From Bradyrhizobium sp. AUGA SZCCT0158 (GTDB taxonomy: Bacteria; Pseudomonadota; Alphaproteobacteria; Rhizobiales; Xanthobacteraceae): DNA of 64,000 nucleotides. The notes below the pieces were generated by a model. The model was given only the letters and a program-made list of their open reading frames with translations, had not been told where the DNA came from and did no database searches. The DNA lies in NCBI RefSeq assembly GCF_018130065.1, contig NZ_JAFCME010000012.1, positions 62,001 through 126,000 on the forward strand, in the 5' to 3' direction. The stretch's first letter is position 1, and every line of letters begins with the position of its first letter. Positions 1 through 64,000 of this stretch are shown here, in pieces. Made by a program: the position numbers and the translations under genes.

Positions 1-171
1 GACCTGTACATTCAGAAGGACTCTCCCGGCAAAGACAAGGAATCCAACTGGCTGCCTGCGCCAGAGGGAGATTTTATCCTCATGCTACGCATGTACTGGC
101 CGCAGGAGACAGACCCGTCGATCATCAACGGAACATGGACGGTTCCTGCAGCCAGGAAGGTTGGCGCTTGA
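1..171 (+). CDS. DUF1214/DUF1254-family protein, C-terminal end only
   Basis: Open from the first base to a TGA stop, giving the last 56 residues of a protein whose start lies outside the window. The visible part reads LYIQKDSPG, then ESNWLPAP, then a LRMYWP stretch. That pattern is the typical C-terminus of DUF1214 domains, which usually follow a DUF1254 domain in exported proteins of about 350 to 480 residues. The function of this family is not established. A strong hairpin follows the stop closely, so this is probably the end of a transcription unit. Confidence 0.8.
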   Translation, partial: DLYIQKDSPGKDKESNWLPAPEGDFILMLRMYWPQETDPSIINGTWTVPAARKVGA

Positions 172-180
172 GACCACGGT

Positions 181-210
181 CTCATGCCGGCGCGACGGCG
201 CCGGCATGAG
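181..210 (+). terminator. Hairpin after the DUF1214 gene
   Basis: A perfect 13-bp inverted repeat with a four-base GACG loop lies 9 bases after the stop codon. Its arms are CTCATGCCGGCGC and GCGCCGGCATGAG. No T-tract follows, so it may act as a weak intrinsic terminator or as a 3' end stabiliser rather than a textbook terminator. Confidence 0.55.
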
Positions 211-254
211 GCCGACCGTTCGGAGTAGGGCTTAAGGCGCGGTACTCTCAAAAC

Positions 255-1376
255 ATGCGGGGGGCTATCATGTGGGGGCTTGACCTTGGAAGAGGAAGAC
301 ACCGCGTTGGACGAAGCGAGGTAAGGTCATCTCTCCGTCCCGCGTTCAAGAATGCGGCCATTGCCTCGGCGATTGCGGCGCTGTTGGTGCCCGCTACCAC
401 CGTCCGCGCCGATGAGGGCGGCGTGTCCTACTGGCTTCCTGGCCGCTTCAGCAGCCTTGCTGCGACACCTCAGGTTCCCGGCTGGTCGATGGCGGCAGTC
501 TACTATCACACCAGCGTAAGTGCATTTGGTACTGCGGCCGCCGCGAGAGAAGTTCACGTCGGCAGAATTCCCGCAACAGTAAACGTCGATCTGAACTTGC
601 GTCTGAATGGGCGGGGGGATCTCGTCCTGCTCAATCCCACTTACACCTTCGCAACGCCGGTGCTGGGCGGGCAACTCGCCATCGGTGTAACGGGACTGTT
701 CGGGCGATCGAGCGCCGATCTTGCCGGAATGCTGACGGCGGCCGTTGGCCCGTTCGGGGTAACGCGTGCGGGCAGTTTCGGCGACTCCGTCACATCGGTC
801 GGCGATCTCTACCCGCAGGCGACGCTCAAGTGGAACGCAGGCGTCCACAATTTCATGACCTATGTCACAGGAGATATTCCCGTTGGCGCTTACAGTTCGA
901 CCCGGCTCGCCAATCTCGGCATCGGTCATGCTGCCATCGACGGCGGCGGCGGCTACACATACTTCAATCCGCAGGCCGGTCACGAGTTTTCCGCCGTCGC
1001 GGGCCTCACCTACAATTTCAAGAATCCGGATACGCAATACCAGAACGGCATCGACTTCCACGTGGATTGGGGAGCCTCGCAGTTTCTGTCGAAGCAGGCC
1101 TTCGTTGGCCTCGTTGGCTATGCTTATCAGCAGATTACCGATGACTTCGGCCAGCATCCCGCCTTGGGAGGCTTTCGGTCCCGTGTGCTAGGCATCGGTC
1201 CGCAGGTCGGCTTCCTGTTCCCTGTGGGAGACATGCAGGGATATCTGAACCTGAAAGGTTACGGTGAGTTCGCTGCCGAGAATCGCCCGGCCGGCTGGAA
1301 TACATGGTTGACCTTCTCAATCTCGCCGATGGCGCCAACCAGCACGGTGACGCCAACCAGGCGGCTAGCGAAATAG
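255..1376 (+). CDS. SphA/MetA-type (Phenol_MetA_deg) outer-membrane protein
   Basis: Predicted outer-membrane beta-barrel of the Phenol_MetA_deg/SphA family, often found beside aromatic or hydrocarbon catabolism genes and presumed to help hydrophobic substrates across the outer membrane. A hydrophobic N-terminal segment (about residues 30 to 50) ends in a signal-peptidase-like site before DEGG. The mature part shows alternating aromatic and polar residues, Gly-rich turns and repeated short strands, for example YYHTSVSAF and GGGYTYFNPQ. A second in-frame ATG five codons later is an equally possible start. The family-level call is fairly secure. The substrate is unknown. Confidence 0.7.
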   Translation: MRGAIMWGLDLGRGRHRVGRSEVRSSLRPAFKNAAIASAIAALLVPATTVRADEGGVSYWLPGRFSSLAATPQVPGWSMAAVYYHTSVSAFGTAAAAREVHVGRIPATVNVDLNLRLNGRGDLVLLNPTYTFATPVLGGQLAIGVTGLFGRSSADLAGMLTAAVGPFGVTRAGSFGDSVTSVGDLYPQATLKWNAGVHNFMTYVTGDIPVGAYSSTRLANLGIGHAAIDGGGGYTYFNPQAGHEFSAVAGLTYNFKNPDTQYQNGIDFHVDWGASQFLSKQAFVGLVGYAYQQITDDFGQHPALGGFRSRVLGIGPQVGFLFPVGDMQGYLNLKGYGEFAAENRPAGWNTWLTFSISPMAPTSTVTPTRRLAK

Positions 1377-1386
1377 CGGCCAGCCA

Positions 1387-1821
1387 ATGTTGCCGGACAC
1401 GCCATCAATCAGTCAGCTCTCTCACGTCATTTCCCAGGCGGCCGCACCCGCGTTTCTTCTTGGCGCACTGGCGGCCTTTATCGCCCTGCTGATATCTCGC
1501 CTGAACAGGATCATCGATAGGTCGATCTACCTGAACCAGATTTCTGATCAGGACCAAGCGAGAAGCCGGCTCAAGGCAGACTTGCCCCGCCTTGTTCGGC
1601 GTGCCGCCATGATCAATCGTGCGATCTTCTGGGCCATCATGGGAAGCATTTCGATAGGCATCGTCATCATCGTGGGCTTCGTAAGTGCATTCTTTGAGAT
1701 CCGGCACGAACGAGGCGTCGCCATCCTCTTCGTCATTTCTGTTTCAGCCTTCATCGTGTCTCTGACGGATTTCGCGCGAGAGGTTCGGATTGCGCCGAAC
1801 GAGTTTGACCATTACGGCTGA
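1387..1821 (+). CDS. DUF2721 family membrane protein
   Basis: Small integral membrane protein of 144 residues with three hydrophobic segments at about residues 20-38, 78-100 and 108-127. A charged region after the first segment (LNRIIDRSIYLNQISDQDQARSR) and the PRLVRRAAMINRAIFWA stretch match DUF2721 proteins. No enzymatic role is known. It starts 10 bases after the preceding gene and is likely co-transcribed with it. The 138 bases that follow are AT-rich relative to the surroundings and separate it from a convergent operon. Confidence 0.7.
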   Translation: MLPDTPSISQLSHVISQAAAPAFLLGALAAFIALLISRLNRIIDRSIYLNQISDQDQARSRLKADLPRLVRRAAMINRAIFWAIMGSISIGIVIIVGFVSAFFEIRHERGVAILFVISVSAFIVSLTDFAREVRIAPNEFDHYG

Positions 1822-1959
1822 TTTGACCTATACCTGATTCGGTCAAAGACATTAGAAAACAGCAGCTTAGTTTAGGGTATAAAGATACCGGTGCTGTGCA
1901 TGGGGTTGTTTTCAACATTTTGAGTCCGGCCCACCGGCGCTCACCTGGAACGGTACTGA

Positions 1960-2838
1960 TTACTCCACCGGCACCACGTCCACGGCCACCGCGAGCTTTT
2001 GCTTGCGCGATCCCACGATGATGCCATCGACCGGCGAGACGTCGGAGAAGTCGCGCCCGACCGCCAGGATGATGTGGTCGTTCTCGACCAGGAGGTCGTT
2101 GGTCGGATCGAACCCGATCCAGCCGATCTCACTGCCGCACCACACCGACACCCAGGCATGGGTGGCGTCGGCGCCCTGCAGGCGCGGCTGGCCCGCCGGC
2201 GGGTAGGTGCGTAAGTAACCGCTGACATAGGCCGCCGGCAGCCCGAGGCCGCGAAGGCCCGCGATCATCACATGGGCAAAGTCCTGGCAGACGCCGTGGC
2301 GTTTCTCGAACACTTCTCGCAGCGGCGTCGAGATCACGGTGGCTTTCGGATCGTATTTGAACTCGTGGCGGATGCGGTGCATCAGGTCGATGGCACTAAC
2401 GAGAATGCCCTGCCCTTGCGGAAAGCTTGCAGCGGCGTAAGCGGTAACCGGCCCGAGCACCGGCACCAGCGAACTTGCAAAGACGTAGCCGACCGGCGAG
2501 GCCGGACCGAGGCTTGAGGCCTCGAAGGCGACGTCGCGCACGCTCTCCCATGACGGGCTCGGCGCGGTGCGGGCGAGCGCCTGGCGCGCGACCTGCACCC
2601 GCGACCTGGAATCTATCCGCAAGCTGCGATGCGCGGTTTCGATCAGCACGCTCTCGGTATGGGTTCCGAAAAAATCCCGCCGTATCGTGCGCTCCGCCGG
2701 CTTGGGGCGGATCTCGACGGAATGCGAGACCAGCTGCTGCCCGTCGCCGCTGCGCGGCTCGAGCCGCAGCGAGCAGCGCGCAAAACTCACCGGGCTCTCA
2801 TAGCTATAGGTCGTGACGTGACGGATGTCGTAGATCAC
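1960..2838 (-). CDS. Transglutaminase-like cysteine-protease-fold protein
   Basis: Transglutaminase-like protein of 292 residues with an N-terminal beta domain (YDIRHVTTYSYESPV, residues 3-17) and a catalytic core. The triad is visible: Cys184 in HGVCQDFAH, His227 in ATHAWVSVW and Asp244 in GWIGFDPTND. Such proteins are predicted peptidases or amide-exchange enzymes acting with ATP-grasp ligases. The reading frame stays open far upstream, but the start chosen is the GTG whose bases overlap the stop of the upstream gene (GTGA). This gives the family's normal N-terminus and shows tight translational coupling. It is the last gene of a three-gene operon. The substrate is unknown. Confidence 0.85.
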   Translation of the reverse strand: MIYDIRHVTTYSYESPVSFARCSLRLEPRSGDGQQLVSHSVEIRPKPAERTIRRDFFGTHTESVLIETAHRSLRIDSRSRVQVARQALARTAPSPSWESVRDVAFEASSLGPASPVGYVFASSLVPVLGPVTAYAAASFPQGQGILVSAIDLMHRIRHEFKYDPKATVISTPLREVFEKRHGVCQDFAHVMIAGLRGLGLPAAYVSGYLRTYPPAGQPRLQGADATHAWVSVWCGSEIGWIGFDPTNDLLVENDHIILAVGRDFSDVSPVDGIIVGSRKQKLAVAVDVVPVE

Positions 2839-5357
2839 GCGAGGCCCGTCAGCTTCTCCGGCCGGCTCGCATTCGGTCCGTGCGGGAAGTAATGCAGGCC
2901 GATGGCGTCGGCGAGGTTGAGCAGGTCCTGCTCCAGCGCGAACAGGGCTTTGACATCCAGCGCTGCGGCCTCCGCGGTCGTCAGCATCGCCTGCAGCGCC
3001 ACCGCCAGACGCTGCGGCCGCTCGATCAAGCCATGCTCCTTGAGGCTCGGAAGGCTCGCAATGTGCTCGTTGAGCGCCGCCACCTGAAACGCTACCGAGC
3101 GCGGATTGTAGGGGTCGAGCACCGCCAGATCGCGCACCGGCGCCAGGGCCGGCCCGACCAGATAGCGCGAACGGTAGGTGATCTGGCAATCCACCAGCGT
3201 CAGCAAAACGTCGAGGTCCTCGTCGCCGGCCTCGTCATAGGCGAACTGTCGGGCAAACCGCGCGGTGTTGATGGCGCGCTCGGCGCGGCGGCCCATCTCG
3301 AGGAAGCGCCAGCCGGCGGCGCGGTTCATGTTCTCCTGTGCGAGCCCGGCAAAGCTCGCGAGCTCCTGCAAGGACAACTCGGCGGCGCTGACGATGCCGT
3401 CATCATCGTCGGCTTCCACAGAGAGGCGTTCCACCATCTCGGTGATGACCTGCCAGGCGTCGGGCGAAAGCCGCTCCCGCAGCGAGGTCGCGGTGCGCTG
3501 CGCCGATCGCAGCAGCGACAGTGCCGAGCCGAATTTTTCCGCACTTTGCAGCGCCTCGGCGGCGACCTTGGCGGAATTGGCCCGGCTCGCCTGCGAGGTC
3601 GCGCCCCAGGTCACCAGAAGCCGCTGGATGCGCTCGACCGAATGCAGCGCGGTCGATGCCCCGCTCGGTGCGCCCTTGCCGGAATCGCGCGTCGGCGTGC
3701 CGAGCGCGCGGATCAGCCGCAGCGTCGCCTCGGCGCGTTCGAGATAGCGGCCGAGCCAGAACAGATTGTCTGCGGCACGGCTGGGCACCACGCCGGCGAT
3801 GCGCCTGATCCGCACCGTGTCGGCCGCCGGCAACAGCGTCGAAGCCGCTATTGGTTTGTCGGACACCACCCAGACGTCGGCCGCGCGCGCCCCGTCGCCC
3901 ATCGACACCGCACGGGCGTCGGGCTGATCGGCGATCCGGCAGAAGCCGCCCGGCAGAATGGTCCAGCCGTTCGGGGTGGCGGCGGCAAACACCCGGAGTA
4001 CGAACGGACGCGGCGTGATCCGGCCGTTCTCCCAGGTGGGCGTCGTCGACAGCCGCACCAGCTCCTGGCCGACAAAGTCGATGCCGCGGTCGGAAATCGC
4101 AGACCTGAGCCGCTCGCGCTCGGGCGGAGACAACTCGCCCGCAAGCACGGGTCCGCTGCCCGGAAAGCCCGGCACGGCACGGCCATAGGCGCCCTCGATC
4201 GCAAAATCGTCGAGCCGCGACAGCACTTCCTCGCGCGCCGATTTCTGGCCGCACCACCAGGTCGCGATGTGCGGCATCAGCAAATCCTCGCTGAGCAGGC
4301 GGCGGCACAGATTGGGCAGGAAGCCGAGCAGCGCCCGCGCCTCCAGCACGCCGGAGCCGGGCATGTTGGCGACCACGACGCCGCTCTTGCGCAGCACGTC
4401 GATCAGGCCGGGCACGCCAAGATGCGAGGACGCATCGAGCTCCAGCGGATCGAGGAAGTTGGAATCGACCCGGCGCAGCAGCACATCGAGCCGCTTCAGG
4501 CCGGCGACGGTGCGGATATGGATGCGGTCGCCGCTGACGGCGAGATCATCGCCCTCGACCAGCAGGAAGCCGAGATAGCGCGCGATCGTCGCATGTTCGA
4601 AATAGGTTTCGTTGAAGGCGCCCGGCGTCAGCAATCCGATGCGCGGCTCGTCGCGGTCAGCGCTCGCGCGCAGCGCGTCGCGGAACGCCTCAAAGAACGG
4701 CGCGACGCGTTCGACATTCATCGACTTGTAGAGATTGGAGAAGGCGCGCGACAGCACCAGGCGGTTTTCCAGCGCGTAGCCGGCGCCCGACGGCGCCTGC
4801 GTACGGTCGCTGAGCACCCACCAGCGGCCATCGGGGCCGCGGCCGACATCGGCGGCGTAGAGATGCAGGTAGCGTCCGCCCGGCGGTTTGACGCCGCAGA
4901 CCGCGCGCAGATATTCGTTGCTGCCGGCAATCGCCGCCGCGGGCACGGAGCCATCCGCGACCAGCCGGCCCTCGCCATAGAGGTCGCGCAGGATCATTTC
5001 GAGCAACTGCGCGCGCTGGGCGATGCCCGTGGTCAGTTGCCGCCAGTCGGTCTCGTCGATGATCAGCGGCAGATGGCTCAGCGGCCAGAGCCGGTCAGCG
5101 GTCTCGCCGGGCGCGCGATAGGTGACGCCGGCCTCCCGCAGATGGCGATCCGCGGAGGCGAACCGGCGCTCGATGTCGGCGGGCGAAAGCGCGGCAAAGG
5201 CATCGAAAAACCGCGCCCAAGCTGGCCGGGGCGCACCGTCCTGGCCGATATATTCATCCGGAATACCCGGCAGCCGGGCGTAGTCACGGGTCCATTGCGC
5301 CATCCGGCGCTGGCCCGGACGGGTCTTGCTATCCTGACTGCCGGCGTGCCCCGCCAT
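2835..5357 (-). CDS. Circularly permuted ATP-grasp / alpha-E domain fusion protein
   Basis: Fusion of 840 residues. Residues about 40-500 are a circularly permuted type 2 ATP-grasp domain (DUF404/DUF407 type), with WVLSDRTQAPSGAGYALENR, LLTPGAFNETYFEH, YLGFLLVEGDDL and VVVANMPGSGVLEA among its conserved blocks. Residues about 530-830 are an alpha-E (DUF403) domain starting at SRAADNLFWLGRYLERAEAT. Many genomes encode the two parts as separate genes. ATP-grasp enzymes of this class are predicted to form amide bonds on peptides. An RBS (GGAGAG) precedes the ATG. The gene lies 23 bases after the DUF2126 gene and overlaps the following transglutaminase gene by four bases. The family is clear; the reaction is not known. 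Confidence 0.9.
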   Translation of the reverse strand: MAGHAGSQDSKTRPGQRRMAQWTRDYARLPGIPDEYIGQDGAPRPAWARFFDAFAALSPADIERRFASADRHLREAGVTYRAPGETADRLWPLSHLPLIIDETDWRQLTTGIAQRAQLLEMILRDLYGEGRLVADGSVPAAAIAGSNEYLRAVCGVKPPGGRYLHLYAADVGRGPDGRWWVLSDRTQAPSGAGYALENRLVLSRAFSNLYKSMNVERVAPFFEAFRDALRASADRDEPRIGLLTPGAFNETYFEHATIARYLGFLLVEGDDLAVSGDRIHIRTVAGLKRLDVLLRRVDSNFLDPLELDASSHLGVPGLIDVLRKSGVVVANMPGSGVLEARALLGFLPNLCRRLLSEDLLMPHIATWWCGQKSAREEVLSRLDDFAIEGAYGRAVPGFPGSGPVLAGELSPPERERLRSAISDRGIDFVGQELVRLSTTPTWENGRITPRPFVLRVFAAATPNGWTILPGGFCRIADQPDARAVSMGDGARAADVWVVSDKPIAASTLLPAADTVRIRRIAGVVPSRAADNLFWLGRYLERAEATLRLIRALGTPTRDSGKGAPSGASTALHSVERIQRLLVTWGATSQASRANSAKVAAEALQSAEKFGSALSLLRSAQRTATSLRERLSPDAWQVITEMVERLSVEADDDDGIVSAAELSLQELASFAGLAQENMNRAAGWRFLEMGRRAERAINTARFARQFAYDEAGDEDLDVLLTLVDCQITYRSRYLVGPALAPVRDLAVLDPYNPRSVAFQVAALNEHIASLPSLKEHGLIERPQRLAVALQAMLTTAEAAALDVKALFALEQDLLNLADAIGLHYFPHGPNASRPEKLTGLA

Positions 5358-5380
5358 CCGACTCTCCGATCTCAGCGCCT

Positions 5381-8300
5381 TTAGTGCCGGAGCGGCGTCC
5401 TCAAGTCGAGCGTCAAAGGAAATTCTATTGTGCGTTCCTCGGGCGGCAGATCGACCTTGCCCGGGGTGTGGCCGTGATCCTGAAACCGGGCCAGCCGCCG
5501 CGCCTCGGCCTCATAGGAATTGACCGGCTTGGTGTCATAGCTGCGGCCGCCGGGATGGGCGACATGATAGACGCAGCCGCCGAGCGAGCGGCCGTTCCAG
5601 GTATCAATTAAATCAAATGTCAGCGGGGCGTGGACCGGAATGGTCGGATGCAGCCCGGATGCCGGCTGCCAGGCCTTGAAACGGACGCCGGCGACCGCCT
5701 CACTGGCGCGGCCGGTGGCTGTCATCGGCATCCGCCGGCCATTGCAGGTGACGACGTGGCGGCCTTCGACAAAGCCCGACGCCTTGACCTGCAACCGCTC
5801 CACCGACGAATCGACATAACGCACGGTGCCGCCGGCCGAGCCCTCCTCGCCGAGCACGTGCCACGGCTCCAGCGCCTGACGCAGCTCCAGCGATACGCCG
5901 CCGTGATGGACCCGGCCGAACACCGGGAAACGAAACTCGAGCTGGGCCGAATACCATTCCGGCGAAAAATCGTAGCCGGACAGCTTGAGTTCTTCGAGCA
6001 CCCCCAAGAAATCTTCCCAGAGGAAATGCGGCAGCATGAAGCGATCATGCAGCGCGGTGCCCCAGCGCACGAATTGGCCTTGCTGCGGCTCGCGCCACAT
6101 TTTTGCGATCAGCGCCCGGATCAGGAGTTGCTGCGCCAGCGACATCCGCGGATCGGGCGGCATTTCCAGCGCGCGGAACTCGACGAGCCCGAGACGGCCG
6201 GTCGGGCCATCAGGCGAATAGAGCTTGTCGATGCAGATTTCGGCGCGATGGGTATTGCCTGTTATGTCGACCAGGATGTGCCGGAACAGGCGATCGACCA
6301 GCCATAGCGGCGCCTCGATGCCCGGCGGCGGCACATGGGCCAGCGCGATTTCAAGTTCATAGAGGCCGTCATGCCGCGCTTCGTCGATGCGCGGCGCCTG
6401 GCTGGTCGGGCCGATGAACATGCCCGAGAATAGGTAGGACAGCGACGGATGGCGCTGCCAGTACAGCACGAGACTCTTCAAGAGATCGGGCCGGCGCAGG
6501 AACGGCGAGTCCTGCGGCGTAGAGCCGCCGACCACGACGTGGTTGCCGCCGCCGGTGCCGGTGTGGCGGCCGTCGACCAGGAAACGGTTGGCGCCGAGGC
6601 GCGTTTTCGCGGCGTCCTCGTAAAGGCCGAAGGTGATGTCGACCGCCTCGCGCCAGCTCTGCGCCGGCTGGATGTTGATTTCGATCACGCCGGGATCGGG
6701 CGTCACCTTGATGACTTCGACGCGCGGATCGTATGGCGGCGAATAGCCCTCGACATGGACCTGCAATTTCAGCTCTTCGGCGGTCGCCTCCACCGCCGCG
6801 ATCAGCTCCAGATAATCTTCGAGCTTCTCGACCGGCGGCATGAAGGCGCACAAAACGCCGTCGCGGATTTCGATCGACATCGCCGTGCGCACGGGCTCGA
6901 GTTTTGGCTTCTCTTTGGCCTTCGCGTCCTCGGCCTTAGTCCCCGTGTCGGAAGCTGCCAGTTCGTCGCGCGGCTCCATCGGATCCTGCTCGACGATATA
7001 GGGATATTCTTCCGGCGGAATGTGTTCCAGCGAAGCGATCGGCAGCCGCAGGCCGAGGGGGGAATCGCCTGGAAACAGGAACAGGTGGCCGCGCCGGATC
7101 TTCCAGCGTTCGCTGCGCCAGTGGCCAGGTGGGTGCTTGAAGGCCTCGTTCCAGCGCTGGATCGGCAGCACAAATCCCTTTGGCTTGTTGAGGCCGGAAT
7201 CGAACACCCGCGCCATCCGCGCGCGTTCTTCCGGATCAGCCAATTTGGAGTCGGTCGGATCGACATTGGCCGGCAGCGCCGCTTCCTTCTGCAGCCAATG
7301 CGCGGTGTCCTCGAACGCGGGCAGCACGTAGTCGGTTGTGAGTCCGAGCTTTTGTGCGACGCCTTCGGCAAAATGCTCGGCGTCGGCGATTTCGGCCTTG
7401 CGCGGATTTTCGATGTTCGCGATCAGTTCGGCGTTCTTCCAGATCGGCACGCCATCCTTGCGCCAATAGAGCCCGAACGCCCAGCGCGGCAGGCTCTCGC
7501 CCGGATACCATTTGCCCTGCCCGTAATGCAGCAGGCCGCCGGGCGCAAAACGCACGCGTAATTTGCGAATGAGATCGTCAGCGAGCGTGCGCTTGGTCGG
7601 ACCGACCGCGGCGATATTCCACTCCGGCGATTCCAGATCGTCGACGGAGACAAACGTCGGCTCGCCGCCCATCGTCAGCCGCACGTCTTCCATTTTCAGA
7701 TCGGCGTCGACGGCTTCGCCTAACCTGTCGAGACGCGACCAGGATTCGTCCGAGAACGGCCGCGTGATCCGCGGCGCCTCGCGGATGCGCTTGACGCTCA
7801 TCTCGAAGCCGAATTCGGTGTTGGCGAATCCTGCGGTGCCCGAGATCGGCGCCGCCGAGCGGTAATGCGGCGTGGCGGCGACGGGGATGTGCCCCTCGCC
7901 GGTCAGCATGCCCGAGGTGACGTCGAAGCCGATCCACCCTGCCCCCGGCAGATAGACCTCGGCCCAGGCATGCAGGTCGGTGAAATCGCTTTCGACCTCG
8001 CGCGGGCCTTCGACCGGATCGATGTCGGGGCGGAGTTGAATGAGATAGCCGGAGACGAAACGCGCGGCGAGTCCGAGATGCCTGAAGATCTGGATCAGGA
8101 GCCAGGCGGAGTCGCGGCAGGAGCCGGAGCCGGCGGCCAGCGACTCCTCCGGCGTCTGGATGCCCGGCTCCATCCGGATGACGTAACCGATTTTCTTCTG
8201 CAGCTGCGCGTTGAGGTCGACCAGGAAATTGACCGTGCTGTCGGCCTCACGCGGGATGTCCTTCAGATAGGCGGCAAACAGCGGCCCCTCGTCCGAGGTC

Positions 8301-8656
8301 GCCAGATATGGCGCCAACTCGGTCTTGAGATCGTTGGTATATTGAAACGGAAAACTGGTGGCGTAGGGTTCGACGAAGAAGTCGAACGGATTGACCACGG
8401 TCATCTGCGTCGAGAAATCGACCTCGATCTTCAGCTCGCTCGCCTTCTCCGGAAAAACGAATCGCGCCAGCCAGTTGCCTTGCGGATCCTGCTGCCAGTT
8501 CACGAAGTGATTTGAGGGCGTGACCTTGAGCGAATAGCTCAGCACCGGCGTGCGCGTGTGCGGCGCCGGCCGCAGGCGTACGGTTTGAGGCCCGATGTCG
8601 ATCGGTCGGTCGTATTTGTAGTGCGTAACGTGATGCAGTGCGACGAAGATCGACAC
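5381..8656 (-). CDS. Transglutaminase-like / DUF2126 two-domain protein
   Basis: Large protein of 1091 residues. The first 285 or so form a transglutaminase-like domain with Cys180 ([10 protein letters not shown]), His229 ([10 protein letters not shown]) and Asp245 (WIGFDVTSG). The remainder is DUF2126, with landmarks such as [33 protein letters not shown] and [13 protein letters not shown]2126 is thought to be related to amidoligase-type enzymes of the glutamine synthetase/COOH-NH2 ligase fold. Translation starts at a GTG with only a weak RBS. It is the first gene of the operon, so its promoter should lie in the 245-base gap upstream, part of which is a palindromic repeat. It probably acts with the two downstream gene products on a common peptide substrate. 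Confidence 0.88.
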
Positions 8657-8765
8657 GGACGGGCTACTCCAGCAGCTTTTTTAAGCAGAACACTGGTTCC
8701 GGTGTGGATCAAGCACTAACAACGGGCAGCGGTTGCCTATGGGAAGTGCGGATATCGCCCTCGGT

Positions 8766-8884
8766 GTCGTCCCGGCCTTGAGCCGGGACCCATACCGCGT
8801 GATCTCTCTATGGGGCACACTGGCCAACACCTTCCGCAAAACCAAAGCCTGTGGTTATGGGTCCCGGCTCAAGGCCGGGACGAC
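8766..8884. repeat. Palindromic repeat family A, copy 1
   Basis: Two 29-base arms form a perfect inverted repeat around a 61-base centre. The arms begin GTCGTCCCGGCCTTGAGCCG and end CCGGGACGAC. Related elements with the same GTCGTCCCGG / CCGGGACGAC ends occur three more times in this window. It sits just after the stop codon of the UxaA-type gene. Confidence 0.9.
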
Positions 8885-8901
8885 AGCGGAATGTGCGTCA
8901 T

Positions 8902-10425
8902 CTACATCGTCGCGCCAATCACCCATGGCGCGAACTCCGCGCCGCCGAAATCAAAACTCTCGCTCTTGGTCGGCTGGCCGGATGCGGTTTTCAGCATCAG
9001 TTCGAAGATGCGCTGGCCGCATTCCTGCACCGTCTCCTGGCCGTCGAGGATGGTCCCGCAATTGACGTCCATGTCCTCTTCCATACGGGTGTACATCGGC
9101 GTGTTGGTCGCAAGCTTGATCGAGGGCGCGGGCTTGCAGCCGAACACGCTGCCGCGGCCGGTGGTGAAGCAGACCAGATTGGCACCTCCAGCCACCTGCC
9201 CGGTCGCCGCGACCGGGTCGTAGCCGGGCGTGTCCATGAACACAAAACCCTTCTTGGTGACGGGCTCGGCGTAGTTCAGCACGTCGACCAGATTGGTGGT
9301 GCCGGCCTTGGCCATCGCGCCCAGTGACTTTTCCAGAATGGTCGTGAGGCCGCCGGCCTTGTTGCCGGGACTCGGATTGGCGTTCATCTCGGCGCCTTCC
9401 CGCGCCGTGTATTCATCCCACCAGCGCATCAGGCCGACGAGTTTCTCGCCGACCTCGCGGCTGACCGCGCGCCGCGTCAGCAGATGTTCGGCGCCATAGG
9501 TCTCCGGCGTTTCCGACAGAATGACGGTGCCGCCATGGCGCACCAGCAGATCGCTCGCAGCTCCCAGCGCCGGATTGGCGGATACACCGGAATAGCCGTC
9601 GGAGCCGCCACATTGCAGGGCCACGGTCAGTTCGCTCGCCGGTACCGGCTCCCGCTTCACTTTATTCGCGTCGATCAAGGCTTCGCGCACAAAGGCGACG
9701 CCGGCCTCCACGGTCTTGCGGGTGCCGCCGACTTCCTGGATGTCCATCGCGCGCAGACGGCCCGCGAGCTTCTGCTCCTGCATCAAGCCGCCGATCTGGT
9801 TGACCTCGCAGCCGAGGCCGAGCACCACGACGGCCGAAAAATTCGCATGCCGTGCGTAACCGCCGAGCGTCCGCCGCAGCAGCGCCAGCGGTTCGTCCTG
9901 CGTCATGCCGCAGCCGGTCTTATGCGTCAGCGCCACCACGCCGTCGACATTGGGAAAATCCGCGAGCGGATTGTCGCCGGTGAACGGATTTTTCTTGAAC
10001 ATGTCAGCGACGATACCGGCGACATGCGCGCTGCAATTCACCGAGGTGAGAATGCCGATATAGTTGCGGGTCGCGACCCGCCCGTCGGAACGGCGAATGC
10101 CGTCGAAGGTCGCGGGCAGGTCGAAATTCGGTGTCGGGGTGACGTCGACGCCGAACGCATAGTCCTTGGAAAAATCGCCCATGCCGCAATTCTGGGTGTG
10201 GACGTGCTGGCCCGGCGCGATAGGAATCGTCGCAAAGCCGATGATCTGGCCGTAACGCCGCACCGGCTCGCCGGCCGCGATCGGCTTGATCGCCACCTTG
10301 TGGCCGGCGGGAATCCGCTCGACCGTGGTGACGCCGTCGGCCACGACCATGCCCGCCGGCAGGCTGGAACGTGCAATCAGCACGCCATCATCGGGGTGCA
10401 GGCGGATCACGGGGGCTGGGGCCAT
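8902..10425 (-). CDS. UxaA-family sugar-acid dehydratase (altronate/galactarate dehydratase type)
   Basis: Protein of 507 residues with the UxaA-family architecture. A SAF-like N-terminal domain (residues about 5-90, GVLIARSSLPAG and HTQNCGMGDF) is followed by the large catalytic domain with RNYIGILTSVNCSAHV, HKTGCGMTQ, LGLGCEVNQI and LQCGGSDGYSGVSANPALG. Family members are iron-dependent dehydratases acting on altronate, galactarate or, in the SuyAB branch, sulfolactate. The exact substrate cannot be read here. AGGAGA precedes the ATG. It follows an HpaI-type aldolase and an Ldh-type dehydrogenase in the same direction, which suggests dehydration followed by aldol cleavage of a sugar diacid (GarD-GarL logic). 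That is inference. Confidence 0.85.
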   Translation of the reverse strand: MAPAPVIRLHPDDGVLIARSSLPAGMVVADGVTTVERIPAGHKVAIKPIAAGEPVRRYGQIIGFATIPIAPGQHVHTQNCGMGDFSKDYAFGVDVTPTPNFDLPATFDGIRRSDGRVATRNYIGILTSVNCSAHVAGIVADMFKKNPFTGDNPLADFPNVDGVVALTHKTGCGMTQDEPLALLRRTLGGYARHANFSAVVVLGLGCEVNQIGGLMQEQKLAGRLRAMDIQEVGGTRKTVEAGVAFVREALIDANKVKREPVPASELTVALQCGGSDGYSGVSANPALGAASDLLVRHGGTVILSETPETYGAEHLLTRRAVSREVGEKLVGLMRWWDEYTAREGAEMNANPSPGNKAGGLTTILEKSLGAMAKAGTTNLVDVLNYAEPVTKKGFVFMDTPGYDPVAATGQVAGGANLVCFTTGRGSVFGCKPAPSIKLATNTPMYTRMEEDMDVNCGTILDGQETVQECGQRIFELMLKTASGQPTKSESFDFGGAEFAPWVIGATM

Positions 10426-10447
10426 GACAGGTCTCCTGGCTAAGTTG

Positions 10448-10535
10448 GCGAATAGCGAGTGGCGAGTAGCGAATGGTTTTACTCCACTCGCTACTCTCTC
10501 GAAACCCTATTCGCCATTCGCTACTCGCTATTCGC
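10448..10535. repeat. Heptamer-built inverted repeat (family G)
   Basis: The left half is four head-to-tail heptamers, GCGAATA GCGAGTG GCGAGTA GCGAATG. The right half carries the complementary heptamers CACTCGC, TACTCTC, TATTCGC, CATTCGC, TACTCGC and TATTCGC. The whole can fold into a long hairpin. It fills the gap between two same-strand genes, and its outer boundary is only 5 bases from the aldolase stop codon. Confidence 0.85.
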
Positions 10536-10540
10536 GAGTC

Positions 10541-11320
10541 TTACGCCTTGCCGGCTGAGTCCTTGCGGGTCTGGTTCACCTGCATCTTGGCGTAGGTCGC
10601 CATCAGGCCGCTCTCGTTCGACAGCGTCACCAGCTTGAAGCCCATGTCGATCGCGCGGACGGCGCCTTCTGCACCCGAGCAGTGGATGCCGGCGTGCAGA
10701 CCGCGCTTGCCGCATTCCTTGATGATCTTCTCGTAGATCTTGAGGATTTCCGGCTCTTCGCGGTCGAGCTTCGGCACCAGGCCATAGGAGAAGCCGAGAT
10801 CAGAGGGTCCGATATAGACGCCGTTGATGCCCTCGACATCGAGGATCGCTTCCATGTTCTCGACCGCGGTCTTGGTCTCCATCATCGGCAGCAGCACGAT
10901 TTCGTCATTGGCGGTCTGCTGATAGGTGCCGGCGGAACCGTACATGCCGGAGCGGATCGGGCCGTTCGAGCGCGTGCCCTTTGGCGGATACTTCGCATAC
11001 TGAACCAGGTTCTTCGCTTCCTCCGGCGTGTTGATCATCGGGCAGATCACGCCATAGGCGCCGCCATCGAGAACCTTGCCGATGATGCCCGGCTCGTTCC
11101 AGGGAACGCGGACCATCGGCGTCACCGGGTGACCGTTCATCGCCTGGAAACACTGCACCATCGACAGGTAATCCTGCACACCGTGCTGCATATCCACGGT
11201 GACGCTGTCGAAGCCGCATTGCGCGATCACTTCGGCCGAAAACCCTGACGGGATGGCCAGCCAGGCGTTGACGACGGCCTTGCCCGAAGCCCAGACTTTC
11301 TTGACGTTGTTTGTAGTCAT
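10541..11320 (-). CDS. HpcH/HpaI-family class II aldolase
   Basis: Metal-dependent pyruvate aldolase of 259 residues. The HpaI catalytic set can be placed: His46 (VDMQHGVQD), Arg71 (MVRVPWNEP), Glu148 (LPMMETKT) and Asp174 (IGPSDLGFS), nearly the numbering of E. coli HpaI (45, 70, 149, 175). The chosen ATG (MTTNNVKK) follows AAAGGAAA; an in-frame start ten codons upstream would remove this RBS. Two roles fit. It may be the 4-hydroxy-2-oxoheptanedioate aldolase that ends the hpa route encoded just across hpaR. It may instead be a GarL-like enzyme working with the neighbouring UxaA-type dehydratase. The sequence alone does not decide. Confidence 0.85.
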   Translation of the reverse strand: MTTNNVKKVWASGKAVVNAWLAIPSGFSAEVIAQCGFDSVTVDMQHGVQDYLSMVQCFQAMNGHPVTPMVRVPWNEPGIIGKVLDGGAYGVICPMINTPEEAKNLVQYAKYPPKGTRSNGPIRSGMYGSAGTYQQTANDEIVLLPMMETKTAVENMEAILDVEGINGVYIGPSDLGFSYGLVPKLDREEPEILKIYEKIIKECGKRGLHAGIHCSGAEGAVRAIDMGFKLVTLSNESGLMATYAKMQVNQTRKDSAGKA

Positions 11321-11372
11321 TGATCGCGTTTCCTTTTGTGATCGTTGCAATCGGTGGATTTCACGGAACAGC

Positions 11373-12458
11373 CTAGCTCACGGCCCGCTGGATACTGACC
11401 TCGCTGACACCGACCTCGCGGGCGGTATTGACGATCGCTGCCCAGGTATCATCAGGCAGCGGCACACCATTCTTGGTGCGGTCGGCACGCATTTTCTTCT
11501 CGGGATCGCCGGGGATCAGCACGGCGTCAACGCCTGAGATCGGCTTGGTGGCCCGGATGAAGTCGACATAGCGCGAGATTTCGCCGTCGAAGAAATTGCT
11601 GGTGTCGACCACCTTGGGATCGACATAGATCGCGAGCATCCCGTTGGCGAATTGCCGGTCCGCCGAAGTAGCACCGGTGCCGGTCAATGCGCCGCCGAGC
11701 AATTCGCAGATGAACGCGAGCCCTGATCCCTTGTGCTCGCCGAACGCGCGGATCGCGCCGGTACCCTTGGTGTGATCGCGCGGGCCTTCCGCGCTGTGCG
11801 GCCCGTACAGCACCGCCGGATCTTCGCTTAGCGTGCCGTCGGCATCGACCAAAGCTCCCTTTGGCAATTTCTTGCCGCCGCGGCTTGCGACCAGCACCTT
11901 GCCTTCGGCGACGACCGAGGTCGCAAAATCGAGCACGATCGGATCCTGGCCCTTTCGCGGAATGCCGACGCAGTAAGGTGCGGTCGACAGCCGTTTCTCG
12001 ACGCCGCCATAGGGCGCAACCAGCAGCGAGCCGGCCGCGTTGACGAAATGCACCGAGACCAGGCCTTCGGCCGCAGCCATCTCCGCCCAGTCACCGACGC
12101 GGCCGATATGGCCGGCGTTGCGCAGCGCGATCGCGGCCAGCCCCGCCTTCCTGCATTTCTCGATGCCGATCCGCACGGCTTGCGGCGTCACCGTCTGTCC
12201 GTAGCCGAACTTGCCGTCAATGACAGCGAGCGAAGGCGTATCGACCACAACTTCGGCGATCTGATCGGGAACCACCGAACCCTTTTGCTGCCAGCTGACG
12301 TAGAGCGGTACCCGGATCACGCCATGGCTGTCATGGCCGGTCAGATTGGCTGTGGTCAGATAGGTCGCGATACGCCTTGCTTCTTCAGGTGAGGATTTCG
12401 AGCGGGAAAAAACCTCGGCAACGAAATCGATCAAATTGCTGACTTGGATCGTGACCAT
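11373..12458 (-). CDS. Ldh-family NAD(P)-dependent 2-oxoacid/malate dehydrogenase
   Basis: Member of the Ldh (malate/L-lactate/sulfolactate dehydrogenase) family, 361 residues, which is the usual length. Family landmarks are DSHGVIRVPLY (residues 43-53, His45 and Arg49), NAGHIGRVGDWAE (His117), LDFATSVVAEGKVLV and EHKGSGLAFICELLGG. These enzymes reversibly reduce 2-oxoacids with NADH or NADPH in the cytoplasm. It is the first gene of the aldolase/dehydratase operon, with 52 bases to the next gene. A 16-base perfect palindrome about 150 bases upstream is a candidate operator. The substrate is not evident. Confidence 0.85.
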   Translation of the reverse strand: MVTIQVSNLIDFVAEVFSRSKSSPEEARRIATYLTTANLTGHDSHGVIRVPLYVSWQQKGSVVPDQIAEVVVDTPSLAVIDGKFGYGQTVTPQAVRIGIEKCRKAGLAAIALRNAGHIGRVGDWAEMAAAEGLVSVHFVNAAGSLLVAPYGGVEKRLSTAPYCVGIPRKGQDPIVLDFATSVVAEGKVLVASRGGKKLPKGALVDADGTLSEDPAVLYGPHSAEGPRDHTKGTGAIRAFGEHKGSGLAFICELLGGALTGTGATSADRQFANGMLAIYVDPKVVDTSNFFDGEISRYVDFIRATKPISGVDAVLIPGDPEKKMRADRTKNGVPLPDDTWAAIVNTAREVGVSEVSIQRAVS

Positions 12459-12607
12459 GTCTGGAGTTCAGCCTGTTCTTCGTCTTGGGTCCAGCCGCAT
12501 CATCCCGCGACGAAACCGCTAGCTCCCGCGCCGGTTTTCACGACCAGCTTGGCTGCACTTTGAGCGAAAAATCGCGTGCGTGTCTATGGCCTCAGTCGCA
12601 CTCCGGC

Positions 12608-12623
12608 AATGATTGCAATCATT
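12608..12623. promoter_or_regulatory. 16-bp perfect palindrome, candidate operator
   Basis: AATGATTGCAATCATT is its own reverse complement and is flanked by near-symmetric CGGC / TGCCG. It lies in the 211-base gap upstream of the Ldh-type gene and just past the 3' end of hpaR. A dimeric MarR- or GntR-type regulator is a plausible ligand, but none is shown. Confidence 0.45.
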
Positions 12624-12669
12624 TGCCGCCCGCTATGCGTGGCGCCGGTAGCATCATGCAAATTTGTGC

Positions 12670-13218
12670 TCACTCCTCGATCTCGCCGCCTTCCTCGCCT
12701 GCCACTTCCATGGCCACGAGGCTGCGTTCCAGCACGCCCAGCATATCCTGCAATTCGGCAAGCTTGCGGGCACCATAGCGGCTGGTGATTTCGGCGTAGA
12801 TCGCTTCCGAGGTCGGCGCCACCGCCTCGATCAGTTTCAATCCCTTGGCCGATATCGACACTACGGCGCGGCGCAGATCGGCCTTGGCCGTACGGCGCTC
12901 GATCAACTGCCGCGCTTCGAGGTCGCGCAGGATGCGCGACAGGCTTGGTCCCAGCAGAAACGCGACGCGCGCCAGTTCGGTGACTTCAATGGCATCCACG
13001 GTCGTGAGCGCGCGCAGGATCCGCCATTGCTGTTCGGTGAGGCCGTGATTGCGCAAGGACGGGCGGAACTGTCGCATCACGGCCTCGCGGGCGCGCAGCA
13101 GCGACATCGGCAGCGAACGCGAGAAGTCGCGCATCGGCGCGCGCCGCGTCGTCTCGGCCGTTTCCGTGCTGGTTTCCGTCTCCGACTTCTTCCGTGCCAT
13201 CCGCCAATCGTCCGCCAT
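12670..13218 (-). CDS. hpaR: MarR-family regulator of the homoprotocatechuate genes (HpaR)
   Basis: Winged-helix MarR repressor of 182 residues. The core (GLTEQQWRILRALTTVDAIEVTELARVAFLLGPSLSRILRDLEARQLIERR, split here across residues about 59-108) matches HpaR/HpcR, including the WRILR helix and the LGPSLSRIL recognition helix. In known systems HpaR represses the meta-cleavage operon until an aromatic pathway compound binds. Divergent arrangement with hpaH, 116 bases apart, supports this. The N-terminus is longer than in E. coli and Lys/Glu/Thr-rich; a second ATG six codons in (MARKK) is an alternative start, and neither has a strong RBS. A palindrome in the shared gap is the likely operator. 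Confidence 0.88.
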   Translation of the reverse strand: MADDWRMARKKSETETSTETAETTRRAPMRDFSRSLPMSLLRAREAVMRQFRPSLRNHGLTEQQWRILRALTTVDAIEVTELARVAFLLGPSLSRILRDLEARQLIERRTAKADLRRAVVSISAKGLKLIEAVAPTSEAIYAEITSRYGARKLAELQDMLGVLERSLVAMEVAGEEGGEIEE

Positions 13219-13274
13219 CAGTAATGCTGATCAAAGGGAATAAAATTTTGCGGTGCAGCAAGCGCTAATTCGGT

Positions 13275-13303
13275 TTGATCGATTTCACTTAACATGTTAA
13301 TCA
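13275..13303 (+). promoter_or_regulatory. Predicted hpaH promoter with overlapping HpaR operator
   Basis: TTGATC and TAATCA are separated by 17 bases, a plausible -35/-10 pair pointing at hpaH. The perfect 12-base palindrome TTAACATGTTAA (13289-13300) covers the end of the spacer and the first half of the -10 element, so a bound repressor would block polymerase. The match to consensus is partial, and the assignment to HpaR is inferred from position. Confidence 0.5.
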
Positions 13304-13334
13304 TCTCCCGGCACCCTCTTTTTGCTGAGAGCAT

Positions 13335-14141
13335 ATGGCCCTTTCCAACGACCAAATTCGCGCCGCCGCCGAGCGGCTGGACCATGCGGAAAAGACCCGC
13401 ACGCAGATCCGGCAGATTTCGCTCGAACATCCCGGCATTTCAATCGCAGATGCCTACGCGATTCAGAAGGCGTGGGTCGACATGAAGATCGCGCAGGGCC
13501 GCATTGTCAAAGGCCACAAGATCGGCCTGACCTCGAAGGCGATGCAGAGCGCGCTCAATATCAACGAGCCGGATTCCGGCATCCTCCTCGACGACATGTT
13601 CTTTGCCGACGGCGGTCTGGTACCATCGGACCGCTTCATCGCCACCCGCGTCGAGGCCGAACTGGCGTTCGTGATGAAGACCCGGCTTTCGGGCCCTGAC
13701 TGCACAGTGTTCGATGTACTCAACGCCACCGATTTCGTGGTGCCGTCGCTGGAAATTCTGGACACACGCGTCGAGCGGGTCGATCCGCAAACCAAGGCAA
13801 CGCGAAAAATCTTCGACACCATCGCCGACAACGCGGCCAATGCCGGCATCGTGCTCGGCGGTCGGCCGATCCGCCCGATGGATGCGGATCTGCGCTGGAT
13901 CGGCGCGCTGTGTTTTCGCAACGGCCAGCTGGAAGAAACCGGCCTTGCCGCCGGCGTGCTCAATCATCCCGCCACCTCCGTGGCCTGGCTCGCCAACAAG
14001 ATCGCGCCCAATGGCCTGGCGCTGGAGGCTGGTCAGGTGGTGCTGGCGGGATCGTTCATCCGACCGATCGAAACCCGCAAAGGCGACACGATCCAGGCCG
14101 ACTATGGTCCCTACGGCTCGGTGAGCTGCTACTTCGCTTGA
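13335..14141 (+). CDS. hpaH: 2-oxo-hept-4-ene-1,7-dioate hydratase
   Basis: Hydratase of the FAH-like HpcG/MhpD family, 268 residues, full length. It adds water to 2-oxohept-4-ene-1,7-dioate to give 4-hydroxy-2-oxoheptanedioate, the aldolase substrate. The metal-binding acids are Glu107 and Glu109 in RVEAELAFV and Glu140 in VPSLEILD, one position off E. coli HpcG (106, 108, 139). GHKIGLTSKAMQ (residues 60-71) and the C-terminal QADYGPYGSVSCYF are also typical. It is the first gene of the plus-strand hpa operon, 32 bases before hpaF. Confidence 0.93.
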   Translation: MALSNDQIRAAAERLDHAEKTRTQIRQISLEHPGISIADAYAIQKAWVDMKIAQGRIVKGHKIGLTSKAMQSALNINEPDSGILLDDMFFADGGLVPSDRFIATRVEAELAFVMKTRLSGPDCTVFDVLNATDFVVPSLEILDTRVERVDPQTKATRKIFDTIADNAANAGIVLGGRPIRPMDADLRWIGALCFRNGQLEETGLAAGVLNHPATSVAWLANKIAPNGLALEAGQVVLAGSFIRPIETRKGDTIQADYGPYGSVSCYFA

Positions 14142-14172
14142 TGCTTTCGCGGGAAACGCTGGAGTTAAGGAC

Positions 14173-14571
14173 ATGCCGCATTTCACGATCGAATATTCAG
14201 CCAACCTCGACGGACGCGTCGATATGGGTGCTGTCGTGGAACTGGTACGCAAGGCCGCGGTTGAAACCGGTATCTTCCCGCTCGGCGGCATCCGTGTCCG
14301 GGCGATCAAATGCGAGCACTATGCCATCGCTGACAACAGACTCGATTACGGCTTCCTCGACATGGTGCTGCGGCTCGGCGAAGGCCGCGATCTCGCCACC
14401 CGAAAGAAGGCCGGCGAGCACATTTTCAAGGCCCTCTCGGCCCATCTCGATCCGGTATTCACCGAGACAAAGTTCGCATTGTCGTTCGATATGCAGATCA
14501 ACGACAAGGACACCAGCTGGAAGCGCAACAACATCCACGAAGCCTTGAAGGTGGAGACGGTCAATGGATAA
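14173..14571 (+). CDS. hpaF: 5-carboxymethyl-2-hydroxymuconate delta-isomerase
   Basis: CHMI of the tautomerase superfamily, 132 residues. The protein begins Met-Pro; removal of Met leaves the catalytic N-terminal proline. PHFTIEYSANLD at the start, VRAIKCEHYAIAD in the middle and SWKRNNIHEAL at the end match HpaF/HpcD. It isomerises 5-carboxymethyl-2-hydroxymuconate before decarboxylation. AAGGA precedes the ATG. The 3' end overlaps the start of hpaE by eight bases, consistent with translational coupling. Confidence 0.93.
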   Translation: MPHFTIEYSANLDGRVDMGAVVELVRKAAVETGIFPLGGIRVRAIKCEHYAIADNRLDYGFLDMVLRLGEGRDLATRKKAGEHIFKALSAHLDPVFTETKFALSFDMQINDKDTSWKRNNIHEALKVETVNG

Positions 14572-16108
14572 GGCGACACCGAAGGACGTATTCCAGGCCA
14601 ACCGCGACCGCGCGGCTCCCCTGCTCGCCAAGCTGAAGGACGAGGGCATCGGGCACATGATAGACGGCAAGGTGGTGCCGTCGATTTCAGGACAGACGTT
14701 CGAGACCAAATCGCCGATCGACGGCGCGGTGCTGGCCTCCGTCGCGCGCGGCAAGCCTGATGATATCGACCGCGCCGCGACCGCGGCTTCTAAGGCGTTC
14801 AAATCCTGGCGCGATATGCCGGCGATGACGCGCAAGAAGCTGCTGCATCGGGTGGCCGATGCCATCGAAGACCGCGCCGACGATATCGCGGTGCTGGAAT
14901 GTATCGATACCGGGCAGGCCCATCGCTTCATGGCCAAGGCCGCGATCCGCGCCGCGGAGAATTTCCGCTTCTTTGCCGATAGATGCGCCGAAGCCCGCGA
15001 CGGCCTCAGCACGCCGAGCGAGGAGCACTGGAACATCTCGACCAGGGTGCCGATCGGTCCGGTCGGCGTGATCACGCCGTGGAACACGCCGTTCATGCTG
15101 TCGACCTGGAAAATCGCGCCGGCGCTCGCCGCCGGCTGCACGGTGGTCCACAAACCCGCCGAGTGGTCGCCGGTGACGGCCGATCTCCTCGCAAAGCTGG
15201 TGAAGCAGGCCGGCGTGCCGGACGGGGTGCTCAACACCGTGCATGGCATCGGCGAAGAGGCCGGCAAGGCGCTGACCGAACATCCCGCGATCAAGGCGAT
15301 TGGGTTCGTCGGCGAAAGCTCGACGGGTTCGGCGATCATGGCGCAGGGCGCGCCGACCTTGAAGCGCGTGCATTTCGAACTCGGCGGCAAGAACCCCGTG
15401 ATCGTGTTCGACGACGCGGATCTCGACCGTGCGCTCGATGCTGTCGTGTTCATGATCTACTCGCTCAATGGCGAGCGCTGCACCTCGTCGAGCCGGCTGC
15501 TGGTCCAGCAAGACATTGCGGAAAAGTTCATCGAAAAACTCACGGCGCGGGTGAAGGCGCTGAAGGTCGGCCATCCCCTCGATCCCGTGACCGAAATAGG
15601 TCCGCTGATCCATGAGCGGCATCTGGCAAAAGTCTGCAGCTATTTCGAGGTCGCGCAGAAGGACGGCGCGACCATCACGGTCGGTGGCAAGCCGCATGAC
15701 GGCCCTGGCGGCGGACATTACGTGCAGCCGACGCTGGTTACCGGTGCGAATTCAAAAATGCGTGTCGCGCAGGAAGAGGTGTTCGGGCCGTTCCTGACAG
15801 TAATTCCGTTCAAGGACGAGAACGACGCGATCGAGATCGCCAACGGCGTGCAGTACGGCCTCACCGGTTATGTCTGGACCGGCGACATGGGGCGCGCGCT
15901 GCGCGTCGCGGACGAACTGGAAGCCGGCATGATCTGGCTCAACTCCGAGAACGTGCGCCATCTGCCGACGCCGTTCGGCGGCATGAAATCATCCGGCATC
16001 GGCCGCGACGGCGGCGATTACTCGTTCGACTTCTACATGGAAACCAAACACGTCTCGCTGGCGCGCGGGACGCACAAGATACAGCGTTTAGGCACGACCT
16101 CATCCTGA
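14564..16108 (+). CDS. hpaE: 5-carboxymethyl-2-hydroxymuconate semialdehyde dehydrogenase
   Basis: NAD-dependent aldehyde dehydrogenase of 514 residues that oxidises the ring-cleavage semialdehyde. Catalytic residues are Asn174 (TPWNTPF), Lys197 (HKPAEWSP), Glu272 (FELGGKNP) and Cys306 (GERCTSSS). The C-terminal SFDFYMETKHV is typical of HpaE. The last residues (TTSS) and the stop codon are read from an intergenic repeat of family C that begins at the 3' end, so the natural terminus was probably altered by that repeat. It overlaps hpaF and is followed by hpaD 116 bases later. Confidence 0.93.
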   Translation: MDKATPKDVFQANRDRAAPLLAKLKDEGIGHMIDGKVVPSISGQTFETKSPIDGAVLASVARGKPDDIDRAATAASKAFKSWRDMPAMTRKKLLHRVADAIEDRADDIAVLECIDTGQAHRFMAKAAIRAAENFRFFADRCAEARDGLSTPSEEHWNISTRVPIGPVGVITPWNTPFMLSTWKIAPALAAGCTVVHKPAEWSPVTADLLAKLVKQAGVPDGVLNTVHGIGEEAGKALTEHPAIKAIGFVGESSTGSAIMAQGAPTLKRVHFELGGKNPVIVFDDADLDRALDAVVFMIYSLNGERCTSSSRLLVQQDIAEKFIEKLTARVKALKVGHPLDPVTEIGPLIHERHLAKVCSYFEVAQKDGATITVGGKPHDGPGGGHYVQPTLVTGANSKMRVAQEEVFGPFLTVIPFKDENDAIEIANGVQYGLTGYVWTGDMGRALRVADELEAGMIWLNSENVRHLPTPFGGMKSSGIGRDGGDYSFDFYMETKHVSLARGTHKIQRLGTTSS

Positions 16109-16194
16109 GGAGCGCGCGTAAGCGCACGTCTCGAAGGATCGGTTACGGGCCTCATGGTTCGAGACGGCGCAAGAGCGCCTCCTCACCATGAGGA
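16098..16194. repeat. Palindromic repeat family C, copy 1
   Basis: Begins CCTCATCCTGAGGAGC and ends CTCCTCACCATGAGGAG. Inner blocks GTCTCGAAGGAT and ATGGTTCGAGAC are partly complementary. The start overlaps the hpaE stop codon and the element fills the hpaE-hpaD gap inside the operon. Confidence 0.88.
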
Positions 16195-16224
16195 GAAGCA
16201 ACACCGCGAAACTGGGAAAGTGAC

Positions 16225-17208
16225 ATGCCGGTACCTACACACACCTTCGATCCGCCGTTCAACATCATCCGCTCCAGCCACGCCGTGCTCGACGTGACGG
16301 ATCTGAACGCCTCTAGCGACTTCTACGAAAAGACCGTCGGCCTCCATGTCGAGGATCGCGACGACAACGCGGTCTATTTGCGCGGCGCCGAGGAGCACCA
16401 GCATCACTCGCTGGTGCTGCGAAAGGCGCAAACCGCGGCCTGCAACCGGCTCGGCTTCAAGGTCGGCAATGACGGCGATCTCGACAAGGCAGCGAGCTTC
16501 TTCTCCGAGAATGGCATAACCTATGCCTTCGCCGAGCAGCCGTTCCAGGGCCGCACGCTGCACTTTACCGATCCCTTCGGCTTCCAGATCGAGCTCTATG
16601 CGACGATGGAGAAGCGCCCGCATCTGCTGCGGCGCTACGACCTCTACAAGGGCTGCCATCCGCAGCGGCTCGACCATTTCAACGTCTTCGCGGCCGAGGT
16701 GCAGGGCACCGTCGACTTCTACGCGCGGCTCGGTTTCCGCCTGACCGAATATGGCGAGGAGGACGGGCCGAACGGGCGCATCGCGGCGGCCTGGATGCAC
16801 CGCAAGGGCAATGTGCACGATTTTGCGATCACCAACGGCAAGGGCCCTCGCCTGCACCATTTCGCTTATTGGGTGCCGACCGCGATGAACGTGCTGCATC
16901 TCTGCGACGTGATGGCTTCCAGCGGCTTCCTCAAAAATATCGAGCGCGGTCCCGGCCGCCACGGCATTTCGAACGCCTTCTTCCTCTACATCCGCGACCC
17001 CGACGGCCATCGCCTCGAACTCTACACCAGCGATTATTTTACCGGCGATCATGACCACGAGCCGCTGCGCTGGTCGCTGAAAGATCCGCGCCGGCAAACG
17101 CTGTGGGGCGCACCGGCGCCGCGCTCCTGGTTCGAGCAGGGCTCGCCGTTCACGGGCCAGGCGGTGCGCGAACCGGCGTTCGTCGCCGACGTCACGATTG
17201 CGGATTAG
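16225..17208 (+). CDS. hpaD: 3,4-dihydroxyphenylacetate 2,3-dioxygenase, type I (vicinal oxygen chelate) class
   Basis: Extradiol ring-cleavage dioxygenase of 327 residues with two VOC repeats. The metal triad lies in the second half: His151 (RLDHFNVF), His211 or His212 (RLHHFAYW) and Glu265 (HRLELYTS), close to His155/His214/Glu267 of the Brevibacterium and Arthrobacter homoprotocatechuate dioxygenases. It is therefore unrelated in fold to the LigB-type HpaD of E. coli. It opens homoprotocatechuate to the semialdehyde used by HpaE. The metal may be Fe or Mn. A GGGAAAG element precedes the ATG, and hpaG starts 8 bases after the stop. Confidence 0.92.
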   Translation: MPVPTHTFDPPFNIIRSSHAVLDVTDLNASSDFYEKTVGLHVEDRDDNAVYLRGAEEHQHHSLVLRKAQTAACNRLGFKVGNDGDLDKAASFFSENGITYAFAEQPFQGRTLHFTDPFGFQIELYATMEKRPHLLRRYDLYKGCHPQRLDHFNVFAAEVQGTVDFYARLGFRLTEYGEEDGPNGRIAAAWMHRKGNVHDFAITNGKGPRLHHFAYWVPTAMNVLHLCDVMASSGFLKNIERGPGRHGISNAFFLYIRDPDGHRLELYTSDYFTGDHDHEPLRWSLKDPRRQTLWGAPAPRSWFEQGSPFTGQAVREPAFVADVTIAD

Positions 17209-17216
17209 GATCCCAG

Positions 17217-18086
17217 ATGACCTCACCTCGCCTCGCGACCTATTCAATCGGCGGCGCCGCCAAGTATGGCGCCGTGACGGATGCCGGCATCGTCGATCTT
17301 TCCGCGCGCTTCGGCAAGGAGTATCCGACGCTGCGCGAAGCCATTGCCGCCGGCGCATTGACAAAACTAGCCGAGGACGCCGCAAAGCGCTCGCCGGATC
17401 ATGCGCTCGACGCCATCACATGGCAGCCGCCGATCCCGGCGCCGGAAAAGATCATCTGCATCGGCGTGAACTATCCGGACCGCAACGCCGAGTACAAGGA
17501 CGGCCAGGACGCGCCGAAGTTTCCCAGCATGTTCATGCGCACGCCGCGCTCCTTTGTCGGCCACAACGCGCCGCTGATCCGCCCGCGCGCGTCAGCGCAG
17601 CTCGATTACGAGGGCGAACTGGTGCTGGTGATCGGCAAGGCCGGCCGCCATATCAGGGAGAGCGACGCGCTGGATCACATCGCCGCCGTAACGCTCTGCA
17701 ATGAAGGCACGATCCGCGACTGGGTGCGGCATGCCAAGTTCAACGTCACGCAGGGCAAGAATTTTGATTCCACCGGCAGTCTTGGCCCATGGCTGGTTCC
17801 CTACACCTGTGAAGCACAAATTGCGGACGTCCGCCTGACCACAAAGGTCAATAGCGAGACGCGGCAGGACGACCGCACCTCGCGGCTGATCTTCGGTTTC
17901 CGCTACCTCCTCAACTACATCTCGACCTTCACCACGCTGGTCCCCGGTGACGTCATCGTGACGGGAACACCGACGGGCGCCGGCGCACGGTTCGATCCGC
18001 CCCGCTACCTGAAGCCGGGCGACGTGATCGAAGTCGAAGCCGAAGGCGTCGGCATCTTGCGCAACGGCGTCGCCGACGAAACCTGA
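17217..18086 (+). CDS. hpaG: FAH-family 5-oxopent-3-ene-1,2,5-tricarboxylate decarboxylase (HpaG-like)
   Basis: Single-domain fumarylacetoacetate-hydrolase-fold protein of 289 residues. KIICIGVNYPDRNAEY (residues 79-94), the metal acids Glu132 and Glu134 in DYEGELVLVIG, NEGTIRDW and TPTGAGA are family marks. E. coli HpaG is a tandem two-domain protein; here one domain is present, and the isomerase step is covered by HpaF. The decarboxylase role comes from the operon position. Close homologues can also be acylpyruvases. The frame is open upstream into hpaD, but the ATG 8 bases after the hpaD stop gives the family N-terminus. Confidence 0.8.
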   Translation: MTSPRLATYSIGGAAKYGAVTDAGIVDLSARFGKEYPTLREAIAAGALTKLAEDAAKRSPDHALDAITWQPPIPAPEKIICIGVNYPDRNAEYKDGQDAPKFPSMFMRTPRSFVGHNAPLIRPRASAQLDYEGELVLVIGKAGRHIRESDALDHIAAVTLCNEGTIRDWVRHAKFNVTQGKNFDSTGSLGPWLVPYTCEAQIADVRLTTKVNSETRQDDRTSRLIFGFRYLLNYISTFTTLVPGDVIVTGTPTGAGARFDPPRYLKPGDVIEVEAEGVGILRNGVADET

Positions 18087-18112
18087 TCACCCTGCAATGA
18101 TGGAACAGTGAC

Positions 18113-19741
18113 ATGACTTCAACATCCGGCGGCGAAGCGATCGTCAACGGCCTCGTCGCGCACGGCGTCGATACCGTGTTCGGCCTGCCCGGCGCGCAGG
18201 TCTACGGGCTGTTCGACGCCTTCCATCAGGCACAGCTGAAAGTGATCGGCGCGCGACACGAGCAGGCCTGCGGCTATATGGCCTTTGGCTATGCGCGCGC
18301 CAGCGGACGGCCCGGCGTGTTCAGCGTGGTCCCCGGCCCCGGCGTGCTCAACGCAAGTGCGGCGCTGCTGACGGCATTCGGCTGCAACGAGCCGGTGCTG
18401 TGCCTGACTGGCCAGGTGCCGACGGCGTTTCTCGGCAAGGGCCGCGGCCATTTGCACGAGATGCCGGACCAACTCGCAACGCTGCGCACCTTCGTCAAAT
18501 GGGCTGATAGAATCGAATATCCCGACGACGCCCCGGCAAAGGTCTCGCGCGCGTTCCAGGAAATGCTGTCGGGACGCCGCGGTCCCGTGTCGCTGGAAAT
18601 GCCGTGGGACGTGTTCACGCAGCGTGCGCAGGTCGGCGGTTCAGAGCCGTTCGATCCCTTCCCGGCGCCGCAGCCTGATCCTGATCGTATCAAAGCGGCC
18701 GCGGCGCTGGTCTCCGGCAGCAAGCGGCCGATGATCTTTGTCGGCAGCGGCGCGATCGACGCATCCGAGGAAATCCTCGAACTCGCCGAAATGATTGATG
18801 CGCCCGTGGTGGCGTTCCGCAGCGGCCGTGGCATCGTCTCCAACGCGCACGAACTAGGGCTGACGATGGCGGCGGCCTACAAGCTGTGGCCGCAGACCGA
18901 TTTGATGATCGGAATCGGGACGCGCATGGAATTGCCGGCATCGGGCTTTCGGTGGCCGTTCCAGCCGGCCGGCTTGAAGTCCATTCGTATCGATATCGAT
19001 CCGTCGGAAATGCGACGGCTGACGCCGGACGCCGCCGTGGTCGCCGATGCCAGGGCCGGCACCGCCGATCTGGTCGCCGCCGTGAAAAAGGCCGGTTACA
19101 GCAGGACCAGCGGACGCCGCGCCGCGATCCGCGAAGCCACCGCCGCCGCGCATCAGGAGATCCAGAAGGTTCAGCCGCAGATGGCGTATCTGAACATCCT
19201 GCGCGAGGTGCTGCCGACGAATGCCATCGTCACCGACGAACTGTCGCAGGTCGGCTTCGCCTCCTGGTACGGTTTTCCGATCTACGAGCCGCGTACCTTC
19301 ATCACGTCAGGCTATCAGGGCACGCTCGGCTCTGGATTCCCGACCGCGCTCGGCGCCAAGGTCGCGCATCCGGAGCGGCCGGTGGTCGCGATCACGGGTG
19401 ACGGCGGTTTTATGTTCGGCGTGCAGGAACTTTCAACCGCGGTGCAGTTCAAGATCGGCGTGGTAACGCTGATCTTCAACAACAACGCCTATGGCAATGT
19501 GCGGCGCGACCAGCGCGAGCGTTTCGACGGCCGCGTGGTGGCGTCCGATCTCGTCAATCCGGATTTCGTCAAGCTCGCGGAATCCTTCGGCGTCGGTGCC
19601 GCGCGCGTCACCTCGCCCGATCACTTCCGCGCCGCGCTGGAAAAGGCGCTGGCCGATGGCGGGCCCTATGTGATTTCGGTGGAAGTGCCGACCGACTCCG
19701 AGGTCAGCCCGTGGAAGTTCATCCATCCGGCGATGCCGTAA
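18113..19741 (+). CDS. Acetolactate-synthase-like thiamine-diphosphate enzyme
   Basis: ThDP-dependent enzyme of 542 residues with the three domains of the acetolactate synthase superfamily. Glu50 (GARHEQACGY) is the cofactor-activating glutamate. The GDGG motif begins at residue 429 and the ThDP/Mg block ends at NNNAYGN near 462. The central domain runs from about 190 to 330. Presence of the glutamate argues against glyoxylate carboligase. It begins 26 bases after hpaG and is likely co-transcribed, so it may act on a product or precursor of the pathway, for example an arylpyruvate, pyruvate or succinic semialdehyde. That link is inference; the true substrate is unknown. Confidence 0.85.
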   Translation: MTSTSGGEAIVNGLVAHGVDTVFGLPGAQVYGLFDAFHQAQLKVIGARHEQACGYMAFGYARASGRPGVFSVVPGPGVLNASAALLTAFGCNEPVLCLTGQVPTAFLGKGRGHLHEMPDQLATLRTFVKWADRIEYPDDAPAKVSRAFQEMLSGRRGPVSLEMPWDVFTQRAQVGGSEPFDPFPAPQPDPDRIKAAAALVSGSKRPMIFVGSGAIDASEEILELAEMIDAPVVAFRSGRGIVSNAHELGLTMAAAYKLWPQTDLMIGIGTRMELPASGFRWPFQPAGLKSIRIDIDPSEMRRLTPDAAVVADARAGTADLVAAVKKAGYSRTSGRRAAIREATAAAHQEIQKVQPQMAYLNILREVLPTNAIVTDELSQVGFASWYGFPIYEPRTFITSGYQGTLGSGFPTALGAKVAHPERPVVAITGDGGFMFGVQELSTAVQFKIGVVTLIFNNNAYGNVRRDQRERFDGRVVASDLVNPDFVKLAESFGVGAARVTSPDHFRAALEKALADGGPYVISVEVPTDSEVSPWKFIHPAMP

Positions 19742-20980
19742 CTAAGCCCCCCGCGCCATCGCGCCGCGCTGTACCCGCGAAGCCGCGATCACCAACAGGC
19801 CCGCACCCGCGACCGTCCAGCAGGCGACCGGCGCCCAGTGCAACAATGGCGCGTATTCCGGCAGCTTTTGCAGGCCGCCGGCGACTGCCGCCATCCGCGC
19901 AAAGGTCGCCAGCGCCAGCGCTGAAAACATCAGCCCGATCACCTTGCCCTCGGCGCCGGTGTCGCCGATCGCCAGCGCCGCCGATACCGCGCTCATCAGC
20001 ATGCAACCCCACGCCGCGCCCGCCACAAACTGCGCGACGATCAGGATGTTGAGACTGCTCGACAATTCTGCGGCGAGCACTGCCAGCGCGCCCAACAGGC
20101 CGGCGGCACCCATCACGATCAGCCCGCCGCGGTGCTTGACCACGACACTCGCCGGAAACATCGCGATGTTGAAGCCGATCCAGAACACCGGCAACAGCCA
20201 CTGCAGCTGATCTTGCGTCGTGAAACGCAGGAAGAACGACGAACTGTTGAGGCTGAAGTGCAGTTGATAGCCGAGCGACAGGATCACCATCGAGGCGATG
20301 AAGAACATGGGGATCGTGCTGAGCGCTTTGGGTGGGACTGCCTTCTCGCTCGGGGCGGGCGCTTGTGCCACAGCGTCGCGCTCGACCTTCGACAGCGCCA
20401 ATGTGGTGAGCAGCAGGACGACGCCCGAGATCAGGAACGGCAGCCGCGGATCATGGTTGCGCAGCACCGTTCCAAGATAGGGCGAGATCGCGCCGGCCAG
20501 GCCGTAACCCAGCATCGCCAGCGCCGCCAGCAACGGCACCTGTGACCGCGCGCGATGCTTGCCGAGCAGCGTCAGCGGCGGCGCACGCAACGCCGACGAC
20601 GTCACGACCCAGATCACGATCAGCACGATGAACCAGGCTTGCGCGCCCGGACCCGTGCCGGCCACGAACGGCAACGCCACGAACGCCGCGCAGGAGATCG
20701 CGGTCAGGATGCCGACGAAGACACCGAGCCGGCCGATAAAGGGGGCGATCTTGTCGGCCGCGATTCCCATCGCGGTGTCGGTGATGGTGAAGATCGCCTG
20801 ATCGAGCATCAGGATGAAGATCACCATGCCGGGTGCGATCCCGACCTGCGCTGCAAGCTTCGGCAGATAGATGACGTAAGTGGTCCAGCCCAGCGTGAAG
20901 ATCAGTTGCAGCACGGCCAGGTAGATGCCGGTGCCGCTGGCGCCCGCGCGGCTGTCGGCTTTTGCCTCAGTCGTGGTCAT
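19742..20980 (-). CDS. MFS transporter
   Basis: Major facilitator superfamily permease of 412 residues with about twelve hydrophobic segments. It has a loop after the second segment (GIAADKIAPFIGRLGVFVG), a long charged central loop around residue 210 (SKVERDAVAQAPAPSEKAVPP, split across the loop) and a C-terminal half with similar spacing. Direction and substrate are unknown. The frame extends upstream through a repeat, but MTTTEAK with GGAGCGAAAT before it is the natural start. The stop codon abuts that of the ThDP enzyme on the other strand, so the two genes converge with no gap. Sugar or aromatic acid uptake would fit the neighbourhood but is not shown. Confidence 0.82.
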   Translation of the reverse strand: MTTTEAKADSRAGASGTGIYLAVLQLIFTLGWTTYVIYLPKLAAQVGIAPGMVIFILMLDQAIFTITDTAMGIAADKIAPFIGRLGVFVGILTAISCAAFVALPFVAGTGPGAQAWFIVLIVIWVVTSSALRAPPLTLLGKHRARSQVPLLAALAMLGYGLAGAISPYLGTVLRNHDPRLPFLISGVVLLLTTLALSKVERDAVAQAPAPSEKAVPPKALSTIPMFFIASMVILSLGYQLHFSLNSSSFFLRFTTQDQLQWLLPVFWIGFNIAMFPASVVVKHRGGLIVMGAAGLLGALAVLAAELSSSLNILIVAQFVAGAAWGCMLMSAVSAALAIGDTGAEGKVIGLMFSALALATFARMAAVAGGLQKLPEYAPLLHWAPVACWTVAGAGLLVIAASRVQRGAMARGA

Positions 20981-21038
20981 ATTTCGCTCCCCGCCCGACG
21001 GAGAGCATAGACCAGACGAAACTTCGATGGGAAGTCCT

Positions 21039-21192
21039 TCCCTCTCTTCCTTCTCCCCTTGTGGGAGAAGGTGGCGCGAAGCGCCGGATGAGGGGTCTCT
21101 ATCGTCATCGCGAAATCCTGCCGTGAGGAAGCAACCCCTCACCCGTCTTCGCTTCGCGAAGCCACCCTCTCCCACAAGGGGAGAGGGGAAGA
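21039..21192. repeat. Palindromic repeat family F, copy 1
   Basis: CTTCTCCCCTTGTGGGAGAA at one end pairs with CTCTCCCACAAGGGGAGAGG at the other. Inner blocks GCGCGAAGCGCCGGATGAGG and CCTCACCC also pair in part. It lies 5 bases beyond the alkB stop codon. Confidence 0.85.
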
Positions 21193-21197
21193 GACCA

Positions 21198-21863
21198 TCA
21201 ACGCGCTTTTCGAAAAGTCAGGTTGATGCGCTGGCGGCCCATGGCTGCGTGTTCGCCGTCGGCCAGCGGGGCCACGCCGTGAAAGAACAGCCGCGACGGC
21301 CCGCCCCAGACCACGACGTCGCCATGCACCAGCCGAAACCGGGCCGGCTTGTCGCTGCGTTTTGATCCCCCGAACAGGAAGATCGCGGGTATCCCGAGCG
21401 ACACCGAGACGATCGGCGCGGCAAAATCCTGCTCGTCCCTGTCCTGATGCAGCGACATCCGGGCGCCTGGCTGGTAGCGGTTGATCAGGCAGGCATCGGG
21501 TGAAAAGTGTTCGAAGCCGCCTTCGGTCGCCGCTTCGGCGGCCAGTCCGCGAAACACCGCGGGCATCGCCGGCCACGGCTGGCCGGACTCGGGATCGACA
21601 CCGTCATAGCGATAGCCGGTGCGATCGGTGACCCAGCCGGCATTGCCGCAATTGGTCATCGCCACCGACATCTGATGGCCGCCCGGCGTCGACATATGAC
21701 GAAACGGCGCCTGCGCCACGATCCCGCGCAGCGCCGGAATCAGATCGGCTTCAAAGCGCAGCGCGAAGCCGCGCAGCAGCACGGCGCCGTCGGCCATCGC
21801 TTCTCGCGACGGCGGCACATCGGCGATGGCGTCGAACAAATCTGCAGTCAATGCGCTTCGCAC
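21198..21863 (-). CDS. alkB: AlkB-type alkylated-nucleic-acid demethylase
   Basis: Fe(II)/2-oxoglutarate dioxygenase of 221 residues that removes alkyl groups from damaged DNA bases such as 1-methyladenine and 3-methylcytosine. Iron ligands His139, Asp141 (SLHQDRDE) and His195 (RLFFHGV) are present, and the RINLTFR motif supplies the 2-oxoglutarate and substrate arginines Arg212 and Arg218. CLINRYQPGARMSLHQD is diagnostic for AlkB. It starts 15 bases after the upstream 2-oxoglutarate oxygenase gene and should be co-transcribed. No ada gene is in the window, so any adaptive-response control would act from elsewhere. Confidence 0.93.
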   Translation of the reverse strand: MRSALTADLFDAIADVPPSREAMADGAVLLRGFALRFEADLIPALRGIVAQAPFRHMSTPGGHQMSVAMTNCGNAGWVTDRTGYRYDGVDPESGQPWPAMPAVFRGLAAEAATEGGFEHFSPDACLINRYQPGARMSLHQDRDEQDFAAPIVSVSLGIPAIFLFGGSKRSDKPARFRLVHGDVVVWGGPSRLFFHGVAPLADGEHAAMGRQRINLTFRKAR

Positions 21864-21878
21864 TCACATGGCGGTGAA

Positions 21879-22625
21879 TTACTTGGCGTCGTGAAAGATC
21901 ACGCCGACGGTATGACGGTGGCCGGACCGGATCTGGCTGACGCCATGGCGCAGATTAACGCGATAGAACCCGCGCGTCCCCTGCACCGGGCGGTGATGCA
22001 CAGCAAATGCCACCGCGTCGCCTTGTGTGAGCGGCACCACCTCGGGCCGCGACTGCATCCGCGGCCGCTGCTCGGTCAGCACGAACTCGCCACCGGTGAA
22101 ATCGCGCCCCGGTTCCGAGAGCAGGATCGCGACCTGCAGCGGGAACACATGCTCGCCATAGAGATCCTGATGCAGGCAATTGTAGTCGCCGGGCCCATAT
22201 TGCAGCAGCAGCGGCGTCGGCCGAATTTGCCCCGCGTCATGGCAGCGCTTCAGGAATGCCTGATGCGCCAGGGGATAGCGGATATCGATCCCCATCGTCT
22301 GGTTCCAGCGATTGGCAATACCGCACAGCCGCGCATACAGCGCCGGGCGCAGTTCCGCGATCAGGTCGGGCAGTGGATAGGAAAAATACTTGTATTCGCC
22401 GCGCCCAAAACCGTGACGCCCCATCACGATGCGGCTGCGGAACTTGCTGTCATCAGGATACAGCGCCGCGATCGCCCGGCATTCGTCCGGCGACAGCAAT
22501 CCCTTCAGCACGGCGCAGCCCTGCCCGTCGAGATCGGCCGTCACCTGCGTCCAGTCGATGGCATCGACCCGGGCGGCGATGTCGGGGGAGGCGTGGCGAT
22601 CGGTGGTTTTTGCGGTGGCTTTCAT
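21879..22625 (-). CDS. 2-oxoglutarate/Fe(II) oxygenase (Oxygenase-NA family)
   Basis: Predicted 2-oxoglutarate/Fe(II) oxygenase of 248 residues. Iron ligands are His152 and Asp154 (CLHQDLYGEHVFPLQ) and His227 (NLRHGVSQ), with an arginine near 233-237 for 2-oxoglutarate (RSGHRHTVGVIFHDA). The family (PF09859 type) often sits beside alkB or ada in alphaproteobacteria and is thought to take part in alkylation damage handling. The substrate is unproven. Reading frame continues upstream into repeat sequence; MKATAKT gives the usual N-terminus. First gene of the two-gene operon. Confidence 0.85.
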   Translation of the reverse strand: MKATAKTTDRHASPDIAARVDAIDWTQVTADLDGQGCAVLKGLLSPDECRAIAALYPDDSKFRSRIVMGRHGFGRGEYKYFSYPLPDLIAELRPALYARLCGIANRWNQTMGIDIRYPLAHQAFLKRCHDAGQIRPTPLLLQYGPGDYNCLHQDLYGEHVFPLQVAILLSEPGRDFTGGEFVLTEQRPRMQSRPEVVPLTQGDAVAFAVHHRPVQGTRGFYRVNLRHGVSQIRSGHRHTVGVIFHDAK

Positions 22626-22678
22626 GGCGGGCAGTTTCGCAAGACGGGTAGCGGTGTGCCACCCGATTTCCGTTAAGC

Positions 22679-22815
22679 GTCGTCCCGGCCTAGTGCGCAA
22701 TTGCGCACGGGGGCCGGGACCCATAGCCACCGGCGGGAATGTTGCGAAAGGTCTCTGCCGTCGTGCCTAATCGACAGATCACGCGGTATGGGTCCCGGCT
22801 CAAGGCCGGGACGAC
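22679..22815. repeat. Palindromic repeat family A, copy 2, with inserted AATT palindrome
   Basis: Ends GTCGTCCCGG and CCGGGACGAC as in copy 1. In the left arm the short loop between the CCCGGCC and GGCCGGG halves is replaced by TAG plus the 16-base perfect palindrome GTGCGCAATTGCGCAC (22693-22708). The right end is 4 bases from the DUF2848 gene stop. Confidence 0.9.
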
Positions 22816-22818
22816 AAA

Positions 22819-23514
22819 TCAACCCAACACCGGCAGCGCAATCACATCATAGCCGTGGCCGATCTTGCGCTTCAGCACTGGGTCTTCCAGTTCGAACTCG
22901 AAGCGATCAGCCGGGCGGATGCCGCCCTTGGCCGCGAAGGTGCCGCCGAACATCGCGCAGCCGTCCGGCAGGCCTTTGCCGCCAAAGCCGCGTTCGATCA
23001 GGTCCTTGACCGGCAGCATGGCATCGAGCGTGCCCTCCTGGTACAGCACCTTCTTGCCGTCGATGACGGCCCAGGAGCGCAGGATCATCTGGTCCCAGTG
23101 GCCGATGATCTCCTCCAGCTCCCACAGCGTGGATGCCATCGGCTTGTCGCACATCTGCTTGGAAACCGTGACGCTGTAGGCTTCCACCTTGCGATCGGTA
23201 TGGTCGGAGCCGCAGCCGACAAGGATCCGCCCCTGCCAGCCGATCAGCACGAACTCGACCTCACCGCTGGAATCGCCGCCGCTGACTTCGATGTTGTCAG
23301 TGGTGGTGATCCGGCACGCGGAAACACGGTAGTAGATCGGCGTCGAGGCCGGCCGCGCGATGCCGATCGCTTCCAGTTCCGCAATGTGCTTGTCGCGCGC
23401 CACCGGATCGCGCCCGGTCCAGCCGGCAATCACGGCTTGATCGATCGCCAGCGTCAGCGGCGTCGGCGCGCCCTTGTCCTGAACAGTAAAGGTAAGATCA
23501 ACCACGGATGACAT
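22819..23514 (-). CDS. DUF2848 family protein
   Basis: Protein of 231 residues matching DUF2848, an uncharacterised alphaproteobacterial family. Recognisable blocks are GWTGRDPVARDKHIAELEAIG near the start (residues about 31-51), VGCGSDHTDRKVE in the middle, and FGGTFAAKGGIRPADRFEFEL near the end. The last block resembles the C-terminal fold of fumarylacetoacetate hydrolases, suggesting a distant hydrolase relation; that is only a resemblance. MSSVVDLTF is taken as the start; it overlaps the end of the amidase gene by 17 bases, which indicates coupling. Probably the last gene of a four-gene operon. Confidence 0.75.
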   Translation of the reverse strand: MSSVVDLTFTVQDKGAPTPLTLAIDQAVIAGWTGRDPVARDKHIAELEAIGIARPASTPIYYRVSACRITTTDNIEVSGGDSSGEVEFVLIGWQGRILVGCGSDHTDRKVEAYSVTVSKQMCDKPMASTLWELEEIIGHWDQMILRSWAVIDGKKVLYQEGTLDAMLPVKDLIERGFGGKGLPDGCAMFGGTFAAKGGIRPADRFEFELEDPVLKRKIGHGYDVIALPVLG

Positions 23515-24853
23515 TCTCCATTCCAGCCGCGAGTTCAAAGATGCAGCGATCTCTTCCGCCAGCGCCCGCCAGCATCAAGCCGACCGGCACCTCGCCTTCG
23601 CGGTGCGCGGGCAGCGAGATCGCGCAGCCGTCGAGCATGTTGATCAGCGTGCAGTTGCGCAACGCGCGCAGGTTCTGCGTGGCAAACGCCTTGTCGTCCG
23701 CGAGATCGGCGATCTTGGGCGGGGTGTTCGCCGTGGTCGGCATGACGAGCGCGTCATAGGGGGCGATGCGCGCCTCGGTATGCTCGATGAACGATTTTCG
23801 CGCGCCGAGCAGATCGATGTAGTCGGCGGCGCTCATGCCTTCGCCGCGCAGGATGCGGACGTGCACGCGGGGATCGTAGACGTCGCCCTTGCTGACGATC
23901 AAATAGCGGTGCCAGGCATAGCTTTCGGATGCTGCAAAGCCGCCTTTGGCGTTCATCGCGCCAACATCGAGGAATTCCGGCACCTCGATCCGTTCGATCA
24001 GCGCGCCCTGCCGCGACAGCGTTTCCAATGCGCGCTCAAAGGTCTTTGCGACTTCGTCATCGAGATCATCGAGCGCGACCGTGGTCGGCACCGCGAGCCG
24101 CATGCCCCTGACAGGGCGCGGCTGCAGGACAGGCAGTTCGGGTTCATCGGCCAGCACGGCGTCCATCGTCGCGCAGCACTGCACCGTGCGCGCCAGCGGC
24201 CCAAAACTGTCGAGCGAGGATGACAGCGGCACGCCGCCGTCGAGCGGCACGCGGCGCTGCGTCGGCTTGAAGCCGACGATGCCGTTGAACGCCGCCGGAA
24301 TCCGGCAGGAGCCGCCGGTGTCGGTGCCGAGCGCACCATGGGCCATGCCGTCGGCGACCGAGACCGCCGCGCCCGAAGACGAGCCGCCAGGCACGTGGCC
24401 GACGCCGCGGTTCCAGGTGCTTTTCGGCGTACCGTAATGCGGGTTGATGCCGATGCCGGAATAGGCGAACTCGGTCATGTTGGTGCGGCCGATCACGATG
24501 AAGCCGGCGCGGCGCAGCCGTGCCACCACGGGCGCATCGGCTTCTGCCGGCGTGCAGTCTTCCTCGAGCGCCCGCGAGCCGGCGCGGGTCACCTGCCCCT
24601 TGATGTCGAACAGATCCTTGATCGAGACCGGGATGCCGGCAAACGGCGACGGCGCCGCATGGGCCTTGCGCAGCCGGTCCATCGCGTCGGCCGCACCAAT
24701 GGCGCCTTCCTTGTCGACATGGATGAAGGCGCGCGACCCCTCACCCGAGGCGTCGGCGATTTTGGCGAGACATGCCTCGACCAGCTTGCGGGCGGAGGTC
24801 GCTCCGCTATCGAGATCGGCGGCGAGTGAGGCAAGTGTTGTTGTGTTCGGCAT
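23498..24853 (-). CDS. Amidase-signature-family amidohydrolase
   Basis: Cytoplasmic amidase of 451 residues with the Ser-cis-Ser-Lys triad visible: Lys79 (VSIKDLFD), the serines of GGSSSGAAV around residue 158, and nucleophile Ser182 in DTGGSCRIPA. It would hydrolyse a carboxamide to acid and ammonia; related enzymes include GatA, allophanate hydrolase and aryl amidases. There are no GatB or GatC partners nearby, so a catabolic amidase is more likely than the tRNA amidotransferase subunit. The following DUF2848 gene overlaps it, and an AtuA-type pair precedes it, suggesting a shared degradation route of unknown substrate. Confidence 0.88.
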   Translation of the reverse strand: MPNTTTLASLAADLDSGATSARKLVEACLAKIADASGEGSRAFIHVDKEGAIGAADAMDRLRKAHAAPSPFAGIPVSIKDLFDIKGQVTRAGSRALEEDCTPAEADAPVVARLRRAGFIVIGRTNMTEFAYSGIGINPHYGTPKSTWNRGVGHVPGGSSSGAAVSVADGMAHGALGTDTGGSCRIPAAFNGIVGFKPTQRRVPLDGGVPLSSSLDSFGPLARTVQCCATMDAVLADEPELPVLQPRPVRGMRLAVPTTVALDDLDDEVAKTFERALETLSRQGALIERIEVPEFLDVGAMNAKGGFAASESYAWHRYLIVSKGDVYDPRVHVRILRGEGMSAADYIDLLGARKSFIEHTEARIAPYDALVMPTTANTPPKIADLADDKAFATQNLRALRNCTLINMLDGCAISLPAHREGEVPVGLMLAGAGGRDRCIFELAAGMENVIRG

Positions 24854-24883
24854 GAGTTTCTCTCGCTGCTTCTCTTCGCTTTG

Positions 24884-25204
24884 CTACTTGTCATCTGATC
24901 CGGGCTCAATGTCGAGATCGAGCAGGGCCGAACTCAACGATTTGCCGTGGGCATCGAGCGCCAGCGAACGGGTGACGCCGCCGCCGAGCGCCTGCGTCAT
25001 CACGAAATTCAAGGCCGATAGATTGGGCAGCTCGTAGCGAACCACTTCGCCCTCGACGACCCCGGCGAAATGCGCCTTCACCCGTTCGCTGGTGACCTGC
25101 TCGCGCAGCAGCGGATAATGCTTCGCATCATAGGCGATGACGGAAATGTTCGAAATGTTGCCCTTGTCGCCGGTGCGGGAATGGGCGATCTCGCGCAGCC
25201 TCAC
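24884..25204 (-). CDS. AtuA-like ferredoxin-fold small protein
   Basis: Small protein of 106 residues that matches the C-terminal ferredoxin-like domain found in some AtuA proteins: LREIAHSRTGDKGNISNISV (residues about 3-22) is the hallmark. Start choice: a GTG one base after the stop of the AtuA-type gene, preceded by GTGGGGG as RBS, gives a protein of domain size. The open frame continues much further upstream only as an artefact inside the AtuA-type gene. Encoded separately here, it is presumably a subunit of the AtuA-like complex. Confidence 0.78.
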   Translation of the reverse strand: MRLREIAHSRTGDKGNISNISVIAYDAKHYPLLREQVTSERVKAHFAGVVEGEVVRYELPNLSALNFVMTQALGGGVTRSLALDAHGKSLSSALLDLDIEPGSDDK

Positions 25205-25205
25205 C

Positions 25206-26546
25206 TTATGCCCCCACGAAACGAACTTGCGGCTTTGCCAGTTCGCGGGGCAACAGCACCGATGCCACCGCGACGACATCGCGCGCGGATTTCCAGGCGC
25301 CGCCGCCGGCTGCCGGGCCGTTGGTATAGAGCGTTTCGACCTCGTTGCCGATCCTGACCGCCTCGCGCAGATTTTCCGTGCGCCCCGCGACCCGAACGCG
25401 CACTTCATAGGGCTCGTTCGCGCGGTTCGAGATTTCCGCGCCGTGCAGGGAATCGACGCCGACCAGCTCGAACCGCAACTCGCTGGACGCGACGCCGGTC
25501 AGTTTCAGCCGTTCGCGCACGATCTCCAGCGCGAGCCGGCCGCGCGCCAGCGCCCCGGGGCCGGCATAGGAAATCTGCCCTTCACCGATATAGCTGTCGA
25601 CATAGCCGACCGAGACTTTCAGCGTATCGGTTCGCTGGTGACCGCGCCCGCCACTGACGCGCACACGATCGGGCCCGATCTCCTCAATGGACACTTGCGA
25701 AAAATCCGCGACCACGTCCGGCTGGAAATACTGCCGTGGATCGTGCACCTCGTAGAGCAACTGCTCCTTGCAGGTCCGCGCCGTCACCGCCCCACCGGAA
25801 CCCGCAACCTTGGTGATGACGAGACTGCCGCCCTCGCCGACTTCACCGATCGGAAAACCGAGCCGCGCCAGATCCGGAACATCCTTGTAACCGGGATCGG
25901 CAAAATAGCCGCCGGTGATCTGCCCCGCACATTCCAGCAGATGCCCGGCAACGGTGCCCTGCCCGAGCAAATTCCAGTCGTCCATCGCCCAGCCGAAGGC
26001 GTGGATCATCGGCGCCAGGAACAGCGCCGGATCCGAAGCCCGCCCGGTGATGACGATATCTGCGCCTGATTTCAGCGCCTCTGCCATTGGCTCGGCGCCG
26101 AGATAGGCGTTCGCCGACAGCAAGCGGTTGCCGAGCTGCTTGATGGTGCCGTCGAATTCCATGATCGGCAGATCGCCGTCCTTGCAGGCGTCGAGCACGT
26201 CGTCACCGACGATGGCGGCGATCTTCAGCGCGGACAGCCCAAGCGACTTCGCGATCTCGGCGGTCCGGCGCGCGGCGGCTTCCGGATTGGCGGCGCCCAT
26301 ATTGGTGACGATCTTGATACCTTTGGCGGCACACTGCGGCAGCACCGCGCGCATCCGCTCCTCGAGCAGCGGATCGTAGCCGCCTTCCGGGTTTTTCATG
26401 CGCGCCTGTTGCGCCAACGCTACCGTGCGCTCGCCGAGGCACTCGAACACCAGGTACTGGATGTCGCCCTTTTCGGCGAGTTCAAGCGCGGGCTCGATGC
26501 GATCGCCCGAATAGCCGGCACCGGATCCTATTCGAATCGTTCGCAC
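25206..26546 (-). CDS. AtuA-like (DUF1446) family protein
   Basis: Protein of 446 residues of the acyclic terpene utilisation AtuA family (DUF1446). GAGYSGDRIEPALELAEKGD (residues 9-28), NMGAANPEAAARR and ITGRASDPALFLAPMIH are typical. AtuA is needed for citronellol and geraniol use in Pseudomonas, but its reaction is not settled, and many homologues lie in unrelated operons. No other atu genes (geranyl-CoA carboxylase, AtuD, AtuE) are seen, so terpene use is not supported. First gene of an operon with the small partner, amidase and DUF2848. Confidence 0.85.
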   Translation of the reverse strand: MRTIRIGSGAGYSGDRIEPALELAEKGDIQYLVFECLGERTVALAQQARMKNPEGGYDPLLEERMRAVLPQCAAKGIKIVTNMGAANPEAAARRTAEIAKSLGLSALKIAAIVGDDVLDACKDGDLPIMEFDGTIKQLGNRLLSANAYLGAEPMAEALKSGADIVITGRASDPALFLAPMIHAFGWAMDDWNLLGQGTVAGHLLECAGQITGGYFADPGYKDVPDLARLGFPIGEVGEGGSLVITKVAGSGGAVTARTCKEQLLYEVHDPRQYFQPDVVADFSQVSIEEIGPDRVRVSGGRGHQRTDTLKVSVGYVDSYIGEGQISYAGPGALARGRLALEIVRERLKLTGVASSELRFELVGVDSLHGAEISNRANEPYEVRVRVAGRTENLREAVRIGNEVETLYTNGPAAGGGAWKSARDVVAVASVLLPRELAKPQVRFVGA

Positions 26547-26750
26547 ATCGCCTCCATCGTCACCGCGGACATTCCGTGCGGCGCAATCAGCAACACCCTA
26601 GCGCGGGAAATCACTGGCATACAAGCGCTGTCGGCTTGCGGGAATGCGGCCATGCGACGGCGCCGCTGGACCGTTGACGCGGAATGGTCAAATGTCGCAT
26701 CAAGATCGCAACATGCGGGCCGAAGCCCGCCTCGAGGAGGAATGCCTGAT

Positions 26751-27164
26751 ATGGCAGAGCCAGCGCGCGCTAAACCGAAGCCGACCCCGGAAACCCAGCA
26801 TTTCTGGGACGGTACTGCGGCCGGCGAATTGCGCCTGCAGCGCTGCGACGCCTGCGCCAATGTCTATTTCCCGCCGCGCCCGTTCTGCCCGTCCTGCGCC
26901 TCGCGCAAGGTCAGCGTGTTCAAGGCGAGCGGCAAGGCCAGGCTTTACAGCTACGTCATCAACCATCGCCCCGCCGCGCCCGGCTTTACGCCGCCTTACG
27001 CGATCGCCGTCGTCGAGCTCGACGAAGGTCCGCGCATGATGAGCAACATCCTCGATTGTCCGCAGACGCCCGAAGCGCTCGTACTCGACATGAAGCTCGA
27101 GGTCGCCTTCGAGAAGCTCGACGACAAGATCACCCTTCCCCAGTTCCGTCCGGCGAAGGGCTAG
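26751..27164 (+). CDS. Zn-ribbon/OB-fold protein (DUF35 type)
   Basis: Acyl-CoA-associated small protein of 137 residues. The rubredoxin-like zinc knuckle is CDAC (residues about 33-36) and CPSC about 14 residues later, preceded by FWDGTAAGELRLQRC. The OB-fold follows, with YSYVINHRPAAPGFTPPYAIAVVEL (split across residues about 65-90). Such proteins form complexes with thiolase-like partners. The next gene is a thiolase 5 bases away. GAGGAGG lies 10 bases before the chosen ATG; another ATG three codons upstream sits too close to it. A GC hairpin with a CGAA loop lies immediately before the RBS. Confidence 0.88.
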   Translation: MAEPARAKPKPTPETQHFWDGTAAGELRLQRCDACANVYFPPRPFCPSCASRKVSVFKASGKARLYSYVINHRPAAPGFTPPYAIAVVELDEGPRMMSNILDCPQTPEALVLDMKLEVAFEKLDDKITLPQFRPAKG

Positions 27165-27169
27165 GCATC

Positions 27170-28309
27170 ATGCGCAGAAACCAGGTCGCCGTTGTCGGCG
27201 CTGCCGAGACCACCGAACTCGGCGTCATCCCCAACATGTCGCAGATCCAGCTTCATGCGGATGCGGCGCTCAACGCCATCGCCGATGCCGGGCTAAAGCT
27301 GTCCGACATCGACGGTATCGCCACGGCGGTGGAAACCCCGCAGCAGATCGCCCACTATCTCGGTATCAAGCCGACCTGGGTCGACGGCACCTCCGTCGGC
27401 GGCTGTTCGTTCATGCTACATGTCCGCCACGCCGCGGCCGCGATCGAGGCAGGCCTCTGCAAGACAGTACTGATCACGCACGCCGAGAGCGGCAAGTCGA
27501 TGATCGGAAAGCTGCCGCGCTCGACGCCGCCGGACAGCCTCAACGGCCAGTTCGAACAGCCGTTCGGCGTGTTCGGCCCGCCCAGCATGTTTCCGATACC
27601 CGTGCTGCGCTACATGAAGACTTACGGCATTACCCATGAGCAGATCGCCATGGTCGCGGTGGTGCAGCGCGAATGGGCCGCGAAGAATCCCCGCGCCACC
27701 ATGAAGGCGCCGATCACCGTCGAGGACGTGCTGAACTCGAAGATGATCGCCTATCCGTTCCGCATCCTGCAGTGCTGCCTCGTCACCGACGGCGGCGGCG
27801 CGCTAATCCTCACGTCAGCCGACCGCGCCAAGGATTTCCCGAACAAGCCGGTCTATATCCTCGGCACCGGCGAGAGCGTGGAAACGCCGATGGTCAGCCA
27901 GATGGAGACTTTCAACTCCTCGCGCGCCTTCACGACCGCGGGACCGCTCGCCTTCAAGGAGGCCGGCATCGCCCACAAGGACGTCGATCATCTGATGATC
28001 TACGACGCCTTTGCGCATCTGCCGCTGTTCGGTCTCGGCGATCTCGGCTTCATGCCGCACGAAGAAACCGGCAAGTTCATCGCCGAGGGCAACACGCGCC
28101 CCGGCGGCAAGCTGCCGCTCAACACCAATGGCGGGGGCCTGAGCTACATGCATTCGGGCATGTACGGCATGTACGCACTGCAGGAGAGCGTCCGGCAAAT
28201 GCGCGGCATCGCGCCGGCCCAGGTCAAGGACGCGAGGATATCGGTGTGCCACGGCGTCGGCGGCATGTTCGCGGCATCAGGCACGATCATTTTTACGAAC
28301 GAGAAGTGA
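27170..28309 (+). CDS. Thiolase-like / lipid-transfer-type acyl-CoA enzyme
   Basis: Thiolase-superfamily protein of 379 residues, SCP2-thiolase branch. Cys79 (VGGCSFM) aligns with the acyl-accepting cysteine; GGGLSYMHSGMYG carries the histidine; CHGVGGMFAASG is the C-terminal cysteine/glycine block. It may cleave a 3-ketoacyl-CoA or, with the DUF35 partner, act as a retro-aldolase like Ltp2 in steroid side-chain degradation. The presence of the cysteine favours a thiolytic reaction. The gene starts 5 bases after the DUF35 gene, so the two subunits are translated together. Confidence 0.85.
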   Translation: MRRNQVAVVGAAETTELGVIPNMSQIQLHADAALNAIADAGLKLSDIDGIATAVETPQQIAHYLGIKPTWVDGTSVGGCSFMLHVRHAAAAIEAGLCKTVLITHAESGKSMIGKLPRSTPPDSLNGQFEQPFGVFGPPSMFPIPVLRYMKTYGITHEQIAMVAVVQREWAAKNPRATMKAPITVEDVLNSKMIAYPFRILQCCLVTDGGGALILTSADRAKDFPNKPVYILGTGESVETPMVSQMETFNSSRAFTTAGPLAFKEAGIAHKDVDHLMIYDAFAHLPLFGLGDLGFMPHEETGKFIAEGNTRPGGKLPLNTNGGGLSYMHSGMYGMYALQESVRQMRGIAPAQVKDARISVCHGVGGMFAASGTIIFTNEK

Positions 28310-28321
28310 CGATGAGCCGAC

Positions 28322-28457
28322 CTTCCCTGCTCCCTCGCCCCGCCCTTGCGGGGAGAGGGTCGGGTGAGGGGCTCCCTCGGCAAAGTCGGACTCGCGGAGA
28401 GTCCCCCTCACCCGGATTGCTTCGCAATCCGACCTCTCCCCGCAAGCGGGGCGAGGT
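28322..28457. repeat. Palindromic repeat family F, copy 2
   Basis: CTCGCCCCGCCCTTGCGGGG at one end pairs with CCCCGCAAGCGGGGCGAGG at the other. GTCGGGTGAGGGG and CCCCTCACCCGGATTG form inner arms. It separates the thiolase and SDR genes and could attenuate expression of the latter. Confidence 0.85.
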
Positions 28458-28484
28458 AAGAACAAACAGCATCGGAGAACCACC

Positions 28485-29399
28485 ATGACCAAATCACTGC
28501 AGGACAAAGTCATCATCGTCACCGGCGCTGGCCGCGGCATCGGCAGGGAGATCGCCCTGCTCTGCGCCGCCGAAGGGGCAAAGGTCGTGGTCAACGATCC
28601 CGGCGTTGCCGCCGACGGCGCGGGCAACAGCGCAGCTCCCGCAGAGGAAGTGGTGGAAGAGATCAAGAAGCGCGGCGGCACGGCCGTGGCCAATTTCGAG
28701 TCGGTGGCGGACGCGATCCCCGCGAGCAAGATCGTGAAGACGGCGACCGATCATTTCGGCCGGCTTGACGGTGTCGTCAACAATGCCGGCATCCTGCGCG
28801 ACATGATCTTCCATAAAATGAGCGTCGAAGCCTTTGAATCCGTCATCAAGGTGCATCTGATGGGCTCGTTCTATGTCAGCCACGCCGCGGCACGACTGTT
28901 CCGCGAACAGGAGAGCGGCTCCTTCGTGCACTTCACCTCGACCTCTGGGCTGATCGGCAATTTCGGCCAGGCCAATTACGCGGCCGCCAAGCTCGGCATC
29001 GTCGGCCTGTCCAAGTCGATCGCGCTCGACATGGGCCGCTTCAACGTCCGCTCGAACTGCGTCTCGCCGTTCGCCTGGACCCGCATGATCGGCACCATCC
29101 CGACCGAAACCGATGCCGAGAAAGCGCGCGTCGAGAAGATCAAGCAAATGGGCCCGGAGAAGATCGCGCCGGTCTGCGCGCACCTGCTCAGCGACGACGC
29201 CAAGGACGTGACCGGACAGATTTTTGGCGTGCGCATGAACGAGATCTTCCTGTTCGGCCAGCATCGTCCGGTGCGCTCGGTTCACCGCGGCGAAGGCTGG
29301 ACGCCGCAGACCATCGCCGAGCACGGCATGCCGGCGCTGAAGGGATCGTTCTCCAAGCTCGACCGTTCCGCGGACGTTTTCACCTGGGATCCGATCTAA
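28485..29399 (+). CDS. SDR-family 3-hydroxyacyl-CoA dehydrogenase-like enzyme
   Basis: Short-chain dehydrogenase of 304 residues resembling the dehydrogenase domain of peroxisomal multifunctional enzyme 2. The Rossmann motif TGAGRGIGRE starts near residue 14, followed by VVNDPGVAADG, which suggests an acidic residue and NAD use. NNAGILRDM is present and the catalytic set is Ser-x-Tyr-AAA-Lys (TSTSGLIGNFGQANYAAAK). The C-terminal extension past residue 240 is typical of the MFE-2 type. GGAGAAC precedes the ATG. It would supply the beta-oxidation step before the thiolase, and lies in the same direction behind a repeat. Confidence 0.87.
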   Translation: MTKSLQDKVIIVTGAGRGIGREIALLCAAEGAKVVVNDPGVAADGAGNSAAPAEEVVEEIKKRGGTAVANFESVADAIPASKIVKTATDHFGRLDGVVNNAGILRDMIFHKMSVEAFESVIKVHLMGSFYVSHAAARLFREQESGSFVHFTSTSGLIGNFGQANYAAAKLGIVGLSKSIALDMGRFNVRSNCVSPFAWTRMIGTIPTETDAEKARVEKIKQMGPEKIAPVCAHLLSDDAKDVTGQIFGVRMNEIFLFGQHRPVRSVHRGEGWTPQTIAEHGMPALKGSFSKLDRSADVFTWDPI

Positions 29400-29412
29400 G
29401 CCGCGACAACAC

Positions 29413-29441
29413 AGGGTGGGCAAAGACGCTTTGCCCACCCT
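29413..29441 (+). terminator. Perfect hairpin after the SDR gene
   Basis: Arms AGGGTGGGCAAAG and CTTTGCCCACCCT form a 13-bp stem with a three-base ACG loop, 13 bases after the stop. No clear T-tract follows. It is probably a transcript end or stabiliser for the DUF35-thiolase-SDR operon. Confidence 0.6.
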
Positions 29442-29574
29442 CCAAAGCTGGCCCGGCTCCCGGCATAAGGACGCTACTTCCGCTTCATCCCCAGGTTGTT
29501 CGAGCGAAACTCGCCTGCTTTACGCCCAATTGCGGGCACATGATTTCCTTCCAACGAAAAACTGGGAGGAAAAA

Positions 29575-30744
29575 ATGACAACTCCGCTACCCCAACCTTA
29601 CTCCGCTGACACCAAGGCGAACGGACTGGATCGCCGCGCGCTCTTGCGCGGTGCAACCGTGCTGGCCACCACGGCCGTAACCATGACAGCGGCCTCCGCG
29701 GCAAGCGTAGCCCCCTTAGGCCAAACGGGCGTCCCAACCCCGTCAACCGGCCCGCTGCCCCTGGGTCCGCTACCCGGGGCCCGCTATCCGGATGCCCGCC
29801 TTGAGTCGATGAAAAAGAAGGGGGTCTCGTTCGGGCCTACCGGTTTCCCGGCCTTTGCCGGCACCATGGCCGTCGAGCGCGTCGCAACCGGCTTCCGCTG
29901 GGCCGAGGGGCCGGTTTACTTCCCGGCCGGCCGCTACGTGCTGTTCTCCGACATTCCCAACAACCGCATCATGCGCTTCTCGGAGGATGACGGTCACGTC
30001 AGCGTCTACCGCCAACCATCGATGAATTCGAACGGCAACACCATCGATCGGGAAGGACGCCTGATCACCTGCGAACATAGCGGCCGGCGGGTCACCCGGA
30101 CCGAACTCGACGGCTCGATCACCATCATCGCCGACAAGTACAATGGCAAGAAGCTGAACTCGCCGAACGACGCGGTCGTCGCGGCCGATGGTTCGATCTG
30201 GTTCTGCGATCCGGCCTACGGCATCGGCGGCTTCTATGAGGGCATCAAGGCCGATGCCGAGCAGGACAAGAAGAACGTCTACCGGGTCGATCCGAAATCC
30301 GGCGACATCAAGATGGTCGTCGACGATTTCGTGCAGCCGAACGGCCTTTGCTTCTCGCCCGACGAGAAGAAGCTCTATATCTGCGATACCGGCTTCACCG
30401 ACGGGCCGGACAACCCGTCGCATATCCGCGTGTTCGATGTGGATCTCGCGGGCGGAAAACTCTCGAACAGCAAGGTGTTTGCGGACATGCCCAAGCCCAG
30501 CATTACCGACGGGCTGCGCTGTGACACCGCCGGGCGTCTTTGGTGCTCCGTGGGTTGGGGCGATCCGAACGAGGACGGCGTGCGCTGCTACATGCCTGAC
30601 GGCGATCTGCTCGGCAAGATCCACATCCCGGAGACGGTTGCAAACTTGTGCTTCGGCGGCATGCAGCGTAACCGGCTCTACATCTGCGGCTCGTCATCGC
30701 TCTACGCCGTCTACACCAGTGCGCAAGGCGCCATGAAGCCGTAA
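29575..30744 (+). CDS. Tat-exported SMP-30/gluconolactonase-like protein
   Basis: Six-bladed beta-propeller of the SMP-30/gluconolactonase/LRE family, 389 residues. A twin-arginine signal (DRRALLRGATVLATTA, from residue 19) and an Ala-rich region mark export through Tat. Propeller and metal-site signatures are GFRWAEGPVYFP, CEHSGRRVTR, NSPNDAVVAADGSIWFCDP and FVQPNGLCFSPDEKKLYICDTG. A lactonase acting on sugar or other lactones in the periplasm is the likely role, but the substrate is open. GGGAGGA precedes the ATG. The gene has a 175-base upstream gap with a hairpin and so may have its own promoter. Confidence 0.85.
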   Translation: MTTPLPQPYSADTKANGLDRRALLRGATVLATTAVTMTAASAASVAPLGQTGVPTPSTGPLPLGPLPGARYPDARLESMKKKGVSFGPTGFPAFAGTMAVERVATGFRWAEGPVYFPAGRYVLFSDIPNNRIMRFSEDDGHVSVYRQPSMNSNGNTIDREGRLITCEHSGRRVTRTELDGSITIIADKYNGKKLNSPNDAVVAADGSIWFCDPAYGIGGFYEGIKADAEQDKKNVYRVDPKSGDIKMVVDDFVQPNGLCFSPDEKKLYICDTGFTDGPDNPSHIRVFDVDLAGGKLSNSKVFADMPKPSITDGLRCDTAGRLWCSVGWGDPNEDGVRCYMPDGDLLGKIHIPETVANLCFGGMQRNRLYICGSSSLYAVYTSAQGAMKP

Positions 30745-30753
30745 ATCACCGCA

Positions 30754-30832
30754 GTCATTCCGGGGCGACGCGAAGCGTCGAACCCGGAATCTCGAGGTTC
30801 CGGGTTCGCGCTTGCGCGCGCCCCGGAACGAC
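30754..30832. repeat. Palindromic repeat family E, copy 1
   Basis: Begins GTCATTCCGGGGCG and ends CGCCCCGGAACGAC, with a central inner palindrome around CCCGGAATCTCGAGGTTCCGGG (22 bases, near-perfect; given here in two parts: CCCGGAATCTC and GAGGTTCCGGG). It fills a convergent gap between the SMP-30 and ppc genes. Confidence 0.85.
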
Positions 30833-30846
30833 GGTGATCGAACTCC

Positions 30847-33630
30847 CTACCCGCTATTCCTCAACCCCGCCGAAATCCCGTTGATGGTGATCTGAATGCC
30901 GCGAAGTACCTGCTCGTCGGGGTTTTGCGCGCGGTGCTCCTTCAGCAATTCCACCTGCACGTGGTTCAGTGGGTCGAGATAGGGAAAGCGGTTGCGGATC
31001 GAGCGTTCGAGCAGCGGGTTACTCTGCAGCAAACGGTCCTGTTGCATGATCTTCAGCAGCAGATCGATGCAGCTATGCCATTCTTCGCGGATGCGGCTGA
31101 AAATCTTCTCGCGCAGCGCCACGTCGGGCACCAGTTCGGCGTAGCGGGAGGCGATCGCGATCGAGCTCTTGGCCAGCACCATGTCCATATTCGACAGCAA
31201 CATCCGAAAGAACGGCCATTCGCGATAGAGCTCCTGCAGGAAGGGCATGCCCTGCTCGGGATGCTCTGCGATCCAGGTCTCGACCGCGCTGGCAAAGCCG
31301 TACCAGCCCGGCAGCATCAGGCGACATTGCGCCCAGCTGAACACCCAGGGGATGGCGCGCAAATCCTCGATCTCGCGGGTTTTCTTGCGTGAGGCCGGAC
31401 GGCTGCCAATGTTGAGCGTGGCAATCTCGTTGATGACGGTGGAGCCCCAGAAGTAGTCGGCGAAGCCCTCGGTCTCATAGACCAGCCCGCGATAGGCCCT
31501 GAAGGCCAGCGCGGACAATTCCTCCATCGCCTTCAGATATTCGGCGCGCGGCGCGCTGTGCTTCGGCTGCAGCAGGCTCGCCTCCAGCGTCGCCGCCGTC
31601 AGAATTTCCAGATTATTGCGGCCGACCTCGGCGTTGGAATATTTGCTGGAGATGATCTCGCCCTGCTCGGTGATGCGGATCTGGCCGTTCACCGCGCCGC
31701 CGGGCTGCGCGATGATCGCGTCATAGCTCGGCCCGCCACCGCGGCCGACCGATCCGCCGCGGCCGTGGAACAGCCGCAGCCGGACGTGGTGGCGTTCGAA
31801 CACCTCGATCAGGCCGATTTCAGCCTTGTAGAGTTCCCAGCCCGAGGTGACGAAGCCGCCGTCCTTGTTGCTGTCGGAATAGCCGAGCATCACTTCCTGA
31901 ATCGCTCCGCGACTGTCGACCAGTTTGCGGTAATCGTGCAGCGACAATATGCGGTCCATGACGCCGCTGGAGCCCTGAAGATCCTCGATGGTCTCGAACA
32001 GCGGCACGATGTTGATCGCGCAACGGCCCGAGGGGCGAACGAGGCCGGCTTCCTTCAGAAGCAGCGCGACCTCCAGCATGTCGGACACCCCCTTGCACAT
32101 GGAGATGATGCACTGGGGGATAGCGGCGGAACCATAGCGGGCATGCGCCTCGGCGGCCGCATGGAACAGCGCGAGTTCGCCGATCGTTTCCTCGCTGTAC
32201 TTCACAAAAGCCGACGTCAGCGGACGCGCATTGCCAAGCTCCTTGACGAGCAAGGCGATCCGCGCCTCCTCAGTCAATGCCAGATAGGACATGCCGGGCA
32301 TCGCCGCGTCGATCAGCTCTGCAACGGTACGTTCGTGCACGGCCGAATTTTGCCTGATGTCGAGGCTCGCCAGGTGGAAACCGAAGCAATCCACGGCCCG
32401 GCGCAACAGGCGCAGCCGACCGCGCGCAATCACGCCGGAATTGTTCGAGATCAGCGAGCGATAGAGGATATCGAGATCGGCCTTGAATTCCGCGACATCG
32501 GCATAGGGCGCGGCCTCGCCGACCGCCGGACGTCTGGTCTCCACGTCCAGCCTTGTCGCGGTCGCGGTGAGGCGCGCGTAGATGCCGGATACCGCAAGAC
32601 GATAGGGCTCGCCGCTTCGGTGCGGCGACTTATCCGGCGAACGCTCCGCAAGGACACGCAAATCCTTGGAAACATCGGCCAGATGCGCCGCCATCGACAG
32701 TTCGGCGCCGAGCAGATGCAATTCCTCCAGATAAAACCGCAGCACCCGGCTGGACTGCAATTTCAGCGTCCCGCGCACCACGTCGGCGGTCACGAACGGA
32801 TTGCCGTCGCGATCGCCGCCGATCCAGCTTCCGATCTTGAGAAACGAAGCCAGTTCGCCCCTTGAGCTGTCGCCCTCGTTCAGCCGGTCCTCCAGCGCGC
32901 AATGCAGCCGCGGCACCTCATGCAGGAACGTGTAGTCGTAGAACGACAGGCCATTGGCGACCTCGTCGAGCACCGTGAGCTTGGTCCGGCGCAACAGGTT
33001 GGTCTTCCACAACGTCAGTACCGCGCGGCGCAATTGCTCGTCGCTCGCCTCGATCTCATCCGGCGTCAGTTGCACCCGCTCCTTGCGGTCGAGCAGCGCG
33101 GCGATTTCCATTTCGCGATCGATCGTGCTCTTGCGGCGGACTTCGGTGGGATGGGCCGTGAGGACCGGACTGACCTGGGCGCTTGCGAAAAACTTGCGCA
33201 GATCGGCGGCGCTGATTCCGACCGTGCGCGCGTGCGCCAGGGTCTGGGCCAGCATGCTGGCGCGCGGCGCCCCGCCGGGCTCGGTCCGCGCCCGCATCTG
33301 GCGGATGTTGTTCTGGTCCTCGGCAATGTTGGCCAGATGCGAAAAATAGCTGAAGGCGCGCACGATCCGCACCGTCTGGCTGATCGACATGCTGTCGAGG
33401 ATCTGCTCGAGCTCGCGCCGCGCCGGCTTGTCGTCGTCGCGGTGGAACCGGATCGAGGTCTGCCGGATGCGCTCGACCAGGTCGAAGACGTCGGCGCCCT
33501 CCTGGTCACGCACGGTATCGCCGAGAATGCGCCCGAGCAGCCTGATATCGGTCCGCAACCGGGCGTCCTCCGCGTCTTCGACGCGATTGGCACGGACTTC
33601 GGGATCGGAAGGCACGGTCTGGGGTGACAT
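30847..33630 (-). CDS. ppc: Phosphoenolpyruvate carboxylase
   Basis: Full-length PEP carboxylase of 927 residues, replenishing oxaloacetate from PEP and bicarbonate. His160 in [12 protein letters not shown] is the catalytic histidine. [13 protein letters not shown] is the mobile loop, and the [18 protein letters not shown] and [15 protein letters not shown] blocks are diagnostic. The C-terminus ends [11 protein letters not shown], a variant of the family's NTG-type end. It is transcribed alone, with a gap of over 200 bases upstream that contains a family C repeat and presumably the promoter. The N-terminal 25 residues are charged and variable. Confidence 0.97.
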
Positions 33631-33741
33631 GGCTTGCTACTCCAGAGGGCTTGCCCGGCAAGTTCTGGAGTGTGCAAGTTTTTTGCCGCAGTGCAAGATA
33701 AAGATGGAGGCGGTGCAAGCCCAACGACTTTCACCCACCAA

Positions 33742-33842
33742 CCTCATCCTGAGGAGCGGTGTCTTCGCCGCGTCTCGAAGGATGGCCGCATCGGGGGCCT
33801 GCATGGTTCGAGACGCGCCGTTGGCGCTCCTCACCATGAGGG
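33742..33842. repeat. Palindromic repeat family C, copy 2
   Basis: Same ends as copy 1 (CCTCATCCTGAGGAGC and GCTCCTCACCATGAGG) with GTCTCGAAGGATGG and CATGGTTCGAGACG inside. It ends 6 bases from the stop codon of the acyl-CoA synthetase gene. Confidence 0.88.
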
Positions 33843-33848
33843 GCTGGG

Positions 33849-35393
33849 CTAAATCTTCCTCCCCGCCCGCTCCCAATAGGGATCGCGCAGGCGGCGCTTG
33901 AAGATCTTGCCGGAATCCTCGCGCGGCAGCTTGGTCTGGATTTCGACGTGCTTGGGCACCTTGTAGTCAGCCAGTGACTTCTTGAGCTCGGCGCGGACCG
34001 CGGCGACGTCGAGCGTCACGCCCGGCTGCGGCTCCACGACAGCCATCAACGCTTCGCCAAACTCCTCGTCGGGAATGCCGAACACCGCGCAGTCATGGAC
34101 GCCGGGCACGGCGTGCAGCGCGGCTTCGATCTCGGCGGGGTAGATGTTGACCCCGCCCGAAATCACCATGTCGCGCTTGCGGTCGCAGATGAAGACATAG
34201 CCGTCCTGATCGATATACCCGACATCGCCCGAGGTAATGAATCCCTCGCGGTCGATCTCGGAACGCTTCTCCGGCTTGTTGTGATAGGTGAAATCCGGAT
34301 TGCCTGAAATCCGCGAATAGATTTCGCCGATCTCGCCCGGCGGCAGCACGCGCCCGTCATCGCCGATGAAGCGCAGTTCAGCGCCCGGCGATATCTTGCC
34401 GACGGTGCCGGGCTTCTTCAGCGCGTCCTCCGAATTGGCAAAGGTGACGGCGCCTGACTCGGTCGAGCCGTAGAATTCGTAGATCACCGGCCCCCACCAT
34501 TCGATCATCGCGCGCTTGACGTCGGCCGGACAGGGCGCGGCGGCGTGGATGATGTGTCGCAGCGAGGACATGTCATATTTCCTGCGCACGGCCTCCGGCA
34601 GCTTCATCAGGCGGATGAACATGGTCGGCACCATGAATATCGTGTCGACCCGCTCCGTTTCGATCAGCCGCAAAAATTCCTCGGGCTCGAAGCGCGGCAT
34701 CAATATCAGCGCGCCACCAAGCCGCCCGGCGCGCAGGCCGAACGAGTTCGGCGCGGAGTGATACAGTGGTCCCGGCAGGATCGTGCGCGCGCCCGGCTTG
34801 AGGCCGTAAATCATCGCCCGCATGGCTTCGGCGTTGGCAGACTGCGCGGGCGTCGGCGCAAAGCGGCGCACGCCCTTCGGGTGGCCCGTCGTGCCCGAAG
34901 TGTAGATCATGTTCTGCGGCTGCGGTACCACCGGCCCGTCATAGCGCGATTGTTGCTGGAGCCAGGATTCGAAGTCGATCGCGAAATCGGGCGTCGAGAG
35001 GTGATCGGGGTTGATCTTGTAGTTCGCCAAAATCTCCGGCGGCGTCGGCACGCTGAGCGCGGTGACGCCTGATGGAATCGCATCGCGCAATTGATGCAGC
35101 ATGTCGGCATGCGCGATCAGCACCGAAGTGCCGGAATCCTTCAGCACGTAGTTGATTTCCTCCGGCTTGAAATGCCAGTTCACGGGAACGCCGTAAGCGC
35201 CGAGCCGCATCGCGGCATAAGCGGCCTCGATGAAGGCGATGTCATTGCGCATCAGCATGCATACGCTGTCGCCCGGCTTGACGCCGAGCTGATGCAAGCC
35301 GCTGGCGATGCGGTCGGTGCGCTCGGCGACCTCGGGATGCTCGCGCCGGCGCTGGCCGCTGATGATGCCGAGGAAGGGGGATGATGTTGTCAT
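33849..35393 (-). CDS. Acyl-CoA synthetase (AMP-forming)
   Basis: ANL-superfamily acyl-CoA ligase of 514 residues, which activates a carboxylic acid to the CoA thioester through an acyl-adenylate. Core motifs are MIYTSGTTGHPKGVRR (P-loop-like), YEFYGSTESGAVTF (adenylate), TSGDVGYIDQDGYVFICDR and the catalytic-lysine end PREDSGKIFKRRLRDPYWE. Acid specificity cannot be told. The open frame runs upstream into a repeat; the ATG at MTTSSPF is the sensible start. The crotonase gene upstream is in the same direction, separated by a family E repeat. Confidence 0.9.
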   Translation of the reverse strand: MTTSSPFLGIISGQRRREHPEVAERTDRIASGLHQLGVKPGDSVCMLMRNDIAFIEAAYAAMRLGAYGVPVNWHFKPEEINYVLKDSGTSVLIAHADMLHQLRDAIPSGVTALSVPTPPEILANYKINPDHLSTPDFAIDFESWLQQQSRYDGPVVPQPQNMIYTSGTTGHPKGVRRFAPTPAQSANAEAMRAMIYGLKPGARTILPGPLYHSAPNSFGLRAGRLGGALILMPRFEPEEFLRLIETERVDTIFMVPTMFIRLMKLPEAVRRKYDMSSLRHIIHAAAPCPADVKRAMIEWWGPVIYEFYGSTESGAVTFANSEDALKKPGTVGKISPGAELRFIGDDGRVLPPGEIGEIYSRISGNPDFTYHNKPEKRSEIDREGFITSGDVGYIDQDGYVFICDRKRDMVISGGVNIYPAEIEAALHAVPGVHDCAVFGIPDEEFGEALMAVVEPQPGVTLDVAAVRAELKKSLADYKVPKHVEIQTKLPREDSGKIFKRRLRDPYWERAGRKI

Positions 35394-35429
35394 TGTCTTT
35401 TCCGATCTCTCGCCGGGTTTAAGGAAACT

Positions 35430-35529
35430 GTCATTCCGGGGCGTGCGCAGCACGAACTCCGATGTGCAATTGCACATCGGAGAATCTCGAGATTCCGGGT
35501 CTGGTGCTAGCGCACCATCCCGGAATGAC
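35430..35529. repeat. Palindromic repeat family E, copy 2, with AATT palindrome
   Basis: Outer ends GTCATTCCGGGGCG and CATCCCGGAATGAC. Inside is a 26-base perfect palindrome centred on AATT (35457-35482), containing GATGTGCAATTGCACATC. It lies between the crotonase and acyl-CoA synthetase genes. Confidence 0.9.
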
Positions 35530-35537
35530 AGCAAAAA

Positions 35538-36353
35538 TTATCCCGCATCCGCAAACTTCGGCGCCCGTTTCTCCAGATTGGCGCGCACGGCTTCCTGCTG
35601 GTTGGGCCCACCCATCAGCTTCATCTGCTCGACGGATTCGGCGAGCAATGCCGGGCCGGGATCGACGGACAGGTTGTTGAGCATGCGCTTGGCGGCGCGG
35701 ATCGCGTCGGGGCTCTTGCCGGCGATCTCACGCGCCACCTCGAAGGCCGCGGCGCGGGGGTCGTCGCAGATCCGCGTTGCAAGGCCATAGCTCATCGCTT
35801 CCTGCGCCGAGAAGATGCGCCCGGTGTACGTGAGATCGCGCAGGATATCGTCGCGTACCAGGCTGGCGAGGATCGGCGTGCCCGCCATATCAGGCACCAG
35901 GCCCCACTTGATTTCCATGATCGACATCCGCGCATCAGGGGTGAGGAAGCGCATGTCGGCGCCGAGTGCGAGCTGGAACCCGCCGCCGAAGGCGACGCCC
36001 TGAATTGCCGCAATCACCGGCACCGGAAGTTGCCGCCAGCCCCACACCGCCTGCTGTGGAAAATTGGCGAGGCCATGGGTGCGCGCCGAAAGGTCGCGCT
36101 TCTCGCCGCCGGCGATCCCGTTACCGCCCTGCTCCTTCATCGCGGCGAAGCGGCCCATATCGAGGCCGGCGCAGAACGACCGTCCTTCGCCGGACAATAC
36201 TACCGCCCGGACCCCTTTCTCATGCGCAAGTCGTTCAGTTGCAGCGACAATCGCCTCGAACATCGCGGCATCGAGCGCGTTCATTTTGTCGGCCCGCACC
36301 AGCCGGACGTCGGCAATGCCGTCCGAAATCGATATCGAAACGCGCTGCTCCAT
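35538..36353 (-). CDS. Crotonase/enoyl-CoA hydratase family protein
   Basis: Crotonase-fold protein of 271 residues. The oxyanion-hole segments are GRSFCAGLDMGRF (residues about 58-70) and GVAFGGGFQLALGADMRF. The active-site region reads SIMEIKWGLVPDMAGT, with a Glu at the first acid position and no Glu at the second, so isomerase or hydrolase chemistry is as likely as hydration. The C-terminal tail NLEKRAPKFAD is usual. GGAGGAG precedes the ATG. Divergent from the dienoyl-CoA-reductase-like SDR and followed by an acyl-CoA synthetase. Confidence 0.87.
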   Translation of the reverse strand: MEQRVSISISDGIADVRLVRADKMNALDAAMFEAIVAATERLAHEKGVRAVVLSGEGRSFCAGLDMGRFAAMKEQGGNGIAGGEKRDLSARTHGLANFPQQAVWGWRQLPVPVIAAIQGVAFGGGFQLALGADMRFLTPDARMSIMEIKWGLVPDMAGTPILASLVRDDILRDLTYTGRIFSAQEAMSYGLATRICDDPRAAAFEVAREIAGKSPDAIRAAKRMLNNLSVDPGPALLAESVEQMKLMGGPNQQEAVRANLEKRAPKFADAG

Positions 36354-36406
36354 GAGAATTCTCCTCCATTCGTTGTTATCGCTTTACAGAACGGCGTTGT
36401 CCGGAT

Positions 36407-36422
36407 TTAGTCAATCGACCAA
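36407..36422. promoter_or_regulatory. Imperfect palindrome in the crotonase/SDR divergent gap
   Basis: TTAGTC and GACCAA flank AATC, so five of six arm positions are complementary (TTAGTCAATCGACCAA). Position in a 98-base divergent gap suggests an operator for a TetR-type acyl-CoA regulator serving both genes. No such regulator gene is in the window. Confidence 0.3.
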
Positions 36423-36451
36423 TTAACAGCAATTCCTTTCAGGTGGAAACG

Positions 36452-37327
36452 ATGTTCAACGATCAGCTTCTCACCGGGCGACGCATTCTCGTGACCGGGG
36501 GCGGTACCGGCCTCGGCAAATCCATGGCAGCGCGATTCCTTGAGCTTGGCGCCGAGGTCCATATCTGCGGCCGTCGCAAGAGCGTGTGCGACGAGACCGC
36601 GACCGAATTGATGGACCTGCACGGCGGACGTGTGGTCAGCCACGGCGTCGATATCCGCAACGCGCTGGCGGTCGACGAGATGATCGAACAGATCTGGACC
36701 GGCGGTCCGCTCACCGATCTCATCAACAACGCCGCCGGCAATTTCGTCTCGCGCACCCAGGACCTGACGCCACGCGGCTTCGACGCGATTGCCAATATCG
36801 TGATGCACGGCACGTTCTATGTCACCCACGCTATCGGCCGCCGCTGGATTGCCGAGAAGCAGCGCGGCAATGTGGTGTCGATCACCGTGACTTGGGTCCG
36901 CAACGGTTCGCCCTATGTGGTGCCGTCGGCGATGAGCAAATCGGCGATCCATGCCATGACCATGTCGCTGGCGATGGAATGGGGACGCTATGGTATCCGT
37001 CTTAACACCATCGCACCCGGTGAAATTCCGACCGAAGGCATGAGCAAGCGTCTCAACCCGGGCGATGAACCCGGTGCACGCACCATCGCACGGAATCCGA
37101 TGGGACGCGTCGGCAAGATGGAAGAGTTGCAGAACCTTGCCGTGTTCCTGATCTCGGGCGGCTGCGACTGGATCAACGGTGAGACCATTGCGATGGACGG
37201 CGCACAGGCGCTGGCAACCGGCGGAAACTTCTACGAGCTGCGCGAGTGGTCCGATGCCGACTGGGAGCGCGCGCGGGATTCGATCAAGGCGCAGAACGAA
37301 AAAGACCGCGCGGCGCGGGGCGGGTAA
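36452..37327 (+). CDS. 2,4-dienoyl-CoA reductase-like SDR
   Basis: SDR of 291 residues close to the animal-type 2,4-dienoyl-CoA reductase. The nucleotide motif is TGGGTGLGK, followed by CGRRKS, whose arginines suggest NADPH. Instead of the usual Tyr-x3-Lys the active-site region reads PYVVPSAMSKSAIHAM, the DECR pattern in which the tyrosine is supplied elsewhere. LINNAAGNFV and MEWGRYGIRLNTIAPGEIPTEG also fit. It would remove conjugated double bonds during unsaturated acyl-CoA breakdown. AGGTGG acts as RBS for the chosen ATG; that region also contains an in-frame GTG three codons upstream. Confidence 0.85.
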   Translation: MFNDQLLTGRRILVTGGGTGLGKSMAARFLELGAEVHICGRRKSVCDETATELMDLHGGRVVSHGVDIRNALAVDEMIEQIWTGGPLTDLINNAAGNFVSRTQDLTPRGFDAIANIVMHGTFYVTHAIGRRWIAEKQRGNVVSITVTWVRNGSPYVVPSAMSKSAIHAMTMSLAMEWGRYGIRLNTIAPGEIPTEGMSKRLNPGDEPGARTIARNPMGRVGKMEELQNLAVFLISGGCDWINGETIAMDGAQALATGGNFYELREWSDADWERARDSIKAQNEKDRAARGG

Positions 37328-37335
37328 AACTCTAC

Positions 37336-37453
37336 GTCGTCCCGGCGAAGGCCGGGACCCATAGCCACCGTCGCCAATTGTTACGAAGGCGACTAACCGC
37401 ATCTCTTCACCGATGGGCCGCGGCGTATGGGTCCCGGCCTTCGCCGGGACGAC
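37336..37453. repeat. Palindromic repeat family A, copy 3
   Basis: GTCGTCCCGGCGAAGGCCGG at one end pairs with CCGGCCTTCGCCGGGACGAC at the other. The centre ends GATGGGCCGCGGCGTATGGG, as in copy 4. It starts 8 bases after the SDR stop codon. Confidence 0.9.
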
Positions 37454-37521
37454 GCTGCTTGTTTTTCGCGCGCGATACCGTCACACTCCTTGCAACTAAA
37501 ACAAGACACGACGGGAGAAAC

Positions 37522-39102
37522 ATGTCCGCCACACAAGCGCCGGCAAATCTTGCCGATATGGTGCGCGAGCGCGCCAGGAGCCGCGGCAATGCGCTGGTCT
37601 ATGAATTCGAGGGACGTCAGACCAGCTTCGCCGAATTCGACATCAAGACCAACCGCGTTGCGAATGCGCTTGTAGCGCTCGGCGTCAAGCCGGGCGAGCG
37701 CATCGCTTATCTCGGCAAGAACAGCGACATCTATTTCGAACTGTTGATGGGCGCGATGAAGGCCAATGTGGTGATGGCGCCGGTGAACTGGCGGCTCGCC
37801 GGGCCCGAGGTCGCGTTCATCGTCGCGGATTGCCGGGCGCCGGTGCTGTTCGTCGGACCGGAGTTCATCACGCAAGCCCGCAATATCAAGCCGCAGCTGC
37901 CTGACCTTCGCACCATCATCACCACCGAAGGCGGCGCGCCGGAATGGCCGGATTTTACGGTGTGGCGCGATGCGCAGAGCGGCGATGACCCCAAGGTGCC
38001 GATCAGCCCCAAGGACGTCGCGATCCAGCTCTATACGTCGGGCACGACAGGCAAGCCGAAGGGCGCGATGCTGTCGCATGCCAATTTCCTCAACCTGGTG
38101 CAGACCGGCAGCGAGGCCGAGAAGCCCGACTGGAACAAATGGTCGACCGACGACGTCTCGCTGGTGGCAATGCCGATCTTTCACATCGGCGGCTCCGGCT
38201 GGGGCGTGATGGGGCTCTATCATGGCGCCAAGGGCGTGATCGCGCGCGAGTTCGATCCCACCAAGGTGCTGGATTTCTTCGAACAGTCCGGCATCACCAA
38301 ATTGTTCATGGTGCCGGCCGCGATGCAGTTCGTGGTGCGGCAGCCGCGGGCGCGGCAGGTCGATTTCTCGCGGCTTAAATACATGCTCTACGGCGCCTCG
38401 CCGATACCGGCGGCGCTGCTGAAGGAATGCATCGAGGTCTTCAAATGCGGCTTCGTGCAGATGTACGGCATGACCGAAACGACAGGCACTATCGTGGCGC
38501 TGCCGCCGGAGGACCACATCGAAGGCCTCGACCGCATGCGCTCGGCCGGCAAGGCGCTGCCCGGCATCGAACTTGCTATCCTCGACGCCGACGGCACGCG
38601 GCTGCCGGTCGGTGAAGTCGGCGAGATCGCCACGCGTTCCGGCTCCAACATGGTCGGCTATTGGAACCTGCCGGAAGCCACCGCCAGGACGCTCGACCGC
38701 GACGGCTGGCTGCGCACCGGCGATGCCGGCTATATGGATAAGGATGGCTATCTCTACATCCACGACCGCATCAAGGACATGATCATCTCCGGCGGCGAGA
38801 ACATCTATCCCGCCGAAGTCGAGAGCGCGATCTGCGATCACCCTGACGTCGCCGAAGCCGCCGTGATCGGCATCCCCGACGACAAGTGGGGCGAAGCGGT
38901 CAAGGCGATCGTGGTGATGAAGCCGGGCAAGCAAGCTACTGCCACCGACATCATCAACTTCACCCGCGAACGCATCGCCGGCTTCAAGACACCGAAGTCG
39001 GTGGATTTTCTCGAAGCGCTGCCGCGCAATCCGTCGGGCAAGATTTTGCGGCGGAATTTGCGCGACCCGTATTGGACGGGGAAGGACCGGCAGGTGAATT
39101 GA
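37522..39102 (+). CDS. Long-chain-type acyl-CoA synthetase (AMP-forming)
   Basis: ANL-superfamily ligase of 526 residues. QLYTSGTTGKPKGAMLSH (near residue 175), QMYGMTETTG, LRTGDAGYMDKDGYLYIHDR and the C-terminal NPSGKILRRNLRDPYW with the catalytic lysine are all present. It is distinct from the other ligase in the region, so the two probably serve different acids or stages. GGGAGAAAC precedes the ATG; upstream in-frame sequence is repeat. The gene follows the dienoyl-CoA-reductase-like SDR with a family A repeat between them. Confidence 0.9.
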   Translation: MSATQAPANLADMVRERARSRGNALVYEFEGRQTSFAEFDIKTNRVANALVALGVKPGERIAYLGKNSDIYFELLMGAMKANVVMAPVNWRLAGPEVAFIVADCRAPVLFVGPEFITQARNIKPQLPDLRTIITTEGGAPEWPDFTVWRDAQSGDDPKVPISPKDVAIQLYTSGTTGKPKGAMLSHANFLNLVQTGSEAEKPDWNKWSTDDVSLVAMPIFHIGGSGWGVMGLYHGAKGVIAREFDPTKVLDFFEQSGITKLFMVPAAMQFVVRQPRARQVDFSRLKYMLYGASPIPAALLKECIEVFKCGFVQMYGMTETTGTIVALPPEDHIEGLDRMRSAGKALPGIELAILDADGTRLPVGEVGEIATRSGSNMVGYWNLPEATARTLDRDGWLRTGDAGYMDKDGYLYIHDRIKDMIISGGENIYPAEVESAICDHPDVAEAAVIGIPDDKWGEAVKAIVVMKPGKQATATDIINFTRERIAGFKTPKSVDFLEALPRNPSGKILRRNLRDPYWTGKDRQVN

Positions 39103-39104
39103 TC

Positions 39105-39190
39105 CGTCATTGCGAGCGCAGCGAAGCAATCCATATCGCGGCATAACGGATGGATGGATTGCTTCGTCGCTAACGCTCCTCGCAATGACG
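39105..39190. repeat. Palindromic repeat family D, copy 1
   Basis: CGTCATTGCGAGCGCAGCGA and AAGCAATCCAT form the left half; ATGGATTGCTTCGTCGC and CGCAATGACG form the right. It starts 2 bases after the acyl-CoA synthetase stop and ends 7 bases before the convergent acyl-CoA dehydrogenase stop. Confidence 0.9.
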
Positions 39191-39197
39191 GAAGCCC

Positions 39198-40472
39198 TCA
39201 ATGCTTCCCCGCCCCCATATACCCGAACAAAAATCCCGCCACTTTCCGCTTCTGGATTTCCTCGCTGCCTTCGGTGATGCGGTAGCGGCGGTGGTGGCGG
39301 TAGATGTGTTCGAACGGTTTGTGGCGCGAGTAGCCCATGCCGCCATGGACCTGCATGGCGCGGTCGGCGGCTTCGCAGCAGAGGCGATTTGCCCAGAAAT
39401 TGCACATCGAGACCCGGTCGGAAAGCGTGTGCTCGACCTCGGCCTGGGTCAGCTTGTCCATCTCCCACGCGGTCTTGCGGATCAACAGCCTCAGCATCTC
39501 GGCTTGCGTGGCCAGTTCCACCAGCGGCCACTGGATCGCCTGGTTCTCGGCCAGCGCCTTGCCGAACGGCTTTCGCTCGCGCGCGTATTTAACGCTTTCG
39601 TTGATGCAGTAGACCGCGGCGCCGAGCGAACTCGCCGCCTGCCGGATCCGGTTCTCGTGCACGAAGCATTGCGCCAGCGACAGGCCGCGGCCGACCTCGC
39701 CGAACAGCGCATCGTCAGGCACGAACACGTCGGTAAAGCTGACACGGGGGTGATCGGTCGGCATGTTGAAGGTCCACATATACTCCTCGACCTTTACGCC
39801 TTCAGCTTTGGCCGGCACCAGGAGGCAGGTGATGCCGCGCGCGTCGCCGTCATCGCCTGAGGTGCGGGCGAACAGCGCACAATGCGTCGCCACATGCATG
39901 CCCGTGGTCCACATCTTCTGGCCGTTGACGATCCAGCCCTTGACGTTGTCACGGGTCGCCGGCACCGCCCTTGTTTCCATATGCGTGGCGTCGGAGCCGT
40001 GCTCGGGTTCCGTGAGGCCAAAGGTGATGCGGTACTTTCCGGTGATCGAACCGTCGATCATCGCCTTCTGTTCGTCGGTGCCGTAGCGGTCGAGCATGGT
40101 CACGATCGGCAGATTGCCGACGATCGAATGCTCGTTCTGCAGATCGTTGTGCAAGCCCAATCCCTGGGATGCAAAGTGCTCGCGGATCACGGCCATCCAG
40201 AGGTTGGAACCGTCCTTGCCGCCGTAGCGTTTCGGGATAGCAAAGCGCAGATGTCCAGCGGCGTCGGCGAGGTTTTTCGCCTTGCGCAGCAGCGCTTCCC
40301 ATTCATGCCGCGGCAATCCGCCCATGTCGAAATCGGTGCGCGCCCATTCGCGGCGATGGTCGAAGAAGCGGATGTTGTCGTCGGCCTCTTCCAGCGGCTT
40401 GATCTCGCGCGCGATGAACTTGTCGAGTTCGTCGAGGTAAGCGACGAGGTCGGCGGGCAATGCAAAATCCAC
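39198..40472 (-). CDS. Acyl-CoA dehydrogenase
   Basis: FAD-dependent acyl-CoA dehydrogenase of 424 residues. ITFGLTEPEHGSDATHMETRA is the FAD/substrate segment near residue 150 (read in two parts: ITFGLTEPEHGS, DATHMETRA). QVHGGMGYSRHKPFEHIYRHHRRYRITEGSEEIQ near the C-terminus carries the usual catalytic Glu region. It belongs to the longer-N-terminus, ACAD10/11-related or FadE-like group. Translation starts at GTG after GGGAGAG. It is divergent from a crotonase gene across a 205-base gap free of repeats. Electrons would pass to ETF. Confidence 0.9.
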   Translation of the reverse strand: MDFALPADLVAYLDELDKFIAREIKPLEEADDNIRFFDHRREWARTDFDMGGLPRHEWEALLRKAKNLADAAGHLRFAIPKRYGGKDGSNLWMAVIREHFASQGLGLHNDLQNEHSIVGNLPIVTMLDRYGTDEQKAMIDGSITGKYRITFGLTEPEHGSDATHMETRAVPATRDNVKGWIVNGQKMWTTGMHVATHCALFARTSGDDGDARGITCLLVPAKAEGVKVEEYMWTFNMPTDHPRVSFTDVFVPDDALFGEVGRGLSLAQCFVHENRIRQAASSLGAAVYCINESVKYARERKPFGKALAENQAIQWPLVELATQAEMLRLLIRKTAWEMDKLTQAEVEHTLSDRVSMCNFWANRLCCEAADRAMQVHGGMGYSRHKPFEHIYRHHRRYRITEGSEEIQKRKVAGFLFGYMGAGKH

Positions 40473-40677
40473 GGCGGTCTCTCCCGAAAATGTCGTTTAT
40501 TGTGTTTAGTGGCTAGCCGGACCAGGCGGCGCATGTTCGATTAAGGTTGGAATACCCTGGCCAAGTCAAGCAACGGAATATCGCTTGTGACGCGCGGCTC
40601 GCTTGCGTAATTGAATGGGTTCCGGCGGCTGGCACCGCGCTATTATTCCTCGTCACAGAAAAACAGCGGGAGCGAAC

Positions 40678-41457
40678 ATGGATCTGAAATTCTCGAAAGT
40701 GACTCGCAAGGGTCCGATCACCATCATCACGTTGAACCGCCCCGAAGTGTACAATGCGCTGCATATCGATGCGCATTTTGAACTCAACAAGGTGTTCGAC
40801 GATTTCTCCGCCGATCCCGGCCAGTGGGTGGCGATCGTCACCGGCGCCGGCGACAAGGCCTTTTGTGCCGGCAACGATCTGAAATGGCAGGCGGCCGGCG
40901 GCAAGCGCGGCTGGGACAAGGGCGGCTTTGCCGGCCTCACCTCGCGGTTCGACTGCGACAAGCCGATCATCGCCGCCGTCAACGGCGTCGCGATGGGCGG
41001 CGGGTTCGAGATCGCGCTGGCCTGCGACCTCATCATCGCTTCCGAGAACGCGACCTTCGCGCTGCCCGAACCGCGCGTCGGCCTCGCCGCGCTCGCCGGC
41101 GGCGTGCACCGGCTGCCGCGCCAGATCGGCATGAAGCGCGCCATGGGCATGATCCTGACCGCGCGCCACGTCTCGGCGAAAGAAGGTCTCGAACTCGGCT
41201 TCGTCAACGAAGTCGTCCCCGCCGGCGAAGCACTGGCCGCGGCCGAGCGCTGGGCCGAGACCATTGCCAAGAATTCGCCGATGTCGATCCGCGCCTCCAA
41301 GCAGGCGATCCAGAAGGGCATGGCGGTCTCGCTGGAACAGGCGATCGCCGAGCAGCGCGAATATCCGGCGGTGAAGGCGATGGCGGCCTCGCAGGATTAC
41401 ATCGAGGGACCGAAAGCGTTTTCGGAGAAGCGCGCACCGAAATGGCTGGGGAAATAA
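40678..41457 (+). CDS. Enoyl-CoA hydratase/isomerase family protein
   Basis: Crotonase of 259 residues. Oxyanion hole: DKAFCAGNDLKW and GVAMGGGFEIALACDLIIAS (each given in part). The active-site region PEPRVGLAALAGGVHRL keeps Glu at the first acid position but has Ala-Gly at the second, so classic hydration is not certain; carnitine-racemase-like members share this. C-terminal FSEKRAPKWLGK is family-typical. The start is ATG after AGCGGGAGC. Divergent from the acyl-CoA dehydrogenase, which may use the same promoter region. Confidence 0.88.
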   Translation: MDLKFSKVTRKGPITIITLNRPEVYNALHIDAHFELNKVFDDFSADPGQWVAIVTGAGDKAFCAGNDLKWQAAGGKRGWDKGGFAGLTSRFDCDKPIIAAVNGVAMGGGFEIALACDLIIASENATFALPEPRVGLAALAGGVHRLPRQIGMKRAMGMILTARHVSAKEGLELGFVNEVVPAGEALAAAERWAETIAKNSPMSIRASKQAIQKGMAVSLEQAIAEQREYPAVKAMAASQDYIEGPKAFSEKRAPKWLGK

Positions 41458-41472
41458 GGATCGCGCTATCCA

Positions 41473-41556
41473 CGTCATTGCGAGCGCAGCGAAGCAATCC
41501 ATCTATCCCCTTGCGGTGAGATGGATTGCTTCGTCGCTTCGCTCCTCGCAATGACG
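41473..41556. repeat. Palindromic repeat family D, copy 2
   Basis: Same arms as copy 1: CGTCATTGCGAGCGCAGCGA, AAGCAATCCAT, then ATGGATTGCTTCGTCGC and CGCAATGACG. It lies in a convergent gap. Confidence 0.9.
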
Positions 41557-41575
41557 GGGTGAGATTCTCGGCCAC

Positions 41576-41950
41576 TCACTTATTCCCCAACTCCCTCTTG
41601 TACGACGCATAATTCGGCTGATCGACGGCGAGCTTGTCCATCGTGGTTTGCCAGAGATGATCGGCCAGCCCCGGCGTTTGCAGATCGACCTCGCCGTTTG
41701 CAATTTTATCCGACAGCGCGCGGTTGAGGTCTACCAGCGCGCCGTCGATGCCGAGCAGTTGCTTGAGCCGCGCGGCTTCCGCGCTATCGCTATCGCCTTC
41801 CAGCGCCAGTTGCCGCGTCACCAAGTCGAGGCCGTTGATGGCGACGCGGAGCTTGAAGGCGTTGTGGCCCTTGATGGCGGGCGTGATCTCGTTGCGCAGA
41901 AAATCCGCGACCGCCTTGATCAGCTCGGTGGGTGTCGGTTCGTCCTGCAT
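41576..41950 (-). CDS. DUF6285 small protein (LvaB-like partner of the kinase)
   Basis: Protein of 124 residues, mostly helical. ELIKAVADFLRNEITPAIKG opens the chain (residues about 9-28), followed by FKLRVAINGLDLVTRQL and a C-terminal QPNYASYKRE. This fits DUF6285, found beside phosphotransferases of the ACAD10/11 type. In the Pseudomonas putida levulinate operon a small protein in the same position (LvaB) is required for the activity of the kinase LvaA. Here the gene begins one base after the kinase stop, so a kinase partner role is inferred from that arrangement. No catalytic motif is visible. Confidence 0.75.
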   Translation of the reverse strand: MQDEPTPTELIKAVADFLRNEITPAIKGHNAFKLRVAINGLDLVTRQLALEGDSDSAEAARLKQLLGIDGALVDLNRALSDKIANGEVDLQTPGLADHLWQTTMDKLAVDQPNYASYKRELGNK

Positions 41951-41951
41951 C

Positions 41952-42938
41952 TTATTTCCCCCTCGGGGCCAGCAGTCTCAGCAAATCGATTTCGGTCTCC
42001 GACGAACGCCGCCCGATCATCGCGCGCTCCATCGAATGATCGGGGCCCTGGCGAAACCGCTGCATCATGCCGCAGCACATGATGCCCCAGCGCAGCGTGC
42101 CCATCACTTCCCAGAACATCACGCGGTCGGGATCGGCCTTGCGCCCGGCCGCCTCATAGCCGGCGAACAGATCTTCGCGCGAACCAAAGCCCCCGACCGG
42201 CTTGTCGATCTCACCAAAGCGCCAGGAATTGACGCAGATCCAGCCGAGATCCTCCATTGGATCGCCGAAATGCGCCAGCTCCCAATCCAGCACGGCGCGG
42301 ACGCCGTCGGGCCCGATGATGAGGTTGCCGTGGCGGAAATCGCCGTGCACCAGCGTTACTTCCTTGGAAGGACCGGGATCGCGTTCGCGCAGCCAGCGCA
42401 GTGCCAGCTCGAACACCGGACGCGGCCGGCCAAAACTGCGATACTCGCGATCGAGATCGGCGATCTCCTTTGTCGCCGTCATCTCGCGCAGCTTTGGCAG
42501 TTTTGCCGCCGGCAAGCCGTGGATGCCCGCGACCACCCCACCAAGCTGGCGCGCCAGCATCGGGCGCGCCGGTGCGAATTGTTCGTCACGCAGAATTTTT
42601 CGCGCGATGGTTTCGCCCTCGATGCGTTGCATGATGAAGCCGGTGCCGAGTTCGTCCTCGGGCTTCAGGACATGCATCACGCGCGGCGACGGCAGGCCGG
42701 CATCGTGCGCCAGCTGCATCAGCGTCGCCTCGGCATCGAGCCCGGCGGCGCGGCCGGGTGACGCGCCATAGCCCGGCGGCGCGCGGCGCAGGATCGCGCC
42801 GACATTGCCGCTGGGATGCACGATGTCGAACGTCCAGGTCTCCTGGCTGGCGCCGCCGGAAAGCTTTGCCGCGCCAGTGACGCCGGTCGCGCCCGGATAC
42901 CAGGCGGCGACGCAGCGTCCGAGTTCGGCCTCGATCAT
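41952..42938 (-). CDS. Acyl-CoA-linked APH-fold phosphotransferase (LvaA / ACAD10-11 N-domain type)
   Basis: Kinase-like protein of 328 residues with the aminoglycoside phosphotransferase fold. Catalytic loop LVHGDFRHGN (His198, Asp200, Asn205) and metal motif LDWE (Asp218) are intact; GGASQETW is the nucleotide-binding loop and the FIMQRIEGE hinge follows. The C-terminal WEVMGTLRWGIMC matches the kinase domain of human ACAD10/ACAD11 and bacterial LvaA, which phosphorylate 4-hydroxyacyl-CoAs. Antibiotic resistance is not suggested. It overlaps the upstream PaaG-like isomerase gene by four bases (ATGA) and is followed directly by the DUF6285 gene. Confidence 0.88.
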   Translation of the reverse strand: MIEAELGRCVAAWYPGATGVTGAAKLSGGASQETWTFDIVHPSGNVGAILRRAPPGYGASPGRAAGLDAEATLMQLAHDAGLPSPRVMHVLKPEDELGTGFIMQRIEGETIARKILRDEQFAPARPMLARQLGGVVAGIHGLPAAKLPKLREMTATKEIADLDREYRSFGRPRPVFELALRWLRERDPGPSKEVTLVHGDFRHGNLIIGPDGVRAVLDWELAHFGDPMEDLGWICVNSWRFGEIDKPVGGFGSREDLFAGYEAAGRKADPDRVMFWEVMGTLRWGIMCCGMMQRFRQGPDHSMERAMIGRRSSETEIDLLRLLAPRGK

Positions 42939-43726
42939 TTGCCCTTGAACTTGGCTGGACGCTTTTCAAGGAACGCGGTGACGCCTTCCTTGAAATCCTC
43001 CGCCGAGCCCGCGATACGCTGCGACTCGAACTCGAGGTTGAGCTGTTCCTCGAAGGAGTTTTCCGGGCTGTCCCAATAAAGCTTGCGGATCAGTGACAGC
43101 GCGATCGTTGGGCCATTGGCGAGATCATGCGCCAGCTTCATCGCCTCTTCCATCAGGACCGCATCGTCATGGACGCGGTTGACGAGACCCCATTCCAGCG
43201 CCTTTTCCGCCGGCAACCGCTCGCCCATCAGCGACAACTCGACCGAGCGCGCCTTGCCGATCATGCGCGGCAATAGCCAGGTCGATCCGCAATCCGGCAC
43301 CAGGCCGATGCGGCGGAACGCCTGCAGGAAATAGGACGAGCGCGCGCACAGGATCATGTCGCCCATCAGCGCAAAGCTCATGCCGGCGCCGGCGGCGGGG
43401 CCGTTGACGGCGGTCACGAGCGGGCAATGAAGCTTGCGGATACGCCGCAGGAAGGGATGGAAGCCAACTTCCAGCGAGGCGCCGGCGTTGCTCTTGCCGG
43501 GCTTCTGATTGTTGCGGCCCTGCAAATTGGCGCCGGTGCAGAAGGCGCGGCCGGCGCCTGTCAGCACGACGCAGCGCACTTGTTCCTTCTTGTCCTCGAT
43601 CTCGTCGAGCGCATCGGCAAGCCCACCCAGCATGTCCATCGAGACCGCGTTCATGACCTCCTGGTGGTCGAGCCTGAGAACGGCGACCGGGCCATCGAAA
43701 TCGAGCGTGACGTGCTTAAACTGCAT
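42935..43726 (-). CDS. PaaG-like enoyl-CoA isomerase/hydratase
   Basis: Crotonase of 263 residues. Oxyanion segments are GRAFCTGANLQGR and GPAAGAGMSFALMGDMILC (in part). The active-site region FRRIGLVPDCGSTWLLPR places an aspartate (Asp145) where PaaG and delta3-delta2-enoyl-CoA isomerases have theirs, so double-bond isomerisation is more likely than hydration. First gene of the operon with the kinase and DUF6285 genes; a 3-enoyl-CoA produced by phosphate elimination would need just such an isomerase. It is divergent from an SDR gene 150 bases away. Confidence 0.88.
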   Translation of the reverse strand: MQFKHVTLDFDGPVAVLRLDHQEVMNAVSMDMLGGLADALDEIEDKKEQVRCVVLTGAGRAFCTGANLQGRNNQKPGKSNAGASLEVGFHPFLRRIRKLHCPLVTAVNGPAAGAGMSFALMGDMILCARSSYFLQAFRRIGLVPDCGSTWLLPRMIGKARSVELSLMGERLPAEKALEWGLVNRVHDDAVLMEEAMKLAHDLANGPTIALSLIRKLYWDSPENSFEEQLNLEFESQRIAGSAEDFKEGVTAFLEKRPAKFKGK

Positions 43727-43876
43727 TGTTTCCTCATGAGTTGTGTTTACGCGCTATCAGGCAGCGCGATGGGCGGATGTGTTGCTTGGGACCATATTTG
43801 ATTTTCCTGATCGGCTTGTCCATGGTTGAACGCGAACATCTGCCCGCCATCCGGCGCACGACTTGAGGATACATTC

Positions 43877-44656
43877 ATGAGCATTTTCGACCTCTCCGGC
43901 CGCGTCGCAATCGTCACCGGCGGTAATGGCGGCATCGGCCTCGGCATCGCGCAGGCGCTGAACGCGGCCGGCTGCACCGTTTCGATCTGGGGCCGCAACG
44001 CCGACAAGAATGCGAGCGCGGCTGCAAGCCTCGCCAAGGGTCCCGGCAGGGTCGATACAAGGATCTGCGACGTCAGTGACCCCGCCTCGGTCAAGGCCGC
44101 GATGAAGGCCACGCTGGATGCGCTCGGCCGCGTCGACGGCTGCTTTGCCAATGCCGGCATCGGCGGCGGCGGACGGCGCGCCTTCATCGACCGCACCGAG
44201 GAGGAATGGCGAAAAATGTTCGCGACCAATCTCGACGGCGTCTTCCATGTGTTTCAGGCCGCCGCCCGCCACATGACCGAGCGCGCGGAAGCCGGCGACA
44301 AGTTCGGACGGCTGGTGGCGACCTCGAGCCTGGCGTCGCTGTTCGGCACCGCGCGCAACGAGCACTACGCCGGCACCAAGGCCGCGCTGAACGCGCTGTG
44401 CCGCGCGCTCGCCGTCGAACTCGCCCGTCACGGCGTGACGGCGAACGCGATCCTGCCCGGCTGGATCAAGAGCGACATGACGGCGGGCATCATGGCGAAT
44501 GACAAGTTCGTCGCCAACGTGATGCCGCGCATTCCAGTGCGCCGCTTCGGCGAGCCCGCGGATTTCGGCGGCATCGCGGTGTACATCATGAGCCAGGCCT
44601 CGTCGTATCATACGGCGGATTGCTTTGTGATCGATGGCGGGTATACGGCGTTTTGA
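43877..44656 (+). CDS. SDR-family oxidoreductase
   Basis: Classical SDR of 259 residues. TGGNGGIGLGIAQAL is the nucleotide-binding motif, SIWGRNADK suggests NADP preference, FANAGIGGGGR is the NAG motif and SSLASLFGTARNEHYAGTK holds the catalytic Ser, Tyr and Lys. IDGGYTAF ends the chain as usual. The likely reaction is reduction of a keto group or oxidation of an alcohol on an acyl chain. Divergence from the kinase operon suggests it makes or uses hydroxyacyl compounds handled there (LvaD-like role), an inference. Confidence 0.85.
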   Translation: MSIFDLSGRVAIVTGGNGGIGLGIAQALNAAGCTVSIWGRNADKNASAAASLAKGPGRVDTRICDVSDPASVKAAMKATLDALGRVDGCFANAGIGGGGRRAFIDRTEEEWRKMFATNLDGVFHVFQAAARHMTERAEAGDKFGRLVATSSLASLFGTARNEHYAGTKAALNALCRALAVELARHGVTANAILPGWIKSDMTAGIMANDKFVANVMPRIPVRRFGEPADFGGIAVYIMSQASSYHTADCFVIDGGYTAF

Positions 44657-44685
44657 GGGTGGACGTGGCGAAGCTCTCTACACTC

Positions 44686-44807
44686 GTCGTCCCGGCGAAC
44701 GCCGAGACCCATACTCCGCGGCGGATGTTGTTTGCAGAAGGTCTCCAACGCCAGCGCTCCAATTGATGGGCCGCGGCGTATGGGTCCCGGCTCAAGGCCG
44801 GGACGAC
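44686..44807. repeat. Palindromic repeat family A, copy 4
   Basis: GTCGTCCCGGCGAACGCCGA at one end and CCCGGCTCAAGGCCGGGACG near the other; the two arms differ in their inner halves. The centre ends GATGGGCCGCGGCGTATGGG as in copy 3. It follows the SDR stop by 29 bases. Confidence 0.88.
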
Positions 44808-44818
44808 GAAAATTATTC

Positions 44819-45274
44819 TCGCGGCGCAATGCGCCCGAGCTTTGCCCGAAATTCCTTGCCCTCCAATGAGAGGGCGCAGGGAAGACCGGGTGCGCGCTGC
44901 ACCCGCGGTCCCGTGTGCGGCTTGCACTAAGTAGGCTGCACACGAGCATACAGGGCAGCGGTGAACACCCGGCCTTCCCTGCGCAATGGCTTTACGGCTT
45001 ATGCCGTGATCTCCCCGGAGACGAGTTCTTGGTTGACTCCGTCGCTATCGTTTCCGCTTGCGCTTCTCCGACAGCTTGACGCCTGCAACGGGCGCCAGGA
45101 CCACACGGTTTTGCCGTACGCTAAATCCACGCCGTCGTCAGACGTGAACCAGCGTCCACCGCATCCCGCCGCGCGTTCGTGACGTGCGCACGCCCCTCTT
45201 GTCGGGCGGGACGCGACAATTCAAACCGCTGATTTGCCCGACGAGGGAAGCGGAATTTTGCCCGTCGGGTTAAT
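44819..45274 (+). other. Long structured intergenic element, probably a dispersed repeat
   Basis: Part of an 811-base gap without a supportable gene. A 19-base stem with one mismatch (44874-44892, GCGCAGGGAAGACCGGGTG, against 44966-44984, CACCCGGCCTTCCCTGCGC) encloses a second hairpin (44912-44922 with 44934-44944, CGTGTGC / GCACACG). Further on, CCCGACG (45237-45243) pairs with CGTCGGG (45263-45269). I recognise this type of sequence from Bradyrhizobium genomes, where short ORFs in it are often annotated as hypothetical proteins. The structure and orientation suggest a transcribed or mobile RNA-like element; no function is known to me. Confidence 0.6.
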
Positions 45275-45296
45275 TTGTCGCAGCAGCCCACCCACC

Positions 45297-45446
45297 GTCA
45301 CTCCCCGATGCGCAATTGCGCATCTGAGGGCGATGCGCAGCATCGAGCCCGGAATCCATCAGGCGACAGTCCATGCGGGCTGATGGATTTCGGGCCCGCG
45401 CCAAGTGGCGTGTCCTCAGATGCGCAATTGCGCATCGGGGAATGAC
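45297..45446. repeat. Palindromic repeat family E, copy 3, carrying two AATT palindromes
   Basis: A larger member whose two ends each carry the 18-base perfect palindrome GATGCGCAATTGCGCATC (45307-45324 and 45419-45436). GAGCCCGGAATCCATCAG and CTGATGGATTTCGGGCCC form the inner arms. It ends 21 bases before the htpX stop codon. Confidence 0.88.
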
Positions 45447-45467
45447 GAGGTGAGAGACGTTACGCGC

Positions 45468-46406
45468 TCACCCCCACGGGCCGCGCGAGGCCGAGGGGCG
45501 GCCCCACGGGCCGCGGCGCGGCGTGCTGCGGCCGGCACCAGCGGAAGCCGTGCCGCCCGCGCCCAATTCCGCCGCGAGCTGCTGCAGGGCGGCGATGCGG
45601 TTCTCGGTCGAGGGGTGCGTCGTGAACAAATTGTCGACGCCGTGTCCCGACAGCGGGTTGATGATGAACATGTGCGCGGTTGCCGGATTGCGCTCGGCCT
45701 CCATGTTCGGCACCTGGTGCGCCGCGCCGGCAATCTTGGACAGCGCGGAAGCGAGCCACATCGGCTGACCCACGATGCGCGCGCCGAGATCGTCGGCGGC
45801 GTATTCGCGGGTCCGGCTGATCGCCATCTGCACCAGCATGGCGCCGAGCGGCGCCAGGATCATCATCGCGATCGAGCCGATGATGCCGGGGCCGTGGTTG
45901 TTGTCGCGGTTGCCGCCGAAGAACGCGCCGAACTGCGCCACCATCGAGATGGCGCCGGCAATGGTCGCGGTGATCGTCATCAGCAACGTGTCGTGGTTCT
46001 TGATATGCGCGAGCTCGTGCGCGATCACGCCGGCCAGTTCCTCGCGGCTGAGCGACTGCATCAAGCCGGTGGTCACGGCAACCGCCGCGTTCTGCGGATT
46101 CCGGCCGGTGGCGAACGCATTGGGCTGCGCCTCGTCCATCACGAAGACGCGCGGCATCGGCAGGCCGGCGCGCCCGGCAAGCTCGGCCACGAGGTTGTAG
46201 AGGTCGGGCGCGGTTTGCCGGTCGACCTCATGGGCGCCGTACATCGACAGCACCATGCGGTCCGAATTCCAGTAGGCGAAAAGATTGGTCGCGGCGGCGA
46301 TCACAAGCGCGATCATGGCGCCGCCGGCGCCGCCGATCAGATAGCCGACGCCCATGAAGAGGCCGGTAAGACCGGCCAGGAGAATGGCAGTCTTGAAATA
46401 GCTCAT
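45468..46406 (-). CDS. htpX: HtpX-type membrane zinc metalloprotease
   Basis: M48B peptidase of 312 residues, a membrane quality-control protease. Two N-terminal membrane segments span about residues 7-45; the zinc site is HELAH (His130, Glu131, His134), with the third ligand Glu in [13 protein letters not shown]. Two more hydrophobic segments lie near 142-190. The C-terminal tail is Gly/Pro/Trp-rich with a repeated GPWG. The ATG at MSYFKTA is chosen over an upstream in-frame start because it gives the family N-terminus. It is transcribed alone and divergent from the metal efflux operon. Confidence 0.93.
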
Positions 46407-46645
46407 TGTTGTCTCCCTGCCGCCGCGGCGGCATGCCGTGGCAGACATGACAGGATGTATGGAGCCTACTGGCCTCCCTTCAAGAAGCCATGGTGCGTCG
46501 AGGCGCCGCGGATTACCCGGATGTAATCTGGCGGATAGCGGACGGAATCGATTAGTTAATGGCTTGAGCCATCCAGCGGGTATTCTGGCGAATTAGTGAT
46601 CCAGCCGAGGTTCCCTTGGTGGCCGGAACGTGAGAAAATGCACGG

Positions 46646-47017
46646 GTGAAAATATCGTTCCACCTTTCCCGGCTGCTGGCGATCTTCGTGATCGCAGGGC
46701 TCGTGTTTGCGCCGCTTTCCCGGCCTGCGAATGCGGGCGGCGGTATGGCCATGGCTGCGCCGGTGGCGGCGGAGATGTCTGAAATGGCCGCCGACATGCC
46801 ATGCTGCCCGGACAAATCCGTGCCCATGGATTGCGACCAGTGCCCCCTGATGGCGCTCTGCATGGTCACGAATTTTCAGGTGCCGTCGCCGGCCGGAATG
46901 ATTGAAATCCGGCCCGTCACGGTCCGGCTGCTGGCGCCGGGCAGCGATCCCGAAGCGGATAGCCTCGGCCAACATCCCCCGCCAAGACCTCCCCGACTCC
47001 TGGTCCATTCGGCTTAA
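46646..47017 (+). CDS. Small exported Met/Cys-rich protein upstream of the metal efflux genes
   Basis: Protein of 123 residues starting at GTG. A signal peptide is likely (residues 1-30, hydrophobic, ending PANA). The mature part has many Met (MAMAAPVAAEMSEMAADMP, positions 34-51) and five Cys (53, 54, 63, 66, 72) within 20 residues, including a C-x2-C. This composition suits Cu(I) or Ag(I) binding in the periplasm, a CusF-like job, although it does not share the CusF fold signature that I can see. I do not recognise a named family. It leads the efflux operon, 83 bases before the FixH/YtkA-like gene. Confidence 0.65.
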   Translation: MKISFHLSRLLAIFVIAGLVFAPLSRPANAGGGMAMAAPVAAEMSEMAADMPCCPDKSVPMDCDQCPLMALCMVTNFQVPSPAGMIEIRPVTVRLLAPGSDPEADSLGQHPPPRPPRLLVHSA

Positions 47018-47100
47018 CGCCTGACGTCGTGCGGCGCTTTGATGCGCCCGTGATCCATGCCGCTCACGCGGCAGATCCAGGACAATCGAGGATATAGAAA

Positions 47101-47508
47101 ATGAAGACGTTCACCCATGCGCGCGCCTTGCGGGCCGCGCTGATCGCTGCCGCCATCGGCGGCGCAAGCACGGCCGCGCTCGCGGACATCAAGGACTACA
47201 AGTTCGAACTCGTCGATCAGACCGTCCAGGCCGGACCCGACAAGACCATCACGGTTCGGCTGATGAACACGAAAACCGGAAAGCCGGTACCGGATGCCGT
47301 AATCTTTGCCACCCGCCTGGACATGGCTCCGGACGGCATGCAGGAAATGGCGACCAAGCTCACGCCGGTGCCGGGTGCAGAGCCAGGTACCTATAAGTTC
47401 AAGGCGACATTCGGCATGGCCGGCCGCTGGCAGCTTTCGCTCGGCGCGAAGGTCCAGGGCGAGACCGGTACCGTCGACAACAAGCTTGTCATCACGGCGC
47501 AGAAATGA
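47101..47508 (+). CDS. FixH/YtkA-like periplasmic protein
   Basis: Exported protein of 135 residues. The signal peptide ends after ALA at residue 28. The mature domain is an immunoglobulin-like beta sandwich of the YtkA/FixH type: VRLMNTKTGKPVPDAVIFAT, MAPDGMQEMATKL, PGTYKFKATFGMAGRWQLSL. Such proteins are often encoded with copper or heavy-metal RND systems and may carry metal to the adaptor. The Met in MAPDGM is a possible metal ligand. The stop overlaps the start of the adaptor gene (ATGA), so the proteins are coupled. Confidence 0.82.
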   Translation: MKTFTHARALRAALIAAAIGGASTAALADIKDYKFELVDQTVQAGPDKTITVRLMNTKTGKPVPDAVIFATRLDMAPDGMQEMATKLTPVPGAEPGTYKFKATFGMAGRWQLSLGAKVQGETGTVDNKLVITAQK

Positions 47509-48917
47509 ACCGCGCCGTCATCGCAAGCGCCACCGCCGTGTTGATCGCGGCGGCGGGTGCCGGGCTCGTCCTCGCCGGCGCGCAGGGACTGCCCGCGCGC
47601 GCCATCGCCATGATCACGCGCGCTGCGGCCGACGAGAGCCGCGCGCCGATCTATTTTCAGGACCCGGACGGCAGACCGTCGTATTCGCTGGCGCCGAAAA
47701 AGACGCCCGACGGCCGCGACTATCGCCCCGTTCCGGCCGGAGCCGACGTCAGCTTCGATGAGGAGGCTCCCGAGAAGACAACGCCGGCGGCGTCCGCCGG
47801 CGGCGCTGATCGCAAGATCAAATACTACCGCAACCCAATGGGACTGCCGGACACCTCCCCTACCCCCAAGAAGGATCCGATGGGGATGGATTACATCGCC
47901 GTCTATGAGGGCGAGGACAGCGATGACGGTTCGGTAAAATTGTCGCCGGGAAAAATCCAGCGCACCGGCGTCAAGTCCGAGCCGGCGGCGCCGCGCACCA
48001 TCCGCAGCACGATCCACGCGCCGGGCACCATTCAGCTCGACGAGCGCCGCGTCTCCGTGATCGCGATGCGGGCCGAAAGCTACCTGCAGAAGATCGCCAA
48101 CGTCACCACCGGGAGCCGCGTCGCCAAGGGCCAGCCCTTGATGGAAGTCTACAGTCCGGCGATATCGTCGGCTGCGGCCGAATACATTTCGACTATCAAC
48201 TCGAAGGCCATCAGTGGCGACGCGGCCTATGGCAAGGGTTCACGGCAGCGGCTGATGAATCTCGACGTGCCCGAAGCGGCCATCGTCGCGATGGAGAAAA
48301 GCCGGACGGTTCCGATCGGGATCGAGTGGACGTCGCCGCGCGACGGCATCGTGCTCGAACGCAACGCCATCGAGGGCGCGCGCGCACAGCCGGGCGACGT
48401 TCTATTCCGGATCGCCGACCATGCTTTGCTCTGGGCCATTATCGACGTCGCCGAACGCGACATGGGGATGCTGACGGTGGGGCAATCGGCGACCGTCAAG
48501 GCGCGCGGCTTTCCCGGCCGCACCTTCACCGGGACAATCAGCGTCATCTATCCGCAGATCAACAAGGAGACGCGCACCGGGCGCTTGCGAATCGAGCTAG
48601 CCAATCCCGACCTGGTGCTGATCCACGACATGTATGTCGAGGCCGAAATCGACATCGGCAATTCCACGCCGGTGCTGACAATCCCGGAGAGCGCCGTGAT
48701 GGACACCGGCCGGCGTCAGGCGGTGTTCGTTGACAAGGGCGAAGGCCGTTTCGAGCCGCGCGAAGTCAAGCTCGGCCATCGCGGCGATGGTTATGTGGAG
48801 GTACGGGACGGCGTCAGCGAAGGCGAGCCGGTGGTGGTTTCGGCGAACTTCCTGATCGATGCGGAGAGCAATCTGAAGGCCGCGCTGAAAGGTTTTGCCG
48901 ACGGAGCGCAGCCATGA
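47505..48917 (+). CDS. RND efflux periplasmic adaptor, CusB type
   Basis: Membrane-fusion protein of 470 residues linking the inner-membrane pump to an outer-membrane channel. An N-terminal hydrophobic anchor is followed by two heavy-metal-binding-like segments: YFQDPDGRPSYSLAPKK (from residue 50) and YYRNPMGLPDTSPTPKKDPMGMDY (from 107, written in part). The beta-barrel and hairpin regions follow, with GTIQLDERRVSVIAMR and VAKGQPLMEVYSP. The Met-rich second segment suits Cu or Ag. It overlaps both neighbours by four bases. Confidence 0.92.
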   Translation: MNRAVIASATAVLIAAAGAGLVLAGAQGLPARAIAMITRAAADESRAPIYFQDPDGRPSYSLAPKKTPDGRDYRPVPAGADVSFDEEAPEKTTPAASAGGADRKIKYYRNPMGLPDTSPTPKKDPMGMDYIAVYEGEDSDDGSVKLSPGKIQRTGVKSEPAAPRTIRSTIHAPGTIQLDERRVSVIAMRAESYLQKIANVTTGSRVAKGQPLMEVYSPAISSAAAEYISTINSKAISGDAAYGKGSRQRLMNLDVPEAAIVAMEKSRTVPIGIEWTSPRDGIVLERNAIEGARAQPGDVLFRIADHALLWAIIDVAERDMGMLTVGQSATVKARGFPGRTFTGTISVIYPQINKETRTGRLRIELANPDLVLIHDMYVEAEIDIGNSTPVLTIPESAVMDTGRRQAVFVDKGEGRFEPREVKLGHRGDGYVEVRDGVSEGEPVVVSANFLIDAESNLKAALKGFADGAQP

Positions 48918-51900
48918 TCGCCCGCCTGATCGCGTGGTCGGCGCGCAATCTGCTGCTGGTGCTGTTCGGCGCCGGTTTCGCCACCGCCGCCGGCCTCTAT
49001 GCGCTGGCGCATCTGCCGCTGGACGCCATTCCCGACCTCTCCGACACCCAGGTGATCGTCTATACGGAGTATCCCGGCCAGGCGCCGCAGGTGATCGAGG
49101 ACCAGGTCACCTACCCCTTGACCACGGCGATGCTGACGGTGCCGCGCTCAAAGGTGGTGCGCGGGTTCTCGTTCTTCGGCGTGTCGTTCGTCTATGTGAT
49201 CTTCGAGGACGGCACCGATATCTACTGGGCGCGCTCGCGCGTGCTCGAATTCCTCAACAGCGCTTCGGCGCGCCTGCCCGCGGGCGTGACGCCGACAATG
49301 GGACCGGACGCCACCGGCGTCGGCTGGGTCTACCAATACGCCGTGATGTCGAAAGAGCTGAACCTTTCCGACACCCGCGCGATCCAGGACTGGAATCTGA
49401 AGTTCGCACTTGCCAAGGCCGAAGGCGTCGCCGAGGTCGCCAGCGTCGGCGGCTTCGTCCGGCAATACAACGTGGTGCTCGATCCGCAACGCATGCGCGA
49501 CCTCGGCATCACCATGCCAAAAATGCGCGACGCCATCCGCGCCAGCAATGCCGATGTCGGCGGCCGCACCGTCGAATTGTCCGAGTTCGAATACGTCATT
49601 CGCGGCAAGGGCTACATCAAGGGTATCAACGACCTCGGCAATATCGTGCTCAAGAGTAGCGGCGGCACGCCGGTGCTGCTGAAAGACGTCGCCCGCGTCG
49701 AACTCGGGCCCGACGAGCGGCGCGGCATCACCGAACTCAACGGCGAAGGCGAAGTCGCCAGCGGAATCGTGCTGCAGCGTTTCGGCGTCAATGCGCTGGA
49801 CGTGATCCAGAACGTCAAGAAGCGGATTGCCGAGATCGCCAGCGGCCTGCCGAAATCGGTCGAGATCGTCGCGGTCTACGACCGCTCGGACCTGATCAAC
49901 GCCGCGATCGATACGCTCAAGCGCACCCTGTTCGAAGAGAGCGTGATCGTCGGGCTGGTGTGCATCGTGTTCCTGCTGCATGTGCGCAGCGCCCTGGTCG
50001 CGATCCTGATGCTGCCGGTCGGCGTGCTGATGGCGTTCGGCGCCATGAAGCTGCTCGGCCTCGGCTCCAACATCATGAGCCTCGGCGGCATCGCGATCGC
50101 GATCGGCGCGATGGTCGATGCGGCGATCGTGATGATCGAAAACGCGCACAAGCATCTGGAGCGCGCCGAGCCCGGGCGATCGCGCATCGATGTGCTGATC
50201 GAGGCGGCGTCACAGGTGGGGCCCGCGCTGTTCTTCAGCCTGATGATCATCACGGTGTCGTTCATGCCGATATTTACGCTGGAATCCCAGGAAGGCCGGT
50301 TGTTCAGCCCGCTCGCCTTCACCAAGACCTTTGCGATGGCGGCGGCGGCCTTGTTGTCGGTGACGCTGGTGCCGGCACTGATGGTGATCTTCGTGCGCGG
50401 CAAGATCATTCCCGAGCACAGGAACCCGATCAACCGCTTCCTGATCTGGGTCTACCGTCCCGTCATCAAGGCCGTGATGCGCGCCAAGGTGCTGGTGATC
50501 CTTCTGGCGGTAGCGGTGCTCGCCGTGACGATCTGGCCGGCGCGGCAGCTCGGCACCGAGTTCATGCCTAACCTCAACGAAGGCACTTTGCTCTACATGC
50601 CGACGACACTGCCCGGCATATCCGTCACCAAGGCCGGTGAATTGCTGCAGACCCAGGATCGGATCATCCGAAGTTTTCCGGAGGTCGCTTCCGTGTACGG
50701 CAAGGCCGGACGCGCCCTGACGGCGACCGATCCCGCCCCCTCCGAAATGTTCGAGACCGTGATCAATCTCAAACCAAAGGCGGAATGGCGGGCCGGCGTC
50801 ACCGTGGAGAGCCTGACCGCCGAGATGGACCGGGCGCTGCAGTTTCCCGGCGTTTCCAACGCCTGGACCCAGCCGATCAAGGCGCGCATCGACATGCTGT
50901 CGACCGGCATCCGGACGCCTGTTGGCGTCAAGGTGATCGGCACCGACCTCAACGAGATCGACCGGCTCGCAAAACAGATCGAACAGGTGCTCAAAGCGGT
51001 GCCCGGCACGTCATCGGCCTATGCCGAACGCGGCATCGGCGGCTATTACCTCGACATCGTCCCCGACCGCGCCGCACTGGCGCGCTACGGCATCATGGTG
51101 CAGGACGTCAACGACGTGATCGCGACCGCGCTTGGCGGCCAGACCGTCACCACGACCGTCGAAGGGCGCCAGCGCTTCGGCGTCAACATGCGCTATCCCC
51201 GCGATCTGCGCGGCGATACGCAATCGATCATCCGTGACGTGCTGGTGCCGATGCCGGGCGGCGGCGCGGTGCCGCTCGGCGAAGTCGCCAAGGTCGCACC
51301 GTCGCGCGGGCCGACCTCGATCCGTACCGAGAACGGGCAGCTCGCGACCTACATCTATGTCGATATCCGCGACCGCGATATCGGTGGCTACGTCGCTGAC
51401 GCGCAGGCTGCCGTAAAGGCCAGCATCGAATTTCCGCCGGGCGCCTATGTGATGTGGAGCGGCCAATACGAGTATCTCGAACGCGCCACGGCGCGGCTGA
51501 AGATCGTGGTGCCGGTGACGCTGATGATCATCTTTCTGCTGCTCTATCTCAACTTCCGCTCGCTGACCGAAACCATGATCGTGATGCTGTCGCTGCCGTT
51601 CGCGCTGGTCGGCGGCCTGTGGCTGATGTGGTGGCTGGGCTTCAACCTGTCGGTCGCCGTCGTCGTCGGCTTCATCGCGCTTGCCGGCGTTGCCGCCGAG
51701 ACCGGCGTGGTGATGCTGATCTATCTCAACCAGGCGCTCGACGAGATCAGGGCACGCCGGGCGGCCGAAGGCCGCGCGCTGACGAAGCAGGACCTTTACG
51801 ATGCGATCATGGAGGGCGCCGTCGAGCGGGTGCGGCCGAAAATGATGACGGTCGTTGCCATCATGGCGGGGCTATTGCCGATCATGTGGAGCACCGGCAC

Positions 51901-52078
51901 GGGCTCCGAAATCATGCAGCGTATCGCGGTGCCGATGATCGGCGGCATGATTTCATCGACGCTGCTGACCTTGATCGTGATTCCCGCGATCTATGCGCTG
52001 GTCAAAGGCGCGCGGCTGGAGCGGGTCCGCAGCCCGGCGATGAATCTCAATGGCAAGCCGGGCGAGGCCGGAATATGA
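48914..52078 (+). CDS. cusA: Heavy-metal RND efflux pump, CusA type (Cu(I)/Ag(I))
   Basis: Inner-membrane RND transporter of 1054 residues, HME family, twelve predicted membrane segments with two large periplasmic loops. Three methionines fit the metal-selecting triad of E. coli CusA: Met562 (LLYMPTTLPG), Met612 (APSEMFETV) and Met661 (RIDMLSTGI), with the same spacing as Met573/623/672. The transmembrane acid in GAMVDAAIVMIENAHKH (Asp402) supports proton coupling. Copper or silver export is therefore favoured over Zn/Co/Cd. No outer-membrane CusC-like gene is in the window, so the channel must come from elsewhere. Confidence 0.93.
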   Translation: MIARLIAWSARNLLLVLFGAGFATAAGLYALAHLPLDAIPDLSDTQVIVYTEYPGQAPQVIEDQVTYPLTTAMLTVPRSKVVRGFSFFGVSFVYVIFEDGTDIYWARSRVLEFLNSASARLPAGVTPTMGPDATGVGWVYQYAVMSKELNLSDTRAIQDWNLKFALAKAEGVAEVASVGGFVRQYNVVLDPQRMRDLGITMPKMRDAIRASNADVGGRTVELSEFEYVIRGKGYIKGINDLGNIVLKSSGGTPVLLKDVARVELGPDERRGITELNGEGEVASGIVLQRFGVNALDVIQNVKKRIAEIASGLPKSVEIVAVYDRSDLINAAIDTLKRTLFEESVIVGLVCIVFLLHVRSALVAILMLPVGVLMAFGAMKLLGLGSNIMSLGGIAIAIGAMVDAAIVMIENAHKHLERAEPGRSRIDVLIEAASQVGPALFFSLMIITVSFMPIFTLESQEGRLFSPLAFTKTFAMAAAALLSVTLVPALMVIFVRGKIIPEHRNPINRFLIWVYRPVIKAVMRAKVLVILLAVAVLAVTIWPARQLGTEFMPNLNEGTLLYMPTTLPGISVTKAGELLQTQDRIIRSFPEVASVYGKAGRALTATDPAPSEMFETVINLKPKAEWRAGVTVESLTAEMDRALQFPGVSNAWTQPIKARIDMLSTGIRTPVGVKVIGTDLNEIDRLAKQIEQVLKAVPGTSSAYAERGIGGYYLDIVPDRAALARYGIMVQDVNDVIATALGGQTVTTTVEGRQRFGVNMRYPRDLRGDTQSIIRDVLVPMPGGGAVPLGEVAKVAPSRGPTSIRTENGQLATYIYVDIRDRDIGGYVADAQAAVKASIEFPPGAYVMWSGQYEYLERATARLKIVVPVTLMIIFLLLYLNFRSLTETMIVMLSLPFALVGGLWLMWWLGFNLSVAVVVGFIALAGVAAETGVVMLIYLNQALDEIRARRAAEGRALTKQDLYDAIMEGAVERVRPKMMTVVAIMAGLLPIMWSTGTGSEIMQRIAVPMIGGMISSTLLTLIVIPAIYALVKGARLERVRSPAMNLNGKPGEAGI

Positions 52079-52108
52079 TGTTGGCCCCGCAGGGCGAAGG
52101 AGGACGCG

Positions 52109-52732
52109 ATGGAAAGCGAAAGCCGCCAGGCGCACTGGGAGAACGTCTACGCCAGCAAAGGCGAGAACGAGGTCAGCTGGTTTCAGGAAAACCCTGCCCC
52201 GTCGCTGGCGCTGATCGCCGAGATCGGGGCGACGCCTCATTCGGCGATCATCGACATCGGCGGCGGCGCGTCACGGCTGGTCGATCACCTCATCGATCAG
52301 GGATTTTGTGACGTCACCGTGCTCGATCTATCCGCGGCGGCATTGGAGGCCACCAAAGCCCGTCTCGGCGAACGCGCCCCACGCGCGCATTGGCTTGTGG
52401 CGGACGCCACCACATGGCAGCCGTCGCGGGCGTATGACATCTGGCATGACCGGGCGGCGTTTCACTTTTTGACCGAGGAGAGTGACCGCGCGAGCTACAT
52501 CGCACGGTTCAAGCAGGGTTTGAAGATCGGCGGCCACGCCATCATCGCGACCTTCGCGCTGGACGGACCCGAGAAATGCAGCGGCCTGCCGGTGATGCGT
52601 TACGATGCGGCGCGGCTCCGGCAGACGCTGGGATCGGGGTTCAAGCTGCTGCAAAGCCAGCGCGACGACCATGCCACGCCCTGGGGATCGCAACAGCACT
52701 TTCAATTCAGCGTCTTTCAGCGCGTCGAGTAA
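52109..52732 (+). CDS. Class I SAM-dependent methyltransferase
   Basis: Methyltransferase of 207 residues. Motif I is IIDIGGGASRLVDHL (near residue 47), followed by VTVLDLSAAALEATKARLG, the acidic motif II. WLVADATTW and DIWHDRAAFHFLTEESDRASY follow. The HWENVYASKGENEVSWFQ start is shared with thiopurine/tellurite-methylase-like proteins, which methylate soft metalloids or thiols; that hint fits the metal efflux context but is not proof. An AAGGAGG RBS precedes the ATG 31 bases after the cusA stop, so it is probably in the same operon. Confidence 0.82.
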   Translation: MESESRQAHWENVYASKGENEVSWFQENPAPSLALIAEIGATPHSAIIDIGGGASRLVDHLIDQGFCDVTVLDLSAAALEATKARLGERAPRAHWLVADATTWQPSRAYDIWHDRAAFHFLTEESDRASYIARFKQGLKIGGHAIIATFALDGPEKCSGLPVMRYDAARLRQTLGSGFKLLQSQRDDHATPWGSQQHFQFSVFQRVE

Positions 52733-52802
52733 TTCTGACGGGACTTTGATGAACGCCCACCGGCGGCACTGTTAAGATCACGACGCACAGCAGGAGAATT
52801 TC

Positions 52803-53336
52803 ATGAAAATCGTTGCCACCGCGATCACCGTCCTCGCCCTCGCTTCGACCGCCGCAATGGCGCAGTCGCCCTATGCGGGGATGCAGGGCCGCTCGATCAA
52901 GGCACTGTCCGCGCAGCAGATCGATGATCTCAGGGCCGGCAGGGGCATGGGCCTGGCGCTGGCGGCCGAACTGAACGGTTACCCCGGTCCGATGCACGTG
53001 CTGGAATTGTCCGACAAGCTGGCGCTGTCGGCGGCGCAGAAGCAACGGATTCAAACACTGTTTGAAACAATGAAAGCGGAAGCGACGCCAATCGGTCTCA
53101 GCCTGATCGAGCAGGAAAGCGCGCTCGACCGGCAATTCGCCGGCCGTTCGATCACATCAGACGCGCTGAGGGAAGCGACGACGAAGATCGGCCAGACGCA
53201 GGCGGAACTGCGCAACGCGCATCTGAAATATCACCTCGAAACGGCGCAAATCCTGTCTCCCGATCAGATGAAACAATATGCCCAGTTGCGGGGATACGCA
53301 TCCGATTCCCCGGCGCGGCATCACCGCATGCATTAG
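52803..53336 (+). CDS. Spy/CpxP-type (LTxxQ) periplasmic protein
   Basis: Exported helical protein of 177 residues. The signal peptide ends at AMA, residue 20. Two LTxxQ-like motifs are visible: LSAAQKQRI and LSPDQMKQY. Spy and CpxP-type proteins act as ATP-independent chaperones or stress sensors and are induced by copper and other envelope stress. Tail is His/Met-containing (HHRMH), possibly a metal contact. It follows the methyltransferase by 70 bases with AGGAG before the ATG, and probably belongs to the metal resistance operon. Confidence 0.8.
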   Translation: MKIVATAITVLALASTAAMAQSPYAGMQGRSIKALSAQQIDDLRAGRGMGLALAAELNGYPGPMHVLELSDKLALSAAQKQRIQTLFETMKAEATPIGLSLIEQESALDRQFAGRSITSDALREATTKIGQTQAELRNAHLKYHLETAQILSPDQMKQYAQLRGYASDSPARHHRMH

Positions 53337-53464
53337 CGGCAGGGCGCTGCGCGCGGAGCCTCGTCCCGCTTGTGCAGGGACCGCGCTGGCGTCTAGATTG
53401 CGGCCCAACAGGCGCGTTCCAAAGATTATCCGCAGAATGGAAAACGCCGCATGGGAGGACCCTG

Positions 53465-54739
53465 ATGAAGCATGCCTACATCCCGCGAACGACGACCTAC
53501 AACCTCAATCCGGGCGAAGAGCTCAACGATCTCCGGATGTCGGATGAGGTCCGTCCGCTCTACGAGCACGTCAAGAAATTCATCCGCGAGACCGTCGACC
53601 CGATGTCGGTCGAATTCGCAAAGCTTGGCGAGAAGAAGACCGACCGCTGGAGTTTTACGCCGGAACAGCTGGCCTGCCTGCAGAAGGCCAAGGACAAGGC
53701 CAAGGAAGAAGGCCTGTGGAACTTCTTCCTGCCCGATGACGAGACCGGCCAGGGCCTCAAGAACCTCGACTACGCCTATATCGCGGTCGAGCTCGCGAAA
53801 AACCCGATGGCGTCGGAGACCATGAACTGCTCGGCGCCCGACACCGGCAACATGGAAGTGCTGGAGCGCGTCGGCACCAAGGCGCAAAAGGAGAAGTGGC
53901 TGAAGCCGCTGCTATCAGGCGAAATCCGCTCGGCCTATGCGATGACCGAGCCGAATGTCGCCTCCTCCGACGCCAAGAACATCTCGACCACGGCAAAGCT
54001 GGTCGGCGACGAATGGGTGATCAACGGCGAGAAGTACTACATCTCCGGCGCCGGCGATCCGCGCTGCAAGATCATGATCGTCATGGTGAAGACCAATCCG
54101 GACGCACCGCCGAGCAAGCAGCAGTCGCAGATCCTGGTGCCGATCGACACCCCCGGCGTGGAAATCCTGGGCCCGATGCACGTGTTCGGCCACGACCACG
54201 CGCCGCGCGGCCACATGCATCTGCGCTTCAACAATTGCCGGGTGCCAAAGGAAAACATGCTGCTCGGCGAAGGCCGCGGCTTTGAAATCTCGCAGGTCCG
54301 CCTCGGGCCGGGACGCATCCATCACTGCATGCGCACCATCGGCAAGGCCGAGAAGGCGCTCGACCTGATGGTCCAGCGCGGCCTGACCCGCGAAGCCTTC
54401 GGCAAGAAGATCGCGCATCTCGGCGGCAACATGCAGATCATCGCGCAGGCGCGCTGCGAGATCGAGGCGATGCGGCTGATGGTGCTCAAGGCGGCCAAGG
54501 CGATGGACGTGCTCGGCAACAAGGAAGCGCGGATCTGGGTCAGCATGGTGAAAGCCATGGTGCCCGAGCGCACCTGCAAGATCATCGACCAGGCAATCCA
54601 GATGCACGGCGCCACCGGTATTTCGCACTGGAGCCCGCTCGGCGAAATGTACCAGGACGTCCGCCACCTGCGCTTCGCCGACGGTCCGGATGAGGTGCAC
54701 TGGATGGTGGTGGGCCGGCATGAACTGAGCATGCCGTAG
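53465..54739 (+). CDS. ACAD10/11-like acyl-CoA dehydrogenase
   Basis: Acyl-CoA dehydrogenase of 424 residues with the signatures of the ACAD10/ACAD11 dehydrogenase domain and bacterial LvaC: CSAPDTGNMEVLERVG, AMTEPNVASSDAKNI, FGHDHAPRGHMHLRF, RLGPGRIHHCMRTIG and HLRFADGPDEVH. Enzymes of this group act on phosphorylated 4-hydroxyacyl-CoAs, eliminating phosphate, as well as on branched acyl-CoAs. Its natural partner kinase in this window is the APH-fold protein about 10.5 kb upstream. The ATG follows GGGAGGA; the longer upstream frame lacks similarity. It is followed by a repeat and a flavin-reductase-like gene. Confidence 0.9.
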   Translation: MKHAYIPRTTTYNLNPGEELNDLRMSDEVRPLYEHVKKFIRETVDPMSVEFAKLGEKKTDRWSFTPEQLACLQKAKDKAKEEGLWNFFLPDDETGQGLKNLDYAYIAVELAKNPMASETMNCSAPDTGNMEVLERVGTKAQKEKWLKPLLSGEIRSAYAMTEPNVASSDAKNISTTAKLVGDEWVINGEKYYISGAGDPRCKIMIVMVKTNPDAPPSKQQSQILVPIDTPGVEILGPMHVFGHDHAPRGHMHLRFNNCRVPKENMLLGEGRGFEISQVRLGPGRIHHCMRTIGKAEKALDLMVQRGLTREAFGKKIAHLGGNMQIIAQARCEIEAMRLMVLKAAKAMDVLGNKEARIWVSMVKAMVPERTCKIIDQAIQMHGATGISHWSPLGEMYQDVRHLRFADGPDEVHWMVVGRHELSMP

Positions 54740-54750
54740 GATCTTGCTTC

Positions 54751-54833
54751 GTAGGGTGGGTTAGGCGAAGCCGTAACCCACCTCTTTTGTCGAACGCAAA
54801 CGGTGGATTACGCCTTCGGCTAATCCACCCTAC
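54751..54833. repeat. Palindromic repeat family B, copy 1
   Basis: GTAGGGTGGGTTAGGCGAAG and CCGTAACCCACC in the left part; GGTGGATTACGCC and CTAATCCACCCTAC in the right. First of four copies within about 2.1 kb. Confidence 0.9.
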
Positions 54834-54855
54834 GGCCTGTCGATCGGAAATCCCC

Positions 54856-55473
54856 ATGGAATACGCCCCCGAAAACCTGCAGCCGCGCGAGCGCTACAAG
54901 CTGCTCGCCGGATTCGTGCTGCCGCGGCCGATCGCCTGGGTAACTTCAGTGGGCCCGACCGGCGTCGTCAACGCCGCGCCGTTCAGCTTCTTCAATGTGT
55001 TCTGCGAGGATCCGCCGCTGTGCATGTTCGCGGTCAATCTGCGGCCCGACGGGCGCGTCAAGGACACGCTGGTCAACATCCAGCGCACCGGCGAGTTCGT
55101 CGTCAACCTCACCGACGAGCCGCTGGCGCGCGCGATGCACGATTCCAGCGGCGACTTTCCGCCCGATGTCGGCGAGCCCGGCTATCTCGGCTTGAAACTT
55201 GCGCCCTCGACCCGGGTCGCGGCGCCGCGGCTGGCCGATGCGCCCTGGGCGATGGAGTGCAAGATCTGGAAGACCATCGACGTCAATGGCGACCGCACGC
55301 TGATCATGGGCGAAGGCATCAATTTCTACATCCGCGACGAATTGTGGGATACGCAGACCATGCGCGTGCACATGGAGCGCTACCACCCGATCGGCCGCAT
55401 GTTCGCCGACCGCTATTGCCGCACCGACGACCGCGTCGTGTTCCCTCCGGCGCCGGAACTTCCGGCGAAGTAA
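54856..55473 (+). CDS. Flavin-reductase-like FMN-binding protein
   Basis: Protein of 205 residues of the flavin reductase-like family (split-barrel fold). PRPIAWVTSVGPTGVVNAAPFSFFN (residues about 24-48, in part) and FVVNLTDEPLA bind FMN in relatives. Members either reduce free flavin for two-component monooxygenases or act as FMN oxidoreductases. No monooxygenase partner is adjacent. RBS is weak. It lies between two family B repeats. Confidence 0.85.
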   Translation: MEYAPENLQPRERYKLLAGFVLPRPIAWVTSVGPTGVVNAAPFSFFNVFCEDPPLCMFAVNLRPDGRVKDTLVNIQRTGEFVVNLTDEPLARAMHDSSGDFPPDVGEPGYLGLKLAPSTRVAAPRLADAPWAMECKIWKTIDVNGDRTLIMGEGINFYIRDELWDTQTMRVHMERYHPIGRMFADRYCRTDDRVVFPPAPELPAK

Positions 55474-55484
55474 TGCGTAATTTC

Positions 55485-55600
55485 GTAGGGTGGGTTAGCC
55501 ACCGGGTCGCGCGAATGCGCGCCCGATGATAAACTCCGCGTAACCCACCGCCGATGCGGAACGAAGATGGTGGGTTACGGCTTCGCCTAACCCACCCTAC
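55485..55600. repeat. Palindromic repeat family B, copy 2
   Basis: GTAGGGTGGGTTAGCC begins and GGTGGGTTACGGC with CTAACCCACCCTAC ends the element. A middle part has GCGAATGCGCGCC and CGTAACCCACCG. It starts 12 bases after the flavin reductase gene. Confidence 0.9.
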
Positions 55601-55620
55601 GCACCGATACTGGAGTTCGC

Positions 55621-55905
55621 ATGACCGACCATTTCCGCGACAACGAAACCAGCAGCCGCTTTGAGCTCGACGTCGACGGCGCCATCGCCTTCGTTACCTA
55701 CCGCAAATCGCCTGATACGATCACGCTCGAACACACCGTGGTGCCGCCGGAGCTCGGCGGCAAAGGCGTCGGCTCAAAACTCGCGCGGGCGACCCTCGAA
55801 GCGGTACGGGCGCAGGGACGCAAGCTCACCGTCGAATGCGAGTTCATCCAAGGCTATATGAAGAAGCATCCGGAAGACAACGATTTGCTGGGCACGGCTT
55901 CGTAG
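55621..55905 (+). CDS. YjdJ-type small GNAT acetyltransferase-like protein
   Basis: Protein of 94 residues of the short GCN5-related family (GNAT_2/YjdJ type). RFELDVDGAIAFVTY at the start, EHTVVPPELGGKGVGSKLAR as the acetyl-CoA loop (residues about 37-56) and GYMKKHPE at the end fit. The acetyl acceptor is unknown. The last residues and the TAG stop (ACGGCTTCGTAG) are the first bases of a family B repeat, so the terminus is set by the repeat. TGGAG precedes the ATG. Confidence 0.85.
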   Translation: MTDHFRDNETSSRFELDVDGAIAFVTYRKSPDTITLEHTVVPPELGGKGVGSKLARATLEAVRAQGRKLTVECEFIQGYMKKHPEDNDLLGTAS

Positions 55906-55982
55906 GGTGGGTTAGCGCAGCGTAACCCACCACCTTTGTCGCCGCTCAATGGCGGGTTACGGCTTCGCCTAACCCGCCCTAC
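55902..55982. repeat. Palindromic repeat family B, copy 3
   Basis: GTAGGGTGGGTTAGCGCAGC begins, with CGTAACCCACC; GCGGGTTACGGC and CTAACCCGCCCTAC end it. It overlaps the stop of the GNAT-like gene. Confidence 0.9.
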
Positions 55983-55992
55983 ACGCCGACTT

Positions 55993-56751
55993 CTATGGCT
56001 GCACCGGCCGGTGCGCGCGCAGGAACGAGCGGATCTGGCGTACCGCCAGCGGAATCCGCTCCTTGGGCTCCTTCCACGGAAACATGCTGACTTCGGCGTT
56101 CGGCGCCAGCATCGCCGACTCCATCGCGACCGCATAAGGGTGCGCCGGGATATCGTCGGGCAGGATCAGCACCGGTGTCCTGCACTGGCGCACGAAGTCG
56201 CGTGTCACCGTGAAGACGAAGTCGGGATTGGTGCGGTACATCCTGGTGAGGAATTTATCTGTTGTCTCCGGGGTGATGTCCGGCCGCTGCTTCAGGAGCT
56301 CCGGCGCCCAGCCTTTGGTGTTGTTGTCGTAGAACAGGTCCCGCATCTCGGGACGCGAGCCGGACGGCTGCGCCAGCACGGCGGCGACGACGCGATCGGG
56401 CGCGCGCTTCAGCAGATTCCAGATCAAGGGGCCGCCGATGCAGAAGCCGAGCACCATGAACTTGTCGATGCGAAGATGATCCATCAGGCCGAGATGATCG
56501 TCGGTGTGGGAATCCCAGGGCCGGTCGATTTCGAGCGGGCCGGAAGATTTCCCGGTATTGGCGTTGCGCAAATCGGCCGCGATGCAGCGGTACTCGCCCT
56601 TGAACTCCTCGAAGGAATCGAACGGCGGATAGCTGCCCGACAGGCCCGCGATCGTCGAGTTCAATCCGCCGCCGGCGATCATCAGCAATGGATAACCGGA
56701 GCCGGTTTCCTCATAGTGGATACGAACGGCGCCTTTTTCGAAAGTCGGCAT
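55993..56751 (-). CDS. Alpha/beta-hydrolase with a cysteine at the nucleophile position
   Basis: Alpha/beta-hydrolase-fold protein of 252 residues. The nucleophile elbow is GFCIGG with Cys104 instead of serine, a change seen in dienelactone hydrolase. The acid candidate is in ILPDDIPAHPY; the histidine normally near the C-terminus (after the last strand, FPWKEPKERIPL) is not obvious, so the catalytic set may be unusual or the activity lost. MIAGGGLNST is the oxyanion region. The gene follows yghU in the same direction, with a family B repeat between. Confidence 0.85.
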   Translation of the reverse strand: MPTFEKGAVRIHYEETGSGYPLLMIAGGGLNSTIAGLSGSYPPFDSFEEFKGEYRCIAADLRNANTGKSSGPLEIDRPWDSHTDDHLGLMDHLRIDKFMVLGFCIGGPLIWNLLKRAPDRVVAAVLAQPSGSRPEMRDLFYDNNTKGWAPELLKQRPDITPETTDKFLTRMYRTNPDFVFTVTRDFVRQCRTPVLILPDDIPAHPYAVAMESAMLAPNAEVSMFPWKEPKERIPLAVRQIRSFLRAHRPVQP

Positions 56752-56780
56752 GCGGTTTCCCCGGTTTGGATTCTTACTTC

Positions 56781-56866
56781 GTAGGGTGGGTTAGCGTAGC
56801 GTAACCCACCATCTTTGTCGGGCCGCACCAAAGGCGGATTACGCCTTCGGCTCCAATCCGCCCTAC
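56781..56866. repeat. Palindromic repeat family B, copy 4
   Basis: GTAGGGTGGGTTAGCGTAGC begins, with CGTAACCCACC; GGCGGATTACGCC and CCAATCCGCCCTAC end it. It lies just beyond the yghU stop codon. Confidence 0.9.
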
Positions 56867-56878
56867 AGCGACAAACTA

Positions 56879-57772
56879 CTACGATGCCTTGGCCGGCTCG
56901 CCGATCTTGTCCTGCGTCTTCGTATCGAAATCGCTGGCCTCATGCCGCTCGTGCAACTGGCTCGCCGGATCGCCCGAGATCCGGTTGACCATGCGGCCGC
57001 GCTTCACCGCCGGGCGTTTTGCGATTTGATCGGTCCAGCGCTGCACGTTCTTGTATTCGTGCACCGACAGGAATTCGCCGGCGCCGTAGACGAGGCCTTT
57101 TGCCAGCGCGCCGTACCACGGCCAGGTCGCCATGTCGGCGATCGTGTATTCGCTGCCGGCGAGATACTCATTGTCGGCAAGCCGCCGATCGAGCACGTCG
57201 AGCTGACGCTTCACCTCCATGGCGTAGCGGTCGATGGCGTATTCGATCTTGGTCGGCGCGTAGGCATAGAAATGGCCGAAGCCGCCGCCGAGAAACGGCG
57301 CGCTGCCCATCTGCCAGAACAGCCATGACAGGCATTCCGCCCGCGCCTCGCCGCCGGCCGGCAGAAAGGCCCCGAACTTTTCGGCCAGATGCATCAGGAT
57401 CGCGCCGGACTCGAACAGCCGGATCGGCGTCGGTCCGCTGCGGTCCATCAGCGCCGGGATCTTGGAGTTCGGATTAACAGCGACAAAACCGCTGCCGAAC
57501 TGGTTGCCGTCGATCTTGATCAACCACGCGTCATACTCGGCGCCACTGTGACCGGCGGCCAGCAGCTCCTCGAACATGACGGTGACCTTCACGCCGTTCG
57601 GCGTCGCCAGCGAATAGAGCTGAAACGGATGCCGGCCGACCGGCAGTTCCTTGTCATGCGTGGGACCGGCGATCGGCCGGTTGATGCTGGCGAAGCGGCC
57701 GCCGCTTTCCTTATTCCAGGTCCAGACTTTCGGCGGCACATAGGCGGTGGGGTCGGTAACAATTTCGTTCAT
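56879..57772 (-). CDS. yghU: Glutathione-dependent disulfide-bond oxidoreductase
   Basis: Nu-class glutathione transferase homologue of 297 residues. YVPPKVWTWN near the start, HPFQLYSLATPNGVKVTVMFEELL, NPNSKIPALMDR and LFESGAILMHLAE form the thioredoxin-like domain, and the YAPTKIEYAIDRYAMEVKRQLDVLD segment (in part) begins the helical domain. YghU reduces disulfides with glutathione and has peroxidase activity. The start MNEIVTD is chosen on family length; the open frame continues upstream without similarity. The C-terminal tail is lysine-rich. Confidence 0.92.
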   Translation of the reverse strand: MNEIVTDPTAYVPPKVWTWNKESGGRFASINRPIAGPTHDKELPVGRHPFQLYSLATPNGVKVTVMFEELLAAGHSGAEYDAWLIKIDGNQFGSGFVAVNPNSKIPALMDRSGPTPIRLFESGAILMHLAEKFGAFLPAGGEARAECLSWLFWQMGSAPFLGGGFGHFYAYAPTKIEYAIDRYAMEVKRQLDVLDRRLADNEYLAGSEYTIADMATWPWYGALAKGLVYGAGEFLSVHEYKNVQRWTDQIAKRPAVKRGRMVNRISGDPASQLHERHEASDFDTKTQDKIGEPAKAS

Positions 57773-57934
57773 TCGTGTTGGCTCCAGGCTTCTTGTCGGC
57801 CGAGTCACGTGAGGGGCGATCTGCCGCGCGGCGGAATTACAATGCGACTGTCTGGTATACCTTGGGGCTGTCGCCGCCAACCGCAAGATGCTGCATGGCA
57901 GCCCAACAATTCCCGTGGCGGTCCGCGTCGGGTC

Positions 57935-58180
57935 CATGTCGCGATTTCAGACGAGCCGACCGAGGGGCTTGCCCCAAAACTGGTCGAACAGGTCGGCACC
58001 TTGCTCGACGAAATCGCGCGCCGCGGCACCGCTATTCTTCTGGTGGAGCAGAAACTCACCATCGCACTGAAGATTTCCCGCCGCCTCTATGTGATGGGCC
58101 ACGGCCGCATCGTGTTCGAGGGAACGCCGGCGGAGCTTGCCGCCAATGCCGGCGTGCGCAAGGAGTGGCTGGAGGTTAAG
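57935..58180 (+). pseudogene. Decayed branched-chain amino acid ABC transporter ATPase (LivF) remnant
   Basis: Reading frame encodes only the last third of a LivF-like ATPase: SDEPTEGLAPKLVEQV (Walker B and D-loop region), ILLVEQKLTIALKISRRLYV (with the H-loop histidine absent), MGHGRIVFEGTP and the usual end RKEWLEV. The Walker A and LSGG parts are missing and the sequence before SDEPTEG is unrelated apart from a short GPRR stub. No stop follows the natural end. It lies in a 431-base gap with no other gene, so it is best seen as a degraded fragment. Confidence 0.78.
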
Positions 58181-58203
58181 GGGGCAGCTTCCCGCCGGCC
58201 GGA

Positions 58204-58566
58204 TTATCCGAACAGCCAGGACCTCGGATTGACGATCGGCTTGTGCTCGATGCTCAACAGGCCGCCCTTGACGATGCGAATGAGTGACCAGATGAACCAC
58301 CAGGCAACAATCGGCAGGCCAATCAGCACCAGGGAGAACGGAATGCCGATCGCAAGGTACAGCAATCCGATCCAGAAGGTCCTGATCTGAAACCGGAAAT
58401 GCGATTGCATCACGGGGTCGGTATCGTCGACCTTCACATACGCGATGATGAGACCCATCAGCGCTGTAATCCCGGTGAAATATCCGACGCCGTAAAGTAC
58501 GTAGACGGCTCCGGCGACGATATTGTCCGAGGCGATGGATCGCTGGGTTTCGTAAGAAAGTGACAT
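58204..58566 (-). CDS. DUF4870-type small membrane protein
   Basis: Protein of 120 residues with three hydrophobic segments: VYVLYGVGYFTGITALMGLI, FWIGLLYLAIGIPFSLVLIG and VAWWFIWSLIRIVKGGLL (residues about 22-43, 63-85 and 86-106). The VKVDDTDPVMQSHFRFQIRTFW loop matches the DUF4870/Tic20-like families. Function unknown. The ATG at MSLSYET is taken as the start, since the upstream part lacks similarity. Confidence 0.78.
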   Translation of the reverse strand: MSLSYETQRSIASDNIVAGAVYVLYGVGYFTGITALMGLIIAYVKVDDTDPVMQSHFRFQIRTFWIGLLYLAIGIPFSLVLIGLPIVAWWFIWSLIRIVKGGLLSIEHKPIVNPRSWLFG

Positions 58567-58752
58567 GGCCGCCTCTGTTGCCACTGATATCGTGGAGCTC
58601 TGCGAACGCCCTTTGGTCGCGCCTGCCATGGTCCAGGTTCATAGCGTAAAAGTCCTTAGGCGCGGCAGAGTTGTACTCGGAGCAATGCTTCTGTGGCTGG
58701 CTTGGTCACGATCGGCCATAGTGGATGGATCGCACCCAAGAGATCATCCCAA

Positions 58753-59919
58753 ATGCTTGCCTCGCAACGCGCTTTGTTCGAGATACCGCGCCAGATTTGC
58801 TACCTCAACGCCGCCTCCTACAGCCCCTTGCCGATCCGAACTCTGGAAGCCGGCCGCGCCGCGGTCGGGCGCAAGGGCACGCCGTGGACGCTGCCGGCTT
58901 CCTTTGCCAACCAGCAGAACGAACGTGCGCGCGCGGCTGCTGCCCGGCTGATCAATGCCGAGCCATCCGATATCGCGCTGACCCCCTCGATCAGCTACGG
59001 CGTCGCGACGGCAGCAAAGCTTTTGACCATTCCCCGCGGCACGCGCGTGATCGTGCTGGAAAGCGATCACTCCTCCCCCGTGCTGGAATGGCACGCGCGA
59101 GCGGATGTGCAGGGATTTACCGTCGAGACGGTTCGACAACCCGAAGACGGCGACTGGACGTCGGCGGTGCTGGCCGTGATCGAACGATCGGGTGCTGCGC
59201 CGGTCAGCCTCGCCTCGATCTCCTCGGTGCACTGGTCGGACGGCGGGCTGATTGACGTCGACAAAGTGAGCGCGGCGCTCAAGGCGCGCGGCGCGATGTT
59301 CCTGATCGACGCCACGCAGGGCGTCGGTGTGCTGGCGATGGACGTCAAGCGTCTCGATCCTGATTTCGTGCTGTTCCCGACCTACAAATGGGTGCTCGGG
59401 CCTTACGGCCGCGCCTTTCTCTATGTTGCAAAACGCCATCAGAGCGGCATTCCGTTGGAGCAGACCTCAGCCGGCCGCCGCGACGTGCGCGCCGAGAATT
59501 CGGTCTACTTCACCGATCTCAATTACGTGCCCGATGCGCGCCGCTTCGACATGGGCGAACGCGACTATTTCATCTCAATGGAGATGGCGTCCATTGGCAT
59601 GGAAATGCTGGCCGAATGGGGCGCTTCAGCCGTACTGCAGCGCCTCGCGATGCTGACGCAGCGGATTGCGGAAGGCGTGCGCGGCATCGGCGTCAGCGTG
59701 CCGGATGGGCGGCTGCGTGCGCCGCATATTCTGAGCCTGGCGTTCAAGGGCGGGATGCCGGCGGGACTGGTCGAGGGGCTGGCCAGCGACGGCGTCTACG
59801 TCGCACCGCGTTTGGGGCGGCTGCGGATATCGCCGCATGTTTACAATGACGAGGCGGATGCGGAACGGTTTGTGGAGGTTTTGGGAAGGCGGTTAAACAC
59901 GTCATTGCGAGGAGCGTAG
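58753..59919 (+). CDS. Class V aminotransferase-fold PLP enzyme
   Basis: PLP-dependent enzyme of 388 residues, class V (NifS/kynureninase-like) fold. The Schiff-base lysine is Lys212 in FPTYKWVLGPYG; Asp186 in FLIDATQGVG pairs with the cofactor nitrogen. YLNAASYSPLP at the start and VHWSDGGLID fit. Reaction unknown: cysteine desulfurase lacks support because no active-site cysteine loop is visible; aminotransferase, lyase or isopenicillin-epimerase-like activity are possible. The last six residues (TSLRGA) and the TAG stop come from a family D repeat, so the natural C-terminus has been replaced. Confidence 0.85.
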   Translation: MLASQRALFEIPRQICYLNAASYSPLPIRTLEAGRAAVGRKGTPWTLPASFANQQNERARAAAARLINAEPSDIALTPSISYGVATAAKLLTIPRGTRVIVLESDHSSPVLEWHARADVQGFTVETVRQPEDGDWTSAVLAVIERSGAAPVSLASISSVHWSDGGLIDVDKVSAALKARGAMFLIDATQGVGVLAMDVKRLDPDFVLFPTYKWVLGPYGRAFLYVAKRHQSGIPLEQTSAGRRDVRAENSVYFTDLNYVPDARRFDMGERDYFISMEMASIGMEMLAEWGASAVLQRLAMLTQRIAEGVRGIGVSVPDGRLRAPHILSLAFKGGMPAGLVEGLASDGVYVAPRLGRLRISPHVYNDEADAERFVEVLGRRLNTSLRGA

Positions 59920-59984
59920 CGACGAAGCAATCCATTCTTTCTTTTCGCGGAGAGATGGATTGCTTCGCTTCGCTCGCAATGACG
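59900..59984. repeat. Palindromic repeat family D, copy 3
   Basis: CGTCATTGCGAGGAGCGTAG and AAGCAATCCAT; then ATGGATTGCTTCGCTTCGC and CGCAATGACG. It overlaps the 3' end of the PLP-enzyme gene and lies in a convergent gap. Left and right arms are swapped relative to copy 1. Confidence 0.9.
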
Positions 59985-59991
59985 GTAGTGA

Positions 59992-61650
59992 CTACGACGC
60001 CGCCATCTTCCTTGGCTGCTCCGCGCCCGTCATCGCAAAGCCCTCGTAGCCCTTCGCCGCGACATCGTCGCAGATCTGCCGGTACGGCCCGACGCCGCCG
60101 ATATAGGGCATGAAGATGCGCGGCTTGCCGGGGACGTTGGCGCCCATGTACCAGGAATTGGCCTGCGGATAGAGCGTGGTGTAGGCGACCTCGTTGACAT
60201 GGGCGACCCAGTTATCCTCGGCTTCCTTCTTGGCTTCCATGGCCTCAAAGCCGCGGTCGCGCATATAGGTCACGCAATCGGTGATCCAGTCGACATGCTG
60301 CTCGATCGAGACGATCATGTTCGACAACACCGACGGACTGCCGGGGCCGGTGATGACGAAGAGATTGGGAAAACCCGCGCTCATCAGTCCGAGATAGGTG
60401 CGCGGCCCCTCGGCCCATTTCTGGTTCAACGTCTGGCCGTTGCGGCCGCGAATGTCGATTTTTGCGACCGAGCCTGTCATCGCATCGAAGCCGGTCGCCA
60501 GCACCAATGCGTCGACTTCGTAGTCCTTGCCGCCGGTGCGGACGGCATTGGCCGTGATCTCCTCGATCGGGTTGGACTTGATGTCGACCAGCGTCACGTT
60601 CGGGCGGTTGAAGGTCGAAAAATATTCGGTGTCGATGCAGATGCGCTTGGAGCCGATCGGATGATTATTCGGCTGCAGCAGCTTTGCTTTCTCGGGATCC
60701 TTGACGATTTCGGCGATCTTCTCGCGGACGAAATCGGCGGCGGTGTCGTTGGCGGCCTGGTCCAGTGCGAGGTTGTTATAGACGGACATGAAGGTGAGCC
60801 CGCCGCGGTTCCAGCGCGCTTCGTATTTCGAGCGGCGCTCGTTGTCGCCATCATCGAGCGCGCCGCGATCGGGCATTTCGGTATAGATTCCGTTGCGCGA
60901 TTCCGTGCGCGCGAATTGCCTGACTTCCGGATACTTGGCGCGGAACGCCTGCCGCTCCTCCTCGGTCAGCATGGCGTTGCGGGCGGGAATCGAAAAATTC
61001 GCGGTGCGCTGAAACACGGTGAGGTGGCTGGCCTGCTCGGCGATCACAGGCACCGACTGGATGCCAGACGATCCCGTGCCGATCACGCCGACGCGCTGGC
61101 CGGTGAAATCGACGGTTTCATGCGGCCAGTGACCGGTGTGATAGACCTTGCCTTCAAAGCGATCGAGACCCCTGATCTCGGGCATCCGCGCGTTCGACAG
61201 GCAGCCGGTGGCGAGCACCACGAATTTTGCAATGACGGCCTTGCCGCCGGATAGCGTGACCGACCACAGGTAGGTGCGTTCGTCGAACTCGGCGCGCTCG
61301 ACCACGGTGTTGAACTGGATGTCGGGACGGAGACCAAAACGGTCGGCGACGTGGTTGGCGTATTTCAGAATCTCCGGCTGCGGCGCGTAGCGCTCGCTCC
61401 AGTCCCATTCCTGCTGCAGCTCTTCGGAGAACGAATAGGAATATTGCATGCTCTCGACGTCGCAGCGCGCGCCGGGATAGCGGTTCCAGTACCAGGTGCC
61501 GCCGACGCCATCGCCCTGCTCATAGACCCGCGCTGAAAACCCCTGCCCGCGCAGTTTATGCAGCATGTACATGCCGGCAAAGCCTGCGCCGACCACGACG
61601 ACGTCGTAGCTCTCGGAAGCTTTCCCGGAAACGGATGGCGATGCGGTCAT
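59992..61650 (-). CDS. Baeyer-Villiger-type flavin monooxygenase
   Basis: FAD- and NADPH-dependent monooxygenase of 552 residues. Two Rossmann motifs are GAGFAG (residues 21-26) and GTGSSG (191-196). Between them FEGKVYHTGHWPH (165-177) fits the FxGxxxHxxxW fingerprint of Baeyer-Villiger monooxygenases, and GGTWYWNRYPGARCDVES is typical of the cyclohexanone-monooxygenase-like type. It would turn a ketone into an ester or lactone. AAGGGAG precedes the ATG; it is divergent from the nitronate monooxygenase gene. Confidence 0.9.
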   Translation of the reverse strand: MTASPSVSGKASESYDVVVVGAGFAGMYMLHKLRGQGFSARVYEQGDGVGGTWYWNRYPGARCDVESMQYSYSFSEELQQEWDWSERYAPQPEILKYANHVADRFGLRPDIQFNTVVERAEFDERTYLWSVTLSGGKAVIAKFVVLATGCLSNARMPEIRGLDRFEGKVYHTGHWPHETVDFTGQRVGVIGTGSSGIQSVPVIAEQASHLTVFQRTANFSIPARNAMLTEEERQAFRAKYPEVRQFARTESRNGIYTEMPDRGALDDGDNERRSKYEARWNRGGLTFMSVYNNLALDQAANDTAADFVREKIAEIVKDPEKAKLLQPNNHPIGSKRICIDTEYFSTFNRPNVTLVDIKSNPIEEITANAVRTGGKDYEVDALVLATGFDAMTGSVAKIDIRGRNGQTLNQKWAEGPRTYLGLMSAGFPNLFVITGPGSPSVLSNMIVSIEQHVDWITDCVTYMRDRGFEAMEAKKEAEDNWVAHVNEVAYTTLYPQANSWYMGANVPGKPRIFMPYIGGVGPYRQICDDVAAKGYEGFAMTGAEQPRKMAAS

Positions 61651-61883
61651 GGACACTCCCTTGCGAATTCTTGATTTGCTGAACAGCATTCTCTCGATAG
61701 CGCCAAAGCGCAAGACACAAATCGGCGGCCTTGCTTTGCATATTTTGCGGCGTGGAATGTTCGTCCCTCATGATCGAAGAGCGCTTGGCATCCCAGCCCC
61801 CGATGGGCTAGCGTCGGGTCAACACGGCAAACAAAAACCAACAACGAGCGGCGTCAAAGCCGCCACAGGGAACGGATACGGCC

Positions 61884-63017
61884 ATGAAATCCCCGATTTG
61901 CGACATGCTGGGAATAGAATTTCCGCTGCTGGCGTTCAGCCATTGCCGCGACGTGGTGGCGGCCGTCAGCCGCGCCGGTGGCTTTGGCGTGCTCGGCGCG
62001 ACCCGTTTCTTGCCGGAGACGTTGGAGCAGGAACTGAAATGGATCGACGACCACGTCGACGGCAAGCCCTACGGCATCGATGTGCTGATCCCGGAAAACA
62101 TTTCGACCGCTGGCGAGAAGAACCTCACCTGGAAAAGTCTGGAGAAGCGGGTTTCGCAAGAGCATCGTGATTTCACCCGCAATCTTCTGAAGAAATACAA
62201 CATCGAACTCACGACCGAGAGTGTCGCCGACAACCAGCCACAGCCGTTTGACGCCGAGATCGCGCTGGAGTTGCTCGACGTCTCGTTCCGCCATCCGATC
62301 AGGTTGATTGCGAACGCGCTCGGCGTCCCACCGAAGGCGATGATCGAGATGGGCCGCAAGCACGACGTGCCGGTCGCCGCCCTCATCGGCTCCAAGGAGC
62401 ACGCGCTTCGGCAGGTCGCGGCCGGCGTCGATATTTTGGTGGCGCAGGGCACCGAGGCCGGCGGCCATTGCGGCGAAGTTTCCACCATGGTGCTGGTGCC
62501 CGAGGTGATCAAGGCGATCAAGCCGATCCGCAACGTGCCGGTGCTGGCGGCGGGCGGCATCATGACCGGGCACCAGATGGCCGCCTGCATGGCGATGGGC
62601 GCGGCCGGGGTCTGGACCGGCTCGGTGTGGCTGGCGACGGTGGAGTCCGAGACCTCCGAAATCTTCCGCGAGAAGATGATCGCGGCGTCCTCGCGCGACG
62701 CCATCCGCTCCAAGGGCCGCACCGGCAAGCCCGCGCGGCAGTTGCGCTCGGTATGGACCGATGCGTGGGACCGCGGGCCTGACAGCCCCGGTGCGCTGCC
62801 GATGCCGCTGCAAAGCATCATCAGCCGCGACGCCTTCAACTCGATCGACCGCGCCGCGGCGGCCGGCAACGTCCAGGCGCGCGACCTCGTCAGCTATTTC
62901 GTCGGCCAGGGCGTCGGCCTGATCGACAGCGTCAAATCCGCCGGCGCGGTGGTGCAGGAATTCAAGGAAGATTTTGTCGACGCGGTCGAGCATATGAATG
63001 CGTTGATGGAGGAGTGA
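61884..63017 (+). CDS. Nitronate monooxygenase-like FMN enzyme
   Basis: TIM-barrel FMN oxidoreductase of the nitronate monooxygenase (2-nitropropane dioxygenase) family, 377 residues. LGIEFPLLAFSHCRDVVAAV at the start, VAQGTEAGGHCGEVSTMVLVPEV (in part, the FMN and histidine region), LAAGGIMTG and AAGVWTGSVWLAT are recognisable. The family oxidises alkyl nitronates, but some members are hydratases or reductases. AGGGAAC lies before the ATG. Divergence from the Baeyer-Villiger enzyme and the thiolase downstream suggest a shared ketone or acid route. Confidence 0.87.
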   Translation: MKSPICDMLGIEFPLLAFSHCRDVVAAVSRAGGFGVLGATRFLPETLEQELKWIDDHVDGKPYGIDVLIPENISTAGEKNLTWKSLEKRVSQEHRDFTRNLLKKYNIELTTESVADNQPQPFDAEIALELLDVSFRHPIRLIANALGVPPKAMIEMGRKHDVPVAALIGSKEHALRQVAAGVDILVAQGTEAGGHCGEVSTMVLVPEVIKAIKPIRNVPVLAAGGIMTGHQMAACMAMGAAGVWTGSVWLATVESETSEIFREKMIAASSRDAIRSKGRTGKPARQLRSVWTDAWDRGPDSPGALPMPLQSIISRDAFNSIDRAAAAGNVQARDLVSYFVGQGVGLIDSVKSAGAVVQEFKEDFVDAVEHMNALMEE

Positions 63018-63022
63018 TATTT

Positions 63023-63118
63023 CTCCTCATGGTGAGGAGCGCGTCTTCGCGCGTCTCGAACCATGAGGCCCGTGGCCCATCCTTCGAGACGCCGCTTCGC
63101 GGCTCCTCAGGATGAGGA
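63023..63118. repeat. Palindromic repeat family C, copy 3 (inverted)
   Basis: CTCCTCATGGTGAGGAGC, GTCTCGAACCATGAGG, then ATCCTTCGAGACGCC and GGCTCCTCAGGATGAGG: the reverse orientation of copies 1 and 2. It starts 5 bases after the nitronate monooxygenase stop. Confidence 0.88.
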
Positions 63119-63149
63119 CGTTGCCTAGCCCTGAAAGAGAAACAAGAAA

Positions 63150-64000
63150 ATGTCGAAGACTCCCGAAGACCGCATTCCCGTCATCGTCGGCGTCGGCGAA
63201 ATCGTCGACCGGCCAAAGGACATCGCCGCCGGGCTCGAACCGCTCGCGCTGCTGGAACAGGCGCTGAAGCGCGCGGAAGCGGACAGCGGTGCAAAACTGC
63301 TCGGCGAACTCGGTTCGCTCGACGTCGTGAATTTCCTGAGCTGGCGCTACCGCGATCCGGAGAAGCTGCTCGCCGAGCGGCTCGGCGCGAAACCTGCGCA
63401 TTGCTATTACGGTCCGGTCGGCGGCGAGAGCCCGATCCGCTATCTGCATGAAGCAGCAAAACGCATCGCGCGCGGCGAATGCAGCGTGGCGGCGGTGTGC
63501 GGCGCCGAGGCGCAATCCACCGCAACAAAAGCCCAGCGGGCCGGTATCGATCTGCCATGGACGCCGTTTGCCCATGACGTCGAGGAGCCGAAGCGCGGCG
63601 CGGCGTTCCAGAAGCCGATGGCTGTGGCGCTCGGCGTGTTCCGCCCCATCACGGTCTATCCGCTATATGAATCCGCGACCTCAGCGCATTGGGGACAGAC
63701 GCCGCGCGAGGCGCTCGCCGAATCCGGACAACTGTGGTCGACTTATGCGCGCGTGGCGTCGGAGAATCCCAATTCCTGGCTGAAGAAAAACTTCACGCCG
63801 GACGAGATCACAACGCCGACGCCGGAAAACCGGCTGATCGCCTGGCCCTACACCAAGCTGATGGTGGCCAATCCGACCGTCAACATGGGCGGCGCGATCC
63901 TGATGACGTCGCTGGCAAAGGCGCGCGCCGCCGGTGTGCCCGAGGATCGCCTGATCTATCCTTTGGGCGGCGCATCTGCTGAAGAACCGCGCGATTATCT
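63150..64000 (+). CDS. Thiolase-superfamily acetyl-CoA acetyltransferase-like protein, 5' part
   Basis: The gene runs off the window after 283 codons. Reading starts at ATGTCGAAGACT after GAAAGAGAAAC. IPVIVGVGEIVDRP opens the chain, GGESPIRYLHEAAKRIARGE (residues about 91-110) and VCGAEAQST follow, and WPYTKLMVANPTVNMGGAIL near the end matches the SCP2-thiolase-like family common in alphaproteobacteria. The usual cysteine nucleophile region is replaced by GGESP, so thiolase chemistry is doubtful. C-terminal catalytic residues lie outside the window. Confidence 0.85.
   Translation, partial: MSKTPEDRIPVIVGVGEIVDRPKDIAAGLEPLALLEQALKRAEADSGAKLLGELGSLDVVNFLSWRYRDPEKLLAERLGAKPAHCYYGPVGGESPIRYLHEAAKRIARGECSVAAVCGAEAQSTATKAQRAGIDLPWTPFAHDVEEPKRGAAFQKPMAVALGVFRPITVYPLYESATSAHWGQTPREALAESGQLWSTYARVASENPNSWLKKNFTPDEITTPTPENRLIAWPYTKLMVANPTVNMGGAILMTSLAKARAAGVPEDRLIYPLGGASAEEPRDY

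Follow-up and report, generated by a model that had tools for sequence, protein, structure and literature searches.

A kinase–DUF6285 gene cluster of the lvaAB type and the probable breakdown of hydroxylated fatty acids by phosphate tagging in a soil Bradyrhizobium

The window analysed here, a 64,000-nucleotide stretch of the genome of Bradyrhizobium sp. AUGA SZCCT0158, contains a gene cluster that we read, with a probability of roughly 0.6, as an lvaAB-type device feeding 4-hydroxyacyl-CoAs into beta-oxidation. As far as can be judged from sequence, this soil bacterium probably burns hydroxylated fatty acids by putting a phosphate on the hydroxyl group, which is then removed. All parts named in the original prediction (a DUF6285 protein, a kinase, a crotonase-fold protein, an SDR oxidoreductase, and an acyl-CoA dehydrogenase) were found at the locus; the cluster's other half, comprising a second crotonase-fold protein, a second dehydrogenase, and an acyl-CoA ligase, had been missed. 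A single base separates the kinase gene, which ends at 41952, from the ATG of the DUF6285 gene at 41950, and the P0003 and P0002 genes overlap by 4 bases. The features are as follows:

37519..39102, plus strand: acyl-CoA ligase (PF00501), possible LvaE-like step
39198..40472, minus strand: P0006, second acyl-CoA dehydrogenase of the ordinary type, with a Glu base and without the phosphate-handling residues
40675..41457, plus strand: second enoyl-CoA hydratase-family (ECH) protein (PF00378, 212 bits)
41576..41950, minus strand: P0001, DUF6285 protein of the LvaB family (124 aa, PF19802)
41952..42938, minus strand: P0002, LvaA-like APH-fold kinase (PF01636) of the DUF6285-linked group, putative 4-hydroxyacyl-CoA kinase
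42935..43726, minus strand: P0003, PaaG-like crotonase-fold protein with Asp145, probably an enoyl-CoA isomerase
43877..44656, plus strand: P0004, divergent SDR oxidoreductase (PF13561), possible LvaD-like 4-oxoacyl-CoA reductase
53465..54739, plus strand: P0005, ACAD10/11-type dehydrogenase with FADGPDEVH (top PDB match ACAD11)

P0001 scored 108.1 bits against PF19802 (Pfam cut-off 28.1). The protein at the lvaB position of a named Pseudomonas putida operon with the lvaRABCDEFG order matched the same family with 76.1 bits (cut-off 28). LvaB, a helper protein that Pseudomonas requires for a task of this kind, is a member of the DUF6285 family, and the kinship of the 124-residue window protein with LvaB and DUF6285, raised in the original prediction, was borne out. 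Isolated ACAD11-type genes of Pseudomonas-like genomes, the first candidates for lva loci, were dropped because their surroundings lacked the operon order. The window genome carries one DUF6285 copy. P0001 was predicted as a five-helix protein (AlphaFold2 mean pLDDT 92, pTM 0.67); none of the 16 PDB matches listed by Foldseek reached E ≤ 0.001, and the best Z in a second structural comparison was 6.5, a value that may reflect no more than a shared arrangement in the case of helical bundles. The search of the PDB by sequence returned two matches only (E 0.14 and 0.25).

The kinase P0002 scored 117.8 bits against the APH family PF01636 (cut-off 23.2), and its motifs HGDFRHGN (D200, N205) and LDWE (D218) are intact. 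These residues form the APH-fold set of catalytic Asp, Asn, and metal-binding Asp, with roles assigned partly after the ACAD11 paper. When an LvaA of P. putida was compared with the three related kinases of the window genome, P0002 reached 144 bits, against 78 and 66 for the other two. In the midpoint-rooted kinase tree, P0002 and LvaA fell within a group of 78 DUF6285-linked rows as opposed to 22 others; rows of the P0002 clade were mostly retrieved via DUF6285, and their link to it is therefore not independent. With outgroups added, the joint P0002 and LvaA clade received a support of 88/97 and included one long outgroup row. The phylogeny, which had been suggested as a check, thus describes an LvaA-like kinase, and we conclude with moderate confidence that P0002 belongs not to the clade of ACAD10/11 kinases but with LvaA and the other kinases linked to DUF6285. 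In the best 80 of 335 loci retrieved by LvaA similarity alone, DUF6285 lies at most 600 bases behind the kinase in every case (80/80). Seven plasmid loci were chosen by similarity to P0002; DUF6285 adjoins the kinase in five of them (directly behind in four, directly in front in one), lies about 6 kb away on the opposite strand in one, and is represented by a weak match (E 0.005) in one. Fusions of kinase and DUF6285 were found in 11 distinct genes after the removal of duplicate rows.

The placement of P0002 bears on the reading of the locus as a split ACAD10/11, in which P0002 would be the free-standing counterpart of the kinase domain and P0005 that of the ACAD domain. P0005 is clearly of the ACAD11 type (386 bits to ACAD11), as this reading expects, but P0002 reaches only 52 bits to ACAD11, whereas a kinase on contig C2 of the same genome, a member of the ACAD10/11 clade that adjoins its own ACAD11-type dehydrogenase, reaches 256 bits. 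The trees likewise separate the P0002 clade from the ACAD10/11 kinases, and DUF6285 was found behind none of 59 ACAD10/11-type kinase rows. The split reading is rejected by the kinase placement, and we regard it as very improbable. The system appears lvaAB-like instead, since P0002 lies outside the ACAD10/11 clade and that clade's member adjoins an ACAD11-type enzyme elsewhere. The original prediction had offered both versions, of which the lva-like one stands (LvaB as a DUF6285 protein, an LvaA-like kinase), and the split ACAD10/11 falls with the kinase placement and the pair on contig C2.

Residues R279, H287, R290, and D406 of P0005 align with R626, H634, R637, and D753 of mouse ACAD11 (the numbering of the mouse paper equals the chain index + 1, and P0005 residues were paired by motif). 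Replacing either Arg or the His in ACAD10/11 constructs was reported to be most disruptive to ACAD activity, and Asp serves as the base. P0005 keeps these published phosphate-handling residues, i.e., those for the reaction. According to PMC11342911 and PMC12440821, ACAD10 and ACAD11 themselves yield 2-enoyl-CoA; since the published chemistry ends there, the earlier proposal that the isomerase P0003 acts on a 3-enoyl-CoA is left unsupported. Identity to LvaC is 31% for P0005 and 27% for P0006, and no LvaC-type enzyme stands beside the kinase or occurs among the four dehydrogenases of the window genome compared (best 33%). The LvaC used comes from the P. putida operon identified in this analysis (not KT2440), and is only 31–33% identical to two ACAD11-type enzymes of the window genome; PMC11342911 puts the identity of ACAD10/11 to LvaC at 62% and 56%.

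Synteny was examined in 34 same-genus loci, every one selected for DUF6285, with a match defined as at least 60% identity. DUF6285, the kinase, the crotonase, the SDR, P0006, and the second crotonase share a single stretch of roughly 20 kb in 34/34 loci, the acyl-CoA ligase was found in 32, and P0005 in 29. The arrangement of the cluster is not due to chance, because six of its parts stay together across all of these loci. P0005 follows the SDR in the 29 loci, in 21 of them within about 1 kb. In the window strain, a metal-efflux block that is unmatched in seven relatives lies between the SDR and P0005, and the separation of P0005 from the cluster coincides with this block. DUF6285 is present in 57/61 same-genus genomes and, across the class, in 73 of the 290 genomes sampled. 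Enzymes of the P0005 type occur in 23/290 class genomes, 22 of which also have DUF6285 (5.8 expected). Genus synteny and class co-occurrence support the assignment of P0005 to the cluster, and, with the signature residues, agree with the earlier inclusion of an ACAD11-type dehydrogenase in the system.

The same survey gives weight to a rather unlikely alternative, in which the P0002-clade kinase and DUF6285 would serve a different hydroxyacyl-CoA (e.g., branched, cyclic, or longer), with P0006 as the working partner and P0005 accompanying them as part of the same catabolic lifestyle. The P0006 subfamily is the dehydrogenase co-occurring most widely with DUF6285 (46 of 47 class genomes carrying it among the 290, 11.8 expected). 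Against the main reading, P0006 occurs while P0005 is missing in 24 of the 73 DUF6285 genomes, and both are absent from 27. P0006-type genes lie within 25 kb of DUF6285 in 9/46 genomes, compared with 3/22 for the P0005 type on one contig (two of the window's genus), although fragmented assemblies hide some of the latter proximity, because only 8 of the 22 pairs share a contig. In Sulfitobacter, one plasmid has the P0006 type directly after the pair (ligase–kinase–DUF6285–P0006 type–two crotonases–thiolase). Against this alternative, P0005 belongs to the genus cluster, and P0006 has F/Q/S/E at the four signature columns, identically in 48/48 P0006-type rows; with the required residues absent, phosphate elimination by the ACAD11 mechanism is unlikely, and P0006 was disfavoured as the eliminating enzyme.

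The Asp145 of P0003 sits in LVPDCG (PDCG). Its top PDB match is E. coli PaaG (4fzw, 230 bits), and it exceeds the cut-off of NF004635 'enoyl-CoA hydratase/isomerase' and falls below that of PaaG TIGR02280 (274.5 against 345.15); P0003 is probably an enoyl-CoA isomerase. P0004 is 33% identical to LvaD, no nearer than the further SDRs of the genome included in the comparison, and the ligase is 34% identical to LvaE, no nearer than generic relatives. A true levulinate (4-oxopentanoate) pathway, equivalent to the lva operon except for gene order, would explain why an LvaA-/LvaB-like pair, an SDR, a ligase, and an ACAD with phosphate-handling residues stand together in the genus. It is nevertheless unlikely: the dehydrogenase is of the ACAD11 type and distant from LvaC, and chains that are longer or branched are suggested by the presence of P0006 and two crotonases in addition. 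Identity to LvaA is 33% for P0002, and identity to LvaB is 25% for P0001, so the substrate may differ from that of lva.

From family membership, intact catalytic residues, the identity of LvaB as DUF6285, clade placement, synteny, and co-occurrence, we infer a substrate, a kinase–DUF6285 complex, and the following reaction steps for the lvaAB-type device. The ligase would form the CoA ester, and P0004 may reduce a 4-oxo to a 4-hydroxy group. P0002, held or activated by P0001, would phosphorylate the 4-hydroxyl, and P0005 would eliminate the phosphate by redox-neutral FAD chemistry, giving 2-enoyl-CoA. The rest of the chain breakdown would fall to P0006, the crotonases, and general beta-oxidation. 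More tentatively, a whole superclade of acyl-CoA kinases could have DUF6285 as its dedicated partner, either an activator or a subunit that presents the substrate. One branch of this superclade would be that of LvaA, paired with LvaC-type enzymes; the other, found here, would combine P0006-/P0005-type dehydrogenases with a substrate class other than levulinate. No description of such a second-branch system was found in the literature searched. DUF6285, a family without known function, gains a testable role, and it is now clear what LvaB is. Two easily merged 4-hydroxyacyl-CoA routes are also separated: kinases of the ACAD10/11 type, which lack DUF6285 in the rows examined, and those of the LvaA type, which have it. 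Both kinds occur in the window genome, which is thus well suited for finding out what DUF6285 contributes.

Compared with lvaABCDE(FG) of P. putida, the window shares an APH kinase with DUF6285 immediately behind it, an acyl-CoA dehydrogenase with Arg/His/Arg/Asp, an acyl-CoA ligase, and an SDR. It differs in its ACAD10/11-type rather than LvaC-type dehydrogenase, a kinase from another branch, the extra P0006 and two crotonases, and genes on both strands. With animal ACAD10/ACAD11, it shares the match of P0005 to the ACAD domain and the four signature residues, and the same two-step chemistry would be expected by analogy; the window kinase, in contrast, is encoded on its own, belongs to another clade, and is partnered by DUF6285, and the pair of ACAD10/11-type kinase and ACAD11-type dehydrogenase lies elsewhere in the genome. 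Plasmids of Thermus thermophilus (pTT27) and Sulfitobacter pontiacus likewise have the kinase–DUF6285 pair beside a ligase, SDR, or crotonases. The former differs in an LvaC-like dehydrogenase and a histidine phosphatase, and in the latter the P0006 type adjoins the pair, with the P0005 type carried by a different plasmid.

The cluster was delimited by gene calls and profile matches, and loci of the same genus were compared. The crotonase at 40675-41457, the second, ordinary-type acyl-CoA dehydrogenase (P0006), and the acyl-CoA ligase belong to the same conserved cluster as the kinase and DUF6285 genes.

37519-39102, acyl-CoA ligase, left side, part of the conserved cluster
39198-40472, second dehydrogenase P0006, left side, part of the conserved cluster
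40675-41457, crotonase left of the DUF6285 gene, part of the conserved cluster
41576-41950, minus strand, DUF6285 protein P0001 (gene call and profile)
41952-42938, minus strand, APH-fold kinase P0002 (gene call and profile)
42935-43726, minus strand, PaaG-like crotonase P0003 (gene call and profile)
43877-44656, divergent to the kinase side, SDR P0004 (gene call and profile)
46511-53447, unmatched block between the SDR and P0005: YtkA-like, CusB/HlyD-type and AcrB-type efflux, methyltransferase, and heavy-metal-resistance proteins
53465-54739, right of the SDR, ACAD11-type dehydrogenase P0005 (gene call and profile)

The original prediction proposed a profile comparison of P0001 with LvaB, the partner of the kinase LvaA in the Pseudomonas putida lva operon, and this relationship was confirmed: PF19802 (DUF6285) matched the protein at the lvaB position of P. 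putida KH-21-134 (L256) with 76.1 bits against a cut-off of 28.1. The L256 genes are ordered as a divergent regulator-like gene, kinase, 118-aa protein, dehydrogenase, SDR, ligase, DUF485 protein, and sodium:solute symporter, in agreement with the lva genes as set out in the available text of PMC6692424; the regulator was called lvaR-like from its similarity to the L180 counterpart, whose type was assigned by eye. Genome contigs were searched with an LvaA-like kinase, and the best 80 of 335 relatives were retained on kinase similarity alone; a DUF6285 profile built in this analysis matched within 600 bases behind the kinase in all 80 loci, of which L256 is one.

Over 305 kinase rows (including duplicates, hence not distinct genes), DUF6285 was adjacent or fused in 243 of the 246 nearest P0002 or LvaA, the other three standing in tandem with a kinase that does have it, and in none of the 59 nearest to the ACAD10/11-type kinases. 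Since the P0002-like loci were mostly selected for DUF6285, 80/80 represents the LvaA branch more fairly. To assess the P0002 branch, seven plasmid loci found via P0002 itself (33-48% identity) were examined. DUF6285 lay directly behind the kinase in four and directly in front in Nocardia; in Rhodococcus the match was weak (E 0.005). In Nonomuraea gerenzanensis (L334, features 1995-2345 and 6948-8927), whose kinase had the highest identity to P0002 of these (48%), it was on the opposite strand at a distance of about 6 kb. Removing four duplicates by place reduces the 15 kinase-DUF6285 fusion rows to 11 distinct genes. One same-genus locus (L163, G336) carried two overlapping DUF6285 matches in different frames, as if by frameshift or sequencing error.

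The AlphaFold2 model of P0001, built with 48 LvaB-type rows, has five helices (mean pLDDT 92, pTM 0.67). Leu10, Arg46, Leu99, and Pro112 are identical in all 49 aligned rows, and sequence and structure comparison with the PDB gave no convincing relative. A role of the DUF6285 protein as kinase partner or activator is suggested by how closely the two genes lie, by their fusions, and by two results of Rand et al. (2017) related in the available text of PMC6692424: an LvaA-LvaB pull-down and the lack of growth of an lvaB mutant. In Thermus thermophilus HB8 pTT27 (L011, 3097-6998), consecutive genes encode an SDR, a dehydrogenase carrying Arg/His/Arg/Asp, the kinase, DUF6285, and a histidine phosphatase. 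This arrangement recurs in Azospirillum B510 pAB510b. In Pseudomonas L279, the dehydrogenase is separated from DUF6285 by an ORF that looks phosphatase-like by eye.

The residues of P0005 that align with mouse ACAD11 R626, H634, R637, and D753 are Arg, His, Arg, and Asp. According to the accessible part of PMC12440821, replacing R626, H634, or R637 with alanine/leucine caused the strongest loss of ACAD activity. The set occurred in 29 of the 30 rows of P0005 type (the remaining one lacked coverage), 26/26 rows nearest the enzyme of contig C2 of the same genome, and 70 of 71 nearest Pseudomonas LvaC (coverage missing at Asp in one). P0005 was present in 29 of 34 same-genus loci, always on the SDR strand, at 0.7-1.03 kb from the SDR in 21 and 2.1-6.7 kb in 8; in the five loci without it, the sequence reached just 6.8-7.1 kb in that direction. 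In the window the two genes are 8.8 kb apart, and 46511-53447 between them had no match in the available stretches of seven same-genus relatives, picked for a missing or distant P0005.

In the class-wide sample of 290 genomes, 23 (14 families) carried P0005-type enzymes, 22 of them with DUF6285 (5.8 expected), and 47 (23 families) carried the P0006 subfamily, 46 with DUF6285 (11.8 expected), although Fisher values for both overstate independence because the sampled genomes are related. The P0006 subfamily was found in 22 of the 23 P0005-type genomes. Distances to DUF6285 were within 25 kb in 3/22 genomes for the P0005 type and 9/46 for the P0006 type, with 8/22 and 16/46, respectively, on one contig at all. 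The genes are divided between plasmids of Sulfitobacter pontiacus S1704 (L012 and L014): one carries kinase, DUF6285, and P0006 type, and a second has a relative of P0005 at 74%. All 48 P0006-type rows have F/Q/S/E at the four signature columns, so ordinary oxidation is likely for P0006.

P0003 had been assigned the isomerisation of a 3-enoyl-CoA. This step is not needed, since the ACAD10 product co-elutes with 2-trans-hexenoyl-CoA (PMC11342911, available text). The closest solved structure to P0003 is E. coli PaaG (230 bits), to which its PDCG motif with Asp145 aligns; P0003 falls below the PaaG profile cut-off. It may isomerise other unsaturated intermediates in a PaaG-like manner.

In the midpoint-rooted kinase tree, P0002 fell within a 43-row clade (99/92) adjoined by the LvaA group (34 rows, 100/99; 35 including Thermus, 95/58), and a separate 22-row group included ACAD11, PDB 3dxp, and the two other related kinases of the window genome. 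A second tree included six outgroup APH proteins from the same genome, five of which placed the root between the ACAD10/11-type and DUF6285-linked sides. The latter (88/97) enclosed one long outgroup row and contained one LvaA clade (100/99) and one of inner P0002 rows (100/98), between which several P0002-like rows are unresolved. P. putida LvaA scored 144 bits against P0002, versus 78 and 66 against the other two.

The literature searched, partly available as excerpts, yielded no mention of DUF6285 by name, nor any statement that LvaB is a DUF6285 protein, that the kinases form two branches, or that P0006 is linked to DUF6285. The available text of PMC6692424 reports lvaABCD homologues from Alpha-, Beta-, and Gammaproteobacteria, so finding genes of this kind is not novel. 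The window had been described as a split ACAD10/11 system; both trees set P0002 apart from the ACAD11 kinase group. The label fits contig C2 (216000-230000, L015), where an ACAD10/11-type kinase (352 aa, 256 bits to ACAD11) adjoins an ACAD11-type dehydrogenase at 5993-8444, with SDR-like and histidine-phosphatase-like ORFs close by (by eye). A relative of this kinase (E <= 1e-15) occurs in 196 of 199 genomes of the Pseudomonas-like genus of G505. A third kinase-dehydrogenase pairing of the window genome is on contig C1 (160001-180000, L017, 10686-13009), where the neighbour of an ACAD10/11-type kinase is a Glu-type dehydrogenase resembling P0006 (57%), and DUF6285 is lacking. Given the C2 pair, the only DUF6285 copy of the genome in the window, and at least three ACAD11-type enzymes (window, C2, and C8, by search and signature columns), the genuine counterpart of ACAD10/11 is, judging from sequence, the C2 pair and not the window cluster.
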